Assembly: GCF_030548295.1 (NCBI RefSeq)
Contig: NZ_JAUOSB010000002.1
Location: 64,001-128,000 of the forward strand
Reading direction: 5' to 3'
Source of the DNA: Wenyingzhuangia sp. 2_MG-2023
GTDB taxonomy: Bacteria; Bacteroidota; Bacteroidia; Flavobacteriales; Flavobacteriaceae
Length of the DNA stretch: 64,000 nt
The notes under the pieces are model-generated. The model made no database searches, had not been told where the DNA came from, and saw nothing but the letters and a program-made list of their open reading frames with translations. Below, piece by piece: positions 1-64,000 of this stretch. Made by a program: the position numbers and the translations under genes. Positions within the stretch are counted from its first letter, which is position 1. The number at the start of each line of letters is the position of its first letter.

Positions 1-42
1 TGAATGTTATTTTAGTGAACAACCATGATTAAATTATAAGAA

Positions 43-396
43 ATGGAATCTTTAGTAAAATTTGTACAAAACGAATTTGTAACAAAAAAAGAATTACCGG
101 CATTTAAAGCAGGAGACACTATTACTGTTTATTACGAAATTAGAGAAGGAGAAAAAGTTAGAACTCAGTTCTTTAGAGGAGTTGTAATCCAAAGAAGAGG
201 TACTGGATCTAGCGAAACTTTTACCATTCGTAAAATGTCTGGAACTATTGGTGTAGAGCGTATCTTCCCAATCAACTTGCCAGCAATTCAGAAAATTGAA
301 ATGAACAAACAAGGTAAAGTTCGTAGAGCTAGAATCTACTACTTTAGAGAACTTACTGGTAAGAAAGCAAGAATCAAAGAAGTTAGAAGAAAGTAA
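43..396 (+). CDS. rplS: 50S ribosomal protein L19
   Basis: This encodes 117 residues, the usual length for L19, a protein of the large ribosomal subunit at the interface with the small subunit. The sequence has the family's beta-barrel start (PAFKAGDTITVYYEI), a basic middle (RGVVIQRRG) and the GVERIFPIN segment. The C-terminal extension is Lys/Arg-rich. A strong hairpin with a T-run follows the stop codon, so transcription ends here. Nothing upstream can be assigned, because only 42 bases precede the gene. The identity is certain from the protein sequence. Confidence 0.97.
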   Translation: MESLVKFVQNEFVTKKELPAFKAGDTITVYYEIREGEKVRTQFFRGVVIQRRGTGSSETFTIRKMSGTIGVERIFPINLPAIQKIEMNKQGKVRRARIYYFRELTGKKARIKEVRRK

Positions 397-419
397 TTTC
401 TATCCACTTAAGAAAATTA

Positions 420-450
420 AAAGCTCAATACCAAGGTATTGGGCTTTTTT
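420..450 (+). terminator. Intrinsic terminator after rplS
   Basis: A 12-base arm (AAGCTCAATACC) pairs with GGTATTGGGCTT across a two-base loop with one G:T wobble, and a run of T follows. It lies about 25 bases after the rplS stop codon. Confidence 0.9.
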
Positions 451-525
451 TATTCGTTAAAATAGCACATTTTCACCAAAATCGTTGTGTTTTTAACACA
501 CCATCAATTAAGTTGAGAATATTAC

Positions 526-533
526 TACATTTG
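526..533 (+). promoter_or_regulatory. Bacteroidota -7 promoter box for icd
   Basis: TACATTTG matches the TAnnTTTG box of the Bacteroidota housekeeping sigma factor and lies 63 bases before the icd start codon. No clean TTTG is seen at the -33 position. A small inverted repeat (TGTGTT-ttt-AACACA, 486-500) lies just upstream and could be an operator, but that is only a guess. Confidence 0.5.
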
Positions 534-566
534 CAAAACTTATCAAACCATAGTTTCTAACTTTAG

Positions 567-2807
<2,241 letters not shown>

Positions 2808-2830
2808 TTAGCACAAAAAAAATAGAAATA

Positions 2831-2867
2831 AAAAACGCTTTGTAAACATATTACAAAGCGTTTTTTT
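2831..2867. terminator. Bidirectional terminator between icd and the FAD reductase
   Basis: AAAAACGCTTTGTAA and its complement TTACAAAGCGTTTTT form a 15-bp stem around a five-base loop. A-run and T-run flanks let it serve both convergent genes. Confidence 0.9.
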
Positions 2868-2903
2868 GTTTTTAACAATCTTAAAATCATATTGATAGAA
2901 TGT

Positions 2904-4043
2904 TTAAAAAACCAATCCTTTCAATTTCTCTTTAAGCTTCTCATTTACATCTTTGGGGTAATTTTTTTCTCCCATAAAAATATCTGTCAAAGCCTCACTA
3001 AAACGCTGCCCATATTTTTTCAACAAGAACTTTCTAACTACCTTACTTCCGTAAAACAACCTTGCCAGCTTCATAGATGTTAGCAATTCTGGCATGATCG
3101 TATTTTCAATAATGTCTGTGTACATCTTAGCTGCTTTTTCCGAATTCCCTTCTGAACTAGCAATAGCTTCCGCAGCCAATTTACCACTCAATATAGCATT
3201 AGAAATTCCCTCTGCTGTTAATGGATCTGCAAAACCAGCCGCATCACCAATCAAAAACACATTGTCTTTTACAAAACCATCCAAACGAGGTGTTACTGGA
3301 ATTTGATATCCGTGTTTTTCAATGCTGATAATTTCTTCTATCCCTAAAAACTTAATATACTCAGCACAATATTCTTTAATTTTTTGATCGTCTTTTAAAA
3401 TAGCCCCCACTCCAATAGACAAGTGATTTTTCTTAGGAAAACACCAACCGTAACCCGCTGGAATAGCATCTATATCAAAACGTATTTCTTTAGACAATCT
3501 TTCAAAATCTGCATCATTTACTTCTATCTCATATTCCAAGGCTGGAATTAGATTACGCGTTTCTTCTTTCCAACCTGCCATTTTTGCTACTTGACTATAC
3601 ACACCATCTGCTGCAATTACAAATTGTGCTTTTACAATTCCATGAGTAGTGTCTAACTCAATACCATTGGCTACTTTATTGATTTTTTGAACCTTACAAT
3701 TCTGTATCAAATCTACTCCTAATTCTTTTGCTTTATCTACAATCAACTTGTCAAAAGCATCTCGCATCACAAGAGAAACAATAGGCTCTTCTCTTTCTGT
3801 CTGAAAATGTAAATTTTTGCCCATATAGACATCAATTTTATTGAATTCAATATCTACCACATCCGAAACATCAAAAGGCATCTCTTTTCTACCTCTATAA
3901 ACCAATCCGCCACCACACACTTTATATCTTGGTAAAATTTCTTTTTCTAAAATAACTGTTTTGATTCCTGCTTTTGCCAAATGAAAAGCTGCGGATGCTC
4001 CCGAAGGCCCACTACCTACAATAGCGACACTGTATTGCGACAT
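2904..4043 (-). CDS. FAD-dependent oxidoreductase, geranylgeranyl reductase family
   Basis: This is a 379-residue flavoprotein. The N-terminus carries the dinucleotide-binding motif GSGPSGASAAFHLAKAG (about residues 10-26) followed by an acidic strand end. The second FAD motif, GDAAGFADPLTAEGI, lies near residues 265-280. This layout is typical of the geranylgeranyl reductase/GG-red-SF family, which reduces isoprenoid double bonds or works on related lipids. The substrate cannot be read from the sequence. The gene is monocistronic and converges with icd. A more general NAD(P)/FAD-dependent oxidoreductase name is the safe alternative. Confidence 0.85.
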   Translation of the reverse strand: MSQYSVAIVGSGPSGASAAFHLAKAGIKTVILEKEILPRYKVCGGGLVYRGRKEMPFDVSDVVDIEFNKIDVYMGKNLHFQTEREEPIVSLVMRDAFDKLIVDKAKELGVDLIQNCKVQKINKVANGIELDTTHGIVKAQFVIAADGVYSQVAKMAGWKEETRNLIPALEYEIEVNDADFERLSKEIRFDIDAIPAGYGWCFPKKNHLSIGVGAILKDDQKIKEYCAEYIKFLGIEEIISIEKHGYQIPVTPRLDGFVKDNVFLIGDAAGFADPLTAEGISNAILSGKLAAEAIASSEGNSEKAAKMYTDIIENTIMPELLTSMKLARLFYGSKVVRKFLLKKYGQRFSEALTDIFMGEKNYPKDVNEKLKEKLKGLVF

Positions 4044-4227
4044 ATATTATTTTTTTTAAGACCAATATAATAGTTTCTTCTTTAATGAAAGTAAAAAACA
4101 AAACACATTTTTACCGTCTTAAAATATCCTCTAAAAAAGTTAAAATTAGAACCACTATTGGCACTAATATTGACAAGTTTTAACCGTTTATTACGTAATT
4201 TAGCACCTTAAAAATTTATTGTTCCCC

Positions 4228-7200
4228 ATGAAAAAAATTTGGAATATTCTTTACAGTACCCGCTTGATGGCAATCTTGTTTATTGTTTTTGCTACATCAA
4301 TGGGAATCGCAACATTTATAGAAAATGATTACGGAACTGAAACTTCAAAAGCACTAGTATACAACACATGGTGGTTTGAAATGATCATGTTACTTTTTGT
4401 TGTCAACTTTCTTGGAAATATTTTTAAATACCAACTTTTTAAGAAAGAAAAGTTAACGGTTTTGTTATTTCATCTTTCTTTTATTTTTATTCTTATTGGA
4501 GCTGGTGTAACTAGATATGTTAGTTTTGAAGGAGTAATGCCTATTTTGGAAGGAGAAAAAAGCAATGAAATATTTTCTGAGACTACCTATATAAACGTAA
4601 ACGTTCATAATTTTAAAGAAGAAAAATACGTTCACAGCCCTATTTTGTTATCTGCATGGGGAAAGGCTTCTTATGATTTGGAAACTGATTTTAGAGGTCA
4701 AAAAATTAAATTTGAGTTGACGGAATACATTCCAAATGCCAAAACTGAATTTACAACTTCTGAAAAAGGGGATGATTATTTACATTTTGTAGAATCTAGT
4801 TCTGGTTCTAGACACGATCACTACATCAAAAAAGGAACTATTGAGAATGTTCACGGGGTTTTAGTTGGATTTGAAAATCCAGAAAATACTTCTATAAATT
4901 TCACCAATGTAAACGGAGAAATCTATATTCAATCTCAGCACAAAGGTACATTTATGAGAATGGCCGATCAATTTACAGGGGAAATACCTCAAGGAGAAAC
5001 CACAAAATTTAACTACTTAAGCCTACATCAAATTGCTGGATTGAGTTTTGTAATTCCTGAAAAACCAGTAAAAGGAGATATGAAAATAATCTCTGCAAAA
5101 GACAAAAAATCTTTCCCAGAAGCCATGCTTACTTTCAAAGTTACTTCTAACGATAAAATGACTTTGATACAAGTAAAAGGAGGAAAATATACATCTAACA
5201 AACCTGTTTCATTCACTTTAGCAGGATTGAACTTTAACCTTTCTTACGGATCAAAAATCATCAAACTTCCTTTTCACATTCAGCTGAATGATTTTCAATT
5301 GGAAAAATATCCTGGTTCTGAATCCGCAGCTTCTTATGCAAGTGAAGTTACTTTAATTGATGAAGAGAACAACAATACTTTTGATTTTAGAATTTTTATG
5401 AATCATATTTTAGATTATCGAGGTTACAAATTCTTTCAATCTAGCTACGATTTATCTGGACCTAAAGAAGAAACAAGACTGTCCGTAAACCATGATGCCA
5501 TTGGTACTTTTATTACCTATGTAGGTTATTCTTTATTATACACCTGTTTGATTATGACTTTATTTCTTAAAAAGACAAGATTTGGTTTGTTAGGACAAAA
5601 ATTAAACAAGTTGAAAAACAAAACAACCATCATTGCGTTACTTATTGGGCTTTCTACATCCTTCGGATTTGCACAAGAAAATCATGAGGGACACAACCAC
5701 GAAGGGCACAGTCATGAAGAGCACAGTCATGAAGAGCACAGTCATGAAGAACACAATCATGATACACATAACCACAGCACTACCGAACCTACTCAAAAAC
5801 TAACGTTAAAAGAAATTAAAGAAGCTATTGTTAAAAATGCTGTAAAACCAGAACACGCACTAGAGTTTAGTAAATTGGTGATTCAAGATGCTGGTGGACG
5901 AATGAAACCCGTAAACACTTTTGCGAGCGAATTGTTGAGAAAAGTGAGTAAAAGTGATACTTACAACGGTTTGGATGCCAATCAAGTGTTTTTATCTATG
6001 ATAGAAAATCCTAGAGCTTGGTTTGAAGCTCCTGTGATTTATTTAGAAAGAAATGATGATAAAGTAAGAACCATTTTAGGCATTGATGTTGAATCTAAAT
6101 ACGCTGCATTGTCTAATTTTATAGACCCAAGCGGAAATTACAAATTGACCAATTATGTTGCCAATGCAGAAAAAAATCAAAAGAAAAACACTTTTGAAAA
6201 AGACATCATCAACATAGACAAACGTGTAGGGTTGTTGTACACTGCTATTAGCGGAAGTATTTTGCGTATTTATCCTAAATTAAATGATGAAAACAATACA
6301 TGGGTTTCTCAACTAGAATTAGAAACTGCTGGTTTTACTGGTATTGATTCTGTGTTTGTAAAACAAATTATTCCTGCCTACAGACAAACATTGTGGCAAG
6401 CAAAACAATCTGGAAACTATACGGAAGCAAATCAAATTTTAGACGGAATTAAAAACTTTCAAAAAAAATACGGTGCAGCAATCTATCCTAGTCAAAAGAA
6501 AATTGATTTTGAAATTACTTATAACAAATATGATATTTTCAAAAAACTGTTTTCATACTACATGTACATCAGTGCTTTGTTATTTGTATTTATCATTTTT
6601 CAAATTTTTAAAGACGGAAAAATTGTCAACTTATTGATCAAAGGAAGTGTTGGAATTGTTGTTTTCTTATTCATTCTACAAACAATTGGTTTGGGAGTAC
6701 GTTGGTTTATTAGTGGTCACGCTCCTTGGTCTGATGCCTATGAATCTATTATTTACGTAGCCTGGGCAACCATGTTATTCGGATTGATTTTTGGTAGAAA
6801 ATCTTCGTTGACCGTTGCTGCTACTGCTTTTGTTGCTGCCATGATATTGATGATTGCACACTGGAACTGGATGGATCCACAAATTGCAAATTTACAACCA
6901 GTACTAAATTCTTATTGGTTGATGATTCACGTAGCCATTATTGTTGCTAGTTATGGGCCTTTTACACTAAGTATGATTTTAGGTTTGGTGGTGTTAATTT
7001 TAATGATTTTAACCACTTCTAAAAACAAAAAGTCATTACGTCATAAAATTGATGAGTTGACTATTATCAACGAAATGAGTATGACCGTTGGTCTGATTAT
7101 GCTAACCATTGGTAACTTTTTAGGTGGTATGTGGGCTAACGAAAGTTGGGGACGTTACTGGGGATGGGATCCTAAAGAAACTTGGGCTCTGATTAGTATT

Positions 7201-7458
7201 ATGATTTACGGTTTTGTACTACATATGAGATTGGTGCCAGGATTGAGAGGAAAATTTGCCTTTAACATTATATCTGTATATGCTTTTGCTAGTATTATGA
7301 TGACTTACTTTGGAGTAAATTTTTACCTTTCTGGATTGCATTCTTACGCTAGTGGAGATCAGGTAGTAACACCTAGTTTTGTGTATTACTCTATAGCTAT
7401 TGTGGCTATAATTGGAGTCTTGGCTTACTTAAAATTTAAAAAATACTACAAAAAATAA
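4228..7458 (+). CDS. ccsBA: Fused cytochrome c biogenesis protein CcsB-CcsA (ResB-ResC type)
   Basis: This is a membrane protein of about 1076 residues that exports haem and attaches it to apocytochrome c outside the cytoplasmic membrane (System II). The first part (to about residue 480) is ResB/CcsB-like, with paired N-terminal membrane segments, a large extracytoplasmic domain and another membrane segment. The second part is CcsA, with many membrane segments and the Trp-rich haem motif WGRYWGWDPKETWALI near residues 970-985. Between them lies a loop of His/Glu repeats (about residues 484-520). The longest open frame begins at a TTG at 4219. I chose the ATG at 4228, which gives a normal MKK membrane start. 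Confidence 0.93.
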   Translation: MKKIWNILYSTRLMAILFIVFATSMGIATFIENDYGTETSKALVYNTWWFEMIMLLFVVNFLGNIFKYQLFKKEKLTVLLFHLSFIFILIGAGVTRYVSFEGVMPILEGEKSNEIFSETTYINVNVHNFKEEKYVHSPILLSAWGKASYDLETDFRGQKIKFELTEYIPNAKTEFTTSEKGDDYLHFVESSSGSRHDHYIKKGTIENVHGVLVGFENPENTSINFTNVNGEIYIQSQHKGTFMRMADQFTGEIPQGETTKFNYLSLHQIAGLSFVIPEKPVKGDMKIISAKDKKSFPEAMLTFKVTSNDKMTLIQVKGGKYTSNKPVSFTLAGLNFNLSYGSKIIKLPFHIQLNDFQLEKYPGSESAASYASEVTLIDEENNNTFDFRIFMNHILDYRGYKFFQSSYDLSGPKEETRLSVNHDAIGTFITYVGYSLLYTCLIMTLFLKKTRFGLLGQKLNKLKNKTTIIALLIGLSTSFGFAQENHEGHNHEGHSHEEHSHEEHSHEEHNHDTHNHSTTEPTQKLTLKEIKEAIVKNAVKPEHALEFSKLVIQDAGGRMKPVNTFASELLRKVSKSDTYNGLDANQVFLSMIENPRAWFEAPVIYLERNDDKVRTILGIDVESKYAALSNFIDPSGNYKLTNYVANAEKNQKKNTFEKDIINIDKRVGLLYTAISGSILRIYPKLNDENNTWVSQLELETAGFTGIDSVFVKQIIPAYRQTLWQAKQSGNYTEANQILDGIKNFQKKYGAAIYPSQKKIDFEITYNKYDIFKKLFSYYMYISALLFVFIIFQIFKDGKIVNLLIKGSVGIVVFLFILQTIGLGVRWFISGHAPWSDAYESIIYVAWATMLFGLIFGRKSSLTVAATAFVAAMILMIAHWNWMDPQIANLQPVLNSYWLMIHVAIIVASYGPFTLSMILGLVVLILMILTTSKNKKSLRHKIDELTIINEMSMTVGLIMLTIGNFLGGMWANESWGRYWGWDPKETWALISIMIYGFVLHMRLVPGLRGKFAFNIISVYAFASIMMTYFGVNFYLSGLHSYASGDQVVTPSFVYYSIAIVAIIGVLAYLKFKKYYKK
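5680..5780 (+). repeat. 15-bp coding tandem repeat encoding a His/Glu-rich loop
   Basis: Copies close to cacagtcatgaagag follow one another here and encode repeats of HSHEE, part of a run with about a dozen histidines between the CcsB and CcsA halves. It directly follows a hydrophobic stretch ending in Ala-Gln, so the loop should lie outside the cytoplasmic membrane. Tandem repeats of this kind can change copy number between strains. Confidence 0.85.
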
Positions 7459-7523
7459 ATTGAATTGTTGATTCCATAATTAAAAATGTAAATTCGCAAA
7501 TCGTATAATTACAAACAAACAAC

Positions 7524-8039
7524 ATGTTTCATAAGTATTTAAAATTAGTTTTAGCAGGAGGTATTGCTGTGTTGGCAGTACTACAATTTATAGACGAAAA
7601 CATTGGAAATGGTATTCTACTACTTTTGTTAGCTGGAGTATTTGTGTTTTTCTATTTTAAAAATGAGATTTTATTATTGGCATTTTTACAAATGAGAAAA
7701 CAAAACTTAGAAGGAACCGAACAGTGGTTGGCAAAAATTAAAAATCCAGAAGCAGCTTTGATTACTTCTCAACAAGCCTATTTTTACTATTTACAAGGAT
7801 TGATGGTGGTTCAAAAAAACATGACTCAAGGTGAAAAACTATTAAAAAAAGCTTTGGGAATTGGATTGCGTATGGGGCACGATATTGCCATGGCAAAATT
7901 AAACTTAGCAGGTGTTGCTATGAGCAAACGTAGAAAACGTGAAGCTACCACCCTATTAAACGAAGCTAAAAAATTAGACAAGCACGGAATGCTTACTGAT
8001 CAAATTAAAATGATGAAAGATCAATTGAAAAGAATTTAA
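7524..8039 (+). CDS. Small membrane protein with TPR-like tail
   Basis: This predicted protein has 171 residues. The N-terminus holds two closely spaced hydrophobic segments (about residues 8-22 and 28-46). A soluble tail follows with helix pairs resembling tetratricopeptide repeats: QQAYFYYLQGLMVVQKN and MAKLNLAGVAMSKRRKREA. I do not recognise a specific function. It follows the cytochrome c synthase gene in the same direction with a 65-base gap that contains a weak promoter-like TAAATTCG. It may therefore be transcribed alone or together with its neighbour. A terminator follows. Confidence 0.75.
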   Translation: MFHKYLKLVLAGGIAVLAVLQFIDENIGNGILLLLLAGVFVFFYFKNEILLLAFLQMRKQNLEGTEQWLAKIKNPEAALITSQQAYFYYLQGLMVVQKNMTQGEKLLKKALGIGLRMGHDIAMAKLNLAGVAMSKRRKREATTLLNEAKKLDKHGMLTDQIKMMKDQLKRI

Positions 8040-8060
8040 TTCTCCTTTCATTAAATAAAT

Positions 8061-8092
8061 AAAACCTTCTTATTAATTTAAGAAGGTTTTTT
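8061..8092 (+). terminator. Intrinsic terminator
   Basis: AAAACCTTCTT pairs with AAGAAGGTTTT around a nine-base AT loop, followed by T residues, 21 bases after the stop codon at 8039. Confidence 0.88.
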
Positions 8093-8185
8093 ACTTTATA
8101 ACGACTAAAGTGCAATATAATAGTACTTAAATTATCTTACTTAAATTAAGTTTTTTTTAAAATTTCATAAACAAAGTATTGGTAC

Positions 8186-8193
8186 TATATTTG
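8186..8193 (+). promoter_or_regulatory. Bacteroidota -7 promoter box for the RND efflux operon
   Basis: TATATTTG matches TAnnTTTG exactly. It predicts a transcript start near 8200 and a leader of about 60 bases before the adaptor gene at 8261. The -33 element is weak. Confidence 0.5.
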
Positions 8194-8260
8194 TTAAACA
8201 TACAGATTAACTAACAACAAACGTTTACAGTACTATATCAACTTTACTACACTATAAAAA

Positions 8261-9379
8261 ATGCGAAAAATTATTTTGTCCGTCCTAGGGATATTATTTA
8301 TTATTGGGGCCGTTTTACTTTCTAGGAACATCATAGCCAATAAAACAAAACCCAAACCTGTAATTAAAAAAACAGTAAAATCTATTTTAACAGACACTGT
8401 TCTAAACAAAGAAATTCCAATTATTATTCCAGCCAACGGTAGTTTGGTAGCAAAACAACGAATAGAATTGTATTCCGAAGTACAAGGAATACTAAAACTT
8501 GGAAAAAAATTATTTAAAACTGGACAATTTTATCACAAAGGTGAAACATTAATTCACATTGATGCTGCTGAATATTCTGCAAATGTACAATCTGCTAAAA
8601 GTGTTTTGTACAATGATCTTGTCGCTATCATGCCAGATTTACGTTTGGATTTTCCTGAAGTGTATGAAAAATGGCAAAGTTACCTAAGTAGTTTTGATAT
8701 GAACAAGCCTATCCACCAACTTCCAAAAATGACAACAGAGAAGGAAAACTTTTTTATTGTAGGACGTGGAATTGTAAGTAGCTATTACAATGTTAAAAAC
8801 CTAGAAGAGCGTTTGGGTAAATATAAACTAACGGCTCCTTTTGATGGAATTCTTACGGAAGCATTGGCTACAGAAGGAAGTTTGATTAGAAGCAATCAAA
8901 AATTAGGAGAGTTTATCAGTCCTTCTATCTACGAAATGCAAGTTTCTATCAGCAAATCTTTTGCCCATGTGTTAGAAACCGGAAAACAGGTGGCTTTGAG
9001 AAATTTAGACAAAACAGAAGAATACACTGGTACTATTACCCGTATCAACGGAAGTGTAGATCCAGAGACTCAAACATTTGAAGTTTTTATAGAAGTAAAA
9101 GGAGAACGACTAAAAGAAGGAGTGTATTTAGAAGCTTTGATTGATGCTAAAAAAGTAGAAAATGCTATCGAAATTAACAGAAATCTATTGTTAGAAAATA
9201 ATGAAATATTTTGCGTTGTAAATAAAACACTTCAAAAAATAACGGTAAACCCTGTATATTTTTCAGACACAAAAGCCGTCTTACAAAACATTCCTAACGG
9301 AACCGTAATTTTAAAGAGTCCTGTTGCGGGAGCTTATGCAGGTATGTTGGTACGTCCTTATAAAAACACTGTAAACTAA
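8261..9379 (+). CDS. RND efflux periplasmic adaptor subunit (membrane fusion protein)
   Basis: This 372-residue protein is the adaptor of a tripartite efflux pump, linking the inner-membrane transporter to the outer-membrane channel. One N-terminal membrane anchor (about residues 4-22) is followed by a lipoyl-like half (IELYSEVQGIL), a short helical region, the second lipoyl half (YKLTAPFDGILTEALATEGSLI) and beta-barrel and membrane-proximal parts. The helical hairpin is short for the family. It is first in a tight operon, and its stop codon overlaps the ATG of the transporter gene (TAATG). The exported substrate cannot be predicted. Confidence 0.92.
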   Translation: MRKIILSVLGILFIIGAVLLSRNIIANKTKPKPVIKKTVKSILTDTVLNKEIPIIIPANGSLVAKQRIELYSEVQGILKLGKKLFKTGQFYHKGETLIHIDAAEYSANVQSAKSVLYNDLVAIMPDLRLDFPEVYEKWQSYLSSFDMNKPIHQLPKMTTEKENFFIVGRGIVSSYYNVKNLEERLGKYKLTAPFDGILTEALATEGSLIRSNQKLGEFISPSIYEMQVSISKSFAHVLETGKQVALRNLDKTEEYTGTITRINGSVDPETQTFEVFIEVKGERLKEGVYLEALIDAKKVENAIEINRNLLLENNEIFCVVNKTLQKITVNPVYFSDTKAVLQNIPNGTVILKSPVAGAYAGMLVRPYKNTVN

Positions 9380-12300
9380 TGAGAAAAATTATTAGTTATT
9401 TCATCAAATATCACGTAGCGGTAAATGTTTTTATCCTTGCTTTTATTGTTTTCGGAATTTTTGGAATCTCCTCTTTAAAGTCTTCTTTTTTCCCTTTAGT
9501 AGATTCTAAAATCATCAATATAAGTATTGTTTATCCTGGTGCAGCTCCACTAGAAATTGAAGAAGGAATTGTATTGCAAATAGAAGACAATTTAAAAGGT
9601 CTTGAAGGTGTTGACAGAGTTACCTCTATTTCTAAAGAAAACAGTGGAACCATTACTGTAGAAATAGAAAAGGGTGAAAACATTGATTTTATGCTCTTAG
9701 AAGTAAAAAACGCAGTGGATAGAGTTCCTAGTTTTCCTACAGGAATGGAGCCTTTGGTGGTTTCCAAACAAGAAGAAGTTAGACAAACCATCTCTTTTGC
9801 TATCAGTGGTAAAGAAGTCCCTTTGGCTACCTTAAAGCAATTGGCCAGATCTGTTGAAACCGATTTAAGAGCTATTGATGGTATTTCTCAAATAGAAATT
9901 AGTGGTTTTCCCGATGAGGAAATTGAAATTGCTGTTAACGAAACTAGTTTGATTGCCTACAATTTGACTTTTTCTGATGTAGCAGATGCAGTTAGCAATT
10001 CTAACATTTTGACAACAGGAGGAGAAATTAAAACAGATGTTGAAGAATACTTAATACGAGCTAACAACAAGTCTTATTACGGTCACGAATTGTTTAATAC
10101 CATTGTAAAAGCAAATGCTAACGGAACAGTGATTCGTTTAAAAGATGTTGCAATTATTAGAGATCGTTTTGAAGAGACTCCTAATGCTACTTATTTTAAC
10201 CAACAATTGTCTGTAAACATAACGGTTACAAGTACCAATAATGAAGATTTGATTACGTCTGCAGAAAAAATCAAAGACTATATTGAAGTTTACAATCAAA
10301 AAAGTGAAAACATTCAGATAGATGTTATTAGAGACATGTCTAAAACATTGGTGCAACGTACAGAATTGCTTACTGAAAATGCCATTGTAGGAATGATTTT
10401 GGTCTTGGTATTTTTATCCTTATTCTTAAATACTCGTTTGGCCTTTTGGGTAGCTTTTGGTTTGCCTATTTCCTTTTTAGGAATGTTTATTTTTGCCCAT
10501 CAATTTGATGTAACCATCAACGTGCTGTCACTTTTTGGAATGATTATCGTAATTGGTATTTTGGTAGATGATGGAATTGTAATTGCTGAGAATATTTACC
10601 AACATTATGAGAAAGGAAAATCACCTATACAAGCTGCAATAGATGGAACTATGGAAGTAATTCCTCCTGTAGTTTCTGCAATCATCACAACACTTTTAGC
10701 CTTCTCTCTCTTCTTATTTTTAGACAGTAGAATTGGAGAATTTTTTGGAGAAGTTTCTGTAATTGTAATTTTAACGTTAGTTGTTTCTTTAGTAGAAGCC
10801 CTGATTATTTTACCTGCTCACTTAGCTCATTCCAAAGCATTACAACCTTATGTAGAAGAAGAAAATCCATCAAAACTAAAACTCTTTTTTGGTAAAATGA
10901 GGATTATTAATAAGCTAGGAGATCAACTAATGACTTATTTAAGAGATAAAATATACAGTCCTACTTTAGATTTTGTTTTAAAATTTAAAGTTTTATCAAT
11001 AAGTATCTTTTTTGGTTTTCTAATTTTAACTGTTGGATCTATTATGGGAGGTATTATCAAAGTAACTCTTTTTCCAAGTGTTGCAAGTGATAGTGTTACA
11101 ATACAACTTGAAATGCCCGCAGGAACCAACGAAAAAATTACAGATTCAATTATTTCGCTCATCGAAGAAAAATCTTTTATTGTAAACCAAGAATTTACCG
11201 AAAAGTTTTTTGATAGTTCAACCGAAAAACAACTATTTGAAAACACCATTTTAAGTTTCACAAGTAGTTCTAGCGCAAAACTTACCATAAATTTATTACC
11301 TGGTGAAGAAAGACCTAACGAAATTAAATCGTTTATGATTAGTAACCGATTGCAAGAATTGGTAGGACCTGTAGTTGGTGTAGAAAAATTACTTTACAAC
11401 TCTGGGGGTAACTTTGGGGGTAGCCCTGTTTCTGTTTCTCTTTTGAGTAATAATATTGATGAACTAAAAGCTTCTAAAAAAGAATTGAAAGCTTATCTAG
11501 AAACCAATCCGCTATTAAAAGATATAGAAGACAACGACCCTGTGGGAATTAAAGAAATTAGAATTCTCTTAAAAGAAAATGCTTATCTTCTTGGGTTGGA
11601 TTTAAAAACGGTGATGAATCAAGTACGTTCTGGTTTTTTTGGAGTACAAGCACAACGTTTTCAACGAGGACAAGATGAAATTAAAGTTTGGGTTCGTTAC
11701 GATAGTGACAACAGAAATTCTATCAACGATTTAGACAAAATGCGTATTGTTACTCCTTCAGGAAACAGAGTGTTTTTTAAAGATATTGCGAGTTATGACA
11801 TCATTCGTGGAGAAGTAGCCATCAATCACTTAGAAGGACAACGAGAAATTCAGATTTCTGCAGATTTAAAAAATCCTAACGAAAGTAACACTGAAATTTT
11901 AGACGATATAAGAACTAATTTCATTCCCGATTTGCAAAGTAAGTATCCTTCTATTTCAGCATCTTTTGAAGGGCAAAACAGAGAAGCTAGCAAGCTATCT
12001 TCTTCTTTAAGCACCGCTGGTTCTATTATTTTGCTTTTGATTTACATCACCATTGCATTTACGTTTAGAAGTTATAGTCAGCCTTTATTATTGTTGCTAT
12101 TAGTACCTTTTAGTTTGACTGCAGTTGCCTGGGGACATTGGATTTTAAATTTCCCTGTAAACATTTTATCGCTACTAGGAATTATTGCTTTGATTGGTAT
12201 TATGGTAAATGATGGGTTGGTTTTGATTGGAAAATTCAACACCAACTTAAAAGAAGGGATGAAATTTGACGATGCCTTATTAGATGCTGGTAAATCTAGA

Positions 12301-12579
12301 TTTAGAGCCATCTTTTTAACCTCATTAACCACCATTGCCGGTTTAGCTCCTTTGCTTTTAGAAAAAAGTAGACAAGCACAATTTTTAAAACCTATGGCTA
12401 TTTCAATATCCTTTGGTATTGCATATGCTACTATACTAACCCTTTTAGTTTTACCATTATTTTTGTCTTTTAGCAATAGTGTTAAGAAGAATGTAAAATG
12501 GTTAGCTACCGGAAATACTGTAAGTAAAGAAGAAGTTGAACGCGCAATAAAAGAACAACATGAAGAACAAGAGCACTAA
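9379..12579 (+). CDS. RND multidrug/metabolite efflux transporter, HAE1-like
   Basis: This 1066-residue inner-membrane transporter uses the proton gradient to drive export. Length and layout are typical of the AcrB/HAE1 family: a first membrane helix near residues 11-30, a large periplasmic loop, a helix bundle from about residue 335, then a second half repeating the pattern. The family motif GILVDDGIVIAENIYQH sits in the fourth helix (about residues 394-410), with two adjacent aspartates at the usual proton-relay place. The second-half counterpart is GIMVNDGLVLIGKF. The gene overlaps both neighbours, which indicates translational coupling. Confidence 0.95.
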   Translation: MRKIISYFIKYHVAVNVFILAFIVFGIFGISSLKSSFFPLVDSKIINISIVYPGAAPLEIEEGIVLQIEDNLKGLEGVDRVTSISKENSGTITVEIEKGENIDFMLLEVKNAVDRVPSFPTGMEPLVVSKQEEVRQTISFAISGKEVPLATLKQLARSVETDLRAIDGISQIEISGFPDEEIEIAVNETSLIAYNLTFSDVADAVSNSNILTTGGEIKTDVEEYLIRANNKSYYGHELFNTIVKANANGTVIRLKDVAIIRDRFEETPNATYFNQQLSVNITVTSTNNEDLITSAEKIKDYIEVYNQKSENIQIDVIRDMSKTLVQRTELLTENAIVGMILVLVFLSLFLNTRLAFWVAFGLPISFLGMFIFAHQFDVTINVLSLFGMIIVIGILVDDGIVIAENIYQHYEKGKSPIQAAIDGTMEVIPPVVSAIITTLLAFSLFLFLDSRIGEFFGEVSVIVILTLVVSLVEALIILPAHLAHSKALQPYVEEENPSKLKLFFGKMRIINKLGDQLMTYLRDKIYSPTLDFVLKFKVLSISIFFGFLILTVGSIMGGIIKVTLFPSVASDSVTIQLEMPAGTNEKITDSIISLIEEKSFIVNQEFTEKFFDSSTEKQLFENTILSFTSSSSAKLTINLLPGEERPNEIKSFMISNRLQELVGPVVGVEKLLYNSGGNFGGSPVSVSLLSNNIDELKASKKELKAYLETNPLLKDIEDNDPVGIKEIRILLKENAYLLGLDLKTVMNQVRSGFFGVQAQRFQRGQDEIKVWVRYDSDNRNSINDLDKMRIVTPSGNRVFFKDIASYDIIRGEVAINHLEGQREIQISADLKNPNESNTEILDDIRTNFIPDLQSKYPSISASFEGQNREASKLSSSLSTAGSIILLLIYITIAFTFRSYSQPLLLLLLVPFSLTAVAWGHWILNFPVNILSLLGIIALIGIMVNDGLVLIGKFNTNLKEGMKFDDALLDAGKSRFRAIFLTSLTTIAGLAPLLLEKSRQAQFLKPMAISISFGIAYATILTLLVLPLFLSFSNSVKKNVKWLATGNTVSKEEVERAIKEQHEEQEH

Positions 12580-13882
12580 AACCTGTCTATGGATTGCATT
12601 TGCTTTTAGCATTTCAACCCTAAAAGCACAAGAGCTTTTAACACAAGACCAAGCCGTTGCGTTAGCATTGCAAAACAACTTTGGTATAAAAATGGAGAAC
12701 AACAATGTAGCAATGGCTAAAAACAACGCTAGCATTTTAAACTCTGATTACCTACCTACGTTGTCTGGTAGTGCTGGTGCCAACACTAATTTAGACAATA
12801 CAGAAGCCGTATTTTCTAATGGGACTGTTACTGTTTTAAACAAAGCTAAAAGTTCTAGTTACAATGCTTCTTTAAATATCAATTACACTCTTTTTGATGG
12901 ATTTGGTAGAGAATACAACTACAAAAAATTAAAAGAAGAGTATCATTTATCTGAATTGCAAGCTAGAGAAACCATAGAAAACACCATCATTCAGTTGTTT
13001 TCTTTGTATTACAATGTGGCTTTACTTAAAGAAAATACAGCTACGTTATCTCAGAGTTTTGAAATTTCTAAAGAAAGATCTAAAAGATCTGTCTATCAAT
13101 TTGACTACGGTCAAAACACCAAACTGGAAGTATTAAATGCCCAAGTTGATGTGAATAACGATAGCATACAGTTGATGCAAATAGACCAAGAACTAAGCAA
13201 TGCCAAACGCAATTTAAATGTGATTTTAGGAAATGCCATTAAAACAGATTTTGATGTAAATACAGAAGTTGGTTTCAATCTAAAGCAAAAAAAGGAACAA
13301 TTGCTAAACAAGGCAAAAAGTAGAAATATAGCACTGTTAAAATCTGACACCAACATTGCCATTCAAGAACTGGAGGCTAAGCTTATCAAATCAGAATTTA
13401 TACCTACATTGGGACTTACAGGTAGTTACGGATGGTCTAAAAACAACAACAATGCTGCATCATTTTTAACCACAGCTACCAACACTGGTTTGTCTGCGGG
13501 CTTGAGTTTGTCATGGAGTTTGTTTGATAGTAAAAAATACGTTTCTGTTCGAAACACAAAACTCAGTTTAGAAAATGAAAAACTTGCCCAACAAAATATC
13601 TTGATAGAAATAGAAAGAGATTTTAACAATGCTTGGGAAGATTATCAAAACAAATACAAAATTTTTCAAATACAGGAACTGAATATAGAGACTGCTCAAA
13701 ATAATTTTGACAGAACTTTAGAAAAATTTAAGTTAGGACAACTAAACTCTATCGACTTTAGACAAGCACAACTGAACTTATTAAATGTACAATTGAACAA
13801 AAGTCAAGCAAAATACGAAGCAAAAGTTGCTGAATTACAATTGTTATTTTTAAGTGGAGATTTGTTAAATCAAGAATTTTAA
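12560..13882 (+). CDS. TolC-family outer membrane efflux channel
   Basis: This 440-residue protein starts with a signal peptide (cleavage probable after STLKAQ) and contains two outer-membrane efflux protein repeats of long coiled-coil helices (for example residues 170-215 and 360-420). It would form the outer-membrane exit duct for the pump encoded just upstream. Its start overlaps the transporter gene by 20 bases, so the three genes form one unit. A terminator shared with convergent bshA follows. Confidence 0.94.
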   Translation: MKNKSTKTCLWIAFAFSISTLKAQELLTQDQAVALALQNNFGIKMENNNVAMAKNNASILNSDYLPTLSGSAGANTNLDNTEAVFSNGTVTVLNKAKSSSYNASLNINYTLFDGFGREYNYKKLKEEYHLSELQARETIENTIIQLFSLYYNVALLKENTATLSQSFEISKERSKRSVYQFDYGQNTKLEVLNAQVDVNNDSIQLMQIDQELSNAKRNLNVILGNAIKTDFDVNTEVGFNLKQKKEQLLNKAKSRNIALLKSDTNIAIQELEAKLIKSEFIPTLGLTGSYGWSKNNNNAASFLTTATNTGLSAGLSLSWSLFDSKKYVSVRNTKLSLENEKLAQQNILIEIERDFNNAWEDYQNKYKIFQIQELNIETAQNNFDRTLEKFKLGQLNSIDFRQAQLNLLNVQLNKSQAKYEAKVAELQLLFLSGDLLNQEF

Positions 13883-13907
13883 TTTTTATAAAAAACTTTC
13901 TAAGATA

Positions 13908-13948
13908 TAAAAAAGCAGGATTGAAAAATTTCGATCCTGCTTTTTTTA
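13908..13948. terminator. Bidirectional terminator between the efflux operon and bshA
   Basis: AAAAAGCAGGATtg and cgATCCTGCTTTTT pair around a short AT loop. T-runs on both strands let it end the efflux operon and the convergent bshA transcript. Confidence 0.9.
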
Positions 13949-13990
13949 TGTTTTATATTTTCACAGATTTCATAAAGTCTTCTATCTACC

Positions 13991-15124
13991 TTAAGAAACT
14001 AACACTCCTTTATAAATGGCTTCATATTTAGGCAATACGGCATCTATGCTAAAAGTACTCGCCCTATCTAAGGCATTTTGTTTGTATTTCTCTAAGGTTT
14101 CTTTATTTTCTATCAATTTTAAAGTATTCAATGCCATATCATCCACATCACCTACATTGCTTAAAAACCCTGTAACTCCATGAATATTCACTTCTGGCAA
14201 CCCACCTGTATTGCTTGATATTACAGGCGTTTTGGCAGCCATAGCTTCCAATGCTGCCAAACCAAAACTTTCAGACTGAGAAGGCAATAAAAACACGTCT
14301 GAATAGCATAAAATGGTTGCAACTTCTGTACTGTTTCCCAAAAACACAATTTTATCAAACACTCCTAACTCTTTGGCTTTTCTTTTTACATCTACCATCT
14401 CTGGTCCTTCTCCAACCAAAACCAATTTTGCAGGCTTGTGTTCCAATACTTTTGCAAAAACAATCACTACATCACTCGCTCTTTTTACAGGACGGTAATT
14501 ACTGATATGTGTCAAAATAAATTCGTCGTTATTGGCAATATTTCCTCTTTGACAATCATGAACTCCTAATGGATGATTTTCGTACTGTTCTATTTCAATA
14601 AAATTGTAAACAACTTCTATCTCTCTTTTGATATCAAACAATCTGTAAGTATCCTCTCTTAAACTATTAGAAACAGACGTAACAACATCTGAATTGTTGA
14701 TACTAAACTCTACAGCTGTTTTGTAATTAGGATGGCTACCTACCAAAGTAATATCTGTTCCGTGTAATGTGGTAACCACTCTAACCTCTATTCCCTTTTG
14801 AGCCAACATTTGTTTTGCCATATAAGCCGCATAAGCATGTGGAATGGCATAATGTACATGTAAAACCTCTAACTTATATTTTTCGACTACCTCAACCATT
14901 CTACTAGAAAGAGCCAATTCATAAGGTTGGTATTGAAACAACGAATATTCCTGAATTTGAACTTGATGAAAATGAATTCCGCTTGAGATCAAATCTAAGC
15001 GAACAGGCGGTTTGTAAGTGATGAAGTGAATTTCATATCCTTTTTTGGCTAAAGCCATTCCTAATTCCGTAGCCACAACTCCACTACCACCAAACGTTGG
15101 ATAACATACAATACCTATGCGCAT
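13991..15124 (-). CDS. bshA: N-acetyl-alpha-D-glucosaminyl L-malate synthase
   Basis: This is a GT4-family glycosyltransferase of 377 residues. BshA joins UDP-GlcNAc to L-malate, the first step of bacillithiol synthesis, a thiol made by Firmicutes and many Bacteroidota. The N-terminus MRIGIVCYPTFGGSGVVATELG is diagnostic for BshA, and the C-terminal half has the GT4 donor site (LPSQSESFGLAALEAMA). The longest frame begins at a TTG at 15139. I moved the start to the ATG at 15124, because the family begins at this methionine and a near-perfect promoter lies at 15150-15180. The later bsh genes are not in this window. Confidence 0.93.
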   Translation of the reverse strand: MRIGIVCYPTFGGSGVVATELGMALAKKGYEIHFITYKPPVRLDLISSGIHFHQVQIQEYSLFQYQPYELALSSRMVEVVEKYKLEVLHVHYAIPHAYAAYMAKQMLAQKGIEVRVVTTLHGTDITLVGSHPNYKTAVEFSINNSDVVTSVSNSLREDTYRLFDIKREIEVVYNFIEIEQYENHPLGVHDCQRGNIANNDEFILTHISNYRPVKRASDVVIVFAKVLEHKPAKLVLVGEGPEMVDVKRKAKELGVFDKIVFLGNSTEVATILCYSDVFLLPSQSESFGLAALEAMAAKTPVISSNTGGLPEVNIHGVTGFLSNVGDVDDMALNTLKLIENKETLEKYKQNALDRASTFSIDAVLPKYEAIYKGVLVS

Positions 15125-15149
15125 ATTCTTATTTTTCAATATATGTCTA

Positions 15150-15180
15150 CAAAACTACCTCTAACTTACGTTAACACAAA
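15150..15180 (-). promoter_or_regulatory. Bacteroidota promoter for bshA
   Basis: Read on the minus strand, TTTG (15180-15177), 19 bases and TAGTTTTG (15157-15150) match the TTTG-N19-TAnnTTTG consensus at both boxes. Transcription should begin near 15144, about 20 bases before the ATG at 15124. Confidence 0.75.
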
Positions 15181-15288
15181 ATTATTGTAATGTAGATGTT
15201 TAGCAAATAGCAAAAACTAGACCTTTTGTGATTTAAAAAAAAGATTTATTTTTTTATCAAATTTTACGTTCTAATTCCAAAAAAAGAT

Positions 15289-15296
15289 TAAATTTG
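15289..15296 (+). promoter_or_regulatory. -7 promoter box for tRNA-Phe
   Basis: TAAATTTG lies 20 bases before the mature tRNA 5' end, which fits a start near 15303 with a short precursor leader. The -33 element is not clear. Confidence 0.5.
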
Positions 15297-15315
15297 CAAC
15301 CGCTAAGTTAAGCAT

Positions 15316-15388
15316 GGTGCCTTAGCTCAGTTGGTAGAGCAAAGGACTGAAAATCCTTGTGTCCCTGGTTCGATTCCTGGAGGCACCA
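15316..15388 (+). tRNA. tRNA-Phe (anticodon GAA)
   Basis: This is a full cloverleaf of 73 bases. The acceptor stem GGTGCCT pairs with AGGCACC and is followed by discriminator A. The D-loop carries AGTTGGTA. The anticodon stem AAGGA/TCCTT encloses CTGAAAA with anticodon GAA, and the T-arm contains GGTTCGATTCC. CCA is not encoded in full (the genome reads ACA after ACC). It is a single tRNA with its own promoter box and terminator. Confidence 0.98.
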
Positions 15389-15393
15389 CATTA

Positions 15394-15425
15394 AAAACCA
15401 CAACGTAATTGTTGTGGTTTTTTTG
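15394..15425 (+). terminator. Intrinsic terminator after tRNA-Phe
   Basis: AAAACCACAA pairs with TTGTGGTTTT around a short loop and is followed by T residues, beginning six bases after the tRNA. Confidence 0.88.
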
Positions 15426-15462
15426 GTTTATTTGATAAAATCTCTAATTCCTTAAAAGACAA

Positions 15463-16428
15463 CTATTTTATTAGAACTAATGCTTGATACATTATAAACC
15501 TTAAATAATCAATAGCTTCAATATTCTCTTCATCCAATAGTTCTATTCTCTTAAACATCAATAATGAAAATTTTAATAAAAAATCTATTACATTCCTAAT
15601 TCTTGTTTTATCTAATTCTCTAATTAAATATTTTTTTATTTTTTTCACTCCATCTCTCTTTGCTTTTTCGATTTTTTCTCTAACCACAAATTTAATTTGT
15701 TCAGGATTTTTTATATTAGAAATCTTAGATATATCATCAAATAATTCATCATGAATATTTTTAGCTTCTGATATATTATTCAGCTCAGTCATAGCTGTTT
15801 TAGAAACTTGATTATATTTAATTGATAAAATATCAAACTTTATATTGCTAGGCAACATAATCAATCCTTCTCTGTTTTTCTCATCAAAAAAAAGAGAACA
15901 ACCCGCCGAAAATCTCAAAGCCTCTCTCTTAATCTCATCATTAGATATTACAATAATATTTTTGAGATAATCAAAATTAAATTTTACAAGATTACTGTGT
16001 TCGTTTTGAATAAGTCTATTTGCATATTTATCCATTTGGTATAAGCAAGAGAAAAAATCTCTATTAGCTGAATAAATAGGCCATACAGAAATGTTTTTTA
16101 CACCTAAACTTTCAGAATAATCATTATTACATATCTTTTGAAAATTAACAGTAAATTCCTTTTGATCATATAGAGATATATTCTCTAATGAACATAATAA
16201 ATCTATTTTATTGAATTTTGAATTCATTAACTTCTGAGCCTCAACTACCGTTTTAGCTCCTTTTATATTAATAAATTCATCTTCTATTGATTTAATATTC
16301 AATAATTCTAAAAACTCTATAGACATAGAGTCCTCTCCTAATAATTTAATTAAATCTGAAACCTTAATTCCAGTATCTTCTTTTAAAACATTTTCTTTTT
16401 TTAATGTTTTTTTGGTAAAATTCATCAT
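15463..16428 (-). CDS. Hypothetical protein, no recognised family
   Basis: The frame encodes 321 residues from the ATG at 16428; the codon before it is a GTG. I recognise no domain. It appears soluble and mostly helical, rich in Lys, Ile, Asn and Glu, with no signal peptide or membrane segment. A charged helical stretch (about residues 240-275, EKIEKAKRDGVKKIKKY) precedes a hydrophobic C-terminal part. By eye it is AT-richer than its neighbours. It lies between tRNA-Phe and a small-RNA candidate, a common place for acquired DNA. I found no duplicated tRNA end or integrase. It may be an accessory or strain-specific gene. Confidence 0.7.
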   Translation of the reverse strand: MMNFTKKTLKKENVLKEDTGIKVSDLIKLLGEDSMSIEFLELLNIKSIEDEFINIKGAKTVVEAQKLMNSKFNKIDLLCSLENISLYDQKEFTVNFQKICNNDYSESLGVKNISVWPIYSANRDFFSCLYQMDKYANRLIQNEHSNLVKFNFDYLKNIIVISNDEIKREALRFSAGCSLFFDEKNREGLIMLPSNIKFDILSIKYNQVSKTAMTELNNISEAKNIHDELFDDISKISNIKNPEQIKFVVREKIEKAKRDGVKKIKKYLIRELDKTRIRNVIDFLLKFSLLMFKRIELLDEENIEAIDYLRFIMYQALVLIK

Positions 16429-16521
16429 CACTTAATAAGTTATTAACATTCAAAACAACCCTTATTCCCTTTAGAATAAAGCTCTGTTTGAATATTTATT
16501 AAAAAATTCGGAAATAATTAT

Positions 16522-16553
16522 TTTGTAAGAGAAACTAGAATTAGTTACTTTTG
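16522..16553 (+). promoter_or_regulatory. Near-perfect Bacteroidota promoter for a small RNA
   Basis: TTTG (16522-16525), 20 bases, then TACTTTTG (16546-16553) match both boxes of the consensus. No open frame of any length follows on the plus strand, so the transcript is most likely non-coding. Initiation is expected near 16558-16560. Confidence 0.7.
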
Positions 16554-16557
16554 AAGT

Positions 16558-16679
16558 AAATAAGGAAAGACGAGGTAATCTCTGTCTGTTTCTTCTTTTT
16601 TGAAAATAAATTTTTGAGTTCGACGGCAAAAATTTTCAAATTAAAAAATTAAGGGGTATTTCCAGTATCCCTTTTTTTT
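16558..16679 (+). ncRNA. Candidate small non-coding RNA of about 120 nt
   Basis: The interval is bounded by a consensus promoter and an intrinsic terminator and contains no credible coding frame. By eye it can fold into three parts. The first is a 5' hairpin (GGAAAGACGAG with CTCTGTCTGTTTC, bulged). The second is a long AU-rich hairpin whose inner stem TTTTTG/CAAAAA closes the loop agttcgacgg and whose outer part pairs TTTGAAAA with TTTTCAAA. The third is the terminator. I do not recognise the class. 6S-type RNA of Flavobacteria is one possibility that a covariance model could test. It converges with the nrdA gene. Confidence 0.55.
16652..16679 (+). terminator. Intrinsic terminator of the small RNA
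   Basis: AGGGGTA pairs with TATCCCT (one G:U) around a seven-base loop, directly followed by T residues on the plus strand. Confidence 0.8.
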
Positions 16680-16732
16680 ATGCTTATTATTTTATATCCC
16701 TCTGTATTAATTAAAAGGTTAAACAAATTATT

Positions 16733-16793
16733 AAAAAAACTCCTAAGAGTATTAGTGTGCGATAATATCACTACATCGAAAAAGCACTTAGGA
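16733..16793 (-). terminator. Probable terminator of nrdB-nrdA
   Basis: On the minus strand ACTCCTAAG and CTTAGGAGT form a 9-bp stem with a long internal region, followed by seven T residues. The long loop makes it less typical than others in this window, but it sits just past the nrdA stop codon. Confidence 0.7.
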
Positions 16794-16813
16794 GTATATA
16801 TTTACTTTATTTT

Positions 16814-19195
16814 TTAAGATCCACACATTTCACAATCGTCTGGATTCTCTTTAGACTGCAATACCATCGCTTTAAACTCTTCTGCAGACAATGGTTCGTC
16901 TTCTTGTTTCTTTTCGTTTGACAGCGTAAACTTAATTGCATTTACTGCTGATTTGGTTCTTAAGTAATACATACCTGTTTTCAATCCTGATTTCCACGCA
17001 TAAAAGTGCATTGAAGTCAATTTAGAATAGTTGGCATCTTCCATAAACAAGTTCAATGACTGAGATTGATCGATAAAATATCCTCTTTGACGAGACATGT
17101 CAATAATATCTTTCATACTCAATTCCCAAACTGTTTTGTACAAATCTTTCAACTCTTGAGGAATTTCTTCCATGTGTTGAATAGATCCATTTGCTCTCAT
17201 CAACTCTTCTTTCAAATTGTTGTTCCACAAACCTAACTCTACCAAATCTTCTAACAAGTGTTTGTTTACTACAATAAATTCACCAGACAATACTCTACGG
17301 GTATAAATATTTGATGTATAAGGTTCAAACGCTTCGTTATTTCCTAAAATCTGAGAAGTAGATGCTGTTGGCATTGGAGCAACTAACAATGAGTTACGAA
17401 CACCATTTTTCATTACTTTTTCTCTTAAAGACTTCCAATCCCAACGACCACTTAAATCTTCATCATTAACGCCCCACATGTTAAATTGAAACTCTCCTTG
17501 CGACATTGGAGAACCTTCGAACGTAGAATAAGCTCCTTTTTTGGTGGCAATTTCCATAGAAGATTCAACCGCAGCAAAATACAACGTTTCAAAAATATCT
17601 TTGTTCAATTCTTTAGCTTGATCTGAAGTAAACGGCATGCGTAACATGATAAAAGCATCGGCCAAACCTTGAATTCCTAATCCTACCGGACGGTGTCTCA
17701 TGTTTGAATTCTCCGCTTCTTTTACAGGATAGTAATTTCTATCAATAACCGTATCTAAGTTTCTCGTTACTTTTTTCACCACTTTGTACAACTTATCGTG
17801 ATTGAAAAACTTTTCTCCTTTTTTGTTGGTATCCACAAACATTGGAATGGCAATAGAAGCCAAGTTACACACAGCAACTTCATCTTTTGCAGTGTATTCC
17901 ATAATTTCTGTACACAAATTAGAAGAACGAATAACTCCTAAATTCTTTTGATTTGATTTGCGGTTTGCAGCATCTTTGTACAACATGTATGGGTTTCCTG
18001 TCTCAATCTGAGCTTCTAGTACTTTTTCCCACAACTCACGAGCTTTAATGGTCTTACGTCCTTTTCCTTCTGTTTCGTATTTGGTGTACAAAGCTTCAAA
18101 TTCTTCTCCGTAAGTATCATACAAACCTGGGCATTCATTAGGACACATCAATGTCCATGTAGAATTTTCCTCAACACGTTTCATAAACAAGTCGGAAATC
18201 CACAATGCCAAAAACAAATCTCTAGCACGTTTTTCTTCTGCTCCTGTATTTTTTCTTAAATCTAAAAACTCAAAAACATCGGCATGCCAAGGTTCAATAT
18301 AAATAGCAAAAGAACCTTTACGCTTTCCTCCTCCTTGATCTACATAACGAGCCGTATCATTGTACACTTTTAACATTGGAATAATTCCGTTAGAAGTTCC
18401 GTTAGTACCACGAATGTAAGAACCTGTAGCACGAATGTTGTGAATAGACAAACCAATTCCCCCAGCAGACTGAGAAATTTTAGCTGTTTGTTTTAATGTA
18501 TCGTAAATACCATCTATACTATCGTCTTGCATTTGCAATAAAAAACAAGAAGACATTTGTGGTTTTGGTGTTCCTGAATTAAATAACGTTGGTGTTGCAT
18601 GCGTAAAAAACTTTTTACTCATTAAATTATACGTTTCAATAGCTTCCTCAATATCATTTAAATGAATTCCTACCGCTACACGCATCAACATGTGTTGTGG
18701 ACGTTCTGCTATTTCACCATTGATTTTCAACAAATAAGAGCGTTCTAAAGTTTTAAAACCAAAATAATCGTAATTAAAATCTCTATCGTATACAATAGAT
18801 GAATCTAACAAAGCTGAGTTTTCTTGAATCACATTAAACACTTCATCAGACAATAAAGGAGATTTTAAACCTGTACGGGGGTTTACGTACTCGTACAAAT
18901 CTTTCATAGTTGTAGAGAAAGATTTTTCTGTATTCTTATGTAGGTTAGAAACTGATATTCTAGCGGCTAATTTTGCGTAATCTGGATGAGCAGTAGTCAA
19001 TGTTGCTGAAATTTCGGCTGCAAGATTGTCCAATTCAGAAGTGGTAACCCCATCATACAACCCTTCAATAACTCTCATGGCTACTTTTACAGGATCTACC
19101 AAAGGATTCAACCCATAACAGATTTTTCTAATTCTAGCCGTTATCTTATCAAACATTACAGACTCCTTTTGTCCATTTCTTTTTATTACGTACAT
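16814..19195 (-). CDS. nrdA: Class I ribonucleotide reductase alpha subunit with N-terminal ATP-cone
   Basis: This 793-residue catalytic subunit reduces ribonucleoside diphosphates to deoxyribonucleotides. Residues 1-90 form an ATP-cone, the overall-activity site. The catalytic barrel carries the first redox cysteine in MSSCFLLQ and the Asn-x-Cys-x-Glu active site in SNLCTEI, with its partner cysteine in VAVCNLAS. The Tyr-Tyr radical relay lies in GMYYLRT. The C-terminal shuttle pair is CEMCGS. The sequence is closest to the eukaryotic-type class Ia enzyme. It lies about 100 bases downstream of its beta subunit gene. A second, differently built alpha subunit is at 21926. Confidence 0.96.
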
Positions 19196-19292
19196 AAGCT
19201 TAGTTTTTGTTAATTAATAGGGACTAACAATCTAACAACGTTGCAAAAGCAATGCTGCAAAAAAGTTAAAATATAAATTTATTCTGTTTGTT

Positions 19293-20264
19293 TTAGAAAT
19301 CAGCATCAAAGCTAATCTCACCTGTACCTCCAGATTTCACACCTGCTTTTTGATAATCAGATACTCTTTTCTCAAAGAAATTTGTTTTTCCTTCTAAAGA
19401 AATCATATCCATAAAATCAAAAGGATTGGTAGATCCGTATACTTTCTCACATCCAAACTCTACCAATAATCTATCTGTTACAAACTCTAAATATTGACTC
19501 ATCAATTTAGCATTCATTCCAATCAAACTAACAGGTAAAGACTCAGTAATAAATACTTTTTCTATATCCAAAGCATTGGTGATGATCTCTACAATACGTT
19601 CTTTTGGTACTTTGTTTATAATATGATTGTTGTGCAAGTGTACTGCAAAATCACAATGCAAACCTTCATCACGAGAAATCAACTCATTTGAAAATGTCAA
19701 TCCTGGTAACAAACCACGTTTTTTCATCCAGAATATAGCACAGAAACTTCCTGAAAAGAAAATTCCTTCTACTGCTGCAAAAGCAATCAATCTTTCTGCA
19801 AAAGATTCTGAATCTATCCATTTTAAAGCCCAATCTGCTTTTAATTTAATCGCTGGAAAATACTCAATTGCTTTAAAAAGTTTGTTCTTTTCTTCTTCAT
19901 TTTTCACATAAGTATCAATCAACAAAGAGTATACTTCTGAGTGAATGTTTTCCATCATAATTTGGAAACCATAGAAAAATTTAGCTTCTGCATATTGAAC
20001 TTCACTGACAAAGTTTTCGGCCAAATTTTCATTTACAATTCCATCAGATGCAGCAAAGAATGCTAATATGTGTTTGATGAAATAACGTTCATCATCATTT
20101 AATTTAGTTTCCCAATCTACCACATCTTGGTGTAAATCAATTTCTTCTGCTGTCCAAATGCTTGCTTCTTGTTTTTTATACCATTCCCAAATATCTTGGT
20201 GTTGTATAGGAAAAATTACAAATCTATTAGGGTCGTCTTGTAAAATCGGTTCTATTTGGGACAT
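19293..20264 (-). CDS. nrdB: Class I ribonucleotide reductase beta subunit, eukaryotic type
   Basis: This 323-residue radical-generating subunit pairs with the alpha subunit downstream. Di-metal ligands are visible: Asp in FFAASDGIV, Glu and His in [10 protein letters not shown], Glu in AVEGIFFSG, and Glu/His in [10 protein letters not shown]. The radical tyrosine is in place, seven residues after the first bridging Glu. The C-terminal tail ends in SFDADF, resembling the eukaryotic R2 tail that docks on alpha. The gene is transcribed away from the second reductase locus, and 370 bases separate the two start codons. Confidence 0.96.
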
Positions 20265-20634
20265 TTTATATTGTGTATGAGTTAGTTATCTTTTTTTATG
20301 ACTTTAGCAAAGATTGTAAAAAATAGTCTTAAAAGAAAGATATACTTTTCCACAAAGCTCTAAAGTTCTTAACAAAATGGAATTCTAAACATATGTCTAT
20401 ACTATTAAAACAAGCTTAAAAAGAGAATCTCAAAATGAGATTTCAGCCTTTTATTTTTTGTTTTTATTAGTTTTTTCGCTGTTTCTAAATGTTAAAAACT
20501 AATTAGTTTTTCTCTCAAGCTCAACAAAATCAGTATTTAGAGACATTCTAAACATTGTCGATAACTAAATACACCACGTCTCCATCTCAGCCTATTTATT
20601 CTATAATTTTATATGAAATAAAAAACGCACTGTA
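20265..20634. promoter_or_regulatory. Shared divergent regulatory region between two ribonucleotide reductase loci
   Basis: This 370-base gap has no credible gene. It must hold the promoters of both divergent nrd operons. A perfect 18-base palindrome, AAAAACTAATTAGTTTTT, lies at 20494-20511, and a short inverted repeat (ATCTCA-aaa-TGAGAT) near 20425-20445. A minus-strand box close to the -7 consensus (AATCTTTG, 20315-20308) would serve nrdB. I see no match to the usual NrdR box, so the regulator is unknown. Confidence 0.5.
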
Positions 20635-21906
20635 ATGATATCAAAAGTCATAAAAAGAGATTATACTACTACTGATTTTAAAATTTCTAAAATTAGTAGT
20701 GCCATATATGCCGCTATGAACTCTGTAAATACAGGCTCTATTAAAGAAGCTAACGCAATAGCTATTAAAGTTTTAGAAAAATTAAATATTTGCTCACTAG
20801 AAACCAAGTACTATACACCAACTGTTGAAGAAATTCAAGACATAGTAGAGGCAGAATTAATGCACAGTGAGTTTTTAAATGTTGCCAAATCTTATATTTT
20901 ATATAGAAACGAACAAAAAAGAAAACGTAAGAAAAATGTATTTGAGAAGAGAGTCAACCTTAAACCGTATGAATATCCTGAACTAAATGAATATGTAGAT
21001 GCTATTAGACATTCTTATTGGATTCATACAGAATTTAACTTTACTAGTGACATTCAAGATTTTAAATCTAGATTAACTCCACCTGAAAAAAGTGCTATAA
21101 AAAACACCATGTTGGCTATTTCTCAAATAGAAGTTGCTGTTAAAAATTTCTGGGGAGATTTGCATCACAAAATGCCAAAACCAGAAATTGGTGCCGTAGG
21201 AGCTACTTTTGCAGAAAGTGAGGTAAGACACCACGATGCCTATTCTCATTTATTAGAAATTTTAGGGTTGAACGAAGAATTTAACAACCTTAAAAAGAAT
21301 CCTAGCATTATGAAAAGGATTCATTATTTAGAAAAATCTCTAGTCAATTCTAAAAGCAATAACAACAAAGAATACACAGAGGCTATTTTATTATTTTCTT
21401 TATTTATAGAACACGTTTCTTTATTTTCTCAGTTCTTAATTATCATGGCTTTTAACAAGCACAAAAACATGTTAAAAGGAATTTCTAACGCTGTAGAAGC
21501 TACTTCTAAAGAAGAACAAATACATGGCGATTTTGGTATAGATTTACTTAAAATCATCAAAGAAGAAAACCCTGATTGGTTTACCAAGGATTTTGAACAA
21601 ATGATTCAATTGATCTGTGCAGAAGCTTACCAAGCAGAAACTGGTGTTGTCAACTGGATTTTTGAAAACGGTGAATTAGACTTTTTACCTGTAAATGTTA
21701 TTCAAGAATTTATTAAAAACCGTTTTAATAAATCTCTTGAAAGCATCAACATCAGCCCTATATTTAAAATTGATGAAACATTGCTAAGTCAAACAGAATG
21801 GTTTGATGATGAAATTATTGGAACAAAACACGGTGATTTTTTTGTAAAACGATCCATCAACTACAGCAAAAGAACTAGAAGCATCACCAAAGACGATTTA
21901 TTTTAA
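20635..21906 (+). CDS. nrdB: Ribonucleotide reductase beta subunit with N-terminal ATP-cone
   Basis: The protein has 423 residues. Residues 1-95 are an ATP-cone (VIKRDYTTTDFKISKIS, then EIQDIVEAELM), a domain normally found on the alpha subunit. The rest is a class I beta subunit with likely metal ligands E166, E196, H199, E259, E294 and H297, and a tyrosine at 203, seven residues after E196. This is the arrangement known from Leeuwenhoekiella blandensis NrdB, where dATP binding to the beta cone causes inactive oligomers and the cofactor is dimanganese. The partner gene begins 19 bases downstream. Metal content and radical type cannot be read from the sequence. Confidence 0.93.
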   Translation: MISKVIKRDYTTTDFKISKISSAIYAAMNSVNTGSIKEANAIAIKVLEKLNICSLETKYYTPTVEEIQDIVEAELMHSEFLNVAKSYILYRNEQKRKRKKNVFEKRVNLKPYEYPELNEYVDAIRHSYWIHTEFNFTSDIQDFKSRLTPPEKSAIKNTMLAISQIEVAVKNFWGDLHHKMPKPEIGAVGATFAESEVRHHDAYSHLLEILGLNEEFNNLKKNPSIMKRIHYLEKSLVNSKSNNNKEYTEAILLFSLFIEHVSLFSQFLIIMAFNKHKNMLKGISNAVEATSKEEQIHGDFGIDLLKIIKEENPDWFTKDFEQMIQLICAEAYQAETGVVNWIFENGELDFLPVNVIQEFIKNRFNKSLESINISPIFKIDETLLSQTEWFDDEIIGTKHGDFFVKRSINYSKRTRSITKDDLF

Positions 21907-21925
21907 GCTCCCTAAAAAACATACT

Positions 21926-23647
21926 ATGATAGATATCAATACAGAAAACAACGTTAACATAAAAAAAGACACTGAGTTTAAATGGTTAACAGAACACAGT
22001 AGAAATTTTTTAGGAGCAGGATACCTTTTAGAAGGTGTGAGTCCAGAAGAACGTATTAAAGAAATTGCAGAACACGCAGAAAAAATATTAAAATTAGACG
22101 GATTTGCAGACAAGTTTTACTACTACATGTCTAAAGGTTATTACTCCTTAGCCTCTCCTGTTTGGTCTAATTTTGGAAAAAAAAGAGGACTGCCTATTAG
22201 TTGTTTTGGTTCTCATGTAGCAGATGATATAGGAGATATTTTATACGCTCAATCAGAAGCAGGAATGATGTCTAAATTAGGAGGAGGAACTTCTGGTTAT
22301 TTTGGAAAACTAAGACCTAGAGGAGCAGATATTAGCAACAACGGAAAATCTTCTGGTGCCGTACATATGATGCAACTTTTTGAAACCATGGTTGATGTGG
22401 TAAGCCAAGGGTCTGTAAGAAGAGGACGTTTTGCTCCTTATCTAGACATAGAACATGCTGATATTATGGAATTCTTAGAAATTGGTACCGAAGGGAACCC
22501 TATTCAAGAGTTGACTCATGGAGTTTGTGTTGGAAATGATTGGATGCAAGAAATGATTGATGGTGATGAGCAAAAAAGAACCGTATGGGCTAAAGTCTTA
22601 CAAAGAAGATGCGAAATAGGATATCCTTATGTTTTCTTTAAAGACAATGCCAACAACAATACTGTTGATGTTTACAAAGACAAAGGACACACTATTTACG
22701 GTAGTAATCTTTGCTCAGAAATTATGCTCCCTACCAATGATGATTGGTCTTTTGTATGTGTACTTTCTTCTGTAAATATTTTACATTACGACCAATGGAA
22801 AGATACCGATGCTGTTGAAACTATGGTCTACTTTTTAGATGCTGTATTAGAAGAGTTTATATCTAAATTAGAAAACTATAGAGATTCTGAAAGTAAAGAC
22901 GATCAATTAATTTTCCACTTTATGGAAAAAGCATATAATTTCTCTAAAGAAAACCGAGCTTTAGGTTTAGGAGTCTTAGGATGGCATTCTTTCTTGCAAT
23001 CTAAAAACCTAGCTTTTGATTCTCAAGAAGCGTTCAACTACAATTCTGAAATATTTAAATTCATCAAAGAGAAATCTTACAAGGCTTCTGAAGAAATGGC
23101 TAAACTGTATGGAGAACCAGAAGTTTTAAGAGGGTATGGTCGTAGAAACACTACTTTAAATGCCATTGCTCCCACTACCTCTTCGGCTTTTATCTTAGGA
23201 CAAGTATCTCAAGGAATAGAGCCTATTTGGTCTAATTGTTACGTAAAAGATATTGCGAAAGTTAAAACAACTATAAAAAATAAATATCTTGAAGACCTTT
23301 TAGAAACAAAAGGTAAAAACACCAAAGATGTTTGGAAAAGTATTAGAGACCGTGACGGTTCAGTGCAGCACTTAGAATTTTTAACTCTTCATGAAAAAGA
23401 AGTGTTTAAAACCTATGCAGAATTAGATCAGCTTTCTATTATTTATCAAGCAGCGAATAGACAAAATCACATAGATCAAGGACAGTCTATTAATATTATG
23501 GTACACCCAGAAATGCCTGTGAAAGATTTGAACAAAATCCACACGACGGCATGGCAATTAGGTGTAAAGTCTCTATATTATCAACACAGTATGAACGCTG
23601 CACAAAAATTTAAACAAAAAAAAGAATGTACTAGTTGCGAAGGGTAA
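21926..23647 (+). CDS. nrdA: Short ribonucleotide reductase alpha subunit lacking an ATP-cone
   Basis: This 573-residue catalytic subunit is much shorter than the 793-residue NrdA nearby. It starts straight into the catalytic domain with no ATP-cone. Key residues are present: C93 (ISCFGS), N261-x-C263-x-E265 (SNLCSE), C278, the relay Y551-Y552 and C-terminal cysteines C568 and C571 (CTSCEG). It belongs with the cone-bearing beta subunit encoded 19 bases upstream, so overall activity control has moved to beta in this enzyme. A strong terminator ends the two-gene operon. Confidence 0.94.
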   Translation: MIDINTENNVNIKKDTEFKWLTEHSRNFLGAGYLLEGVSPEERIKEIAEHAEKILKLDGFADKFYYYMSKGYYSLASPVWSNFGKKRGLPISCFGSHVADDIGDILYAQSEAGMMSKLGGGTSGYFGKLRPRGADISNNGKSSGAVHMMQLFETMVDVVSQGSVRRGRFAPYLDIEHADIMEFLEIGTEGNPIQELTHGVCVGNDWMQEMIDGDEQKRTVWAKVLQRRCEIGYPYVFFKDNANNNTVDVYKDKGHTIYGSNLCSEIMLPTNDDWSFVCVLSSVNILHYDQWKDTDAVETMVYFLDAVLEEFISKLENYRDSESKDDQLIFHFMEKAYNFSKENRALGLGVLGWHSFLQSKNLAFDSQEAFNYNSEIFKFIKEKSYKASEEMAKLYGEPEVLRGYGRRNTTLNAIAPTTSSAFILGQVSQGIEPIWSNCYVKDIAKVKTTIKNKYLEDLLETKGKNTKDVWKSIRDRDGSVQHLEFLTLHEKEVFKTYAELDQLSIIYQAANRQNHIDQGQSINIMVHPEMPVKDLNKIHTTAWQLGVKSLYYQHSMNAAQKFKQKKECTSCEG

Positions 23648-23665
23648 CAAAATATTTTTCACCAT

Positions 23666-23699
23666 AAAAAAGGCTCAAAATTAATTTTGAGCCTTTTTT
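23666..23699 (+). terminator. Intrinsic terminator of the second nrd operon
   Basis: AAAAAGGCTCAAAAT pairs with ATTTTGAGCCTTTTT around a two-base loop, followed by T residues. It may also serve the convergent DUF3109 gene. Confidence 0.92.
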
Positions 23700-23726
23700 A
23701 TTTTGCTTCTTTTAAAGAAGAAAGTC

Positions 23727-24311
23727 TTAATCTGTCTTTTTTTGTTTTTTCCATTCTTCTGCCACCTTTTCTAATTCCATATACCAATTTTCTCCAAATT
23801 TTAAAATCAGTGCATTTTTAAGAAACTTATATACAGGCACTTGCAATTCTTTTCCCAAAGTACAGGCATCATCACAAATATCCCATTTGTTATAATTTAC
23901 CGCAGCAAATTCAGTATAATCTTGAACTCGGATTGGGTACAAATGACAAGATATTGGTTTTTTCCAATCCACAAGTCCTTTATTGTAAGCTTGTTCAATT
24001 CCGCACGAAGTAATTCCTTTTTCATCAGACGTTACAAAAGCACATTCTTTATCATTCACCAAAGTAGTCTCATGCTCCCCAAAAGGAGATGTAGTATATG
24101 TACCCTGTTCTTCTATCGCCTTTACTCCTTCTGGCCTTAACAAATGTTTTATTTTAGGATAAACACTATTAAGCTTTTCAATTTCTTCATCTAACACTGG
24201 AGCTCCAGCATCACCAGCAACACAACATTCACCTTTACAAGCTGAAATGTTACACACAAAATCATTTTCAATAACTTCTTCCGAAACAATGGTTTTACCT
24301 ATCTGAAACAT
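23727..24311 (-). CDS. DUF3109 family cysteine-rich protein
   Basis: This 194-residue soluble protein has clustered cysteines: CNISACKGECC near the N-terminus, SCGIEQAYN and SCHLYP in the middle, then CDDACTLG. The pattern matches DUF3109, a Bacteroidota family related to the YkgJ-type putative zinc or iron-cluster proteins. The biochemical role is unknown. A terminator separates it from the hemD operon upstream, so it probably has its own promoter. Confidence 0.85.
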   Translation of the reverse strand: MFQIGKTIVSEEVIENDFVCNISACKGECCVAGDAGAPVLDEEIEKLNSVYPKIKHLLRPEGVKAIEEQGTYTTSPFGEHETTLVNDKECAFVTSDEKGITSCGIEQAYNKGLVDWKKPISCHLYPIRVQDYTEFAAVNYNKWDICDDACTLGKELQVPVYKFLKNALILKFGENWYMELEKVAEEWKKQKKTD

Positions 24312-24326
24312 ACTTTTTTAAGATAA

Positions 24327-24354
24327 AAAAAAGCCTATTTAAAAATAGGCTTTT
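24327..24354 (-). terminator. Terminator of the DUF4271-hemD operon
   Basis: AAGCCTATTT and AAATAGGCTT form a 10-bp stem followed by eight T residues on the minus strand, 20 bases past the hemD stop codon. Confidence 0.88.
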
Positions 24355-24374
24355 ATGTTATATTTAAAATAAAA

Positions 24375-25124
24375 TTATTTTTTATTTACTTCTTTTATAT
24401 ACTTTTCCAAAGCCATCGTCATTGATGGTGTTTCTGGAGAAGGTGCAGCAATATCTACTTTTAATCCAGCATCTGTAGCTGCTTTTACAGTAGAGTTTCC
24501 ATAAACTGCAATTCTGGTATCGTTTTGTTCAAATTCTGGAAAATTCTTAAATAATGAATCAATTCCTGAAGGACTAAAGAAAACCAATACATCATAAAAA
24601 ACATTTTTTAAATCAGACAAATCACTAGTCACAGTTCTGTACAAGTCTAATCTTTTCCATTGAAGACCCATTGCATCTAATGATTCTGGAATTAAATCTT
24701 TCAACTTATCTGATGATGGTAATAAGAATTTTTCTGTTTTGTGTTTTTTAATCACTTCACACAATTCTGGAAAGCTTCTTTTTCCTACATAAATTTTACG
24801 TTTTCTATAAACCACATATTTTTGCAAATAATAGGCAACAGCTTCTGATTGGCAGAAATACTTCAATTCATTTGGCACTTTGTATCTCATCTCCTCTGCA
24901 ATTCTAAAAAAGTGATCTACTGCATTTCTACTCGTAAGTATAATTGCAGAATATTTACTCAAATCAATTTTTTGATTGCGAACTTCTCTAACGGACAAAC
25001 CTTCCACATGTATAAAAGACCTAAAGTCAATTTTGACTTTTTGCTTTTCTGATAAAATGGTAAATGGGGATTGTTGGTCTGTTTTCGGTTCTGGTTGTGA
25101 AACTAATATTGTTTTTACTTTCAT
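24375..25124 (-). CDS. hemD: Uroporphyrinogen-III synthase
   Basis: This 249-residue HEM4-family protein closes and inverts ring D of hydroxymethylbilane to give uroporphyrinogen III in haem synthesis. The family is poorly conserved, but characteristic segments are visible: the first lobe start TILVSQPEP, SAIILTSRNAVDHFF, and in the second lobe YDVLVFFSPSGIDSLF and VYGNSTVKAATDAG. It lies seven bases behind the DUF4271 gene, a pairing often seen in Flavobacteriia. Confidence 0.88.
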   Translation of the reverse strand: MKVKTILVSQPEPKTDQQSPFTILSEKQKVKIDFRSFIHVEGLSVREVRNQKIDLSKYSAIILTSRNAVDHFFRIAEEMRYKVPNELKYFCQSEAVAYYLQKYVVYRKRKIYVGKRSFPELCEVIKKHKTEKFLLPSSDKLKDLIPESLDAMGLQWKRLDLYRTVTSDLSDLKNVFYDVLVFFSPSGIDSLFKNFPEFEQNDTRIAVYGNSTVKAATDAGLKVDIAAPSPETPSMTMALEKYIKEVNKK

Positions 25125-25131
25125 CTTTTTC

Positions 25132-25791
25132 TTACACTAAATAACGTTTAAACAAATAAATAAACGGAAATATTTCTAGTGTGCAAAGATACAAAATAAT
25201 ATAAAACAATTTACCTGAAAGTAGGTTTTTGTTGTTTATTAGCATTCCAGACAACCTCATAAAATAGGTAATTAAAAGACTAATATACATTATTTTAAAG
25301 ACAACATCCAACTCTTTTAAGTGTAAAAAAGCATAGCTAATTACAAAATAATTAGCCATTAAAACAGACGTTAAATAACTGGTTTCCAACACTAACATTT
25401 GTTTATAATAACTTTTTTTATTAGAGGCAAAATACACAAATTCAGCCACAAAATACTTTATCAACAAATACAATACTGACATTCCTAAACTTTCAAAATA
25501 GGCCGTAAAAAAAAAAGCAAACAGGTAGTCTTTATCGTAAAAAAGTAGCATTATCAGTAGTCCTAACAAGGTAGAAGCAAATCCAAACCTTAAAATAGTA
25601 AATAACGAAATGTTGGGGGTTGTATCTACCGGATATGCATAAAAATAGCTATTGGAAAAGAAAACAAAAAACAATCTTTTTGTCTTTCTTAAGTCTATTC
25701 TACTCATTAAAAAAACAAAAACTAAAGGCAACAACAATACAAACCCAATTTTATTGTAGTATGAAAAGTCTATCATTTCTGAAATTTTCAT
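25132..25791 (-). CDS. DUF4271 multi-pass membrane protein
   Basis: From the ATG at 25791 the protein has 219 residues and about six hydrophobic segments, with an Arg/Lys patch after the first. It matches the Bacteroidota-specific family DUF4271, of unknown function and usually found before hemD, as here. The open frame extends to an ATG at 25854. A promoter box at 25828-25821 inside that extension predicts a transcript starting near 25814, so the inner ATG is the better start. The longer form would leave only 14 bases between the divergent start codons. Confidence 0.75.
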   Translation of the reverse strand: MKISEMIDFSYYNKIGFVLLLPLVFVFLMSRIDLRKTKRLFFVFFSNSYFYAYPVDTTPNISLFTILRFGFASTLLGLLIMLLFYDKDYLFAFFFTAYFESLGMSVLYLLIKYFVAEFVYFASNKKSYYKQMLVLETSYLTSVLMANYFVISYAFLHLKELDVVFKIMYISLLITYFMRLSGMLINNKNLLSGKLFYIILYLCTLEIFPFIYLFKRYLV

Positions 25792-25820
25792 TTTTTGTGA
25801 ATATGGAACAATACTTGCTA

Positions 25821-25850
25821 CAAAATTAGGAATAAAAAAACGTAAATTTG
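25821..25850. promoter_or_regulatory. Overlapping divergent promoter boxes
   Basis: TAATTTTG on the minus strand (25828-25821) and TAAATTTG on the plus strand (25843-25850) both match TAnnTTTG and are separated by only 14 bases. They would drive DUF4271-hemD leftward and the mannosyltransferase operon rightward. The -33 elements are poorly spaced, so confidence is moderate. Confidence 0.55.
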
Positions 25851-25868
25851 GCAAAATAAATTCTTAGT

Positions 25869-26588
25869 ATGAGTCAATCATTGATTATTGTTCCTACACT
25901 TAATGAAATAGAGAATATAAACGCCATTATAGAGGCTGTTTTTAATGTTGACTCCAATTTTCATGTTTTAATTGTTGATGACAATTCTACAGACGGAACC
26001 ATAGAAGCTGTAAAAAAATTACAAAATAGTTACGATAATTTACATCTAGAAATACGCACAAAAGAACGAGGATTAGGAAAAGCTTATATTCATGGTTTTT
26101 TGTGGGCTCTTCAGAGAGCGTATGAATATGTTTTAGAAATGGATGCAGATTTTTCTCACAATCCTAAAGATTTACTCAAACTCATAAACGCTTGTAAAAA
26201 CGGAGCTGATTTGGCTATTGGATCAAGATACATCAACAATAAAATAAATGTAATTAATTGGGATTTTAAAAGACTGATACTATCTTACTTTGCTTCTAAA
26301 TACGTAAAAATAGTGACTGGAATTCCAATTTATGACACCACTGCTGGGTTTATATGCTATCACAGAAAAGTGCTAGAAACAATTGATTTAAACAACATTC
26401 GATTTACTGGTTATGCTTTTCAAATAGAAATGAAATTCAAAGCTTGGCTACTAAATTTCACTATCAAAGAAGTATCTATTATCTTTACCGATAGAGCAAA
26501 AGGAACCTCAAAATTAGACAGCTCCATTATACATGAAGCCATTTTTGGAGTGATTAAAATGAAAATAAAAGGATTGACAAAAAAATAA
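25869..26588 (+). CDS. Polyprenol monophosphomannose synthase (DPM1-type GT2 glycosyltransferase)
   Basis: This 239-residue family 2 glycosyltransferase resembles dolichol/polyprenol-phosphate mannose synthase, which transfers a sugar from GDP-mannose to a lipid phosphate at the membrane. The N-terminus has IIVPTLNEIENI and VDDNSTDGT, the metal-binding DxD is in EMDADFSHNPKD, and GSRYI follows. No C-terminal membrane segments are present, as in short DPM1 forms. Three bases separate it from the dihydroorotase gene, so the two are co-transcribed. Confidence 0.88.
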   Translation: MSQSLIIVPTLNEIENINAIIEAVFNVDSNFHVLIVDDNSTDGTIEAVKKLQNSYDNLHLEIRTKERGLGKAYIHGFLWALQRAYEYVLEMDADFSHNPKDLLKLINACKNGADLAIGSRYINNKINVINWDFKRLILSYFASKYVKIVTGIPIYDTTAGFICYHRKVLETIDLNNIRFTGYAFQIEMKFKAWLLNFTIKEVSIIFTDRAKGTSKLDSSIIHEAIFGVIKMKIKGLTKK

Positions 26589-26591
26589 ATT

Positions 26592-27929
26592 ATGGGATGT
26601 ACTGTTATTAAAAATGCGAATATAGTTAATGAAGGAAAAATATTTAAACGCAGCTTGTTGATTGAAAATGATATCATCAAAACTATTGCTAAAGAAATCA
26701 AAATTCCTAGAAGTGCGACCATTATTGATGCCAAAGGAAAATTTTTAATTCCCGGTGCTATAGACGATCAAGTTCATTTTAGAGAACCTGGGCTGACACA
26801 CAAAGCCAATATTGCAAGCGAAAGTAAGGCGGCCATTGCTGGTGGAATCACTACTTTTATAGAAATGCCAAACACAGTTCCTCAAGCAACTACACAAGAA
26901 CTGTTAGAAGAAAAATTCACCATAGCTTCTAAAGATTCTTATGCCAATTATTCTTTTATGTTTGGAGGTACTAATGATAATTTAGAGGAATTGTTAAAAA
27001 CAGACCCTAAAAAAGTAGCAGGTATCAAATTGTTTTTAGGCTCTTCTACAGGAAATATGTTGGTAGATGACCCAGAAGTTTTAGAAAAAATATTTGCTTC
27101 TACAGATATGGTAATTTCTGTACATTGTGAAGACGAACAAACCATAAAAGACAACTTAAAAAAAGCACTGGAACAATACGGAGAAAACATTCCTATTGAC
27201 CAACATCCAAACATTAGAAGTGCTGAAGCTTGTTATTTATCTTCATCAAAAGCTATTGAATTGGCTAAAAAGACAGGAGCTAGATTGCACATATTTCACT
27301 TATCTACCGCTATAGAAACTGATCTATTTACCAACGACATCCCTTTAAAAGATAAAAAAATTACTGCCGAAGTTTGTGTACATCACTTGTCTTTTAACCG
27401 TGATGATTACGCTAAAAAAGGAACATTTATAAAATGGAACCCAGCTGTAAAAACTAAAAATGATCAAGGTGCATTGTGGAAAGCTTTGTTAGATGACAGA
27501 ATAGACGTTATTGCAACCGACCACGCTCCTCATACATTAGAAGAAAAACAACAAGGATACACCAAAGCTCCAAGCGGAGGTCCTTTAGTACAACACGCAC
27601 TTCCTGCTATGTTGAACTTTGTAGACGAAGGAAAAATAACCATCGAGAAAGTGGTAGAAAAAATGTGTCACAACCCAGCAATTTTATTCGACATTGAAAA
27701 ACGTGGTTATGTAAAAGAAGGATTTTATGCTGATTTGGTTTTGGTAGAACCTAACAAAAAATGGACTGTAACCAAAGACAATATTCTTTACAAATGTGGA
27801 TGGAGTCCGTTTGAAGGAAAAACGTTTAACAACACGATTACACATACTTTTGTCAATGGAAACTTAATGTATGACAACGGTGAATTTAACGAAGAAGCAA
27901 AAGGAAAACGCATTACATTTAACAGATAA
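26592..27929 (+). CDS. pyrC: Dihydroorotase
   Basis: This 445-residue amidohydrolase cyclises N-carbamoyl-aspartate to dihydroorotate in pyrimidine synthesis. Family landmarks are DQVHFREPGLTHK near residue 60, the probable carbamylated lysine in GIKLFLGSSTGN, histidines in VHCEDE and IFHLST, and the catalytic aspartate in ATDHAPHT. The usual first metal site His-x-His reads Gln-x-His here; I recall this variant from other Bacteroidota dihydroorotases. It is the middle gene of a tight three-gene operon. Confidence 0.92.
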   Translation: MGCTVIKNANIVNEGKIFKRSLLIENDIIKTIAKEIKIPRSATIIDAKGKFLIPGAIDDQVHFREPGLTHKANIASESKAAIAGGITTFIEMPNTVPQATTQELLEEKFTIASKDSYANYSFMFGGTNDNLEELLKTDPKKVAGIKLFLGSSTGNMLVDDPEVLEKIFASTDMVISVHCEDEQTIKDNLKKALEQYGENIPIDQHPNIRSAEACYLSSSKAIELAKKTGARLHIFHLSTAIETDLFTNDIPLKDKKITAEVCVHHLSFNRDDYAKKGTFIKWNPAVKTKNDQGALWKALLDDRIDVIATDHAPHTLEEKQQGYTKAPSGGPLVQHALPAMLNFVDEGKITIEKVVEKMCHNPAILFDIEKRGYVKEGFYADLVLVEPNKKWTVTKDNILYKCGWSPFEGKTFNNTITHTFVNGNLMYDNGEFNEEAKGKRITFNR

Positions 27930-27935
27930 AATTAG

Positions 27936-28349
27936 ATGAAACATTTAAGCTATATCGCCATTTTCTGTTTCACGTTATTGAGTTGCAACAGTAATACCAT
28001 TCTAAAAAAACCTAAAAACCTTTTACCAAAAGAACAAATGGTTTCTATTTTGGTGGACACATATATTGCAAAAATTGCAAGGAATACAAGAAACATTAAC
28101 GGAGATAGAAATGTAAATTATTTGACTTTTATTTACCAAAATCACCATACAGATTCTATAACTTTTGACAATAGTTTGAAATATTACAGTGCCAATATTA
28201 GTCAGCATGAAGAAATTTTAAAACTTGTGAAAGAAAACATAGAGTATCAGCTAGAAGAAATAAAGGAAGCAGAAAAAGCCCTAGATTCATTAAATACCCC
28301 CTCAGAACTACACGATCCAGGTCTTAAAAACATAAAAGAATTAGAGTAA
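27936..28349 (+). CDS. DUF4296 lipoprotein
   Basis: This 137-residue protein has a lipoprotein signal peptide ending in LLSCNSN. The mature part begins KPKNLLPKEQMVSILVDTYIAKIA, the signature of DUF4296, a short Bacteroidota family of unknown function. A glutamate-rich helical tail follows. It lies six bases after pyrC and ends the operon at a bidirectional terminator. Confidence 0.85.
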   Translation: MKHLSYIAIFCFTLLSCNSNTILKKPKNLLPKEQMVSILVDTYIAKIARNTRNINGDRNVNYLTFIYQNHHTDSITFDNSLKYYSANISQHEEILKLVKENIEYQLEEIKEAEKALDSLNTPSELHDPGLKNIKELE

Positions 28350-28366
28350 GAACACACATTAATTGA

Positions 28367-28402
28367 TAAAAAACGACTTTATTCCGATAAAGTCGTTTTT
28401 TG
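28367..28402. terminator. Bidirectional terminator between DUF4296 and DUF423 genes
   Basis: AAAAACGACTTTA pairs with TAAAGTCGTTTTT around a six-base loop, with T-runs on both strands for the two convergent units. The stem overlaps the 3' end of the DUF423 gene. Confidence 0.9.
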
Positions 28403-28765
28403 TTTTATAGCATACAATCCTATCATCAACCAAGATGTCAACAGCAACAATCCTCCTAAAGGAGTTACAAACCAAATATATTTAGACGGTACCAACCCTA
28501 AAGACAATGCATAAATAGATCCTGAAAAGAATACAATTCCAACCGTCAATACATTGGCTATTTTGGTTTTTTGAGAAGATGATAAAACAGGTAGTAAAAC
28601 AACCAACAACAGTAACAAACTATGAATAATTTGATACCTAACCCCCGTCTCAAAACTTTGCAATGCTGTTTCTGACAATACTTTTTTAAGTCCATGAGCA
28701 CCAAAAGCTCCTAAACCTACAGAAAGTGCTCCACTAAAAGAAGCTATTATTAAATATTTTTTCAT
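28379..28765 (-). CDS. DUF423 family membrane protein
   Basis: This 128-residue protein has four predicted membrane segments. The family motif GAFGAHGLKKVL is near the N-terminus, and LGLVPSKYIWFVTPLGGLLLL lies in the third and fourth segments. DUF423 (YgdD) is widespread but of unknown function. It lies three bases after trmN6 and is the last gene of the rpsP-rimM-trmN6-DUF423 series. The bidirectional terminator overlaps its last codons. Confidence 0.88.
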   Translation of the reverse strand: MKKYLIIASFSGALSVGLGAFGAHGLKKVLSETALQSFETGVRYQIIHSLLLLLVVLLPVLSSSQKTKIANVLTVGIVFFSGSIYALSLGLVPSKYIWFVTPLGGLLLLTSWLMIGLYAIKQKTTLSE

Positions 28766-28768
28766 AAA

Positions 28769-29464
28769 TCACATTTTTAAATAAAAAGGTTGAGTTAAAT
28801 TTATATAATCTTGCGTATACACATGTCTATCTATTTCCACAATCAACTCATCTTTTTCACAGTTGCATTTTTCTTTAGACAAGTACAATAAAGATCTTTT
28901 ATAAGGAATTCCCTCACGTCCTTTTACTCGAGTTCTTTTTTTTAGATAAAAACCAATAGCTTCAGCCAAAGCTACAAATGTAGACTCTTCTTTGTATGGA
29001 ATGATAAAAGCACACATTCCTTGATTTGTAAGAAATTCAAAACTACGCTCTAACAAAACCTCAAAAGTCAGTGCCCCTACATGTCTTGCCAAAGTTCTTT
29101 GTGAGGCTTGTTCTTTAAAAGAATCTGTAAAATAGGGTGGATTGGAAACGATTAAATCGTATTTCTGAGAAATAGTTGTATCTAGAAAAGAGGCCTTTGT
29201 TAACTTTAATCTTTCTGACCATGGAGATTTGTTAAAATTAAAAGTTGCTTCTAAACTCGCTGCATCGTCAATTTCAATCGCATCTATGTTTGCTTCTAAA
29301 TTTCTTTGTGCCAACATCAAAGCAATCAATCCTGTGCCTGTTCCTACATCTAGAATGTTCTTTTTTTCATGTACAGGTACCCAAGCCCCCAAAAGAACAC
29401 CGTCCGTTCCCACTTTCATGGCAGACTTTTCTTGAACTATAGAAAATTGTTTGAATTGAAACAT
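28769..29464 (-). CDS. trmN6: tRNA1(Val) (adenine(37)-N6)-methyltransferase
   Basis: This 231-residue SAM-dependent methyltransferase corresponds to TrmN6/YfiC, which methylates adenine 37 of tRNA-Val. The N-terminus MFQFKQFSIVQEKSAMKVGTDG, with its Gly/Thr/Asp motif, is typical. The SAM site is DVGTGTGLIAL, and the amino-methyltransferase motif NPPY is in DLIVSNPPYFTD. The gene follows rimM by about 50 bases. Confidence 0.9.
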   Translation of the reverse strand: MFQFKQFSIVQEKSAMKVGTDGVLLGAWVPVHEKKNILDVGTGTGLIALMLAQRNLEANIDAIEIDDAASLEATFNFNKSPWSERLKLTKASFLDTTISQKYDLIVSNPPYFTDSFKEQASQRTLARHVGALTFEVLLERSFEFLTNQGMCAFIIPYKEESTFVALAEAIGFYLKKRTRVKGREGIPYKRSLLYLSKEKCNCEKDELIVEIDRHVYTQDYINLTQPFYLKM

Positions 29465-29516
29465 TAAGAAAACTTATTACAATAAAAGTACAAATGTTTC
29501 TGAAAAAAAAGAGAAA

Positions 29517-30044
29517 TTAAGACAGATACATCTCTATCAATCCTGGAGGTGTTTTTAAGACAACACGTTTTCCTTTACGATCAATTTCTTTGATAAACTC
29601 ATCAATCATGGGTATTAAAATCTCTACCCCATTGTTATCTATTTCAAACAAAGCTTGTGCGGTAGAATCATTGATTCCTTTGATCACTCCAAACTCTCCA
29701 TAGTTGACATCAACGGCTGTAAAATTGATTACTTCATGAAAGTAGAACTTATTTCCAGTCAATTTGGGTAAAAAAGCAAGAGGCAAATAAATTCCAGAAT
29801 TCATAATAGCATCCGCATCTTGTTCAGTATCCACAGTTTCAAAACGAACCCTTAGCTGATTTCCTTTTTGAAGCAAACTTTCTTCAATAAAAAATGGAAT
29901 CAAATCTTTGCCGTGTTCGACAAAGACAGATTCCATATCTTGATACAATTCGGGTTCATCGGTATCTAATTTGATAACCACTTCGCCCTTAAAACTGTGT
30001 TTTCTTACGATTTTGCCTAAATAAAAACATTCTTCTTTACGCAT
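29517..30044 (-). CDS. rimM: Ribosome maturation factor RimM
   Basis: This 175-residue protein has an N-terminal RimM barrel (GKIVRKHSFKGEVVIKLDTDEPE) and a C-terminal PRC-barrel (VNYGEFGVIKGIND; ILIPMIDEFI). It binds ribosomal protein S19 during assembly of the 30S head. It lies 21 bases after rpsP, the classical pairing. No trmD follows; trmN6 takes the next position. Confidence 0.94.
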   Translation of the reverse strand: MRKEECFYLGKIVRKHSFKGEVVIKLDTDEPELYQDMESVFVEHGKDLIPFFIEESLLQKGNQLRVRFETVDTEQDADAIMNSGIYLPLAFLPKLTGNKFYFHEVINFTAVDVNYGEFGVIKGINDSTAQALFEIDNNGVEILIPMIDEFIKEIDRKGKRVVLKTPPGLIEMYLS

Positions 30045-30065
30045 AATAAATCGTAGTTTTAAAAA

Positions 30066-30599
30066 TTACTCAGCAGCTTCTTCTGTAGTTTCTTCTGTTG
30101 CATTAGCTTCTGCTTCTGCAGCTTGAGCCTCAGCGATCAATGCAGCTTCTGCTTCTTTAGCAGCGTTTACACGAGCTTCGTTAACAGCTTTTTCAGCATC
30201 TAAAACTTTTGCTTTTGCAGCAGCTTGTTCAGCAGTTAAACCGTCTTTTTTAGCTTGAATTGCAGCTTCTTTTTCAGTAAGCCATGCAGTAAACTTAGCT
30301 TCTGCTTGCTCTTCTGTTAAAGCTCCTTTTTTAACTCCACCTTGTAAGTGTTTTTTTAACAAAACACCTTTAGTAGACAAAATAGTTTTTGCAGTATCTG
30401 TAGGCTGTGCTCCGTTGTCTAACCATTTTACAGAAGCATCAACATCTAATTCAATGATTGCTGGATTGTGGTTTGGGTTGTAAGTTCCTAATTTTTCTAA
30501 GAATTTACCATCTCTTTTAGAACGTGCATCTGCTGCTACTACAAAGTAAAAAGGTTTTCCTTTTTTACCGTGTCTTTGTAATCTAATTTTTACTGACAT
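30066..30599 (-). CDS. rpsP: 30S ribosomal protein S16 with long Ala/Glu-rich tail
   Basis: The first 80 or so residues (MSVKIRLQRHGKKGKPFYFV, then LEKLGTYNPNHNP) are canonical S16, a small-subunit assembly protein. The remaining residues, to 177, form a low-complexity helical extension of Ala, Glu and Lys (about residues 110-177). Such tails are common on S16 in Bacteroidota. The gene leads the rimM-trmN6-DUF423 series. Its leader contains a promoter box and a small hairpin. Confidence 0.95.
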   Translation of the reverse strand: MSVKIRLQRHGKKGKPFYFVVAADARSKRDGKFLEKLGTYNPNHNPAIIELDVDASVKWLDNGAQPTDTAKTILSTKGVLLKKHLQGGVKKGALTEEQAEAKFTAWLTEKEAAIQAKKDGLTAEQAAAKAKVLDAEKAVNEARVNAAKEAEAALIAEAQAAEAEANATEETTEEAAE

Positions 30600-30612
30600 A
30601 ATTTAAAATTGT

Positions 30613-30629
30613 GTAGGTTCACGACCTAC
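30613..30629 (-). promoter_or_regulatory. Leader hairpin in the rpsP mRNA
   Basis: GTAGGT and ACCTAC pair across a five-base loop inside the predicted leader, 14 bases before the rpsP ATG. There is no T-run, so it is not a terminator. It could be an autoregulatory protein-binding site, but this is inference. Confidence 0.4.
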
Positions 30630-30649
30630 GTTATTAATTTTTAAGTGTG

Positions 30650-30657
30650 CAAATATA
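30650..30657 (-). promoter_or_regulatory. -7 promoter box for rpsP
   Basis: TATATTTG on the minus strand matches TAnnTTTG and predicts a start near 30643 and a leader of about 43 bases. The -33 element is unclear. Confidence 0.5.
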
Positions 30658-30694
30658 CAAATATTATTTTTGCTATGATCTACTCCTATTGAAA

Positions 30695-32536
30695 TTATTT
30701 TTCAACAACTACTTGTTCTTTAGCTAAAGGTTCTCCTATATAAACCAGTTTAAAATCTTTACCTATCGTAATGGTTTGATTTGCGGCTGCTATTACGTAC
30801 ATTTCTCCTTTTTCATCCGCTACAAATAGAGGAATGGTATTGGGTTGTTCTATTAACAATTGCTTTTTGTGTATAAAATCTTCTTGAGATATAATTTTAA
30901 CTTCATTTACTTGCGGGTATTCACGGATCAATTCGCTAAACTTGATAAAATCATCATACAAAGACAAAAAGTTGCTACTATCCTCTCTTTCTCCACTACT
31001 CAATTCTGTTTCAGAAACAAATCGGAAAGCAGAAGAGCTATCTATTCTTTTGCTAAAACTCTCTATAGCGTGTTTGTTCACCTTTTTACTGCCAGTAAGT
31101 GCCAATAAATAGCCTATGTCGTTAAACTCTATATTATCTATAACTTCATCTGAAAACACATCAACAACATCTGCATTCAATCCCATTTGTTGAGCCAATT
31201 CAATTTTATCTGCGTTGTTATCAATCAAAACAACATATCTATTTTTCTCTTCTAAATATTTAGCAATTACCCTAGAAACTTCAGATGCACCTATAATTAA
31301 AATTCCTTTGGATGAACGCATATAAACACCCAACAATCTTGCTACGAATCTTGCTGTAGTAGCATTTAACAATACAGTTCCTAACACTATGAAAAAAACC
31401 AACGGAGTAATATATTCCGCTCCTTCTTCTCCTGTGGCAACCAACTTTAACCCAAATAACGAAGCAATACCAGCTGCTACAATTCCTCTTGGCCCCACCC
31501 AACTTACAAATACTTTTTCTCTAAATTTTAGACCTGAATTCTTCGTGCTTAAAAAAACGCCCAAAGGACGAACCACCAAAATAATGATTCCGAAAAGAGC
31601 CAAGGTTTGCCAGTTATTGATCAAATCAAAATCTTTTACATTCATATTGGCCGACAGTAGAATGAATAAAATAGAAATCAACAAAACACTTAAGGATTCT
31701 TTAAAATCTAATATTTCTTTTAGATGTGGCATGTCTATATTTCCCAGCACCATCCCCATCACCACCACAGACAACAACCCTGATTCGTGAGCAAAAGAAT
31801 CGGAAAGTACAAAAACACCTAAGACATATGCTAGTGTAAAAACATTGAGCAAATACTTGGGCACCATTTGTTTTTTTAGAATGAAATTGAATGTGTGAGC
31901 AAACGTAAATCCAAATGTAGAACCAAACAGTACTATTTTTCCAAATTCTATCAAAGCTGTTTGCGTATAGTCACTTGTATTTTCTATACTGATAAATTCA
32001 AACACCAGAACTGCTACCAAAGCACCAATAGGATCAATTAAAATTCCTTCCCACTTTAAAATGGCTGAGACATCTCTTTTTAAACGTATATTTCTTAGAA
32101 TTGGTGTAATTACGGTAGGACCTGTAACAATGATTAAGGATGAAAATAAAAATGAAATAGACCAATTCAATCCTAATAAATAGTGAACAGCAATACCTGC
32201 ACCAAAAAAAGTAACAAACGTACCTATTGTAATCAATTTGATAATTGCTGGACCTACATTAAAAATTTCTTTTTTCTTTAGTGTCAAACCTCCCTCAAAA
32301 AGAATAATACTGATGGCCAAAGACACAAAAAAGAACAAACTTTCTCCTGCAAAAAGCCCTCTAGTTCCATTCCATACTGGCTCAATCCATTTTTCTCCAT
32401 CATTGGTAATAAATGTGGATATAGGCCCTACAATCAGACCAATCAATATCAATGGTAAAATGGCTGGAAGTTTTAATTTCCATGCAAACCATTGAGCCAA
32501 AATTCCTAAAATGATAATACCCGCTAATTCTACCAT
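30695..32536 (-). CDS. Cation:proton antiporter (CPA1/NhaP-like) with RCK/TrkA-N domain
   Basis: This is a 613-residue protein. About twelve membrane segments occupy residues 1-390, with an Asp-containing exchanger core (WEGILIDPIGALVAVLVFEF). A cytoplasmic NAD-binding TrkA-N/RCK domain follows (GILIIGASEVSRVIAKYLEE, then VVLIDNNADKIELAQQMG, about residues 405-520), and then a tail. It should exchange Na+ or K+ for protons under nucleotide control. I moved the start from a TTG at 32542 to the ATG at 32536. A terminator separates it from rseP upstream. Confidence 0.88.
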   Translation of the reverse strand: MVELAGIIILGILAQWFAWKLKLPAILPLILIGLIVGPISTFITNDGEKWIEPVWNGTRGLFAGESLFFFVSLAISIILFEGGLTLKKKEIFNVGPAIIKLITIGTFVTFFGAGIAVHYLLGLNWSISFLFSSLIIVTGPTVITPILRNIRLKRDVSAILKWEGILIDPIGALVAVLVFEFISIENTSDYTQTALIEFGKIVLFGSTFGFTFAHTFNFILKKQMVPKYLLNVFTLAYVLGVFVLSDSFAHESGLLSVVVMGMVLGNIDMPHLKEILDFKESLSVLLISILFILLSANMNVKDFDLINNWQTLALFGIIILVVRPLGVFLSTKNSGLKFREKVFVSWVGPRGIVAAGIASLFGLKLVATGEEGAEYITPLVFFIVLGTVLLNATTARFVARLLGVYMRSSKGILIIGASEVSRVIAKYLEEKNRYVVLIDNNADKIELAQQMGLNADVVDVFSDEVIDNIEFNDIGYLLALTGSKKVNKHAIESFSKRIDSSSAFRFVSETELSSGEREDSSNFLSLYDDFIKFSELIREYPQVNEVKIISQEDFIHKKQLLIEQPNTIPLFVADEKGEMYVIAAANQTITIGKDFKLVYIGEPLAKEQVVVEK

Positions 32537-32588
32537 AAACAAAGCAACTTAATTAATTTGAAAAATAAGAATTTTTATGACTAATCCA

Positions 32589-32627
32589 CAAAAAAAGAGG
32601 TGTTCTTACTAAATAAAAACACCTCCC
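32589..32627 (-). terminator. Terminator of rseP
   Basis: On the minus strand GAGGTGTTTTTA...AAGAACACCTC forms an interrupted stem followed by seven T residues, in the gap before the antiporter gene. Confidence 0.8.
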
Positions 32628-32648
32628 ATTCAAAAAATATATTTTCTA

Positions 32649-33977
32649 TTACAACCAGCTCATCACCAATTTGTACAAATCATTTCCGTTTGCAAAAGCC
32701 AACAATGATAATAACAGTACAAACCCCGTAATTTGTGCGTATTCTAAAAATTTATCTCCAGGTTTTCTTCCTGTAATCATTTCATACAAGGTAAACACAA
32801 CGTGTCCTCCGTCCAATGCAGGAATTGGTAACAAGTTCATAAACCCTAGCATGATAGATAAAAAGGCTGTGTTTGTCCAAAATATCTGCCAATCCCAAAC
32901 AGGTTTGAAAATTTTAGCAATGGAAATGAATCCTCCCATACTGCTCGCTCCTTTTTTAGTAAACACATATTTAAACTGAGCCATGTAATCTTTTAACGTC
33001 CAATATGCGGCTGTAGAACCTCTAGAAATACTTTCTCCAAAACTATATGTTTTGTGTTCTATATCTACAACTTCTTCTGGTACAAATACAGGCATTACTC
33101 CTATTTTTCCTTCTTCTGGAACAACGGTCAAATTCACCAAACTTCCATTTCTATTGACAACAACTTCTAAAGCTGTGTTTTCTGCTTGTTTGATTTTAGA
33201 AGTAAAATCTGACCAGTATGGAGTTTCTATTCCATTTACAGAAACTACTTTATCGTTCTTTAAAAAACCAGATTTTAAAGCTGGCATATCTGCAAAAACG
33301 GAATCAATCACTGCAGGAAATAAAGGAGAAAAAGGCTCTAAAATATTTAGTTGCCACATTTCTTTTCCTATATTTTCTGGAATATTTACAACCTCTGTAG
33401 TTCCATCAGCATGTAAAACCTCAATGATTTTTACATCTCTTAAAAACAGATACTTGCTAACTTTTAATGCATTTTCTAATGGTTTTCCGTCAATACTTAA
33501 AAAAGTATCTCCTTTTCTAAATCCATATTGTTCAAAGTGTTCATTTACGGCAAATCCATTCTTAACTCCTTTGGGTGCTACCAACTCTTCTCCCCACACA
33601 GAAAAGACCATAATATATATGAATAATCCTAAAATAAAATTTACAATTACTCCTCCCAACATAATGATCAAACGTTGCCACGCTGGTTTGGATCTAAACT
33701 CCCAAGGCTGTGCTGGTTGTTGCATTTGCTCGGTATCCATGCTTTCGTCAATCATACCCGAAATTTTCACGTACCCTCCTAATGGAATCCAACCGATACC
33801 GTAAACTGTTTCACCAACTTTTTTCTTAACTAGCGAAAATTTATAATCAAAAAACAAATAGAATTTTTCAACTCTTGTCTTGAATAGTTTTGCAGGAATA
33901 AAATGTCCCAATTCGTGTAATACTATCAACAATGAAAGGCTTAACAAAAACTGCCCTGCAATAATTAAATTCTCCAT
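32649..33977 (-). CDS. rseP: RIP zinc metalloprotease, site-2 protease family
   Basis: This 442-residue inner-membrane protease cuts substrates within the membrane, typically anti-sigma factors in envelope stress signalling. The zinc motif HELGH is at residues 21-25 in the first membrane helix. The third ligand region is NLLPIPALDGGHVVF near residue 390. PDZ-like segments lie between (GFRKGDTFLSIDGKPLENA and GFLKNDKVVSVNGIETPYW). The gene stands alone, with its own promoter box and terminator. Confidence 0.93.
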   Translation of the reverse strand: MENLIIAGQFLLSLSLLIVLHELGHFIPAKLFKTRVEKFYLFFDYKFSLVKKKVGETVYGIGWIPLGGYVKISGMIDESMDTEQMQQPAQPWEFRSKPAWQRLIIMLGGVIVNFILGLFIYIMVFSVWGEELVAPKGVKNGFAVNEHFEQYGFRKGDTFLSIDGKPLENALKVSKYLFLRDVKIIEVLHADGTTEVVNIPENIGKEMWQLNILEPFSPLFPAVIDSVFADMPALKSGFLKNDKVVSVNGIETPYWSDFTSKIKQAENTALEVVVNRNGSLVNLTVVPEEGKIGVMPVFVPEEVVDIEHKTYSFGESISRGSTAAYWTLKDYMAQFKYVFTKKGASSMGGFISIAKIFKPVWDWQIFWTNTAFLSIMLGFMNLLPIPALDGGHVVFTLYEMITGRKPGDKFLEYAQITGFVLLLSLLAFANGNDLYKLVMSWL

Positions 33978-34005
33978 GTAATCTCTAATTCTTTTTTAAG
34001 TCGCA

Positions 34006-34013
34006 CAAATGTA
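34006..34013 (-). promoter_or_regulatory. -7 promoter box for rseP
   Basis: TACATTTG on the minus strand matches the consensus, 28 bases before the rseP ATG. Confidence 0.5.
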
Positions 34014-34065
34014 CAATTTTATTATGTGTTCCACTTTTTTTAGCTAAAGTTTCTGAAACGCTTTG

Positions 34066-34073
34066 TAACTTTG
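34066..34073 (+). promoter_or_regulatory. -7 promoter box for the SCO1-family gene
   Basis: TAACTTTG matches TAnnTTTG, 14 bases before the ATG at 34088, giving a very short leader. Confidence 0.45.
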
Positions 34074-34087
34074 CTAAAAGTATTCTT

Positions 34088-34759
34088 ATGAGTCAAAATT
34101 TCTTTTCCAAATCCAAATACACCTTTATTGCAATGGGTGTGCTATCCATAATTATCATTTCTTACTTATACCACCTCAACCACAAAGCAAAATCTCTGCC
34201 AATTTACAATCCTATAGATATCAATCCTAAATTGGTTGATGAAAGCCTTTTAAACAAGTCTAAGAATCATACTATTGGTGATTTTAAATTGATAGATCAA
34301 GACGGAAACACGGTAACTCCAAAAGATTTTGAAAATAAAATTTATGTTGCTGATTTTTTCTTTGCTCGTTGCGAATCTATTTGTCCTATAATGACTGACA
34401 ATATGGCGATTTTACAAAACATTTTTATAGATGAACCTAAGCTAAAATTTATATCACATTCCGTAACTCCTATAATGGACAGCGTTCCTGTTTTAAAAAC
34501 TTATGCTGAAATTCATGGAGCTATTTCTGGAAAATGGCACATCACCACTGGGGATAAAAAAGAAATTTACAATTTGGCTCGTAAAAATTATTTTGCTGTT
34601 TTGGACGAAGGAGATGGAGGAGCACAAGATTTTATTCACACGGAGCAGTTTATATTGATTGATACTCAAAAAAGGATTCGTGGCTTTTACGATGGAACCG
34701 ATTCCAAAGAAATAGAACTACTAACTGCCGATATACAAACGTTGCTAAACGAGCACTAA
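34088..34759 (+). CDS. SCO1/SenC-family copper protein
   Basis: This 223-residue thioredoxin-fold protein has one N-terminal membrane anchor (about residues 11-30). The copper-binding Cys-x3-Cys is at C95 and C99 (ARCESICPIM) and the conserved histidine is H184 (DFIHTEQF). Such proteins deliver copper to, or reduce thiols of, the CuA site of cytochrome c oxidase, or buffer redox state in the periplasm. No oxidase genes are nearby. It is transcribed alone. Confidence 0.9.
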   Translation: MSQNFFSKSKYTFIAMGVLSIIIISYLYHLNHKAKSLPIYNPIDINPKLVDESLLNKSKNHTIGDFKLIDQDGNTVTPKDFENKIYVADFFFARCESICPIMTDNMAILQNIFIDEPKLKFISHSVTPIMDSVPVLKTYAEIHGAISGKWHITTGDKKEIYNLARKNYFAVLDEGDGGAQDFIHTEQFILIDTQKRIRGFYDGTDSKEIELLTADIQTLLNEH

Positions 34760-34763
34760 AAAA

Positions 34764-34800
34764 ACACCCCCTTTTACTCATTTGATAAAAGGGGGTGAAA
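34764..34800 (-). terminator. Strong hairpin, likely terminator of the minus-strand HD operon
   Basis: CACCCCCTTTTA and TAAAAGGGGGTG form a 12-bp stem. The T-run is on the minus strand, so it best serves the HD/5-FCL operon although it directly follows the SCO1 gene. A second hairpin (ACCATTACT/AGTGATGGT, 34828-34854) lies between it and the HD gene. Confidence 0.7.
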
Positions 34801-34873
34801 ATTGCTATGAAAAAACTCGAGACCATTACTCTAGTACTCTAGTGATGGTTTTGTCGAAATAAACAAGAGCTTC

Positions 34874-35533
34874 TTACAGCAATCCATTCCACTCATCGTA
34901 AAATTGTTTTAAATACACCTCCATAAACTCATGTCTTTGCGCTGCTATGTTGACTCCAGTAGCAGTATTCATTCTGTTTTTTAGCAACAATAGTTTTTCA
35001 TAAAAATGATTGATGGTAGGTGCCGTACTTTTCTTATACTCTTCTTTGGTCATGTTCAAATCTGGAGCTATTTCAGGATTGTACATGGTTCTATTTTTAA
35101 ACCCTCCATAATTAAAAGCTCTTGCAATTCCTATAGCACCAATGGCATCTAAACGATCTGCATCTTGTACAATATCCAATTCTTTAGAAGTAAATTTCTG
35201 ATTCTCGTGACCACCTTTGAAAGAAATATTTTCGATGATTTTCACCACATGTTCTATAACATCCTTCTCAACTTGCTGAGATTTTAAAAAAGTTCTTGCT
35301 ACGTTTGGCCCCACTTCTTCATCTCCGCCATGAAATTTAGAGTCAGCAATATCATGCAATAAAGCCCCTAAACTAACCACTTCTAAATTGCACTCTTCCG
35401 TTTTAGCAATCAATAGACTATTTTTATAAACTCGTTCTATATGAAACCAATCGTGTCCGCCTTCTGCATCTTTAAGTTGTTCTTTCACAAAAACAATTGT
35501 GTTCTTAATCAAATTACTTGCTCTTAAATTCAT
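34874..35533 (-). CDS. HD domain phosphohydrolase
   Basis: This 219-residue metal-dependent phosphohydrolase of the HD superfamily has H31, the His-Asp pair H60-D61 (ALLHDIADSKF) and a later aspartate in IVQDADRLDAIGA. It resembles the YedJ-type group, whose substrate is not established. Its start overlaps the end of the 5-FTHF cyclo-ligase gene by 20 bases, so they are translated as a pair. Confidence 0.87.
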   Translation of the reverse strand: MNLRASNLIKNTIVFVKEQLKDAEGGHDWFHIERVYKNSLLIAKTEECNLEVVSLGALLHDIADSKFHGGDEEVGPNVARTFLKSQQVEKDVIEHVVKIIENISFKGGHENQKFTSKELDIVQDADRLDAIGAIGIARAFNYGGFKNRTMYNPEIAPDLNMTKEEYKKSTAPTINHFYEKLLLLKNRMNTATGVNIAAQRHEFMEVYLKQFYDEWNGLL

Positions 35534-36086
35534 ATATTTTATTTGGGGTTACACAATAATCAAGAGCTACATCTCTTGAAATCACATCTTCTATATTCTC
35601 TTCTGCTTCAAAAAAAGACAAACCTACTTTTAGGGTTTCTGGCTTGCATTTGCTTAAAAACCCATCGTAAAAACCTTTTCCATACCCAACTCTATTTCCC
35701 TGATCATCAAATGCTAATAATGGAATAAACACAACATCAATCATATCTTCTGGAACAGATAAACCGTTGGTAGGCTCAGGAATTCCGTACGAATTAACAG
35801 CCAATTTGGTGTTGTCTGTTAATAAAAAATGAGACAACTCATTTGTTTTAAAATTAGACTTAGAAACCACAACTTCTTTATTTTTGGCAAATAGAATGTG
35901 TAGTATTTGTTCTGTATCTACTTCTTTTTTGTCCTGAATACTTAAAAACAAATGGTAATAGGTTTGGTCCCATATATTCAATTTCAGCAGTTGATTTGCT
36001 ATTTGAATACTTTTATTCTCAACAACTTCCAGACTGAAATCATCTCTGAGCTGACTGTATTTTTTTCTTAGCTTGTTTTTATTCAT
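35514..36086 (-). CDS. 5-formyltetrahydrofolate cyclo-ligase
   Basis: This 190-residue enzyme converts 5-formyl-THF to 5,10-methenyl-THF with ATP, returning an inactive folate to the one-carbon pool. The N-terminal basic segment RKKYSQLRDDF and the nucleotide/folate motif DDQGNRVGYGKGFYDGFL (near residues 129-146) are characteristic. It is the first gene of a two-gene unit with the HD hydrolase. Confidence 0.92.
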   Translation of the reverse strand: MNKNKLRKKYSQLRDDFSLEVVENKSIQIANQLLKLNIWDQTYYHLFLSIQDKKEVDTEQILHILFAKNKEVVVSKSNFKTNELSHFLLTDNTKLAVNSYGIPEPTNGLSVPEDMIDVVFIPLLAFDDQGNRVGYGKGFYDGFLSKCKPETLKVGLSFFEAEENIEDVISRDVALDYCVTPNKIYEFKSK

Positions 36087-36150
36087 TTTGAAAAACTTTG
36101 AAAAGCAAAATTAACAATTAATATTTCCTAAAATTGATTAATTTCACATC

Positions 36151-37149
36151 ATGATATTAGTTACTGGAGGAACAGGATTGGTAGGTGCACATCTACTTTA
36201 CAAATTATGCAAGCAACATGATGAAATTGTGGCTACTTATAGAAATGAAGACTCACAAAAACACACAAAAGAAATTTTTAAGTTGTACGGTGATTGCTCC
36301 CATTACCACAAAATTATTTGGAGAAACGCGGATGTTACAGATATTCCTGCACTAGAAATAGCTTTTCAAGACATTACACTGGTGTACCACGCAGCAGCCA
36401 TGGTTTCCTTCAACCCAAAAGACGATGTACAACTTAGGAAAGTTAATATTGAAGGTACTGCCAATATTGTCAACCTCTGTTTGTCTAATCAAATACAAAA
36501 ACTATGTTTTGTAAGTTCCATAGCTACCTTGTCTAAAAAACCAGGAATAAAAATAGTTGATGAATCTTGCGAATGGAATCCTGAAGAAGACCACAGCGAT
36601 TATAGCATTTCTAAATTTGGTGCTGAAATGGAAATTTGGAGAGGTGCACAAGAGGGATTACCAGTTGTAATTGTCAATCCTGGAGTAATTTTTGGATTTG
36701 GAATGTGGCACGCAAATACTAGTAAATTATTTGTTCAAATAAAAAATAAATTCCCTTTTTACACCAAAGGAGTTACTGGAGTTGTAGCTGTAAACGATGT
36801 GACCAAAGCGATGATTCAATTGATGGAAAGTACAATTCAGAATCAACGTTTTGTCTTGGTTACACAAAACATTTCTTTTAAAAATCTTTTTGATTTGATT
36901 GCAGAAAAGTTACAAGTTTCTCCTCCTCGATTTTACGCACCAAAAGGTTTGACAGAAATTCTGTGGAGAATTAATAGTTTTCTTTCTTTTTTATCGTTTT
37001 ATAAAATCGACAATCTTTTAAACAAATACAGCTCAAGATCTGCACACAACCAAACGAATTATAGTGGAAATAATATCAAAAGGAGTATAGATTTCACCTA
37101 TACTCCTTTTGATATTTCAATTCAAGAAATTGCTGATAAATTATCTTAA
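36151..37149 (+). CDS. NAD-dependent epimerase/dehydratase family protein
   Basis: This 332-residue extended short-chain dehydrogenase has the nucleotide motif VTGGTGLVGAHLL at residues 4-16. The catalytic Tyr-x3-Lys is in DYSISKFGAE near residue 150, with a serine in CFVSSIATLS. The family includes sugar-nucleotide epimerases and dihydroflavonol reductase-like enzymes, so the substrate is not predictable. Its last nine bases overlap the end of the convergent LysM gene. Confidence 0.85.
   Translation: MILVTGGTGLVGAHLLYKLCKQHDEIVATYRNEDSQKHTKEIFKLYGDCSHYHKIIWRNADVTDIPALEIAFQDITLVYHAAAMVSFNPKDDVQLRKVNIEGTANIVNLCLSNQIQKLCFVSSIATLSKKPGIKIVDESCEWNPEEDHSDYSISKFGAEMEIWRGAQEGLPVVIVNPGVIFGFGMWHANTSKLFVQIKNKFPFYTKGVTGVVAVNDVTKAMIQLMESTIQNQRFVLVTQNISFKNLFDLIAEKLQVSPPRFYAPKGLTEILWRINSFLSFLSFYKIDNLLNKYSSRSAHNQTNYSGNNIKRSIDFTYTPFDISIQEIADKLS
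37078..37110. terminator. Terminator-like hairpin inside the epimerase coding sequence
   Basis: AAAAGGAGTATAG and CTATACTCCTTTT are perfect complements around a seven-base loop, with T4 at the 3' end on either strand. It lies 31 bases past the stop codon of the minus-strand LysM gene but within the last codons of the epimerase, which shares this DNA. Confidence 0.7.
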
Positions 37150-39288
37150 ACGGACAATTTTTAACCCTTCCTCTTCTGTATTTTCTATATAGTTTACAAA
37201 AACTGCTTGATTTCCATTGATTGGAAAATCATTTTTCTTGTAATAAAAAGCTTGTTTTCCTCTTTGGGTAGCCCCATATTTTTTCACACCTTCACCCAAA
37301 GCACGTAAAATAGCATCGTAGGTTACTCCAAAACCTCTTATGGCATAATTCCCAGGATACACATTGTTTTTCTTAAAATAAGCATCATTAAAAGCATTGC
37401 CTAAAAACTCATCGTATTCCACTTCATCTGTTGCATAAGTGTACTTGTAGGTTGCTAATTTATCATAAGATAAGTTTTGAACAAAGTCCAATTTTTCAAA
37501 AGACAAAACTCTAAAAGCTGCATTTAAATCTTTGTTTCGAGAAATTCCTCTAACAATACTAAAAACATCATTTGTAATAACGTTGTTATTTTCTGCAATC
37601 AACACCCAATTGCTCTTATTTGCTTTTATCTTAGGTTCAAAATCTTGTTTGGTAAAATATCCACGTGACAAAGTAACCACAGAAACATCATCTTCTATAA
37701 GTACACCTAGACTATCTCTTCTAGAGAATTTAGCTTTCAATGCGTTTAATTTACTAATATTCTCTTGTTTACCTACAATTACCAAATGTTCTTCTTTTCT
37801 ATTTTCTTGAATGTACTTGGTAATTTCTCTTTCAAAAACATCTTTATCTGTTGATGTTTTCATCAGATTAGAATTTAAAAACTTAGACTGTTTGCTAGAA
37901 TACACTGGGTAATAAACGGGTGTCTTTGGAAAATGAGTGGCTACATACATTGCGTTTCCGCTATACAAAGGTCCAATAATCAAATTAGGTTCTAATTTCT
38001 TTATCTTTTCCAAATGACTGTCAATTACATCTACAGAATTTTCTGTATCTACTACTTCTAAATTGATTTTTACACCTTGTTTTTTCAGAGAATCAATCGC
38101 CATTTCTGCACCTAAATAAAAATCTGAAACAATATTTGGCAATCCATTTTCTCTAGAAAACAAGACTTTTTCAGACAAAGTATCGTTTTTTGTAAATTCA
38201 AAAGGTAACATCAACACCACAGAAAGCAATCTGTCTGTAACGATAGAATCTTCAAACTTTTGATAATCGTAAAACAAGAAAGGTGTTTTTTTGAACCCCA
38301 ACAACAAATCTCCTCCGTAATTTAAAATGGAATCTATAGAGGGGTTGATAGATCTTAGCGAGTCTTCGCTAATTTCATAAGTCCCTAAAATGGAGCTCAA
38401 TGTATCTGTATATGGTCTGTAAGTATATTTTATAGGCTCGTTCTTATATATGGGATGGATTGAACTTCCTTTGATGGTTACTTCATCATTACTTAAAGGC
38501 AATCTTAAAAGACTTCCTACTTTTAAACTATCAATCACAACCGATTGATTTGCATTTAACAATTCCGTTATGCTGACTCCGTGTTTTTGAGCAATGCTAT
38601 ACAACGTTTCTCCTTCAGAAATTACATAAGTACTCTTGTTCAATGTATCTTTCTGTAGCACTGACTCAACTCTTGTATTTGGAATCTCTATTACAGCTCC
38701 TAATTTTAGACCTTCTTTTTCTATTTGTGGATTTGCCTTTTTTAATTCTTCTATACCAACACCATACATTTTAGACAAACCGTAAAGTGTCTCTTGAGCA
38801 ACAACTTTGTGTTTTTTCAAAGAAACTACCGTTTCTTTAACAGGAGTTGTTTTTTTGATAGGTACTCTTAACTCTTGTCCTATCTTTAATCCTTCTTGAG
38901 ACAAAACACTGTTGTATTTTATCAATGTTGCCATAGAAACATCGTAAGATTTAGACAAACTATACAACGTTTCTTTAGGCTGAACTACGTGTATTTTTAC
39001 AGAATCTTTAGCAACTGTTGTTAAATCTTCTTTGTTATCTGGTCTAAAATCTATAGGATGATTGACTCTCACAAAACGATCCGCAGGAATTTTAATCTCT
39101 GTATTTTCTTGTGGTCTTCTGGAAATCCCGGGATTTAAACTTAATAGTGTTCTATAATTGACTTCAAATTTATCTGCAATCGCCTTTAATGTTTCACCTT
39201 TTTGAGTTTTGTAGTTTTTAAACTCTTGTGCTGACAAAGAAGCCGTTATTAAAAAAATTAAAAAACTATATATTTTAAATATCCTCAT
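37141..39288 (-). CDS. LysM repeats fused to a periplasmic-binding-like domain
   Basis: This 715-residue exported protein has a signal peptide ending TASLSAQ. Four clear LysM peptidoglycan-binding repeats follow (about residues 23-68, 99-143, 157-200, 221-264), with a degenerate fifth near 290-335. The C-terminal part (about 350-700) resembles type 1 periplasmic-binding proteins of the amino-acid ABC/LpoA kind (PNIVSDFYLGAEMAIDSLKKQG; LIIGPLYSGNA). The role is probably in the envelope, possibly peptidoglycan-synthesis control or amino-acid sensing. No transporter genes are nearby. Confidence 0.87.
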   Translation of the reverse strand: MRIFKIYSFLIFLITASLSAQEFKNYKTQKGETLKAIADKFEVNYRTLLSLNPGISRRPQENTEIKIPADRFVRVNHPIDFRPDNKEDLTTVAKDSVKIHVVQPKETLYSLSKSYDVSMATLIKYNSVLSQEGLKIGQELRVPIKKTTPVKETVVSLKKHKVVAQETLYGLSKMYGVGIEELKKANPQIEKEGLKLGAVIEIPNTRVESVLQKDTLNKSTYVISEGETLYSIAQKHGVSITELLNANQSVVIDSLKVGSLLRLPLSNDEVTIKGSSIHPIYKNEPIKYTYRPYTDTLSSILGTYEISEDSLRSINPSIDSILNYGGDLLLGFKKTPFLFYDYQKFEDSIVTDRLLSVVLMLPFEFTKNDTLSEKVLFSRENGLPNIVSDFYLGAEMAIDSLKKQGVKINLEVVDTENSVDVIDSHLEKIKKLEPNLIIGPLYSGNAMYVATHFPKTPVYYPVYSSKQSKFLNSNLMKTSTDKDVFEREITKYIQENRKEEHLVIVGKQENISKLNALKAKFSRRDSLGVLIEDDVSVVTLSRGYFTKQDFEPKIKANKSNWVLIAENNNVITNDVFSIVRGISRNKDLNAAFRVLSFEKLDFVQNLSYDKLATYKYTYATDEVEYDEFLGNAFNDAYFKKNNVYPGNYAIRGFGVTYDAILRALGEGVKKYGATQRGKQAFYYKKNDFPINGNQAVFVNYIENTEEEGLKIVRLR

Positions 39289-39331
39289 ATTTTTAACGTG
39301 TTTACGAATGGCAATATTACATATATTATAC

Positions 39332-39339
39332 CAAATATA
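39332..39339 (-). promoter_or_regulatory. -7 promoter box for the LysM gene
   Basis: TATATTTG on the minus strand, 43 bases before the ATG, with a possible TTG 22 bases further upstream. Confidence 0.45.
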
Positions 39340-39390
39340 GGTAGCTGTTTATTGGTAAAACCAACTTTTGATAATTGCACTCTTTAAGTT

Positions 39391-39428
39391 TAAAAAAAGC
39401 CAAACTAAAGAGTTCTAGTTTGGCTTTA
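39391..39428 (-). terminator. Terminator of guaA
   Basis: AAAGCCAAACTA and TAGTTTGGCTTT pair around an eight-base loop, with a long T-run on the minus strand just after the guaA stop codon. Confidence 0.9.
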
Positions 39429-39436
39429 AATTATGT

Positions 39437-40969
39437 TTATTCCCACTCAATAGTTGCGGGTGGCTTAGAGCTAATATCGTAAACAACTCTATTTACTCCT
39501 TTCACTCCATTTATAATTTTATTAGAAATTTCTTGTAAAAATTTATAAGGCAAATCTACCCAATCTGCGGTCATACCATCGGTAGATTCAACGGCACGTA
39601 AAGCAACTGCTTTTTCATACGTACGCTCATCTCCCATCACTCCTACAGATTGTACTGGCAATAAGATAGCTCCGGCTTGCCAAACTGAATCGTACAATCC
39701 ATGCTCTTTTAATCCGTTGATAAAAATAGCATCTACTTCTTGTAACATCGCTACTTTTTCTGCTGTAATATCTCCTAAAATACGAATAGCCAATCCTGGT
39801 CCTGGAAAAGGATGACGTCCTAACAATTCAGGATCAATTCCCATAGATTTTCCTGCTCTACGAACTTCATCTTTAAAAATCATACGTAAAGGTTCTACAA
39901 TCTTTAATTTCATAAAATCTGGCAAACCTCCTACGTTGTGATGAGATTTAATCGTTGCTGAGGGTCCTCCATCAGCAGAAACAGACTCAATAACATCAGG
40001 ATAAATAGTTCCTTGTGCCAACCATTTTACATCTTCTATTAAATGAGCTTCCGCATCAAAAACTTCAATAAAAGCATTTCCAATAGCTTTACGCTTTAAT
40101 TCAGGATCAGACAATCCAGCCAAAGCCTTCATAAACCTATCGGTAGCATCTACTCCTTTTACGTTTAAGCCCATACCTTCGTACTGCTTTAACACACCTT
40201 CAAATTCGTTTTTACGTAACAACCCATTGTTTACAAATATACAATACAGGTTTTCTCCAATGGCTTTGTTTAATAATACTGCTGCTACGGTAGAATCTAC
40301 TCCACCAGACAATCCTAAAACGACTTTATCATTTCCTACTTTGTCCTTAATTTCTTGAACCGTAGTTTCCACAAAATTATTAGGTGTCCATTCTTGAGCA
40401 ACTCCTGCAATTTTTACTAAAAAGTTTTCTAACAACTTAGTTCCGTCTGTAGAGTGATATACTTCTGGGTGGAATTGAATTGCATAGGTGTCTTCACCTT
40501 TTACATGATATGCAGCATTTTTCACATCTGGTGTGCTTGCAATACATTCGTAATTGGCCGGTAATCTTAAAATAGTATCAGAATGACTCATCCAAACTTG
40601 ACTTCCTTCTTTGATATCATCAAATAAAGGGTTCGTATGATCTAAGAAAGATAAGTTAGCTCTACCATATTCTCTTGTATTGGATGCTCCTACTTCTCCA
40701 CCATAAAAGTGCGCTAAGTATTGAGCTCCATAACAGATCCCTAATAATGGTTTTTTACCTTTTACTTCTGATAAGTCAATTTTAGGTGCATTCACCCCTC
40801 TAACTGAGTGTGGAGAACCTGATAAAATAACTGCTTTGTAATCAGCAAAATTGTATTTTTCGCTGTTGTATGGGTGAATTTCACAATAAATGTTCAATTC
40901 TCTCACTCGACGAGCTATCAGCTGCGTAACTTGAGATCCGAAATCTAGAATAAGTACTTTTTGTTGCAT
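39437..40969 (-). CDS. guaA: GMP synthase (glutamine-hydrolysing)
   Basis: This 510-residue enzyme aminates XMP to GMP in purine synthesis. The class I glutamine amidotransferase domain comes first, with nucleophile C79 in GICYGAQ and a His/Glu pair in FHPEVY. The ATP-pyrophosphatase loop SGGVDS follows near residue 221, then the GMP synthase C-terminal dimerisation domain ending PPATIEWE. The open frame reaches 40993. I chose the ATG at 40969 because GuaA proteins start [12 protein letters not shown] and because a promoter box occupies 40980-40973. Confidence 0.95.
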
Positions 40970-40972
40970 GCG

Positions 40973-40980
40973 CAAAAGTA
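40973..40980 (-). promoter_or_regulatory. -7 promoter box abutting guaA
   Basis: TACTTTTG on the minus strand ends four bases before the chosen guaA ATG. If real, the mRNA would have almost no leader. No TTTG at a suitable -33 distance is seen. Confidence 0.4.
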
Positions 40981-41131
40981 ACTTTTTATTCAAAGATTTA
41001 AAAATTTAAAAGTCAAAGAATCACATACAATTTTAATACTCTGTAAAACAAGGCTGTTTTAAACAATTGAACCAAAGTAAAAAGGCATTAAAACTTTAAT
41101 TTTGAATGTTTTTATCTTACAATTAATACCC

Positions 41132-41139
41132 TATCTTTG
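41132..41139 (+). promoter_or_regulatory. -7 promoter box for thrS-infC-rpmI-rplT
   Basis: TATCTTTG matches TAnnTTTG and lies 22 bases before the thrS ATG. It also overlaps the upstream TTG, which argues against that codon as the start. Confidence 0.5.
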
Positions 41140-41160
41140 CTCAGCAAAAAAATATCAATA

Positions 41161-43104
41161 ATGATTAATATTACTTTACCCGATGGGAGTGTAAGAGCGT
41201 ACGAACAAAATAGTACGCCAATGGATGTGGCTATGAGTATTAGCCATGGTTTAGCTAGAAATGTAATTTCTGCAAGTTTCAATGGAAATACCGTTGAAAC
41301 CAAAACCCCATTAACCACCGACGGTAACTTAACCTTATTTACATTTGATCAGCCAGAAGGAAAAAAAGCTTTTTGGCACTCTTCTGCACACGTATTAGCA
41401 CAAGCTATTCAACAATTGTACCCTGGTGTAAAACTAACCATTGGTCCTGCCATTGAAAACGGTTTTTACTATGATATTGATTTTGGTGAACACAAAGTTT
41501 CTGAAAATGACTTTCCTAATATTGAGAAAAAGTTTTTAGAATTGGCTAGAGGAAAACACGAATTTACTTTACGTGAAGTTTCTAAAGCAGATGCTTTGGC
41601 CAAGTATAAAGAAGAAGGAAATCCTTTTAAAGTTGAGTTGATTGAAAACTTAACAGATGGAGAAATTACTTTCTGCGATCATGATGATTTTACCGATTTA
41701 TGTCGTGGAGGACATATTCCTAACACTGGAATTTTAAAAGCAGTAAAAGTAATGAGCGCTGCGGGTGCTTATTGGAGAGGTGATGAAAAAAATCCTCAGT
41801 TGACTCGTATTTATGGAATCTCTTTCCCTAAAGCCAAGTTGTTGACTGAATACTTAGAATTATTAGAATTAGCAAAACAACGTGACCATCGTAAATTAGG
41901 TAAGGAATTAGAATTGTTTACTTTTTCTCAAAAAGTAGGACAAGGATTGCCTTTATGGTTGCCTAAAGGAGCCGCTTTAAGATCTCGATTAGAAGACTTT
42001 TTAAAGAAAGCTCAAAAGAAGGCCGGTTACGAAATGGTGATGACTCCGCATATCGGTCAAAAAGAATTATATGTGACTTCTGGTCACTATGAAAAATATG
42101 GAGAAGATAGTTTTCAACCTATCAAAACCCCAAAAATGGATGAAGAGTTCTTGTTAAAACCAATGAACTGTCCTCATCACTGTGAAGTTTTTAACTTTAA
42201 ACCTTATTCTTATAAAGAATTACCTAAGCGTTATGCTGAATTTGGTACTGTTTATAGATACGAGCAAAGTGGTGAATTACACGGAATGACACGTGTACGT
42301 TGTTTTACACAAGATGATGCACATATTTTCTGTACTCCAGATCAATTAGATCAAGAGTTTAAAGATGTTATTGATTTGGTGTTGTATGTTTTTACAGCTT
42401 TAGGTTTTGAAGATTTTACAGCACAAGTATCCTTAAGAGATTCTGAAAATCCAGAAAAATATATTGGTTCTGATGAAAATTGGAAAAAAGCAGAAACTGC
42501 AATCTTAAATGCCGCTAAAGAAAAAGGTTTAAATTATGTAGTAGAAACTGGAGAAGCAGCTTTCTACGGACCTAAATTAGACTTTATGGTTAAAGATGCT
42601 TTGGGTAGAAGTTGGCAGTTAGGAACTATTCAAGTAGATTACAATTTACCTGAAAGATTTGACTTAACTTACAAAGGTTCTGACAATGCAGACCATAGAC
42701 CTGTAATGATTCATCGTGCTCCTTTTGGATCTATGGAACGTTTTATTGCTATATTATTAGAGCATACAGGAGGTAATTTTCCTCTTTGGTTAATGCCTGA
42801 GCAAGTTATTATCCTACCAATCAGTGAGAAATATCAGAAATATGCAGAAAAAGTTTCAGAATTGCTAGAAAATTCCGAAATTCGCACGCTCATAGACGAT
42901 AGAAGTGAAAAGACAGGTAGAAAGATTAGAGATGCTGAAGTAAGCAAAATACCTTACATGATTATTGTCGGTGAAAAAGAAGAAAACGAGGAAAGTGTTT
43001 CTGTTAGAAAACATGGAGAAGGTGACTTAGGAACTTTTTCATCAGCTGACTTTATCAATTTAGTTACAGAAGAAGTAAACAAAACATTAGTACAATTCAA
43101 ATAG
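41161..43104 (+). CDS. thrS: Threonine-tRNA ligase
   Basis: This 647-residue class II synthetase charges tRNA-Thr. It has the TGS domain (INITLPDGS to about residue 60), the editing domain with [10 protein letters not shown] and a [10 protein letters not shown] motif (zinc/editing histidines), the catalytic core ([35 protein letters not shown]) and a C-terminal anticodon domain. The start is the ATG at 41161 rather than an in-frame TTG at 41137, which overlaps the promoter box. It opens the translation operon with infC, rpmI and rplT. Confidence 0.96.
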
Positions 43105-43151
43105 AGTTTAATCTTCTTATGTGAGAACATAAGAGCAAAATATAGATAGCC

Positions 43152-43712
43152 ATAGCAATTAAAAGAAGAAGGTCCAGAGGACCCGCAAGAGTAATTAAAG
43201 AGAACCCACACAGAATTAACGATGAAATTCGTTTTGTGGACGAAGTACGTTTGGTAGGAGAAAACATCGAAGTTGGTGTGTATCCAATATCCAAAGCGAA
43301 ACAGATAGCTCGTGAACAAGAATTAGATTTGGTAGAAATTTCTCCCAAAGCAGTTCCTCCTGTTTGTAAAATCATCGATTACAAAAAGTTTTTGTACGAG
43401 CAAAAGAAACGTGATAAAGTTATCAAAGCGAAAGCTACAAAGGTAACCGTAAAAGAAATTCGTTTTGGACCTCAAACAGATGAACACGATTATGAGTTTA
43501 AAAAGAAACATGCTGTAAAATTTTTGCAAGATGGAGCAAAATTAAAAGCTTATGTTTTCTTTAAAGGACGTTCTATCATATTTAAAGATCAAGGGCAAAT
43601 TTTATTATTAAAATTAGCACAAGAACTAGAAGAATATGGTAAAGTAGAACAAATGCCTAAACTGGAAGGTAAACGTATGATTATGTTTATAGCTCCAAAG
43701 GTGAAGAAATAA
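43152..43712 (+). CDS. infC: Translation initiation factor IF-3, AUA start codon
   Basis: This 186-residue factor binds the 30S subunit and rejects wrong initiator pairing. No ATG is suitably placed. The frame contains the expected N-terminal region ([27 protein letters not shown]) upstream of the first GTG at 43236, and reaches a stop codon (TAG) at 43143. The codon matching the family's first methionine is ATA at 43152, before GCA ATT AAA AGA. E. coli infC starts on AUU, which lets IF-3 limit its own synthesis; AUA would do the same. The gene follows thrS by 47 bases. Confidence 0.9.
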
Positions 43713-43769
43713 AAACAGTATTTTTTTACTGATTTACAATAAAATAAGCAAGAATAAACACTTATAGAG

Positions 43770-43967
43770 ATGCCTAAATTAAAAACAAAATCTAGTGCTA
43801 AGAAACGTTTTAAAGTTACTGGTACTGGGAAATTAAAGAGAAAGCACGCTTTTAAAAGTCACATCTTAACAAAGAAGTCTAAAAAGCGTAAATTGAAATT
43901 AACTCATGACGGGTTGGTTCACAAAAGTGATGAAGCAAACATCAAAAATCAATTAAACTTAAAGTAA
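43770..43967 (+). CDS. rpmI: 50S ribosomal protein L35
   Basis: This 65-residue basic protein has the L35 pattern [21 protein letters not shown], a KRKHAFKSH segment and the C-terminal ANIKNQL. It lies 57 bases after infC in the standard infC-rpmI-rplT order. Confidence 0.97.
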
Positions 43968-43974
43968 TTTAAGC

Positions 43975-44092
43975 TTAACGGGAATATTAATTATTAACCA
44001 TGGAGTGGGCAAAAAACAATTAACAACGGACAATAATGCAATTATTAATTGCTAATTGAAAATTGAAAATGGCCTTACTACAAAACACATTG
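43975..44092 (+). repeat. AT-rich spacer between rpmI and rplT with short repeats
   Basis: The 130-base spacer holds imperfect direct and inverted copies of AATTATTAATTG-type words (TTAATTATTAA near 43987; CAATTATTAATTG near 44040; AATTGAAAATTGAAAAT near 44055-44070). It resembles small intergenic repeats common in Flavobacteriia. It could also form part of an L20-binding leader before rplT. Confidence 0.4.
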
Positions 44093-44097
44093 AAATT

Positions 44098-44442
44098 ATG
44101 CCTAGATCAGTAAATTCAGTAGCTTCAAGAAATAGAAGAAAAAAAATCTTGAAGCAAGCTAAAGGTTATTTTGGAAGACGTAAAAACGTTTACACGGTAG
44201 CAAAAAATGCAGTAGAGAAAGCTATGTGCTACTCTTACCGCGATAGAAAAAACAAGAAAAGAAGTTTCCGTGGATTATGGATTACTCGTATCAACGCGGG
44301 TGCACGTAATCATGGATTGTCTTATTCGCAGTTTATGGGGAAAGTTAAAGCTAACAACATCGAACTAAACCGTAAGGTTTTAGCTGATTTGGCTATGAAC
44401 AACCCAGAAGCTTTTAAGGCCATCGTCGAAAAAGTAAAATAA
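44098..44442 (+). CDS. rplT: 50S ribosomal protein L20
   Basis: From the ATG at 44098 this is a 114-residue L20 ([40 protein letters not shown]), an early assembly protein of the large subunit that also represses its operon in other bacteria. The open frame extends 14 codons upstream into repeat-like DNA, but family homology begins at MPRSV. A pair of terminators follows. Confidence 0.96.
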
Positions 44443-44469
44443 TTTAAAAATAACATCTTGCTTATATAA

Positions 44470-44497
44470 AACCTTTGCTTTAGCAAAGGTTTTTTGT
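44470..44497 (+). terminator. Terminator of the thrS-infC-rpmI-rplT operon
   Basis: AACCTTTGC pairs with GCAAAGGTT around a four-base loop, followed by TTTT. A second hairpin (AAAAAGGATTCCT...AGGAATCCTTTTT) follows at 44513-44557. Confidence 0.9.
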
Positions 44498-44512
44498 TTT
44501 TATTACCCTTTT

Positions 44513-44557
44513 TAAAAAGGATTCCTCTTGTGCTATATACAAAAGGAATCCTTTTTT
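44513..44557. terminator. Second, bidirectional hairpin after rplT
   Basis: AAAAAGGATTCCT and AGGAATCCTTTTT form a 13-bp stem with a loop of about 17 bases, with a T-run on both strands. Confidence 0.8.
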
Positions 44558-44890
44558 GTTTGCTTATATATTATGAAACAATAGCGAACATAACATCCAA
44601 ACCACAAAATTAACAATTCAAGTCTTTTTATATCAAAAAAAATCATCATCATTTACTAAAAAACATAAATAGACAATTTTAAGTATGCATATGTTAATTA
44701 TGTATTGGTTTTAAACAAATATATAAACTAGTTTTGAAATTATATAATTAACAATAAAACACATAAAAAACTAATAATATGACACAAATAAAAGACATAA
44801 TTAAATTTATAAACAATAAAAACACAAAATAATGAGTAAACCTCTTTTGCTTTTTTTAAACTAAACTTTTAACTACTGAATTATACACCT
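44558..44890 (+). promoter_or_regulatory. Upstream region of the SusC/SusD operon
   Basis: This region of about 330 very AT-rich bases has no recognised gene. It must contain the susC promoter, but I see no convincing TTTG/TAnnTTTG pair. The only open frame of note is a 17-codon one at 44779-44832 (MTQIKDIIKF and on), which may be chance. No sigma/anti-sigma or hybrid sensor gene, the usual partners of susC, lies here. Confidence 0.35.
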
Positions 44891-47800
44891 ATGAAAAATT
44901 ATTTTATCAAAAGGAATAAGACCCTTGATATATTAAGTACTAACAGTAAACTCAAAATTTTCTTTTGTCTTTTCACATTTTCTTTCTTACACATAAACGC
45001 TACAAATACAAACAAAATAGAAACAAACGCAATTTATGCACAGCAAAAAACAACAATTACAGGAACAATTTCTGATAAGGATGGACCTTTATTTGGTGTA
45101 AATATTGTTGTCAAAGGAATTCCAAAAGGAACTGTTAGCGACTTTGATGGAAACTTTAAAATGGAAATAGACAGCCCTTCAAAAACGATTTTAGTAATTT
45201 CTTATTTAGGATACAAAACACAAGAAATACTTGTAGGAAACCAAACTAATATAGATGTAATTCTTGAAAGTGATGTATCAAGTCTTGATGAAGTTGTTTT
45301 ATTAGGTTATACCACAAGAAAAAGAGGAGATTTAACAGGATCTGTATCTACCATTGCTGATGATGTTATAGAAAAATCTTCTAGTAAAGATATTGCTAAA
45401 TCTTTAGCAGGTCGTGCTTCTGGTTTAATTATTAGTGATCGTGGAGGGTATCCTGGAGCTGGTAATGGAAACGGAGGAAATACAAATGATGATACAACGA
45501 CCATTTTAATTAGAGGTATGTCTACCACAGGTAACAACTCTCCTTTAATTTTAATAGATGGAATGCAAGCCGGTTCATTTTCTCATTTATCACCACAAGA
45601 CATAGCCTCTTTAACAATATTAAAAGATGGTGCTGCTGCCATTTATGGGTCAAGAGCTGCCAACGGAGTAATTTTAATAACAACCAAAAGAGGTAAATCA
45701 GGAGATCCTAAAATTAATTTTACTACATCCTATAGCTCTTCTTCTTTTTCTAGAACTCCAAGTTTAATGTCATCTGAACAGTTTACTATTTATGAAAATG
45801 AAATTGCAGAAAGAAATGGTGCAGCTTTACCATATACTACAGAACAAATTGAAGCATACAAAACTGGAAATGATCCAATAAATTTTCCAAACACAAATTG
45901 GGCAGATTTAACCTTGGCAAATAGTTCTCCAGAGTCTCGTACTAGTTTAAGTATTTCTGGTGGTGATGAAAAAACTAGATATTTTGTTAGTGGTGATATC
46001 TTTGATCAAAAAGGATTGTATAAATCTGGAGATTTAGGTTTTAAACAAAAACAAATTAGATCAAACATTGATATTAATGTATTTGATAATTTAAAAATTG
46101 GGGTAGATTTATTAGGAAGATTTGGAGATAGAAAACAACCAGGTATAGATGCTGGATTTATTTACAAACATATCTATACAAACTTCCCTACTCAAGTAGG
46201 AATCTATCCAAATGGATTACCAGCTTTTGGAGGAGAGAACGGAGCAAATCCAGCAATTATGTCAAGTAACCAATCCGGTTCTGTAAACAGAAAAGATACA
46301 GATTTAAGAGGAAAATTTTCTTTTGATTTAAACCTAGACAAAGTTACAGAAGGTTTAAGTGTAAAAGGTTTTGCAGGAATTAGAAAAATGAATAACGATG
46401 AAAAGTCATGGTACACACCTTGGACCTATTATACTTTACAAGGAGCTGATTATATTCCTCAAACTGGTTTTTCTCAAAGAGGTCAACAAAGAATTCTAAG
46501 AAATACATTTTGGAAATACGATGAACTTTTATTAAATGCAACAATGCATTATGCTAAATCAGTAAAAAACCACAATTTTAGTGGATTTGTTGGTATAGAA
46601 AATTTAACCTCAGAAACAAGATCTTATTGGGCACAAAGATCAGGTGCTTTCCCAACAGCAACATCTACAGAGTTAACTTTTGGAGATCAAGAACAACAGT
46701 TAACATCTAGTGAGTCTACAGAATTTAAAAGATTAGATTTTTTTGGTTCTTTATCTTATGATTATGATAAAAAATATTACGTAGACTTAACCTTGCGTAG
46801 AGATGGTTCTAGTAATTTTTATACAGGAAATAGATATGGAACATTTCCTAGTCTTGCACTTGGTTGGGATATCTCTAAAGAAAGTTTTTTGGAAGATGTT
46901 TCGTGGTTAAATCAATTAAAGTTAAGAACCTCTTGGTCTAAAATGGGTAATGATAGAATTGATGCATTTCAATGGTCAACAGGATATGTTTCTGGAAACA
47001 CAAACTTAGATGCAGCTTTACCTAGATATTATGTGTTTGGTAACTCAGGTAGTTTAGTAAATGCCTTTGGGTTACAAACGTTAGCAAATCAAGAAGTAAC
47101 CTGGGAAACTGCACATATGCAAAATTTAGGATTAAACTTTACTATGTTCGATAGAAAATTTAATGCAGATATTAACTATTTCTATCAAAAAAGATCTGAC
47201 ATCTTAAGACAAGATACTGATGGCTTACCTGCCATTTCAGGAATCTCTGATGCACAAAAACCAGATGTAAACCTTGCAAAAACCAAAAGTTGGGGTTACG
47301 AATTTGAAATGTCATGGGCAGATAAAATTGGAGAAGTTAGTTATAACCTAGGGATGAATTATTCTTTAGCTAAAAACGAAGTTGTTGATATTAATGAAGC
47401 AGATGGAGTCTTGTCTTACCAAAAACAAGAAGGTAAACCAATTAATTCATTCTTAGTTTATCCTACAAATGGAATTTTCAAAGATCAAGCACAGGTAGAT
47501 GCTACTGCTGTAAAACTACCTAATACTGTTGAAGGAGAACCAATTTATGTAGATACAAATGGTGATGGTGAAATTTCAGGAGACGATAGAGTAAGAGTCG
47601 ATGAAACCAATATTCCAAACGCACAATATGGAGTTTTTGGAGGTATAGAGTACAAGAATTTTGAATTTAACTTTTTACTACAGGGACAAGCTGGTGCTAA
47701 AACATTAGTATTCTTTGATCAAGTAGGTGCTAAACCAGATTTTGTATTTAATAATAGATGGACACCTGAAAATAGAAATGCTAGTTTTCCTAGGGCTTTT

Positions 47801-48106
47801 GGTCAAGCAGACCCTTTTAGCGGAAATCAAAGTGGAGATTCGGCAAACTTTGAAGGTGCTGATATTTACTTAAAAGATGCTTCTTTTCTAAGATTAAAAG
47901 AAGTTGAGGTTGCCTATACTTTTAAAAAAGAAAAATTAAAATTTGGAAACATCAGAGTTTTTGCAAGAGGATTTAACCTATTTACAATGTTCTCTGACAT
48001 TTATGACTTAGGATTGGATCCAGAAGCTACTAGCTTTAACAATTTTAGAGATGCAACGTATCCATCTTTAAAAACGTACACTGTTGGAGTAAATGTTAAC
48101 TTTTAA
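44891..48106 (+). CDS. SusC/RagA-type TonB-dependent outer membrane receptor
   Basis: This 1071-residue outer-membrane importer takes oligosaccharides or peptides delivered by its SusD partner. After a long N-terminal leader (about residues 1-50) comes a carboxypeptidase-regulatory-like domain (ITGTISDKDGPLFGVNIVVKG to about residue 125). A TonB plug follows with the typical LIRGMSTTGNNSPLILIDGMQ and TILKDGAAAIYGSRAANGVI, then a 22-strand barrel ending in VNVNF. SusD follows 11 bases downstream. No enzyme genes adjoin, so the substrate is unknown. Confidence 0.94.
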   Translation: MKNYFIKRNKTLDILSTNSKLKIFFCLFTFSFLHINATNTNKIETNAIYAQQKTTITGTISDKDGPLFGVNIVVKGIPKGTVSDFDGNFKMEIDSPSKTILVISYLGYKTQEILVGNQTNIDVILESDVSSLDEVVLLGYTTRKRGDLTGSVSTIADDVIEKSSSKDIAKSLAGRASGLIISDRGGYPGAGNGNGGNTNDDTTTILIRGMSTTGNNSPLILIDGMQAGSFSHLSPQDIASLTILKDGAAAIYGSRAANGVILITTKRGKSGDPKINFTTSYSSSSFSRTPSLMSSEQFTIYENEIAERNGAALPYTTEQIEAYKTGNDPINFPNTNWADLTLANSSPESRTSLSISGGDEKTRYFVSGDIFDQKGLYKSGDLGFKQKQIRSNIDINVFDNLKIGVDLLGRFGDRKQPGIDAGFIYKHIYTNFPTQVGIYPNGLPAFGGENGANPAIMSSNQSGSVNRKDTDLRGKFSFDLNLDKVTEGLSVKGFAGIRKMNNDEKSWYTPWTYYTLQGADYIPQTGFSQRGQQRILRNTFWKYDELLLNATMHYAKSVKNHNFSGFVGIENLTSETRSYWAQRSGAFPTATSTELTFGDQEQQLTSSESTEFKRLDFFGSLSYDYDKKYYVDLTLRRDGSSNFYTGNRYGTFPSLALGWDISKESFLEDVSWLNQLKLRTSWSKMGNDRIDAFQWSTGYVSGNTNLDAALPRYYVFGNSGSLVNAFGLQTLANQEVTWETAHMQNLGLNFTMFDRKFNADINYFYQKRSDILRQDTDGLPAISGISDAQKPDVNLAKTKSWGYEFEMSWADKIGEVSYNLGMNYSLAKNEVVDINEADGVLSYQKQEGKPINSFLVYPTNGIFKDQAQVDATAVKLPNTVEGEPIYVDTNGDGEISGDDRVRVDETNIPNAQYGVFGGIEYKNFEFNFLLQGQAGAKTLVFFDQVGAKPDFVFNNRWTPENRNASFPRAFGQADPFSGNQSGDSANFEGADIYLKDASFLRLKEVEVAYTFKKEKLKFGNIRVFARGFNLFTMFSDIYDLGLDPEATSFNNFRDATYPSLKTYTVGVNVNF

Positions 48107-48117
48107 AAAGAGATAAA

Positions 48118-49836
48118 ATGAAAAATATAAAAAAATATAAACATATATGTTTGGGGATTTTAGTTTCAACACTAAGTCTAACTAGTTGTGAAGATTCGTT
48201 AGACACGTTACCCACAAACAGGACTGATGCAACAGTAATACTTTCTGATCCAGCTTTGGTAGAAAACTTACTGTTTAAGACCTACAATAGTACGGAGACT
48301 TGGGGATATAACAATAGTATTTGGTGGTCTAGAAGGTACAATTTAGAAAGTGGTTCTTATGAGGCTAAGTTTAATTTTAAGGATCAAGATAGATTAAGAT
48401 TAAGAGCGGGATGGACCCCAACAAACGTTGGTGATTTTAGACTAAAGTGGGAAAACTACTGGTCTTACATTAGAGAAGCAAACGATTTTATAGAAAAAGT
48501 AGAAAGTAGTGAAGCTATGTCTCAAGATCCAAGTGGTGTAGCTATTTTAGTTGCCGAAATGAGATTTTTGAGAGCTAATATCTACTTTAAGTTAATTAAT
48601 CTTTGGGGAGGAGTACCTATTATTGAAAAAGCAGGTGGTTTAGATGATTCTTATGATTTAGCCCGTAACTCATATGAAGAGTGTGTAGACTTTATTGTTT
48701 CAGAATTAGATCAAGTAATAGCAGTATTGCCAGAAACTAGACCAAGTGACGAATTTGGTAGAGCTACTAGTTTATCTGCAATGGCAGTAAAATCTCGTTT
48801 ACTATTATATGCAGCTAGTAATTTGCATGATTCATCTACAGTACCAAATGGACCATTGTATGATTATACAAAAGCAAGTAAATGGGAAGATGCAGCAGAT
48901 GCAGCAAAAGATATTATTGATGCTGTAGCAGATAGGGATTTAATTTCTGTTGCGGATGCTAAAGAATATCAAAATTTATTTCTTTCTGTAAATCAAGATA
49001 TTTTATTTGGTCGTGCTTTTGGGAGTACAGTTTATGGATTTGGAGTAGATGTTAACTCATTGCCAGACCAAACTCAAAGTCCAAGTGGTTATGGAGGATG
49101 GGCACTTTCATCACCAACTCATAATTTTGCATTAGAGTTTAATATGGAAGATGGTACAGACACATCTACAGGAACTTATGATCCTTTAAATCCTAACGAT
49201 AATCGTGAAATGAGATATTATGCAAACATTCTTTATAACGGTGCTCAATTTAGAGGAAGAGATGTTCAATATTTCTTATCAGATGACCCAGCAACAAACC
49301 CGCATGGTTTAGATTCTCCAGAGGGATTAGGAAATGTATTGCATTCTTCTAAAACGGGATATAATATTAGAAAATTTCAAAATGAAAGTGTTGGTTTAAC
49401 AGAAACTACACCTGGTAGACCTTATATTTTATATCGTTTAGCAGAAGTATATTTAAATTATGCAGAAGCAAGTTATCACTTAAGTGATGAAATAAATGCG
49501 AGAAAGTATGTTAATAAAGTAGCCTCTAGAGCATTATTACCAGAAATTACTGTTTCTGGAGTAGATTTATTAGAAGCTATCAAACGTGAAAGAAGAATTG
49601 AGCTTTGTTTTGAAGGTCATAACTTTTATGACGAGAGAAGATGGATGAACACAGCTAATTTAGGTTTTGATATTAAAGGTTTAAAATGGAAAAAAGATGT
49701 CCTTGGAAATGTAACAAATGAAGAGTATACAGTGATTAACAGACCTTGGTTTGAACGCCATTATTACTTACCAATTCCACAAGAAGAAATAAACAAACTA
49801 CCATTGTTTAAACAAAATACAGGATATGGCCTATAA
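48118..49836 (+). CDS. SusD/RagB-family nutrient-binding lipoprotein
   Basis: This 572-residue surface lipoprotein captures substrate for the adjacent SusC channel. The signal peptide ends at lipid-modified C24 (LSLTSCEDSL), with the acidic residues after Cys that favour surface export in Bacteroidota. TPR-like helices bearing AEMRFLRANIYFKLINLWGG and the C-terminal RPYILYRLAEVYLNYAEA and IKRERRIELCFEGHNFYDERRW segments are diagnostic. A terminator follows, so the operon holds only these two genes. Confidence 0.94.
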   Translation: MKNIKKYKHICLGILVSTLSLTSCEDSLDTLPTNRTDATVILSDPALVENLLFKTYNSTETWGYNNSIWWSRRYNLESGSYEAKFNFKDQDRLRLRAGWTPTNVGDFRLKWENYWSYIREANDFIEKVESSEAMSQDPSGVAILVAEMRFLRANIYFKLINLWGGVPIIEKAGGLDDSYDLARNSYEECVDFIVSELDQVIAVLPETRPSDEFGRATSLSAMAVKSRLLLYAASNLHDSSTVPNGPLYDYTKASKWEDAADAAKDIIDAVADRDLISVADAKEYQNLFLSVNQDILFGRAFGSTVYGFGVDVNSLPDQTQSPSGYGGWALSSPTHNFALEFNMEDGTDTSTGTYDPLNPNDNREMRYYANILYNGAQFRGRDVQYFLSDDPATNPHGLDSPEGLGNVLHSSKTGYNIRKFQNESVGLTETTPGRPYILYRLAEVYLNYAEASYHLSDEINARKYVNKVASRALLPEITVSGVDLLEAIKRERRIELCFEGHNFYDERRWMNTANLGFDIKGLKWKKDVLGNVTNEEYTVINRPWFERHYYLPIPQEEINKLPLFKQNTGYGL

Positions 49837-49865
49837 TTTTTAAAGTTGTTGTTTTTAATTGTTTT

Positions 49866-49902
49866 TTAGCACTAAAGATTTATTTTTTAGTGCTTTTTAT
49901 TT
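49866..49902 (+). terminator. Terminator of the SusC/SusD operon
   Basis: AGCACTAAA pairs with TTTAGTGCT around an AT-rich loop, followed by T residues, 30 bases past the susD stop codon. Confidence 0.85.
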
Positions 49903-50082
49903 ACACAAAACACATATCTCTATAATTATAGTATTTTTATTAATAAATAAAAAATTCAATCAATTATCTCATAAAGAGTATCGTTTAAAGTCTTTTATTT
50001 TGTTTTTAAATTTCATAAGAAAATCATAGAGAATCCTATAATTAATTAAATATCTTTATCTAAAATAAAAGGCTACCAATTC

Positions 50083-50778
50083 ATGTTACAAGAGATTATT
50101 ATCCCATTATTATCATTAGTATTTTTAGAAGTTGTTTTAGGAATAGACAACATTATTTTTATATCTATATTAACAGACAAACTTCCTGAAGAAAAAAGAG
50201 ACAAACTTAGAATCATCGGACTGGCACTAGCTGCTATTATCCGAATTGGATTGTTAACAGTTGTTTCTTGGATTTTAAGGTTAGACAATGAATTATTTTC
50301 TCTATTTGGTTTGTCCTTTAGTGGTAAAAATATTATTTTATTGGTTGGAGGTGTTTTTTTACTTTACAAAGCAAGTACCGAAATTTTTCATCATACGGAA
50401 CAAGAAAAAGATCACTCTACCAAAATTAAAAAACCAACTTTCACTAATTTATTGATTGAAATTCTTATTCTAGATATTGTATTTTCAATAGATTCTATTA
50501 TCACAGCTGTTGGTATGGTCAGTAATCTGTACGTGATGTATGCTGCAATTATTGTAAGTGTTCTAATCATGATTTTTGCCTCAAAACCAATTGTGAATTT
50601 TATCAACAAGCATATTTCTTTTAAAATTTTAGCACTGTGTTTCTTAATGATGATTGGAGTTTCTTTAATAGGAGAAGCACTGCATTTTGAAATTCCTAAA
50701 GGATATATTTACTTTTCAATGTTATTTGCTTTCTTGGTTGATTTGATTCAGATCAAGACTATAAAAACAAATAAATAA
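50083..50778 (+). CDS. TerC-family integral membrane protein
   Basis: This 231-residue protein has about seven membrane segments. Two acid-containing motifs mark the TerC family: EVVLGIDNIIFISIL in the first helix and DIVFSIDSIITAVGMV in the middle. Members take part in metal-ion efflux (for example manganese) or tellurite resistance; which applies here cannot be told. A His-containing cytoplasmic loop (FHHTEQEKDHSTK) lies between. It is transcribed alone. Confidence 0.9.
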   Translation: MLQEIIIPLLSLVFLEVVLGIDNIIFISILTDKLPEEKRDKLRIIGLALAAIIRIGLLTVVSWILRLDNELFSLFGLSFSGKNIILLVGGVFLLYKASTEIFHHTEQEKDHSTKIKKPTFTNLLIEILILDIVFSIDSIITAVGMVSNLYVMYAAIIVSVLIMIFASKPIVNFINKHISFKILALCFLMMIGVSLIGEALHFEIPKGYIYFSMLFAFLVDLIQIKTIKTNK

Positions 50779-50924
50779 GTACAAAAAAACCTCGTTAGTG
50801 AATCTATCCAGGTTTCAATATAAAAAAATTAGCTAAAATAATTAGTCAACTTTTTCTATCTGTCTATTTTCCAATAGTGGTTTCAGTAGAAAACTAGTCC
50901 AAATTCAGGTTGCAGACATATCAT

Positions 50925-51210
50925 AAACCGTAAAGTAGTGTACGCATTTGTTGCGTTACAACTTTGAATCCAAGTGTAACAGTTTTATTTATAAATTCAA
51001 TTCTATCAAATCAAGGTATATTATCAGCATAAAACTCTAAAGAAATAACAATCATTTTCCCTCTAACATTCAAAGGAAAAGTGTTTCCTAGAATTGGATC
51101 CCCTGTATTGTCTTTTGTTCTACTACAATTGTTAGAGCCAGTACTGTAAAGTAGCAAAAGTTCCTGAGACACTAGTATTCCATCTACAACAACACATCAT
51201 AAACAAAATC
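50925..51210 (-). pseudogene. Possible decayed coding region
   Basis: The 528-base gap between terC and ackA has no intact gene. One minus-strand frame reads as ordinary protein for about 90 codons, interrupted by a single TGA: VDGILVSQELLLLYSTGSNN and on to PLNVRGKMIVISLEFYADNIP, stop, then FDRIEFINKTVTLGFKVVTQ and on to LLYGL. Residue use looks coding-like, but no start codon or family is recognised. The words resemble exo-acting glycosidase (BNR-type) sequences only loosely. It may be a relic or chance. Confidence 0.35.
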
Positions 51211-51238
51211 ATGTCTAATTTTTTTTGAGCTTACATAA

Positions 51239-51276
51239 AAAACCTCTTTTAAAACAGTCAGTTCTAAAAGAGGTCT
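51239..51276 (-). terminator. Terminator of pta-ackA
   Basis: On the minus strand CCTCTTTTAGAAC pairs with GTTTTAAAAGAGG, followed by six T residues, about 30 bases past the ackA stop codon. Confidence 0.9.
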
Positions 51277-51306
51277 TCTTTAAATTAAAGTTAAAACAAT
51301 TGATAG

Positions 51307-52497
51307 TTATACCAATTGAAAAGATTGTTTGGCTATTTCTAATTCCTCATTGGTAGGAATAATCAATATTTTTACTTTTGAATTTTTAGCTTGTATTTCG
51401 ATTAACTCTTTGGCTCTAACCTTATTCAAATCCCTATCAATTTCAATTCCTAAAAACTCTAAATCTTTACATATCAATTCTCTAATTTCGATACAATTTT
51501 CACCAGCACCTGCCGTAAAAACAAGAGCATCCAAACCATTCATAGCTGCCGTATAAGCACCAATGTATTTTTTAACCCTATATGCATACAACTCTAAAGC
51601 TTCTGTACAATCTTTATTTCCTTGTTCAGACTGGTTCACCAAATCCCTAAAATCTGAGTAGCCTGTCATTCCTAACATTCCACTTTTTTTATTGATCAAA
51701 TCGCTAACCTCTTGCCCTGTATATCCTAAATTCTTCACTAAATGAACAATCACAGCAGGATCTATATCTCCTGTACGTGTTCCCATAGCCAAACCTGTAG
51801 TTGGAGAAAAACCCATAGAATGATCTACACAAAGACCATTTTGAACTGCAGATACAGAAGCACCATTACCTATGTGCAACGTTACTAGTTTTGTTTGAGT
51901 GGTTCCTAAAAACTCATTTGCTTTTTCAGATACATATTTATGACTGGTTCCATGAAAACCGTATACACGTATTTTTTTCTCTTCAGCCAATTGTTTAGGC
52001 AAAGCATATTTATATGCAATCGCAGGCATTGTTTGATGAAATACAGTATCAAAAACAACGACTTGTTTTGCTTGTGGAAACAAATCTTCACACACTTCTA
52101 TTCCTAATAAATGTGCTGGATTGTGTAAAGGTGCTAGAGAAAATAATTCTTTAATTTCTGCCTTTACTTCTGGAGTTACTATTTCTGCTTTAGAAAAAGC
52201 ACTTCCTCCATGTACCACCCTATGTCCAATAACTTTTAGATCTTCTTTTTGGGCAATAACACCTACTTTTTCATCAAACAAATGAGATACTAACAAGGAC
52301 AAACCTTCTTTATGATCTTCAATAGTTCCTTCTATCTTAATATTTTCACCATGAATGGATTTGTATATAAATATTGAATTTTCTTGACCTACACCAATAC
52401 GCTCAATCAAACCTTCGCATACTACTTTTTCATATGGCATTTCAATCAATTGATACTTGATAGAAGAACTTCCTGAGTTGATAATTAATATGTTCAT
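51307..52497 (-). CDS. ackA: Acetate kinase
   Basis: This 396-residue enzyme interconverts acetate and acetyl phosphate with ATP/ADP. Family signatures are NSGSSSIKYQLIEMP at the N-terminus, the catalytic histidine region VVFDTVFHQTMP, HIGNGASVSAV and the phosphate-binding TGLAMGTRTGDIDP. It begins two bases after the pta stop codon, so the pair forms the Pta-AckA pathway for acetate overflow and uptake. Confidence 0.96.
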   Translation of the reverse strand: MNILIINSGSSSIKYQLIEMPYEKVVCEGLIERIGVGQENSIFIYKSIHGENIKIEGTIEDHKEGLSLLVSHLFDEKVGVIAQKEDLKVIGHRVVHGGSAFSKAEIVTPEVKAEIKELFSLAPLHNPAHLLGIEVCEDLFPQAKQVVVFDTVFHQTMPAIAYKYALPKQLAEEKKIRVYGFHGTSHKYVSEKANEFLGTTQTKLVTLHIGNGASVSAVQNGLCVDHSMGFSPTTGLAMGTRTGDIDPAVIVHLVKNLGYTGQEVSDLINKKSGMLGMTGYSDFRDLVNQSEQGNKDCTEALELYAYRVKKYIGAYTAAMNGLDALVFTAGAGENCIEIRELICKDLEFLGIEIDRDLNKVRAKELIEIQAKNSKVKILIIPTNEELEIAKQSFQLV

Positions 52498-52499
52498 AT

Positions 52500-54596
52500 T
52501 TATGATAATTCTTGTGCTTGAATAGCGGTTATAATTACAGTGTTAAAAATATCGTCTACAGTACAACCTCTACTCAAGTCGTTTACTGGTTTGTTTAATC
52601 CTTGTAACATAGGACCTATGGCCAAAGCTCCTGTTTCTCGTTGGATAGCTTTATAGGTATTGTTTCCTGTATTTAAATCTGGGAACACCAACACTGTTGC
52701 TTTCCCTGCTACTTCGGAATTTGGCATTTTGCTCTTTGCAACACCTGTATCTACTGCAGCATCATATTGAATAGGCCCTTCTACTTTTAAATCAGGTCTT
52801 TTTTGTTTCACAATTTCTGTAGCTGAACGAACTTTATCAACTTGAGCTCCTTTTCCAGAAGCACCAGAAGAATAAGACAACATAGCAACTCTTGGTTCAA
52901 TTCCAAAATTAGCTGCTGAATCTGCAGAAGAAATAGCAATTTCTGCCAACTGTTCTGCTGTAGGATCTGGATTGATAGCACAATCTCCAAAAATGGCAAC
53001 CCTATTGTCCATACACATAAAGAAAATTGAAGAAACTACCGAAACTCCAGGTTTGGTTTTGATAAATTGTAAAGCAGGTCTAATGGTGTGTTGTGTGGTA
53101 TTTACTGCTCCAGAAACCATTCCATCTACAATTCCTTTGTGAACCAACATGGTCCCAAAATAAGAAACATCTCTCATTGTATCTTTGGCCATGTCTAAAT
53201 TCATTCCCTTGTGTTTTCTCAACTCAAACAAAGTGTTTGAAAAATATTCATAATACTCGGAATCTATTGGGTTAATGACTTTAATTTTATCCAAATTAAG
53301 CACAACCCCAATTTTTTCAGCCTTCTCTTTTATCTCTTCAACGCTACCTAATAAAACAACATCCACAATATTCAACGTAGCCAACATAGCTGCCGCTTCT
53401 AATATTCTAGGGTCATTTCCTTCTGGCAAAACAATTCTTTTTTTCGTTTTACTTGCCCTATCAATCATATTGTATTGGAACATTTTTGGTGTCATTCCGT
53501 CTACTTTAAATTTGATTAAGGCATTTGTCAACTCTTCAGTTGGAACATATTTGTCAAAAATTCTTAATGATGCCAAAATTTTATCCGTATTCCCGGCATA
53601 AATCTGAGCTTGTACTTTTGCCACATTGGTAGTTGCTTCAAAAGTTCCTGTTTTTACTGATAAAATTGGAACTACATCAGACAGTCCATCTATCAATTTT
53701 AAAATTGTTTTTTCTGGTTTCAATCCACCCGTTAACACAATTCCTGATACCTTAGGGTAATTTTTAGAACTATTTGCTTGCAAAGAACCTAAAATAATAT
53801 CTGCTCTATCTCCTGGTGTTACAACCAAGTAATTGTCTACATAATGTTCTAAATGATTTCTCAATTGCATGGCACCAACTCCGTAAGCACTAATTGGATT
53901 GTTCAATCCTCCTTCTCCAAACAATACTTCAGCATCCAGTTCTCTTACAATTTCTGCAACCGTTGGGCTTGATAATTTAACTGAATAAGGAATTACTGTT
54001 TTTACAACAGAAGAAGCCACTATTTTATCCAAGTGTTTTTCAATCATTTCAACATGATTTTTATTCACTTTATTGATAACTACTGACAATACATTTACGT
54101 CATCATTGATAAAAGTGTCGTAAATTAGTTTGGTAGTTTCAATCACATCATTAACTGAAACTCCTTTTTTTGCCTTGCTTATAATCAAAGCAGGAATTCC
54201 TAAATTTTTTGCTATTTTAACATTCAACTCTGCCTCAAAAGAAGTCGCATCCCCCTCAAAATCTGTACCTTCAACCAAAATAAAATCGTATTTAGATTCC
54301 ATTTCTTTATACCTTTTGATAATGGTGTCAATAATTTCTCCATTTTTCCCTTGATTTCTTTTAGCAATGACTTGTTTTCCTGTAAAAACATAAGCATCAT
54401 CGTAATCTATATCCAAATCAAAGTGAGACAATATAGTCTCTATATGAAAATCTTTTTGACTTTTTTCTGTAGTAATAATAGGTTTCAAATAACCTACTTT
54501 TGTTGTTTTACCAAGCAACAAACGCATTAGACCTAATGTTACAATTGACTTTCCACTGTTGGAATGTGATGCAGCAATGTATATAGCTTTACTCAT
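52500..54596 (-). CDS. pta: Phosphate acetyltransferase, long form
   Basis: This 698-residue enzyme converts acetyl-CoA and phosphate to acetyl phosphate. The long form has an N-terminal P-loop domain (AASHSNSGKSIVTLGLMRLL) and a central DRTGG domain (about residues 210-320). The catalytic PTA domain follows from about residue 370 (RIVLPEGNDPRILEAAAML; MLSYSSGASGKG). The open frame reaches an upstream ATG at 54620, but family homology starts at MSKAIYIAASHS (54596). It is the first gene of the pta-ackA operon. Confidence 0.95.
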   Translation of the reverse strand: MSKAIYIAASHSNSGKSIVTLGLMRLLLGKTTKVGYLKPIITTEKSQKDFHIETILSHFDLDIDYDDAYVFTGKQVIAKRNQGKNGEIIDTIIKRYKEMESKYDFILVEGTDFEGDATSFEAELNVKIAKNLGIPALIISKAKKGVSVNDVIETTKLIYDTFINDDVNVLSVVINKVNKNHVEMIEKHLDKIVASSVVKTVIPYSVKLSSPTVAEIVRELDAEVLFGEGGLNNPISAYGVGAMQLRNHLEHYVDNYLVVTPGDRADIILGSLQANSSKNYPKVSGIVLTGGLKPEKTILKLIDGLSDVVPILSVKTGTFEATTNVAKVQAQIYAGNTDKILASLRIFDKYVPTEELTNALIKFKVDGMTPKMFQYNMIDRASKTKKRIVLPEGNDPRILEAAAMLATLNIVDVVLLGSVEEIKEKAEKIGVVLNLDKIKVINPIDSEYYEYFSNTLFELRKHKGMNLDMAKDTMRDVSYFGTMLVHKGIVDGMVSGAVNTTQHTIRPALQFIKTKPGVSVVSSIFFMCMDNRVAIFGDCAINPDPTAEQLAEIAISSADSAANFGIEPRVAMLSYSSGASGKGAQVDKVRSATEIVKQKRPDLKVEGPIQYDAAVDTGVAKSKMPNSEVAGKATVLVFPDLNTGNNTYKAIQRETGALAIGPMLQGLNKPVNDLSRGCTVDDIFNTVIITAIQAQELS

Positions 54597-54687
54597 AAAT
54601 AGTGATTGAAATTTAAACAAAAATACATTTTTAAATAGCTTTAAAAACTAATATAAATCATACTTTAACGTTAATAATACTTTTTAA

Positions 54688-55218
54688 ATGAAATATATTG
54701 TACTTCTAAGAGGAATTAATGTTGGTGGAAAAAACAAAATTATCCTTAATGATTTTGTCAAAATCCTAACAGATAAAACGGAAATTAAATCTGTAATAAG
54801 CTACATACAAAGTGGTAATTTTGTCATTGAGAGTTCTTTGACAAAGAACACAAAAATTTCAGATTTGATCCAAAACACAATTCAGCAAGAGTACCAATAC
54901 AAGATAGAAGTTTTTTGCTATAGATTGACTGATTTTATAGAAATTGTAAAATCATATCCTTATGAAATTTTAAACAAAAGGAACTACGTTGTTTTTACAA
55001 AACAAAAACCAAACATAGAAAATATAGAGTTATTGAGTCAAAAAGATTTTGGAAAAGACTTATATCAAATTGGCCAAAAATCTATTTCTATTCTATATGC
55101 TACAAAATACAGTGCCTCAAAAATTAACAATAACTTTTTAGAACAACAATTACATATTAAGGCTACATCACGTAACTGGAATACGGTTGTAAAGCTAATT
55201 GAAATGGCTAAAAACTAA
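54688..55218 (+). CDS. DUF1697 family protein
   Basis: This 176-residue soluble protein begins with the signature YIVLLRGINVGGKNKI, followed by SVISYIQSGNFVIES near residue 40 and a C-terminal KATSRNWNTVVKLIEMA. This is DUF1697, a widespread family of unknown function, sometimes seen in acquired genes. It converges with infB and shares its terminator. Confidence 0.9.
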   Translation: MKYIVLLRGINVGGKNKIILNDFVKILTDKTEIKSVISYIQSGNFVIESSLTKNTKISDLIQNTIQQEYQYKIEVFCYRLTDFIEIVKSYPYEILNKRNYVVFTKQKPNIENIELLSQKDFGKDLYQIGQKSISILYATKYSASKINNNFLEQQLHIKATSRNWNTVVKLIEMAKN

Positions 55219-55252
55219 AAAGAGCACTCTTTTACAAGAATGCTCTTTTTAA
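55218..55252. terminator. Bidirectional terminator between DUF1697 and infB
   Basis: AAAAAGAGCACTCTT pairs with AAGAATGCTCTTTTT (one mismatch) around a four-base loop, with T-runs on both strands for the two convergent genes. Confidence 0.9.
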
Positions 55253-55268
55253 TATTTAATTTGAAATT

Positions 55269-58256
55269 TTATAATTTCTTCTTAACCTCTACAATTTCGT
55301 AAGATTCAATTACATCTCCAATAACAATATCATTGTAGTTCTTAATTTGAACTCCACAATCATATCCTTTGGTAACTTCTTTTACATCATCTTTGAATCG
55401 TTTCAATGCAGTTAACTCACCATCATGAACAACAATTCCTTCTCTAATGATGCGTATTTTAGAATTTCTAGTAATCTTACCTTGAACAACCATACATCCT
55501 GCAATGTTACCAACTTTAGAAATTTTATAAACTTCTCTAATCTCAACATTACCTAACACCTCTTCTTTTGTATCTGGAGATAACATACCTTCCATCGCAT
55601 CCTTCAAGTCGTTAATAGCGTCATAAATAATAGAGTATGTTCTAATATCAACTTCTTCAGTATCGGCAACAATTCTAGCGTTTCCAGCTGGTCTTACGTT
55701 AAACCCTACAATAATTGCATCAGAAGCAGAAGCCAACAATACATCAGACTCTGTAATAGCCCCTACACCTTTGTGTAAAATATTTACTTGAATTTCTTCT
55801 GTAGATAGTTTTTGGAAAGAATCTGTCAATGCTTCTACAGATCCATCCACATCTCCTTTTAAGATAATATTCAATTCCTTGAAATCTCCTAAAGCGATAC
55901 GACGACCAATTTCGTCTAATGTTAATGTTTTCTGAGTTCTTACAGATTGCTCACGTTGTAATTGAGAACGTTTTGAAGCAATTTGTTTTGCTTCTCTTTC
56001 ATCTTCAAACACATTAAACTTATCACCCGCTTGTGGTGCTCCATCCAATCCTAAAATTGAAACTGGTGTTGATGGCGGTGCTTGATCTACATTCTTACCA
56101 CGTTCATCAAACATAGCTCTTACTTTTCCAGAGTGTTTCCCTGCTAATATATAATCTCCAATTTTTAAAGTACCTCCTTGTACCATAATTGTAGAAACAT
56201 AACCTCTACCTTTATCCAATTGAGCCTCAACTACTGTACCTAAAGCCAATTTATTTGGATTTGCTTTCAATTCTAAAATTTCAGATTCTAGAATTACTTT
56301 TTCTAATAAATCTTCAACACCTAAACCTGTTTTAGCAGATATTTCTTGACATTGGTATTTACCACCCCAATCTTCAACAAGTAAATCCATACTTGCTAAT
56401 TGTTGTTTCACATTATCTGGGTTAGCTGTTGGTTTGTCAATTTTATTCAGTGCAAAAACAATTGGTACACCCGCCGCTTGCGCATGACTAATTGCTTCTT
56501 TTGTTTGTGGCATCACATCATCATCAGCAGCAATTACAACAATTACTAAATCCGTTACTTGTGCACCACGAGCACGCATTGCTGTAAAGGCTTCGTGACC
56601 TGGTGTATCTAAGAATGCAATTTTTTGTCCTGTACTAATTCTCACTGAGTACGCTCCAATATGCTGTGTAATACCTCCTGATTCCCCTGCAATTACATTT
56701 GCTTTACGAATGTAATCTAGTAAAGAAGTTTTACCATGATCTACGTGCCCCATGATTGTAACAATAGGAGCTCTATCTTCTAAATCTTCTTCACTATCTT
56801 CATCATCAGAAATAGCTTCTTCAACTTCAGCACCAACAAACTCAACTTCATAATTAAATTCTTCTGCTACAATTTTAATTGTTTCAGCATCCAAACGTTG
56901 GTTCATTGTAACCATCATTCCTAACATCATACATGCCGAAATAATTTCTGTTACAGCAACATCCATCATGGTAGCAACTTCACTTACTGTAACAAATTCA
57001 GTTACTTTCAGTACTTTACTATCTGCTGCTTCTTGAGCTTGAACATCATCTGCTTGTTGACGGTGTAAATCACGTTTTTCTCTACGGTATTTAGCACCTT
57101 TGTTCTTTTTAGACTTTCCTTGTAATCTTTCTAAAGTTTCACGTACTTGTCTTTGTACTTCTTCCTCAGATGGCTCTTCTTTTGTAACTGGTGGAGTATT
57201 GAATCGTCCTCTTTGTCCTGGTCTATTTGGACCACCTGATCTGTTTGGTCCACCTGGTCTATTTGGTCCACCACCTGGTCTATTTTGTCCACCTGGTCTA
57301 TTTTGTCCACCTGGTCTATTTTGATTTTGTCCAGTTGTGGCTGTATTTCCTCCTGGTTTTACAATTCTCTTACGTTTCTTTTTAGGATCGTTTGCTGAAT
57401 TGGCTGCCTTTGGATCTGGTTTTTTCTTTTTAGGTCTTTCAAATTGCTTTAAATCAATTTTAGTACCTGTAAGTTTTGGTCCTGAAAGTTTTTGATATTG
57501 AGTCTTAATTGCTTCAGGCTCTCCTCCTTCTTCCGGATTATTATTCCCTGTATTTACTGGTTTTGTTGTTTTTTCTTCAACAGCAGCAGTTTTTGGAGCT
57601 TCCGGTTTTGGAGCTTCTACAGGTGGAGTTGTTGGTTTTTCAACTTTTGGTTGTTGTTTTACCTCTTCCTTCACTATTTCTTCTTTCTTTGGTTCTTGCT
57701 TAACAACTTCCACAGCGGGTTTCACAATTTTCAAACCTCCCAATTTTGGAGCACTAGCTTTGATAACTTGTGGTTCTTCCTTTTTTGGAATTTCTTTTTC
57801 TACAACCGGTTCTTCTTTAACAGTCTCATCAGTTGCAACTACAGCAGGTTTTTCCTCTACAGGAACTTTCTCTTCAACTGGAGTTTCCTTAGGGGTTTCT
57901 ACTGGTTTAGGATTCAAATCTATTTTACCTACCGTTTTAACAGAAAGCTTCTCAGCTCTTGCTTTTAAAACACTAGTTCTTTCTTCTTCCTCTTTACGTC
58001 TTTTTTCTTCTAAAGCTAAACGTAATTCTTCTTTTTCTTTTCTCTTTTCTTCACCAACTTCCTTAGACACAGCTTTTTTTTCTGCATCTGTTTGAAAGCC
58101 ATCTAATAAGATTTGGTATTCTTGATTAGAGATTTTTGTTGTAGGACGAGCTTCAATTTCTATCCCTTTGGATGAAAGATGTTCTACAGCCCTATCTAAC
58201 GATATGTTTAACTCTCGTAAAACTTTGTTAAGCCTTAATATTTTGCTTACAGACAT
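55269..58256 (-). CDS. infB: Translation initiation factor IF-2
   Basis: This 995-residue GTPase brings initiator tRNA to the ribosome. A long charged, low-complexity N-terminal part (about residues 60-430) includes Lys/Glu/Pro/Val runs, a Gly-Gln-Asn-Arg-Pro repeat near 310-350 and a basic helix. The conserved core begins near 490 with the GTPase motifs [16 protein letters not shown] and NKIDK, followed by the C-terminal domains. It is the third gene of rimP-nusA-infB and ends at a shared terminator. Confidence 0.96.
57195..57330 (-). repeat. Short tandem repeats in infB
   Basis: About seven copies of a 15-18-bp unit close to ccacctggtctatttt(ggt) encode Gly-Gly-(Gln/Pro)-Asn-Arg-Pro repeats in the N-terminal part of IF-2. 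The reading frame is kept throughout. Copy number probably varies between strains. Confidence 0.85.
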
Positions 58257-58313
58257 ATATACTTTTTACTTTTTTTGTTTAAGAAGATGTTTTGCCAATA
58301 GGTTTGAATATTC

Positions 58314-59564
58314 CTATTTATTAAATTCTTCTTTTAAAATACGTTGAACCTCAATAATTGTTTCTTCTTCTAAATCGGTTCTGCTCACTAATTCAGCAAC
58401 ATCTTTTTCGATAACGCTTTTTGCAGTATCAAGACCAATGCTTTTGAATTCGTCAATTATCCATGCTTCTATTTCATCAGAAAACTCTGTCAACTCTACG
58501 TCTTCATCATCTTCTGCACCTTCTCTTAACACGTCAATTTCGTAACCTGTTAATTGTGTTGCCAAACGAATGTTTACACCATTTCTACCAATTGCTTTAG
58601 ATACTTCTTCTGGTTTTAAATAAACCTCTGCTTTTGGCTTTTTATCACCTACAGCGTCAAAGATATCTATTTTCACAACTTTAGCAGGACTCAAAGCCCT
58701 AGAAATATACAATTGCGTATTCTTTGTGTAATTAACAACGTCTATATTTTCATTTCCTAATTCGCGAACAATACCGTGAATTCTAGATCCTTTAACACCT
58801 ACACAAGCACCAACAGGATCAATTCTATCATCGTAAGAGTCCACTGCAATTTTCGCTTTTTCTCCAGGTATACGTGCAACTCCTTCAATAGTAATCAAAC
58901 CATCATATACTTCTGGAATTTCTTGCTCAAATAATTTTGTTAAAAATTCTGGAGCTGTTCTTGATAAAATAATAGCAGGTTTGTTCCCTCTCAATTCTAC
59001 CGTCTTGATAATTCCTCTTACAGAATCTCCTTTTCGGAAAAAATCAGAACGAATTTGTTCACTTTTTGGTAATACAATTTCGTTTCCTTCTTCATCTAAC
59101 AAAATGATTGCATTGTGTTTGATGTGATGTACTTCTGCTGTGTATAAATCTCCTTCTAACTCTTTAAATTTCTTATATAGATTTGTGCTATCGTGCTCGT
59201 AAATTTTAGAAATTAAGTTTTGACGCAATGCTAAAATAGCTCTTCTCCCTAATTGGTGTAATTTTATTTCTTCAGAAACCTCTTCTCCTACTTCAAAATC
59301 TGGTTCAATTGACCTAGCCTCAGCCAACTCAATCTCTTCATTATCATCCTCAGACATCCCGTCTTCTACAACCACACGGTTACGCCAAATTTCTAAATCT
59401 CCTTTGTCAGGATTTACAATAATATCAAAATTCTCATCAGAACCATATTTTCTCTTTAAGGCTGCTCTAAAAACATCCTCTAAGATAGACATTAACATTA
59501 CACGATCAATATTCTTATCGTCTTTAAATTCTGAAAATGAATTGATTAAATCTATATTCTCCAT
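58314..59564 (-). CDS. nusA: Transcription termination/antitermination factor NusA
   Basis: This 416-residue RNA-polymerase-binding factor affects pausing, termination and antitermination. An N-terminal domain (residues 1-130), an S1 domain (about 130-200) and two KH domains (RIPGEKAKIAVDSYDD; VCVGVKGSRIHGIVRELG; KPEEVSKAIGRNGVNIRLA) are visible. It lacks the two C-terminal acidic repeats of E. coli NusA, which is normal outside Proteobacteria. It is the second gene of the operon, about 57 bases before infB. Confidence 0.95.
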   Translation of the reverse strand: MENIDLINSFSEFKDDKNIDRVMLMSILEDVFRAALKRKYGSDENFDIIVNPDKGDLEIWRNRVVVEDGMSEDDNEEIELAEARSIEPDFEVGEEVSEEIKLHQLGRRAILALRQNLISKIYEHDSTNLYKKFKELEGDLYTAEVHHIKHNAIILLDEEGNEIVLPKSEQIRSDFFRKGDSVRGIIKTVELRGNKPAIILSRTAPEFLTKLFEQEIPEVYDGLITIEGVARIPGEKAKIAVDSYDDRIDPVGACVGVKGSRIHGIVRELGNENIDVVNYTKNTQLYISRALSPAKVVKIDIFDAVGDKKPKAEVYLKPEEVSKAIGRNGVNIRLATQLTGYEIDVLREGAEDDEDVELTEFSDEIEAWIIDEFKSIGLDTAKSVIEKDVAELVSRTDLEEETIIEVQRILKEEFNK

Positions 59565-59577
59565 TTAATTATCTTAA

Positions 59578-60039
59578 CTAAAATAATATTTTAACTTTTG
59601 TTTCCTTTATCTCTTCATAGGTTAGAGTTGCTGTCTTTTCTACAGTTATCTTACCTTTTCCTACTGGCTTTGGCTCTCTTGTTTCCCAAACTAACACGAT
59701 GTTATCATCGTTTACCTCAGTCAATGCCCCTTCGTAACTTTTTTCTTCTGTTTTAACTTTTAAGACTCTACCAATATTTTTGACATATTGTCTTCTCATT
59801 ACTATCGGTTTTGCAATATCAGGTGTCGCAACTTCCAAACTGTAATCTTCCTCTTCTCTATCTAAGTTGTTTTCTACAAATCTACTAATGCGAATGCACT
59901 CGCTCAAAGGAACCCCTTTATCACCGTCAATTGTAACTAAAATCTTGTTGTCTGTATCAATATGCAACTCCACTAAAAACAAAGACGGATTTTCTTCTAA
60001 AGCTAAGTCTATGTAATTTTCGACTTTATTTTTATCCAT
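59578..60039 (-). CDS. rimP: Ribosome maturation factor RimP
   Basis: This 153-residue protein is needed for 30S assembly. The N-terminal alpha/beta domain (LHIDTDNKILVTIDGDKGVPLSECIRISRFVE, then LEVATPDIAKP) and the C-terminal SH3-like barrel match the family. It leads the rimP-nusA-infB operon, 13 bases before nusA. Its leader contains a promoter and a terminator-like hairpin ending just before the ATG. Confidence 0.94.
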   Translation of the reverse strand: MDKNKVENYIDLALEENPSLFLVELHIDTDNKILVTIDGDKGVPLSECIRISRFVENNLDREEEDYSLEVATPDIAKPIVMRRQYVKNIGRVLKVKTEEKSYEGALTEVNDDNIVLVWETREPKPVGKGKITVEKTATLTYEEIKETKVKILF

Positions 60040-60049
60040 ATATACCTAT

Positions 60050-60075
60050 AAAAAGTGGGGCATAATAGCCCCACT
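60050..60075 (-). terminator. Terminator-like attenuator in the rimP-nusA-infB leader
   Basis: On the minus strand GTGGGGC and GCCCCAC form a 7-bp GC-rich stem around six AT bases, followed at once by TTTTT. It lies between the promoter at 60099-60128 and the rimP ATG at 60039. Readthrough is therefore needed to express the operon. Control by NusA itself or by translation is inference. Confidence 0.7.
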
Positions 60076-60098
60076 CACTCATTTCAAATATTCCAATG

Positions 60099-60128
60099 CA
60101 AATATAGTAGTTTTTTCTTGATATACAA
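60099..60128 (-). promoter_or_regulatory. Bacteroidota promoter for rimP-nusA-infB
   Basis: On the minus strand TTG, 19 bases and TATATTTG (60106-60099) match the consensus, predicting a start near 60092 and a leader of about 53 bases. Confidence 0.65.
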
Positions 60129-60149
60129 GCATATATTTATGTCTTTAAT

Positions 60150-60205
60150 AAAGGACAAAAACATTCAATAAGTTGCTTAGCCCCACTGAATGCTTTTGTC
60201 CTTTT
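60150..60205 (-). terminator. Terminator of the sulfatase gene
   Basis: AAAGGACAAAAaCATTCA and TGAATGcTTTTGTCCTTT form a long stem with one mismatched pair around a central loop. It lies just past the sulfatase stop codon and is flanked by runs of A and T. Confidence 0.85.
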
Positions 60206-60219
60206 AAAAAAAAATAGTG

Positions 60220-61779
60220 CTATTTTAATTCTAATTTTTGAACTTTAGAATAGTTTTTTCCTCTAATAGCCTCAAAACTAGCCAGCATTTCTTTCAAAAC
60301 TTTTGGTTGTTCTTTCGCTAAATTATGTGTCTGTCCAATATCTTGTTTTAAGTTATATAATTGGAATTCATCATCGTTTCCTAACTCTATATTTACTTGA
60401 TCTGCTACTTTAGGACCTTTATAAGGCGGAATCATAATCCAATCTCCTTTTCTCAAAGCTGTTTTTGTATTTGCTTCAATCACTAAAGATTCTCTTCCTT
60501 TATCACTTTTTCCTAAAAACACGTCTAACAAATCTTTACTATCTGTTGTATTCTCTTCTGTACCTACTAAAGTTGCTAAAGAAGCTAACAAGTCCATCTG
60601 GCAAACTAAAGCATCTGATACTTTTGGTTCTATATGCCCTTTCCAGTAAGTAATAAAAGGAACTCTTGTACCTGCTTCATACAAACTATACTTTCCTCCT
60701 CTTAGTTCTCCTTTAGGATCGTGTTTGTCTAAAGTTTTATCTGCACCATCATTGTAACCATCATTTAAAACAGGTCCGTTATCACTAGAAAATACAATTA
60801 ATGTGTTTTCTAAAATCCCTTCCTCTTCTAATGTCTTGATAAACTCACCAATTACCCAATCTGCTTCTAAAATAACATCACCTCTTGCTCCTAATCCTGA
60901 CTTTCCTACAAAACGAGAGTGTGGAGTTCTTGGCACGTGTGGTTGCTGCATAGCATAGTATAAAAAGAAAGGATTTTTTTTGTGCTCTTTCACATATGTT
61001 TTTGCTTTAGCTAAGAAATGGTCTGCCATGTCTTCATCTTTCCATTTAGCAGCTTCTCCACCTTTCATATATCCAATACGTGGAATTCCGTTTACAATAC
61101 TACTATTGTGTCCGTGGTGCCACATCATTTTCAATAATTCTGGATTGTCTACTCCTGTAGGTTGTCCTTCAAAGTTTTCTTTGTAATTAATTTCAATAGG
61201 ATCGTTTGGATCTAAACCAACTACATCTCCATTTTCTATATATACAGTAGGAACTCTATCTTGAGTTGCGGCCATAATATAAGATGATTCAAAACCAACC
61301 TCATTAGGTCCTGGAGAAATATGTTTGTTCCAATCTGTATGACCATCACCCAAACCTAAATGCCATTTACCTACAATTCCTGTTTGATATCCTTGAGCTT
61401 TGAACATTTTTGGCAATGTTTGTTGCGTAGTAGATATTAATAAAGGTGCTGTACCTGGTAAAATTCTAGCATCTTTATTTTTCCACGGATAAACTCCTGT
61501 TAACAAAGCATACCTACTTGGTGTACAAGTTGCTGATGATGCATAACCGTTGGTAAATTGTATACCTCCAGCAGCTAATTTATCTATATTGGGAGTTTCT
61601 AAACCTTGACCTCCGTAAGCACTAACATCACCATATCCTAAATCATCTAAATAGATAACTACAACATTGGGTTTCTTTTTATTTTCTGATTGTTTTTCTT
61701 CTTTTTTAGACTTGCACGAAATAGTGCTTCCTATAGCCAAAACGGCTAAACTAGACAGAAAGATCTTTTTAAAATTCAT
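60220..61779 (-). CDS. Type I (formylglycine) sulfatase, lipoprotein
   Basis: This 519-residue S1-family sulfatase has a lipoprotein-type signal peptide with Cys at 22. Metal ligands D45-D46 lie in VVIYLDDLGYGD. The nucleophile motif is C85-T-P-S-R with LLTG following, the cysteine becoming formylglycine after maturation. A later metal site is in FSSDNGPV. It should remove sulfate esters from a glycan outside the cytoplasm. It lies 141 bases after the GH110 gene on the same strand. The sulfated position it attacks cannot be told. Confidence 0.92.
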   Translation of the reverse strand: MNFKKIFLSSLAVLAIGSTISCKSKKEEKQSENKKKPNVVVIYLDDLGYGDVSAYGGQGLETPNIDKLAAGGIQFTNGYASSATCTPSRYALLTGVYPWKNKDARILPGTAPLLISTTQQTLPKMFKAQGYQTGIVGKWHLGLGDGHTDWNKHISPGPNEVGFESSYIMAATQDRVPTVYIENGDVVGLDPNDPIEINYKENFEGQPTGVDNPELLKMMWHHGHNSSIVNGIPRIGYMKGGEAAKWKDEDMADHFLAKAKTYVKEHKKNPFFLYYAMQQPHVPRTPHSRFVGKSGLGARGDVILEADWVIGEFIKTLEEEGILENTLIVFSSDNGPVLNDGYNDGADKTLDKHDPKGELRGGKYSLYEAGTRVPFITYWKGHIEPKVSDALVCQMDLLASLATLVGTEENTTDSKDLLDVFLGKSDKGRESLVIEANTKTALRKGDWIMIPPYKGPKVADQVNIELGNDDEFQLYNLKQDIGQTHNLAKEQPKVLKEMLASFEAIRGKNYSKVQKLELK

Positions 61780-61872
61780 TTATATAATTTTTAAGTATTT
61801 TGAATTACGAATTTAACAATTTATCACATATTTTAGTGATAAACATATTAGACTTTACATGGACATACTAGT

Positions 61873-61906
61873 AAAAAAAGCAATAAAATCAAGTTTGTAT
61901 TGCTTT
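61873..61906 (-). terminator. Terminator-like hairpin between GH110 and sulfatase genes
   Basis: On the minus strand AAAGCAATA pairs with TATTGCTTT, followed by T residues, 15 bases past the GH110 stop codon. It may reduce or separate sulfatase transcription. Confidence 0.75.
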
Positions 61907-61920
61907 CTTACCACAGAGTA

Positions 61921-63816
61921 CTATTTAAATTTTAATTTAGAGATAGATTCATCTTTTTTAAGGATAATTTCAGCTTTTCCCTTGTATTTATTTTTCTTGA
62001 AAATGATATTCTTTGATGTTTTTACAGTGACCACAGAATTTTCTGAATATAACATGGGAAACGTTTCTGAGTTGGTAATGGTATTATTAGAAAACACCAA
62101 GCCATCGGTATTTGCAATTTCTAGAATCAAATTATCAAATTGATTGAATGTATTGTTGGTAATTTTTATATTTCGAAATGCAATATTTTCGTTATCGTCA
62201 TCTGTTACAAAACGAATCACTCCTCTATCAAAGCCACTGTGCTGGCAATCTTGAAAAACATTATTTTCAATAGTAATATTTGCTCCATTTCCAGATTCAT
62301 ACCAATGACCGCTTTCTACAGGAATTAAAATTGCTTCCATTTCTGTACTAAAAAAGTTATTTCTCACAATGGTTTTTACTGGATTAGAAATTAACAAACC
62401 TCTTGCTCGGTTGTTACTAATAACACAGTTCTCTACCAACAAATCTGGATATCCATCTAAGTTTTCTATCAAATCTCCTGGCTGAACTTCTTTTGGCAAC
62501 TCCTCATTAAATGTAATGATCTGATAACGCCCGTTAATGTATTGAATATTTTTGATTGATAATTTATGATATGGAAAAAACGAATTGCTCAACCGTACCA
62601 AACCAATTGATTCATTTTCTTTACCAATTACAAAACCCTGTTGTTGCGAATGTCCCATTCTTACTCCAATACGATTTTCATCTAACACATCTACTATTTT
62701 TTGATACGTTCCGTGTACATTCATAGCATCGTCTAATTGATTTTGAAAGGTTGAGTTTCTCAATACAACTTTTCCGCTACATCCAACAAAATGAGTTGCA
62801 TCAGCTGTTGTAGAAACCATTCTTCCTTTTGAAGGTGTGATATTAAAATTATCTAAAATTAAATCTGAAGAATTTTCTGCAATAATTCCCATTCCACCTG
62901 CATGATGAATATTTATATTTGTTCCGTTAAAACCTGCCGTATTGGTTACTCTAAAAGCTGGAGCCAATCTATTTACGCTTTGGCTCCCTTTACTTGCCAG
63001 CACCATCCCTACAGGAGGTAACTTTTTTTTATGATTGAAAACTCTAACCAAACCTGGCTCTAATTCTTTTATAACAATACTTAACTCTCTCCCCAAAGGT
63101 CCAAAAAACTTAGAACGATGGTCATATTCATACTTGTAGTCAATATTTGATACGTTTCTAGAAACTTTTGCTTTTTTAGAAATAGTTAAGTTTGTATAGC
63201 TTTCTGTATCAAACATAATTGCTTTCCTATTTGGATCGTACATTATGGTTTGTCCCAAATCGTGCTCATAATACTCTTTTACAAAATACAATTGGTTGTT
63301 TCTAATTTCATAAGGATATTCCTCTGAAATACGCATATCAAACGTTTTGTTTTTTTCATCCACAGCAACAATCACAGATTCGCTATGAAAAGACATCTCC
63401 CAATCTATCGTTACATTTTTAACTGATACATTTTTAGAATCATCTATCATAAAAGGAATCATTTTACCATGAAATATAAAAGTAGAACCTTGACCATCTA
63501 TGCTGATGTTTTTAAAATCAAAAATGGGAAAAGCTGTTCTCACCATTACATCATCATGATTGGATATGTAACAAAACTTTTCCAAACCTTTTTCAGAATA
63601 AAAATGATACGTTCCTTTTTCAAATTTGATTTGATTTTCTTTGGTTTTATCTAATTTCAAAATTCTATCCAAAACAACAGGTGTAGCATCATTAGCTATA
63701 TTTGTTTTAAATAAAATAGGCTCCACAGAAATAGAGCTTGCAAAAGAATTTGCAGTAAACAGAACCATGATGATATTTCTGATGATTCTTAAATTTATTT
63801 TTTTTATGTTCTTCAT
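61921..63816 (-). CDS. GH110-type alpha-1,3-galactosidase (exo-acting)
   Basis: From the ATG at 63816 this 631-residue exported protein has a signal peptide ending FTANSFAS and a right-handed parallel beta-helix with repeated asparagine-rich turns (ENNVF, NNTFN, SNNTI). The segment with D339 (TADATHF) and D362-D363 (LDDAMNVHG) has the same spacing as the catalytic aspartates I recall for GH110 enzymes. GH110 removes terminal alpha-1,3-galactose. The open frame extends to 63861, but the inner start gives a proper signal peptide. The neighbouring sulfatase suggests a sulfated galactoside substrate. Confidence 0.85.
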   Translation of the reverse strand: MKNIKKINLRIIRNIIMVLFTANSFASSISVEPILFKTNIANDATPVVLDRILKLDKTKENQIKFEKGTYHFYSEKGLEKFCYISNHDDVMVRTAFPIFDFKNISIDGQGSTFIFHGKMIPFMIDDSKNVSVKNVTIDWEMSFHSESVIVAVDEKNKTFDMRISEEYPYEIRNNQLYFVKEYYEHDLGQTIMYDPNRKAIMFDTESYTNLTISKKAKVSRNVSNIDYKYEYDHRSKFFGPLGRELSIVIKELEPGLVRVFNHKKKLPPVGMVLASKGSQSVNRLAPAFRVTNTAGFNGTNINIHHAGGMGIIAENSSDLILDNFNITPSKGRMVSTTADATHFVGCSGKVVLRNSTFQNQLDDAMNVHGTYQKIVDVLDENRIGVRMGHSQQQGFVIGKENESIGLVRLSNSFFPYHKLSIKNIQYINGRYQIITFNEELPKEVQPGDLIENLDGYPDLLVENCVISNNRARGLLISNPVKTIVRNNFFSTEMEAILIPVESGHWYESGNGANITIENNVFQDCQHSGFDRGVIRFVTDDDNENIAFRNIKITNNTFNQFDNLILEIANTDGLVFSNNTITNSETFPMLYSENSVVTVKTSKNIIFKKNKYKGKAEIILKKDESISKLKFK

Positions 63817-63906
63817 TCTTTCTTTTGATAATTTACAAGTACACAAAGATTGTTTTTTCATAAAAAAACATTGTTCTCTTTTGTCAATGAATTGTATTTC
63901 TACGTA

Positions 63907-63945
63907 AAAAAGGACTTATTTGTAACAAACAAGCCCTTTTTAAAA
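63907..63945. terminator. Hairpin with T-runs upstream of the GH110 gene
   Basis: AAAAAGGaCTTaTTTGT and ACAAACAAGCCCTTTTT form an imperfect stem with T-runs on both strands. Its position fits the end of a minus-strand gene lying mostly beyond the window. Confidence 0.7.
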
Positions 63946-63962
63946 TCATGGTAATGATGAAA

Positions 63963-64000
63963 TTATAATGCTAACTCATAGTCTTGAGACAAGTTTTTTG
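63963..64000 (-). CDS. Possible 3' end of a gene continuing past the window
   Basis: One minus-strand frame reads KNLSQDYELAL and a TAA stop just before the terminator hairpin. The length is too short to identify a family. Confidence 0.3.
   Translation of the reverse strand, partial: KNLSQDYELAL

Follow-up and report, generated by a model that had tools for sequence, protein, structure and literature searches.

The ribonucleotide reductase (RNR) NrdAi/NrdBi of Leeuwenhoekiella blandensis (5OLK) carries its ATP-cone at the N-terminus of the radical-generating beta subunit, and none on alpha, a layout described in 2018 (PMC5794259). In this enzyme, ATP is reported to give an active beta2, and dATP a beta4 held together through the cones (PMC5794259), and it has been proposed that the cone sterically blocks the asymmetric alpha2beta2 complex (PMC8350387). 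The class Id to which it belongs is defined by Glu in place of Asp as the first metal ligand, with the Tyr retained (PMC8463856), and the NrdBi signature is described as a conserved Trp, with a Lys three residues earlier in the Lys subgroup (PMC6754362). The class Id RNR of Flavobacterium johnsoniae (beta structures 6CWP/6CWQ; PMC8463856) resembles the enzyme considered here in its metal-site signature, short alpha and beta/alpha pairing, but its beta is described as coneless (PMC6754362). NrdBi of Facklamia ignava, also of class Id, has the cone on beta and is reported to carry an extra glutaredoxin domain (Grx + ATP-cone + NrdB; PMC6187632).

In the current study, we analysed a 64-kb stretch of Wenyingzhuangia DNA, hereafter the window, that contains an operon of this kind (Table 1). 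The original prediction had proposed a 95-residue N-terminal cone on a 423-residue beta, followed 19 bases on by a 573-residue alpha lacking one, in the layout of L. blandensis, and both the ORF coordinates (gap 21907-21925) and the domain searches bear this out. The ATP-cone profile was run against the beta N-terminus and matched at residues 4-96 (Pfam-A; E 2e-19, cut-off 25.8 bits), and Ribonuc_red_sm followed with an E of 3.5e-61; a Pfam match to a glutaredoxin domain, as in F. ignava, is absent from this beta. The only Pfam-A domains of alpha are Ribonuc_red_lgC and Ribonuc_red_lgN, with no PF03477 match at E <= 1. Alpha passes NCBIfam TIGR02510 (768.7 against a cut-off of 602.25 bits) and holds the motifs SCF at 92, NLCSEI at 261, FVCVLSS at 276, LYYQ at 550 and a CTSCEG tail at 568, whose catalytic roles we assume from E. 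coli NrdA. Its closest solved chains are 6dqx and 6dqw, which we take to be F. johnsoniae chains (6DQX/6DQW). The beta-then-alpha order recurs in all 80 loci kept as the best of 553 relatives, and the arrangement is therefore not a matter of chance. Three terminator-like sites were found in the stretch against 1.0 expected, one of them lying between nrdA and the convergent DUF3109 gene. As a separate observation, beta stays under the cut-off of every NCBIfam model (best NF007186, 152.9 against 237), which we count on the debit side of its classification.

Table 1. Features of the RNR locus in the window, with coordinates counted from its first nucleotide
Feature	Coordinates	Strand	Basis
nrdA2, alpha with N-terminal ATP-cone, 793 aa	16814..19195	-	PF03477 residues 1-87, PF02867, PF00317
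nrdB2, eukaryote-like class Ia beta, 323 aa, Asp first ligand, Tyr at radical position	19293..20264	-	Pfam, 1h0n match, alignment
Divergent region between both RNR operons, 370 bp	20265..20634	.	Alignment with congeners
nrdB, NrdBi, predicted class Id radical-generating beta with N-terminal ATP-cone	20635..21906	+	ORF, 423 aa, ATG start
ATP-cone, beta residues 4-96	20644..20922	+	PF03477, 70.3 bits
Beta core, residues 106-380	20950..21774	+	PF00268 and residue mapping
nrdA, NrdAi, short alpha without ATP-cone	21926..23647	+	ORF, 573 aa, ATG start
Hairpin, intrinsic-terminator-like, 3' of nrdA, ahead of convergent DUF3109 gene	23664..23701	+	17 pairs, T-run
DUF3109 gene, often adjoining one or other RNR type in the family	23727..24311	-	Synteny

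The likeness to L. blandensis extends from the layout to the class Id metal site, including a Tyr that would not act as radical, and to the clade. Against 5OLK, beta scored 667 bits (E 6.6e-200), with 299 of 422 residues identical (71%) in an alignment ungapped over 422 residues, in which L. blandensis numbers are those of the Wenyingzhuangia beta plus 4. The chains 6SF4 and 6SF5, which we also take to be L. blandensis NrdB, are identical in the aligned sequence. Identity amounts to 253/323 in the core, and all 11 core positions checked are shared (E170, V173, K174, W177, E200, H203, Y207, E263, T294, E298 and H301 in L. blandensis numbering). The Wenyingzhuangia beta thus has the metal ligands E166, E196, H199, E259, E294 and H297, with Glu as the first ligand and Y203 kept, W173 with K170 three residues before it as in the Lys subgroup, and T290, the counterpart of the Tyr-sequestering T294 of L. 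blandensis; together with the short coneless alpha, these are class Id features. The Asp first ligand that accompanies a radical Tyr in class Ia is replaced here by E166. The seven cone-interface positions of the dATP tetramer (73, 76, 80, 89, 92, 93 and 95 in L. blandensis) are identical in six cases, the exception being Leu for I93. Position 76 is Glu both in the 5OLK chain and in the Wenyingzhuangia beta, and is given as Asp in the text of the L. blandensis paper (PMC5794259).

These residues are shared widely. The core positions (V173 was outside this test) are invariant across 83 cone-bearing rows, representing 82 distinct genomes (L119 = L005), and 12 coneless rows, and the interface positions are likewise invariant in the cone-bearing rows except for the I93 column (L in 74, I in 8, Q in 1). 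Sixteen of 299 Flavobacteriaceae genomes have a coneless class Id beta, with the same signature as F. johnsoniae and 41-45% identity to the Wenyingzhuangia beta, and 12 of these make up the coneless rows. In a tree built from the core only, with the cone columns excluded, a branch (SH-aLRT 97) sets apart the 83 cone-bearing rows, L. blandensis and Wenyingzhuangia among them as the original prediction had expected, and the coneless rows form a separate group on another branch (SH-aLRT 98). Within the former, beta joins those of W. heitensis and W. aestuarii, whose records are 93% identical to it in beta.

Based on these similarities, we consider the enzyme very probably a class Id (NrdAi/NrdBi) RNR whose activity is switched via the cone on beta, and as such a further case of a type already known. 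By analogy with L. blandensis, F. ignava and F. johnsoniae, beta would use superoxide to build a dimanganese (IV,III) cofactor, the oxidising equivalent being held by the metal cluster while Y203 stays reduced, and would pair with the short coneless alpha as an alpha2beta2 that reduces ribonucleoside diphosphates. Binding of ATP to the beta cone would give an active beta2, and binding of dATP, two molecules per cone, an inactive beta4 through cone-cone contacts. Because the cone that would bind ATP or dATP sits on beta, the overall activity would be switched through the radical-generating subunit.

A different radical chemistry within the same layout was weighed, namely a diiron-tyrosyl radical on Y203 as in class Ia. 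The retention of Y203 speaks for it, and the original prediction had treated this residue as an open point on the radical type. However, Y203 aligns with Tyr207 of L. blandensis, whose OH, fixed by Thr294, is reported to lie 7.6 A from Mn1 (PMC6754362), and T290 is present here. The F. ignava enzyme is described as giving no tyrosyl radical signal (PMC6754362), and the same Tyr is stated to be universally conserved in class Id RNRs and, in F. johnsoniae, to be needed for activity and yet not oxidised to a stable radical (PMC8463856). Since class Id enzymes keep this Tyr, Y203 gives no ground for doubt about the radical, and by analogy with its relatives the question can be regarded as closed at the family level. 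Glu rather than Asp as the first ligand, and the presence of K170, W173 and T290, also argue against a tyrosyl radical: at the columns of E166, K170, W173 and T290, the class Ia beta encoded next door shows D, N, L and I. We find this alternative scarcely credible. Another reading accepts a class Id enzyme and holds its cone to be vestigial, the switch being idle next to a second cone-regulated class I RNR. The adjoining RNR does have a cone on alpha, the cone tree gives the Wenyingzhuangia cones a long stem branch (0.94), and within the genus the cone has diverged more quickly than the core (identity with W. heitensis 85% and 95%, respectively). The dN/dS of the cone is nevertheless low, at 0.10 (W. 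heitensis) and 0.075 against the two nearest congeners, where the core has 0.04; it reaches up to 0.16 in wider pairs, in which dS exceeds 1 and the values are rough. From these ratios the cone is under purifying selection, though changing faster than the core, and this, with six of the seven interface residues kept, makes a vestigial cone very unlikely. A class Id enzyme switched through its beta cone is thus the reading we retain.

The origin of the beta cone was followed in a tree of 18 of the 80 beta cones plus those of Wenyingzhuangia and L. blandensis, 14 alpha cones and 4 class III cones. A recent copy of the cone of the neighbouring class Ia alpha was considered as its source and rejected: the two are 24% identical, and therefore not recent copies of each other, and the alpha cones form a group of their own (100/100). 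The beta cones fall across that branch together with the class III cones, to which the Wenyingzhuangia beta cone is 30-34% identical; to unite the beta cones as one group against the class III cones, 2 changes are needed, and this grouping occurs in 20% of bootstrap trees. Separately, the beta cone is identical to that of L. blandensis at only 44 of 95 positions and evolves faster than the core, which we also count as a point against the reading retained above.

Upstream of nrdB, and facing it, lies a second RNR operon. Its beta, NrdB2, matches the R2 chain 1h0n (465 bits), which we take to be mouse R2, and has D in the E166 column and Y in the Y203 column. Judged from their sequences, nrdB2 and nrdA2 encode a class Ia RNR with the switch on alpha, which is probably iron-dependent; this eukaryote-like enzyme catalyses the same reaction in the same genome, but with the cone on alpha and an Asp/Tyr site, unlike the class Id enzyme. 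In the whole genome, two ATP-cones were found at E <= 0.001, on the NrdBi beta and on the 793-aa alpha of nrdA2, and no class I or II large subunit was found beyond nrdA and nrdA2; one class III RNR gene lies elsewhere. Wenyingzhuangia thus differs from L. blandensis, the second RNR of which is reported to be of class II (PMC5794259).

The head-to-head arrangement may be a chance insertion beside nrdB2/nrdA2, with independent expression and no regulatory meaning. Among 81 loci (the studied one and the best 80 of 553), nrdB2/nrdA2 occurs within the 6-kb flanks only in Wenyingzhuangia sp., W. heitensis and W. aestuarii, the flank being cut by a contig end in 12 of the 80. The block beside nrdB2 (about 20265-20377) resembles the upstream region of nrdB2 in congeners that lack the operon, and the rest of the 370 bp aligns poorly with them. 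Besides, Rfam gave nothing at gathering score between 16000 and 25000, and a sigma-70 scan gave 16 matches where 14.9 are expected, that is, chance level. Within Wenyingzhuangia, the operon is present in 4 of 7 genomes and absent from 3, each at least 99% complete, which have the same surrounding genes and a DUF3109-nrdB2 spacing of 277-280 bp; nrdB2 is found in 6 of the 7 and is missing only from a MAG of 85% completeness. In a gain/loss tree of four locus proteins, 29% of the bootstrap trees united the Wenyingzhuangia carriers. Against a chance insertion stands the DUF3109 gene, which often adjoins either RNR type in other genera, so that the place of insertion would not be random. We put this explanation at even chances.

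Among the 28 best-scoring class Ia loci of other genera, 18 have DUF3109 upstream of nrdB2, no more than 1.5 kb away. Of the 80 cone-operon loci, 39 have it upstream and on the same strand as the operon (within about 1 kb in 23, and about 3-4 kb further, with other genes between, in 16), and 37 show none in the fetched stretch. The idea that DUF3109 is a downstream neighbour in most genera was given up, as only 4 of the 80 loci have it downstream and convergent. In an isolate-preferring sample (50 of the 80 loci, 49 searched), the class Ia enzyme is absent from all 26 genomes with DUF3109 upstream, compared with 15 of the 20 whose fetched stretch shows no such gene (Fisher p 0.011, relatedness uncorrected), and is present in 2 of the 3 with DUF3109 convergent. 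A second sample, comprising the 29 of 66 other carriers with fetched loci and sharing at least one genome with the first (L018 = G169), gave absence in 8/8 with DUF3109 upstream against 14/21 without, again uncorrected for relatedness. Considering this linkage and the absence of class Ia, we read the pattern as an in-place replacement of RNRs, with Wenyingzhuangia holding both. Tentatively, and with somewhat less confidence than we give to chance insertion, the DUF3109 place could be a swap locus for the aerobic RNR, at which, in many Flavobacteriaceae, an Fe-type class Ia RNR with its switch on alpha was displaced in situ by an Mn-type class Id RNR with its switch on beta, the latter often being left as the sole RNR; Wenyingzhuangia would then keep the two as an Fe/Mn (or superoxide) pair across 370 bp, with switches that evolved separately.

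Across the family, a full-length cone-bearing beta was found in 67 of 299 Flavobacteriaceae genomes, with 68-74% identity when the own genome is set aside. A strong class Ia beta match, defined by an E below 1e-35 (a threshold of our choosing), occurs in 19 of the 67 carriers against 205 of the 232 other genomes (Fisher p 5e-21, relatedness uncorrected). Among the 48 carriers without class Ia, 18 have a class II enzyme above the model cut-off; the remaining 30 comprise 2 with a class III enzyme and 28 with no other RNR found, one of the latter (G149) having a broken class III match below cut-off. Nineteen of the 28 reach 90% completeness or more with contamination of 5% or less; 4 of them are single-contig genomes, and each of the 19 has one large-subunit frame only, of 594-621 aa. 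In these 19 good-quality genomes of the 67 carriers, no RNR was found apart from the cone-on-beta enzyme. In the isolate-preferring sample, 20 of 49 genomes, such as those of Winogradskyella luteola, Lacinutrix venerupis and Robiginitalea aurantiaca, have no large subunit of class I or II beyond that of the operon, a count that covers these two classes only. These genomes do not fit the statement, made in PMC5794259 in 2018, that all species with a cone-bearing NrdB encode other RNRs too. The model of the regulator NrdR (PF22811) matched none of the 299 Flavobacteriaceae genomes and 9 of 14 control genomes, and because of this, the family is likely to control RNR through the cones and through further transcription control.

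A literature search, with subscription journals mostly outside its scope, returned no paper on a Wenyingzhuangia ribonucleotide reductase and no title on a dual RNR locus or on a cone-on-beta enzyme as sole RNR. The less ordinary aspect of the locus is that the cone-on-beta operon stands head-to-head with a class Ia RNR predicted to have its switch on alpha. Overall, these genomes offer natural test cases of three kinds: congeners with and without the operon at one locus, genomes with no RNR found besides the cone-on-beta one, and genomes in which a pair of class I RNRs, bearing the same kind of switch on opposite subunits, is arranged head-to-head around a single intergenic region. Such species would allow the effect of the cone-on-beta switch to be tested in the living cell.

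In the Wenyingzhuangia MAG G303 (85% complete), the operon encoding the cone-bearing beta subunit adjoins the DUF3109 gene in the same inverted orientation, and a gene starting MAQKPSIPKGTRDFSPVE, presumably encoding histidyl-tRNA synthetase, lies upstream of beta in place of nrdB2, which was not found in this MAG. Outside the window, the class III reductase (NrdD) of the strain's own genome seems to be devoid of an ATP-cone, because the two ATP-cones found in the genome, and no more, are located elsewhere. Regarding the interface residues of the L. blandensis NrdB, position 76 is given as Asp in the text of section 10 of PMC5794259, whereas it is Glu in the chain of PDB 5OLK, as aligned in the current analysis.

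Features of the window and of the strain's own genome
Feature	Position	Strand	Remark
DnaA-box-like TTTTCCACA	window 20346-20354	+	82-90 bases upstream of nrdB2 start, within nrdB2-proximal block
Class III (NrdD) gene	G000:C110:354063-355676		601-aa frame; own genome (G000), outside window
RND efflux set	window 8261-13882	+	HlyD-type adaptor, AcrB-type pump, OEP outer-membrane channel
322-aa ORF	window 15463-16431	-	
SusC/SusD-like pair	window 44891-49836	+	TonB plug + CarbopepD_reg_2; SusD_RagB
GLAA-B protein	window 61921-63861	-	GLAA-B beta-barrel + beta-helix domains

Among the other genes of the window, the SusC/SusD-like pair and the GLAA-B protein suggest polysaccharide use. The 322-aa ORF had no Pfam match at E ≤ 1e-4, and its relative at locus L131 matches in two separate pieces.

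The divergent region carries a DnaA-box-like site on the nrdB2 side. The motif TTWTNCACA, which we take to be the DnaA-box consensus and used for the scan, was present in the 300-bp stretch preceding nrdB2 at 16 of the 31 loci (2.6 expected from shuffles), and TTATCCACA at seven of them (0.05 expected); upstream of the cone operon TTWTNCACA occurred at 14/80 loci (the best 80 of 553; 5.6 expected), the loci being in all cases related and thus non-independent. These DnaA-box-like sites could be a sign that, in the absence of NrdR, expression of the class Ia operon is coupled to replication.
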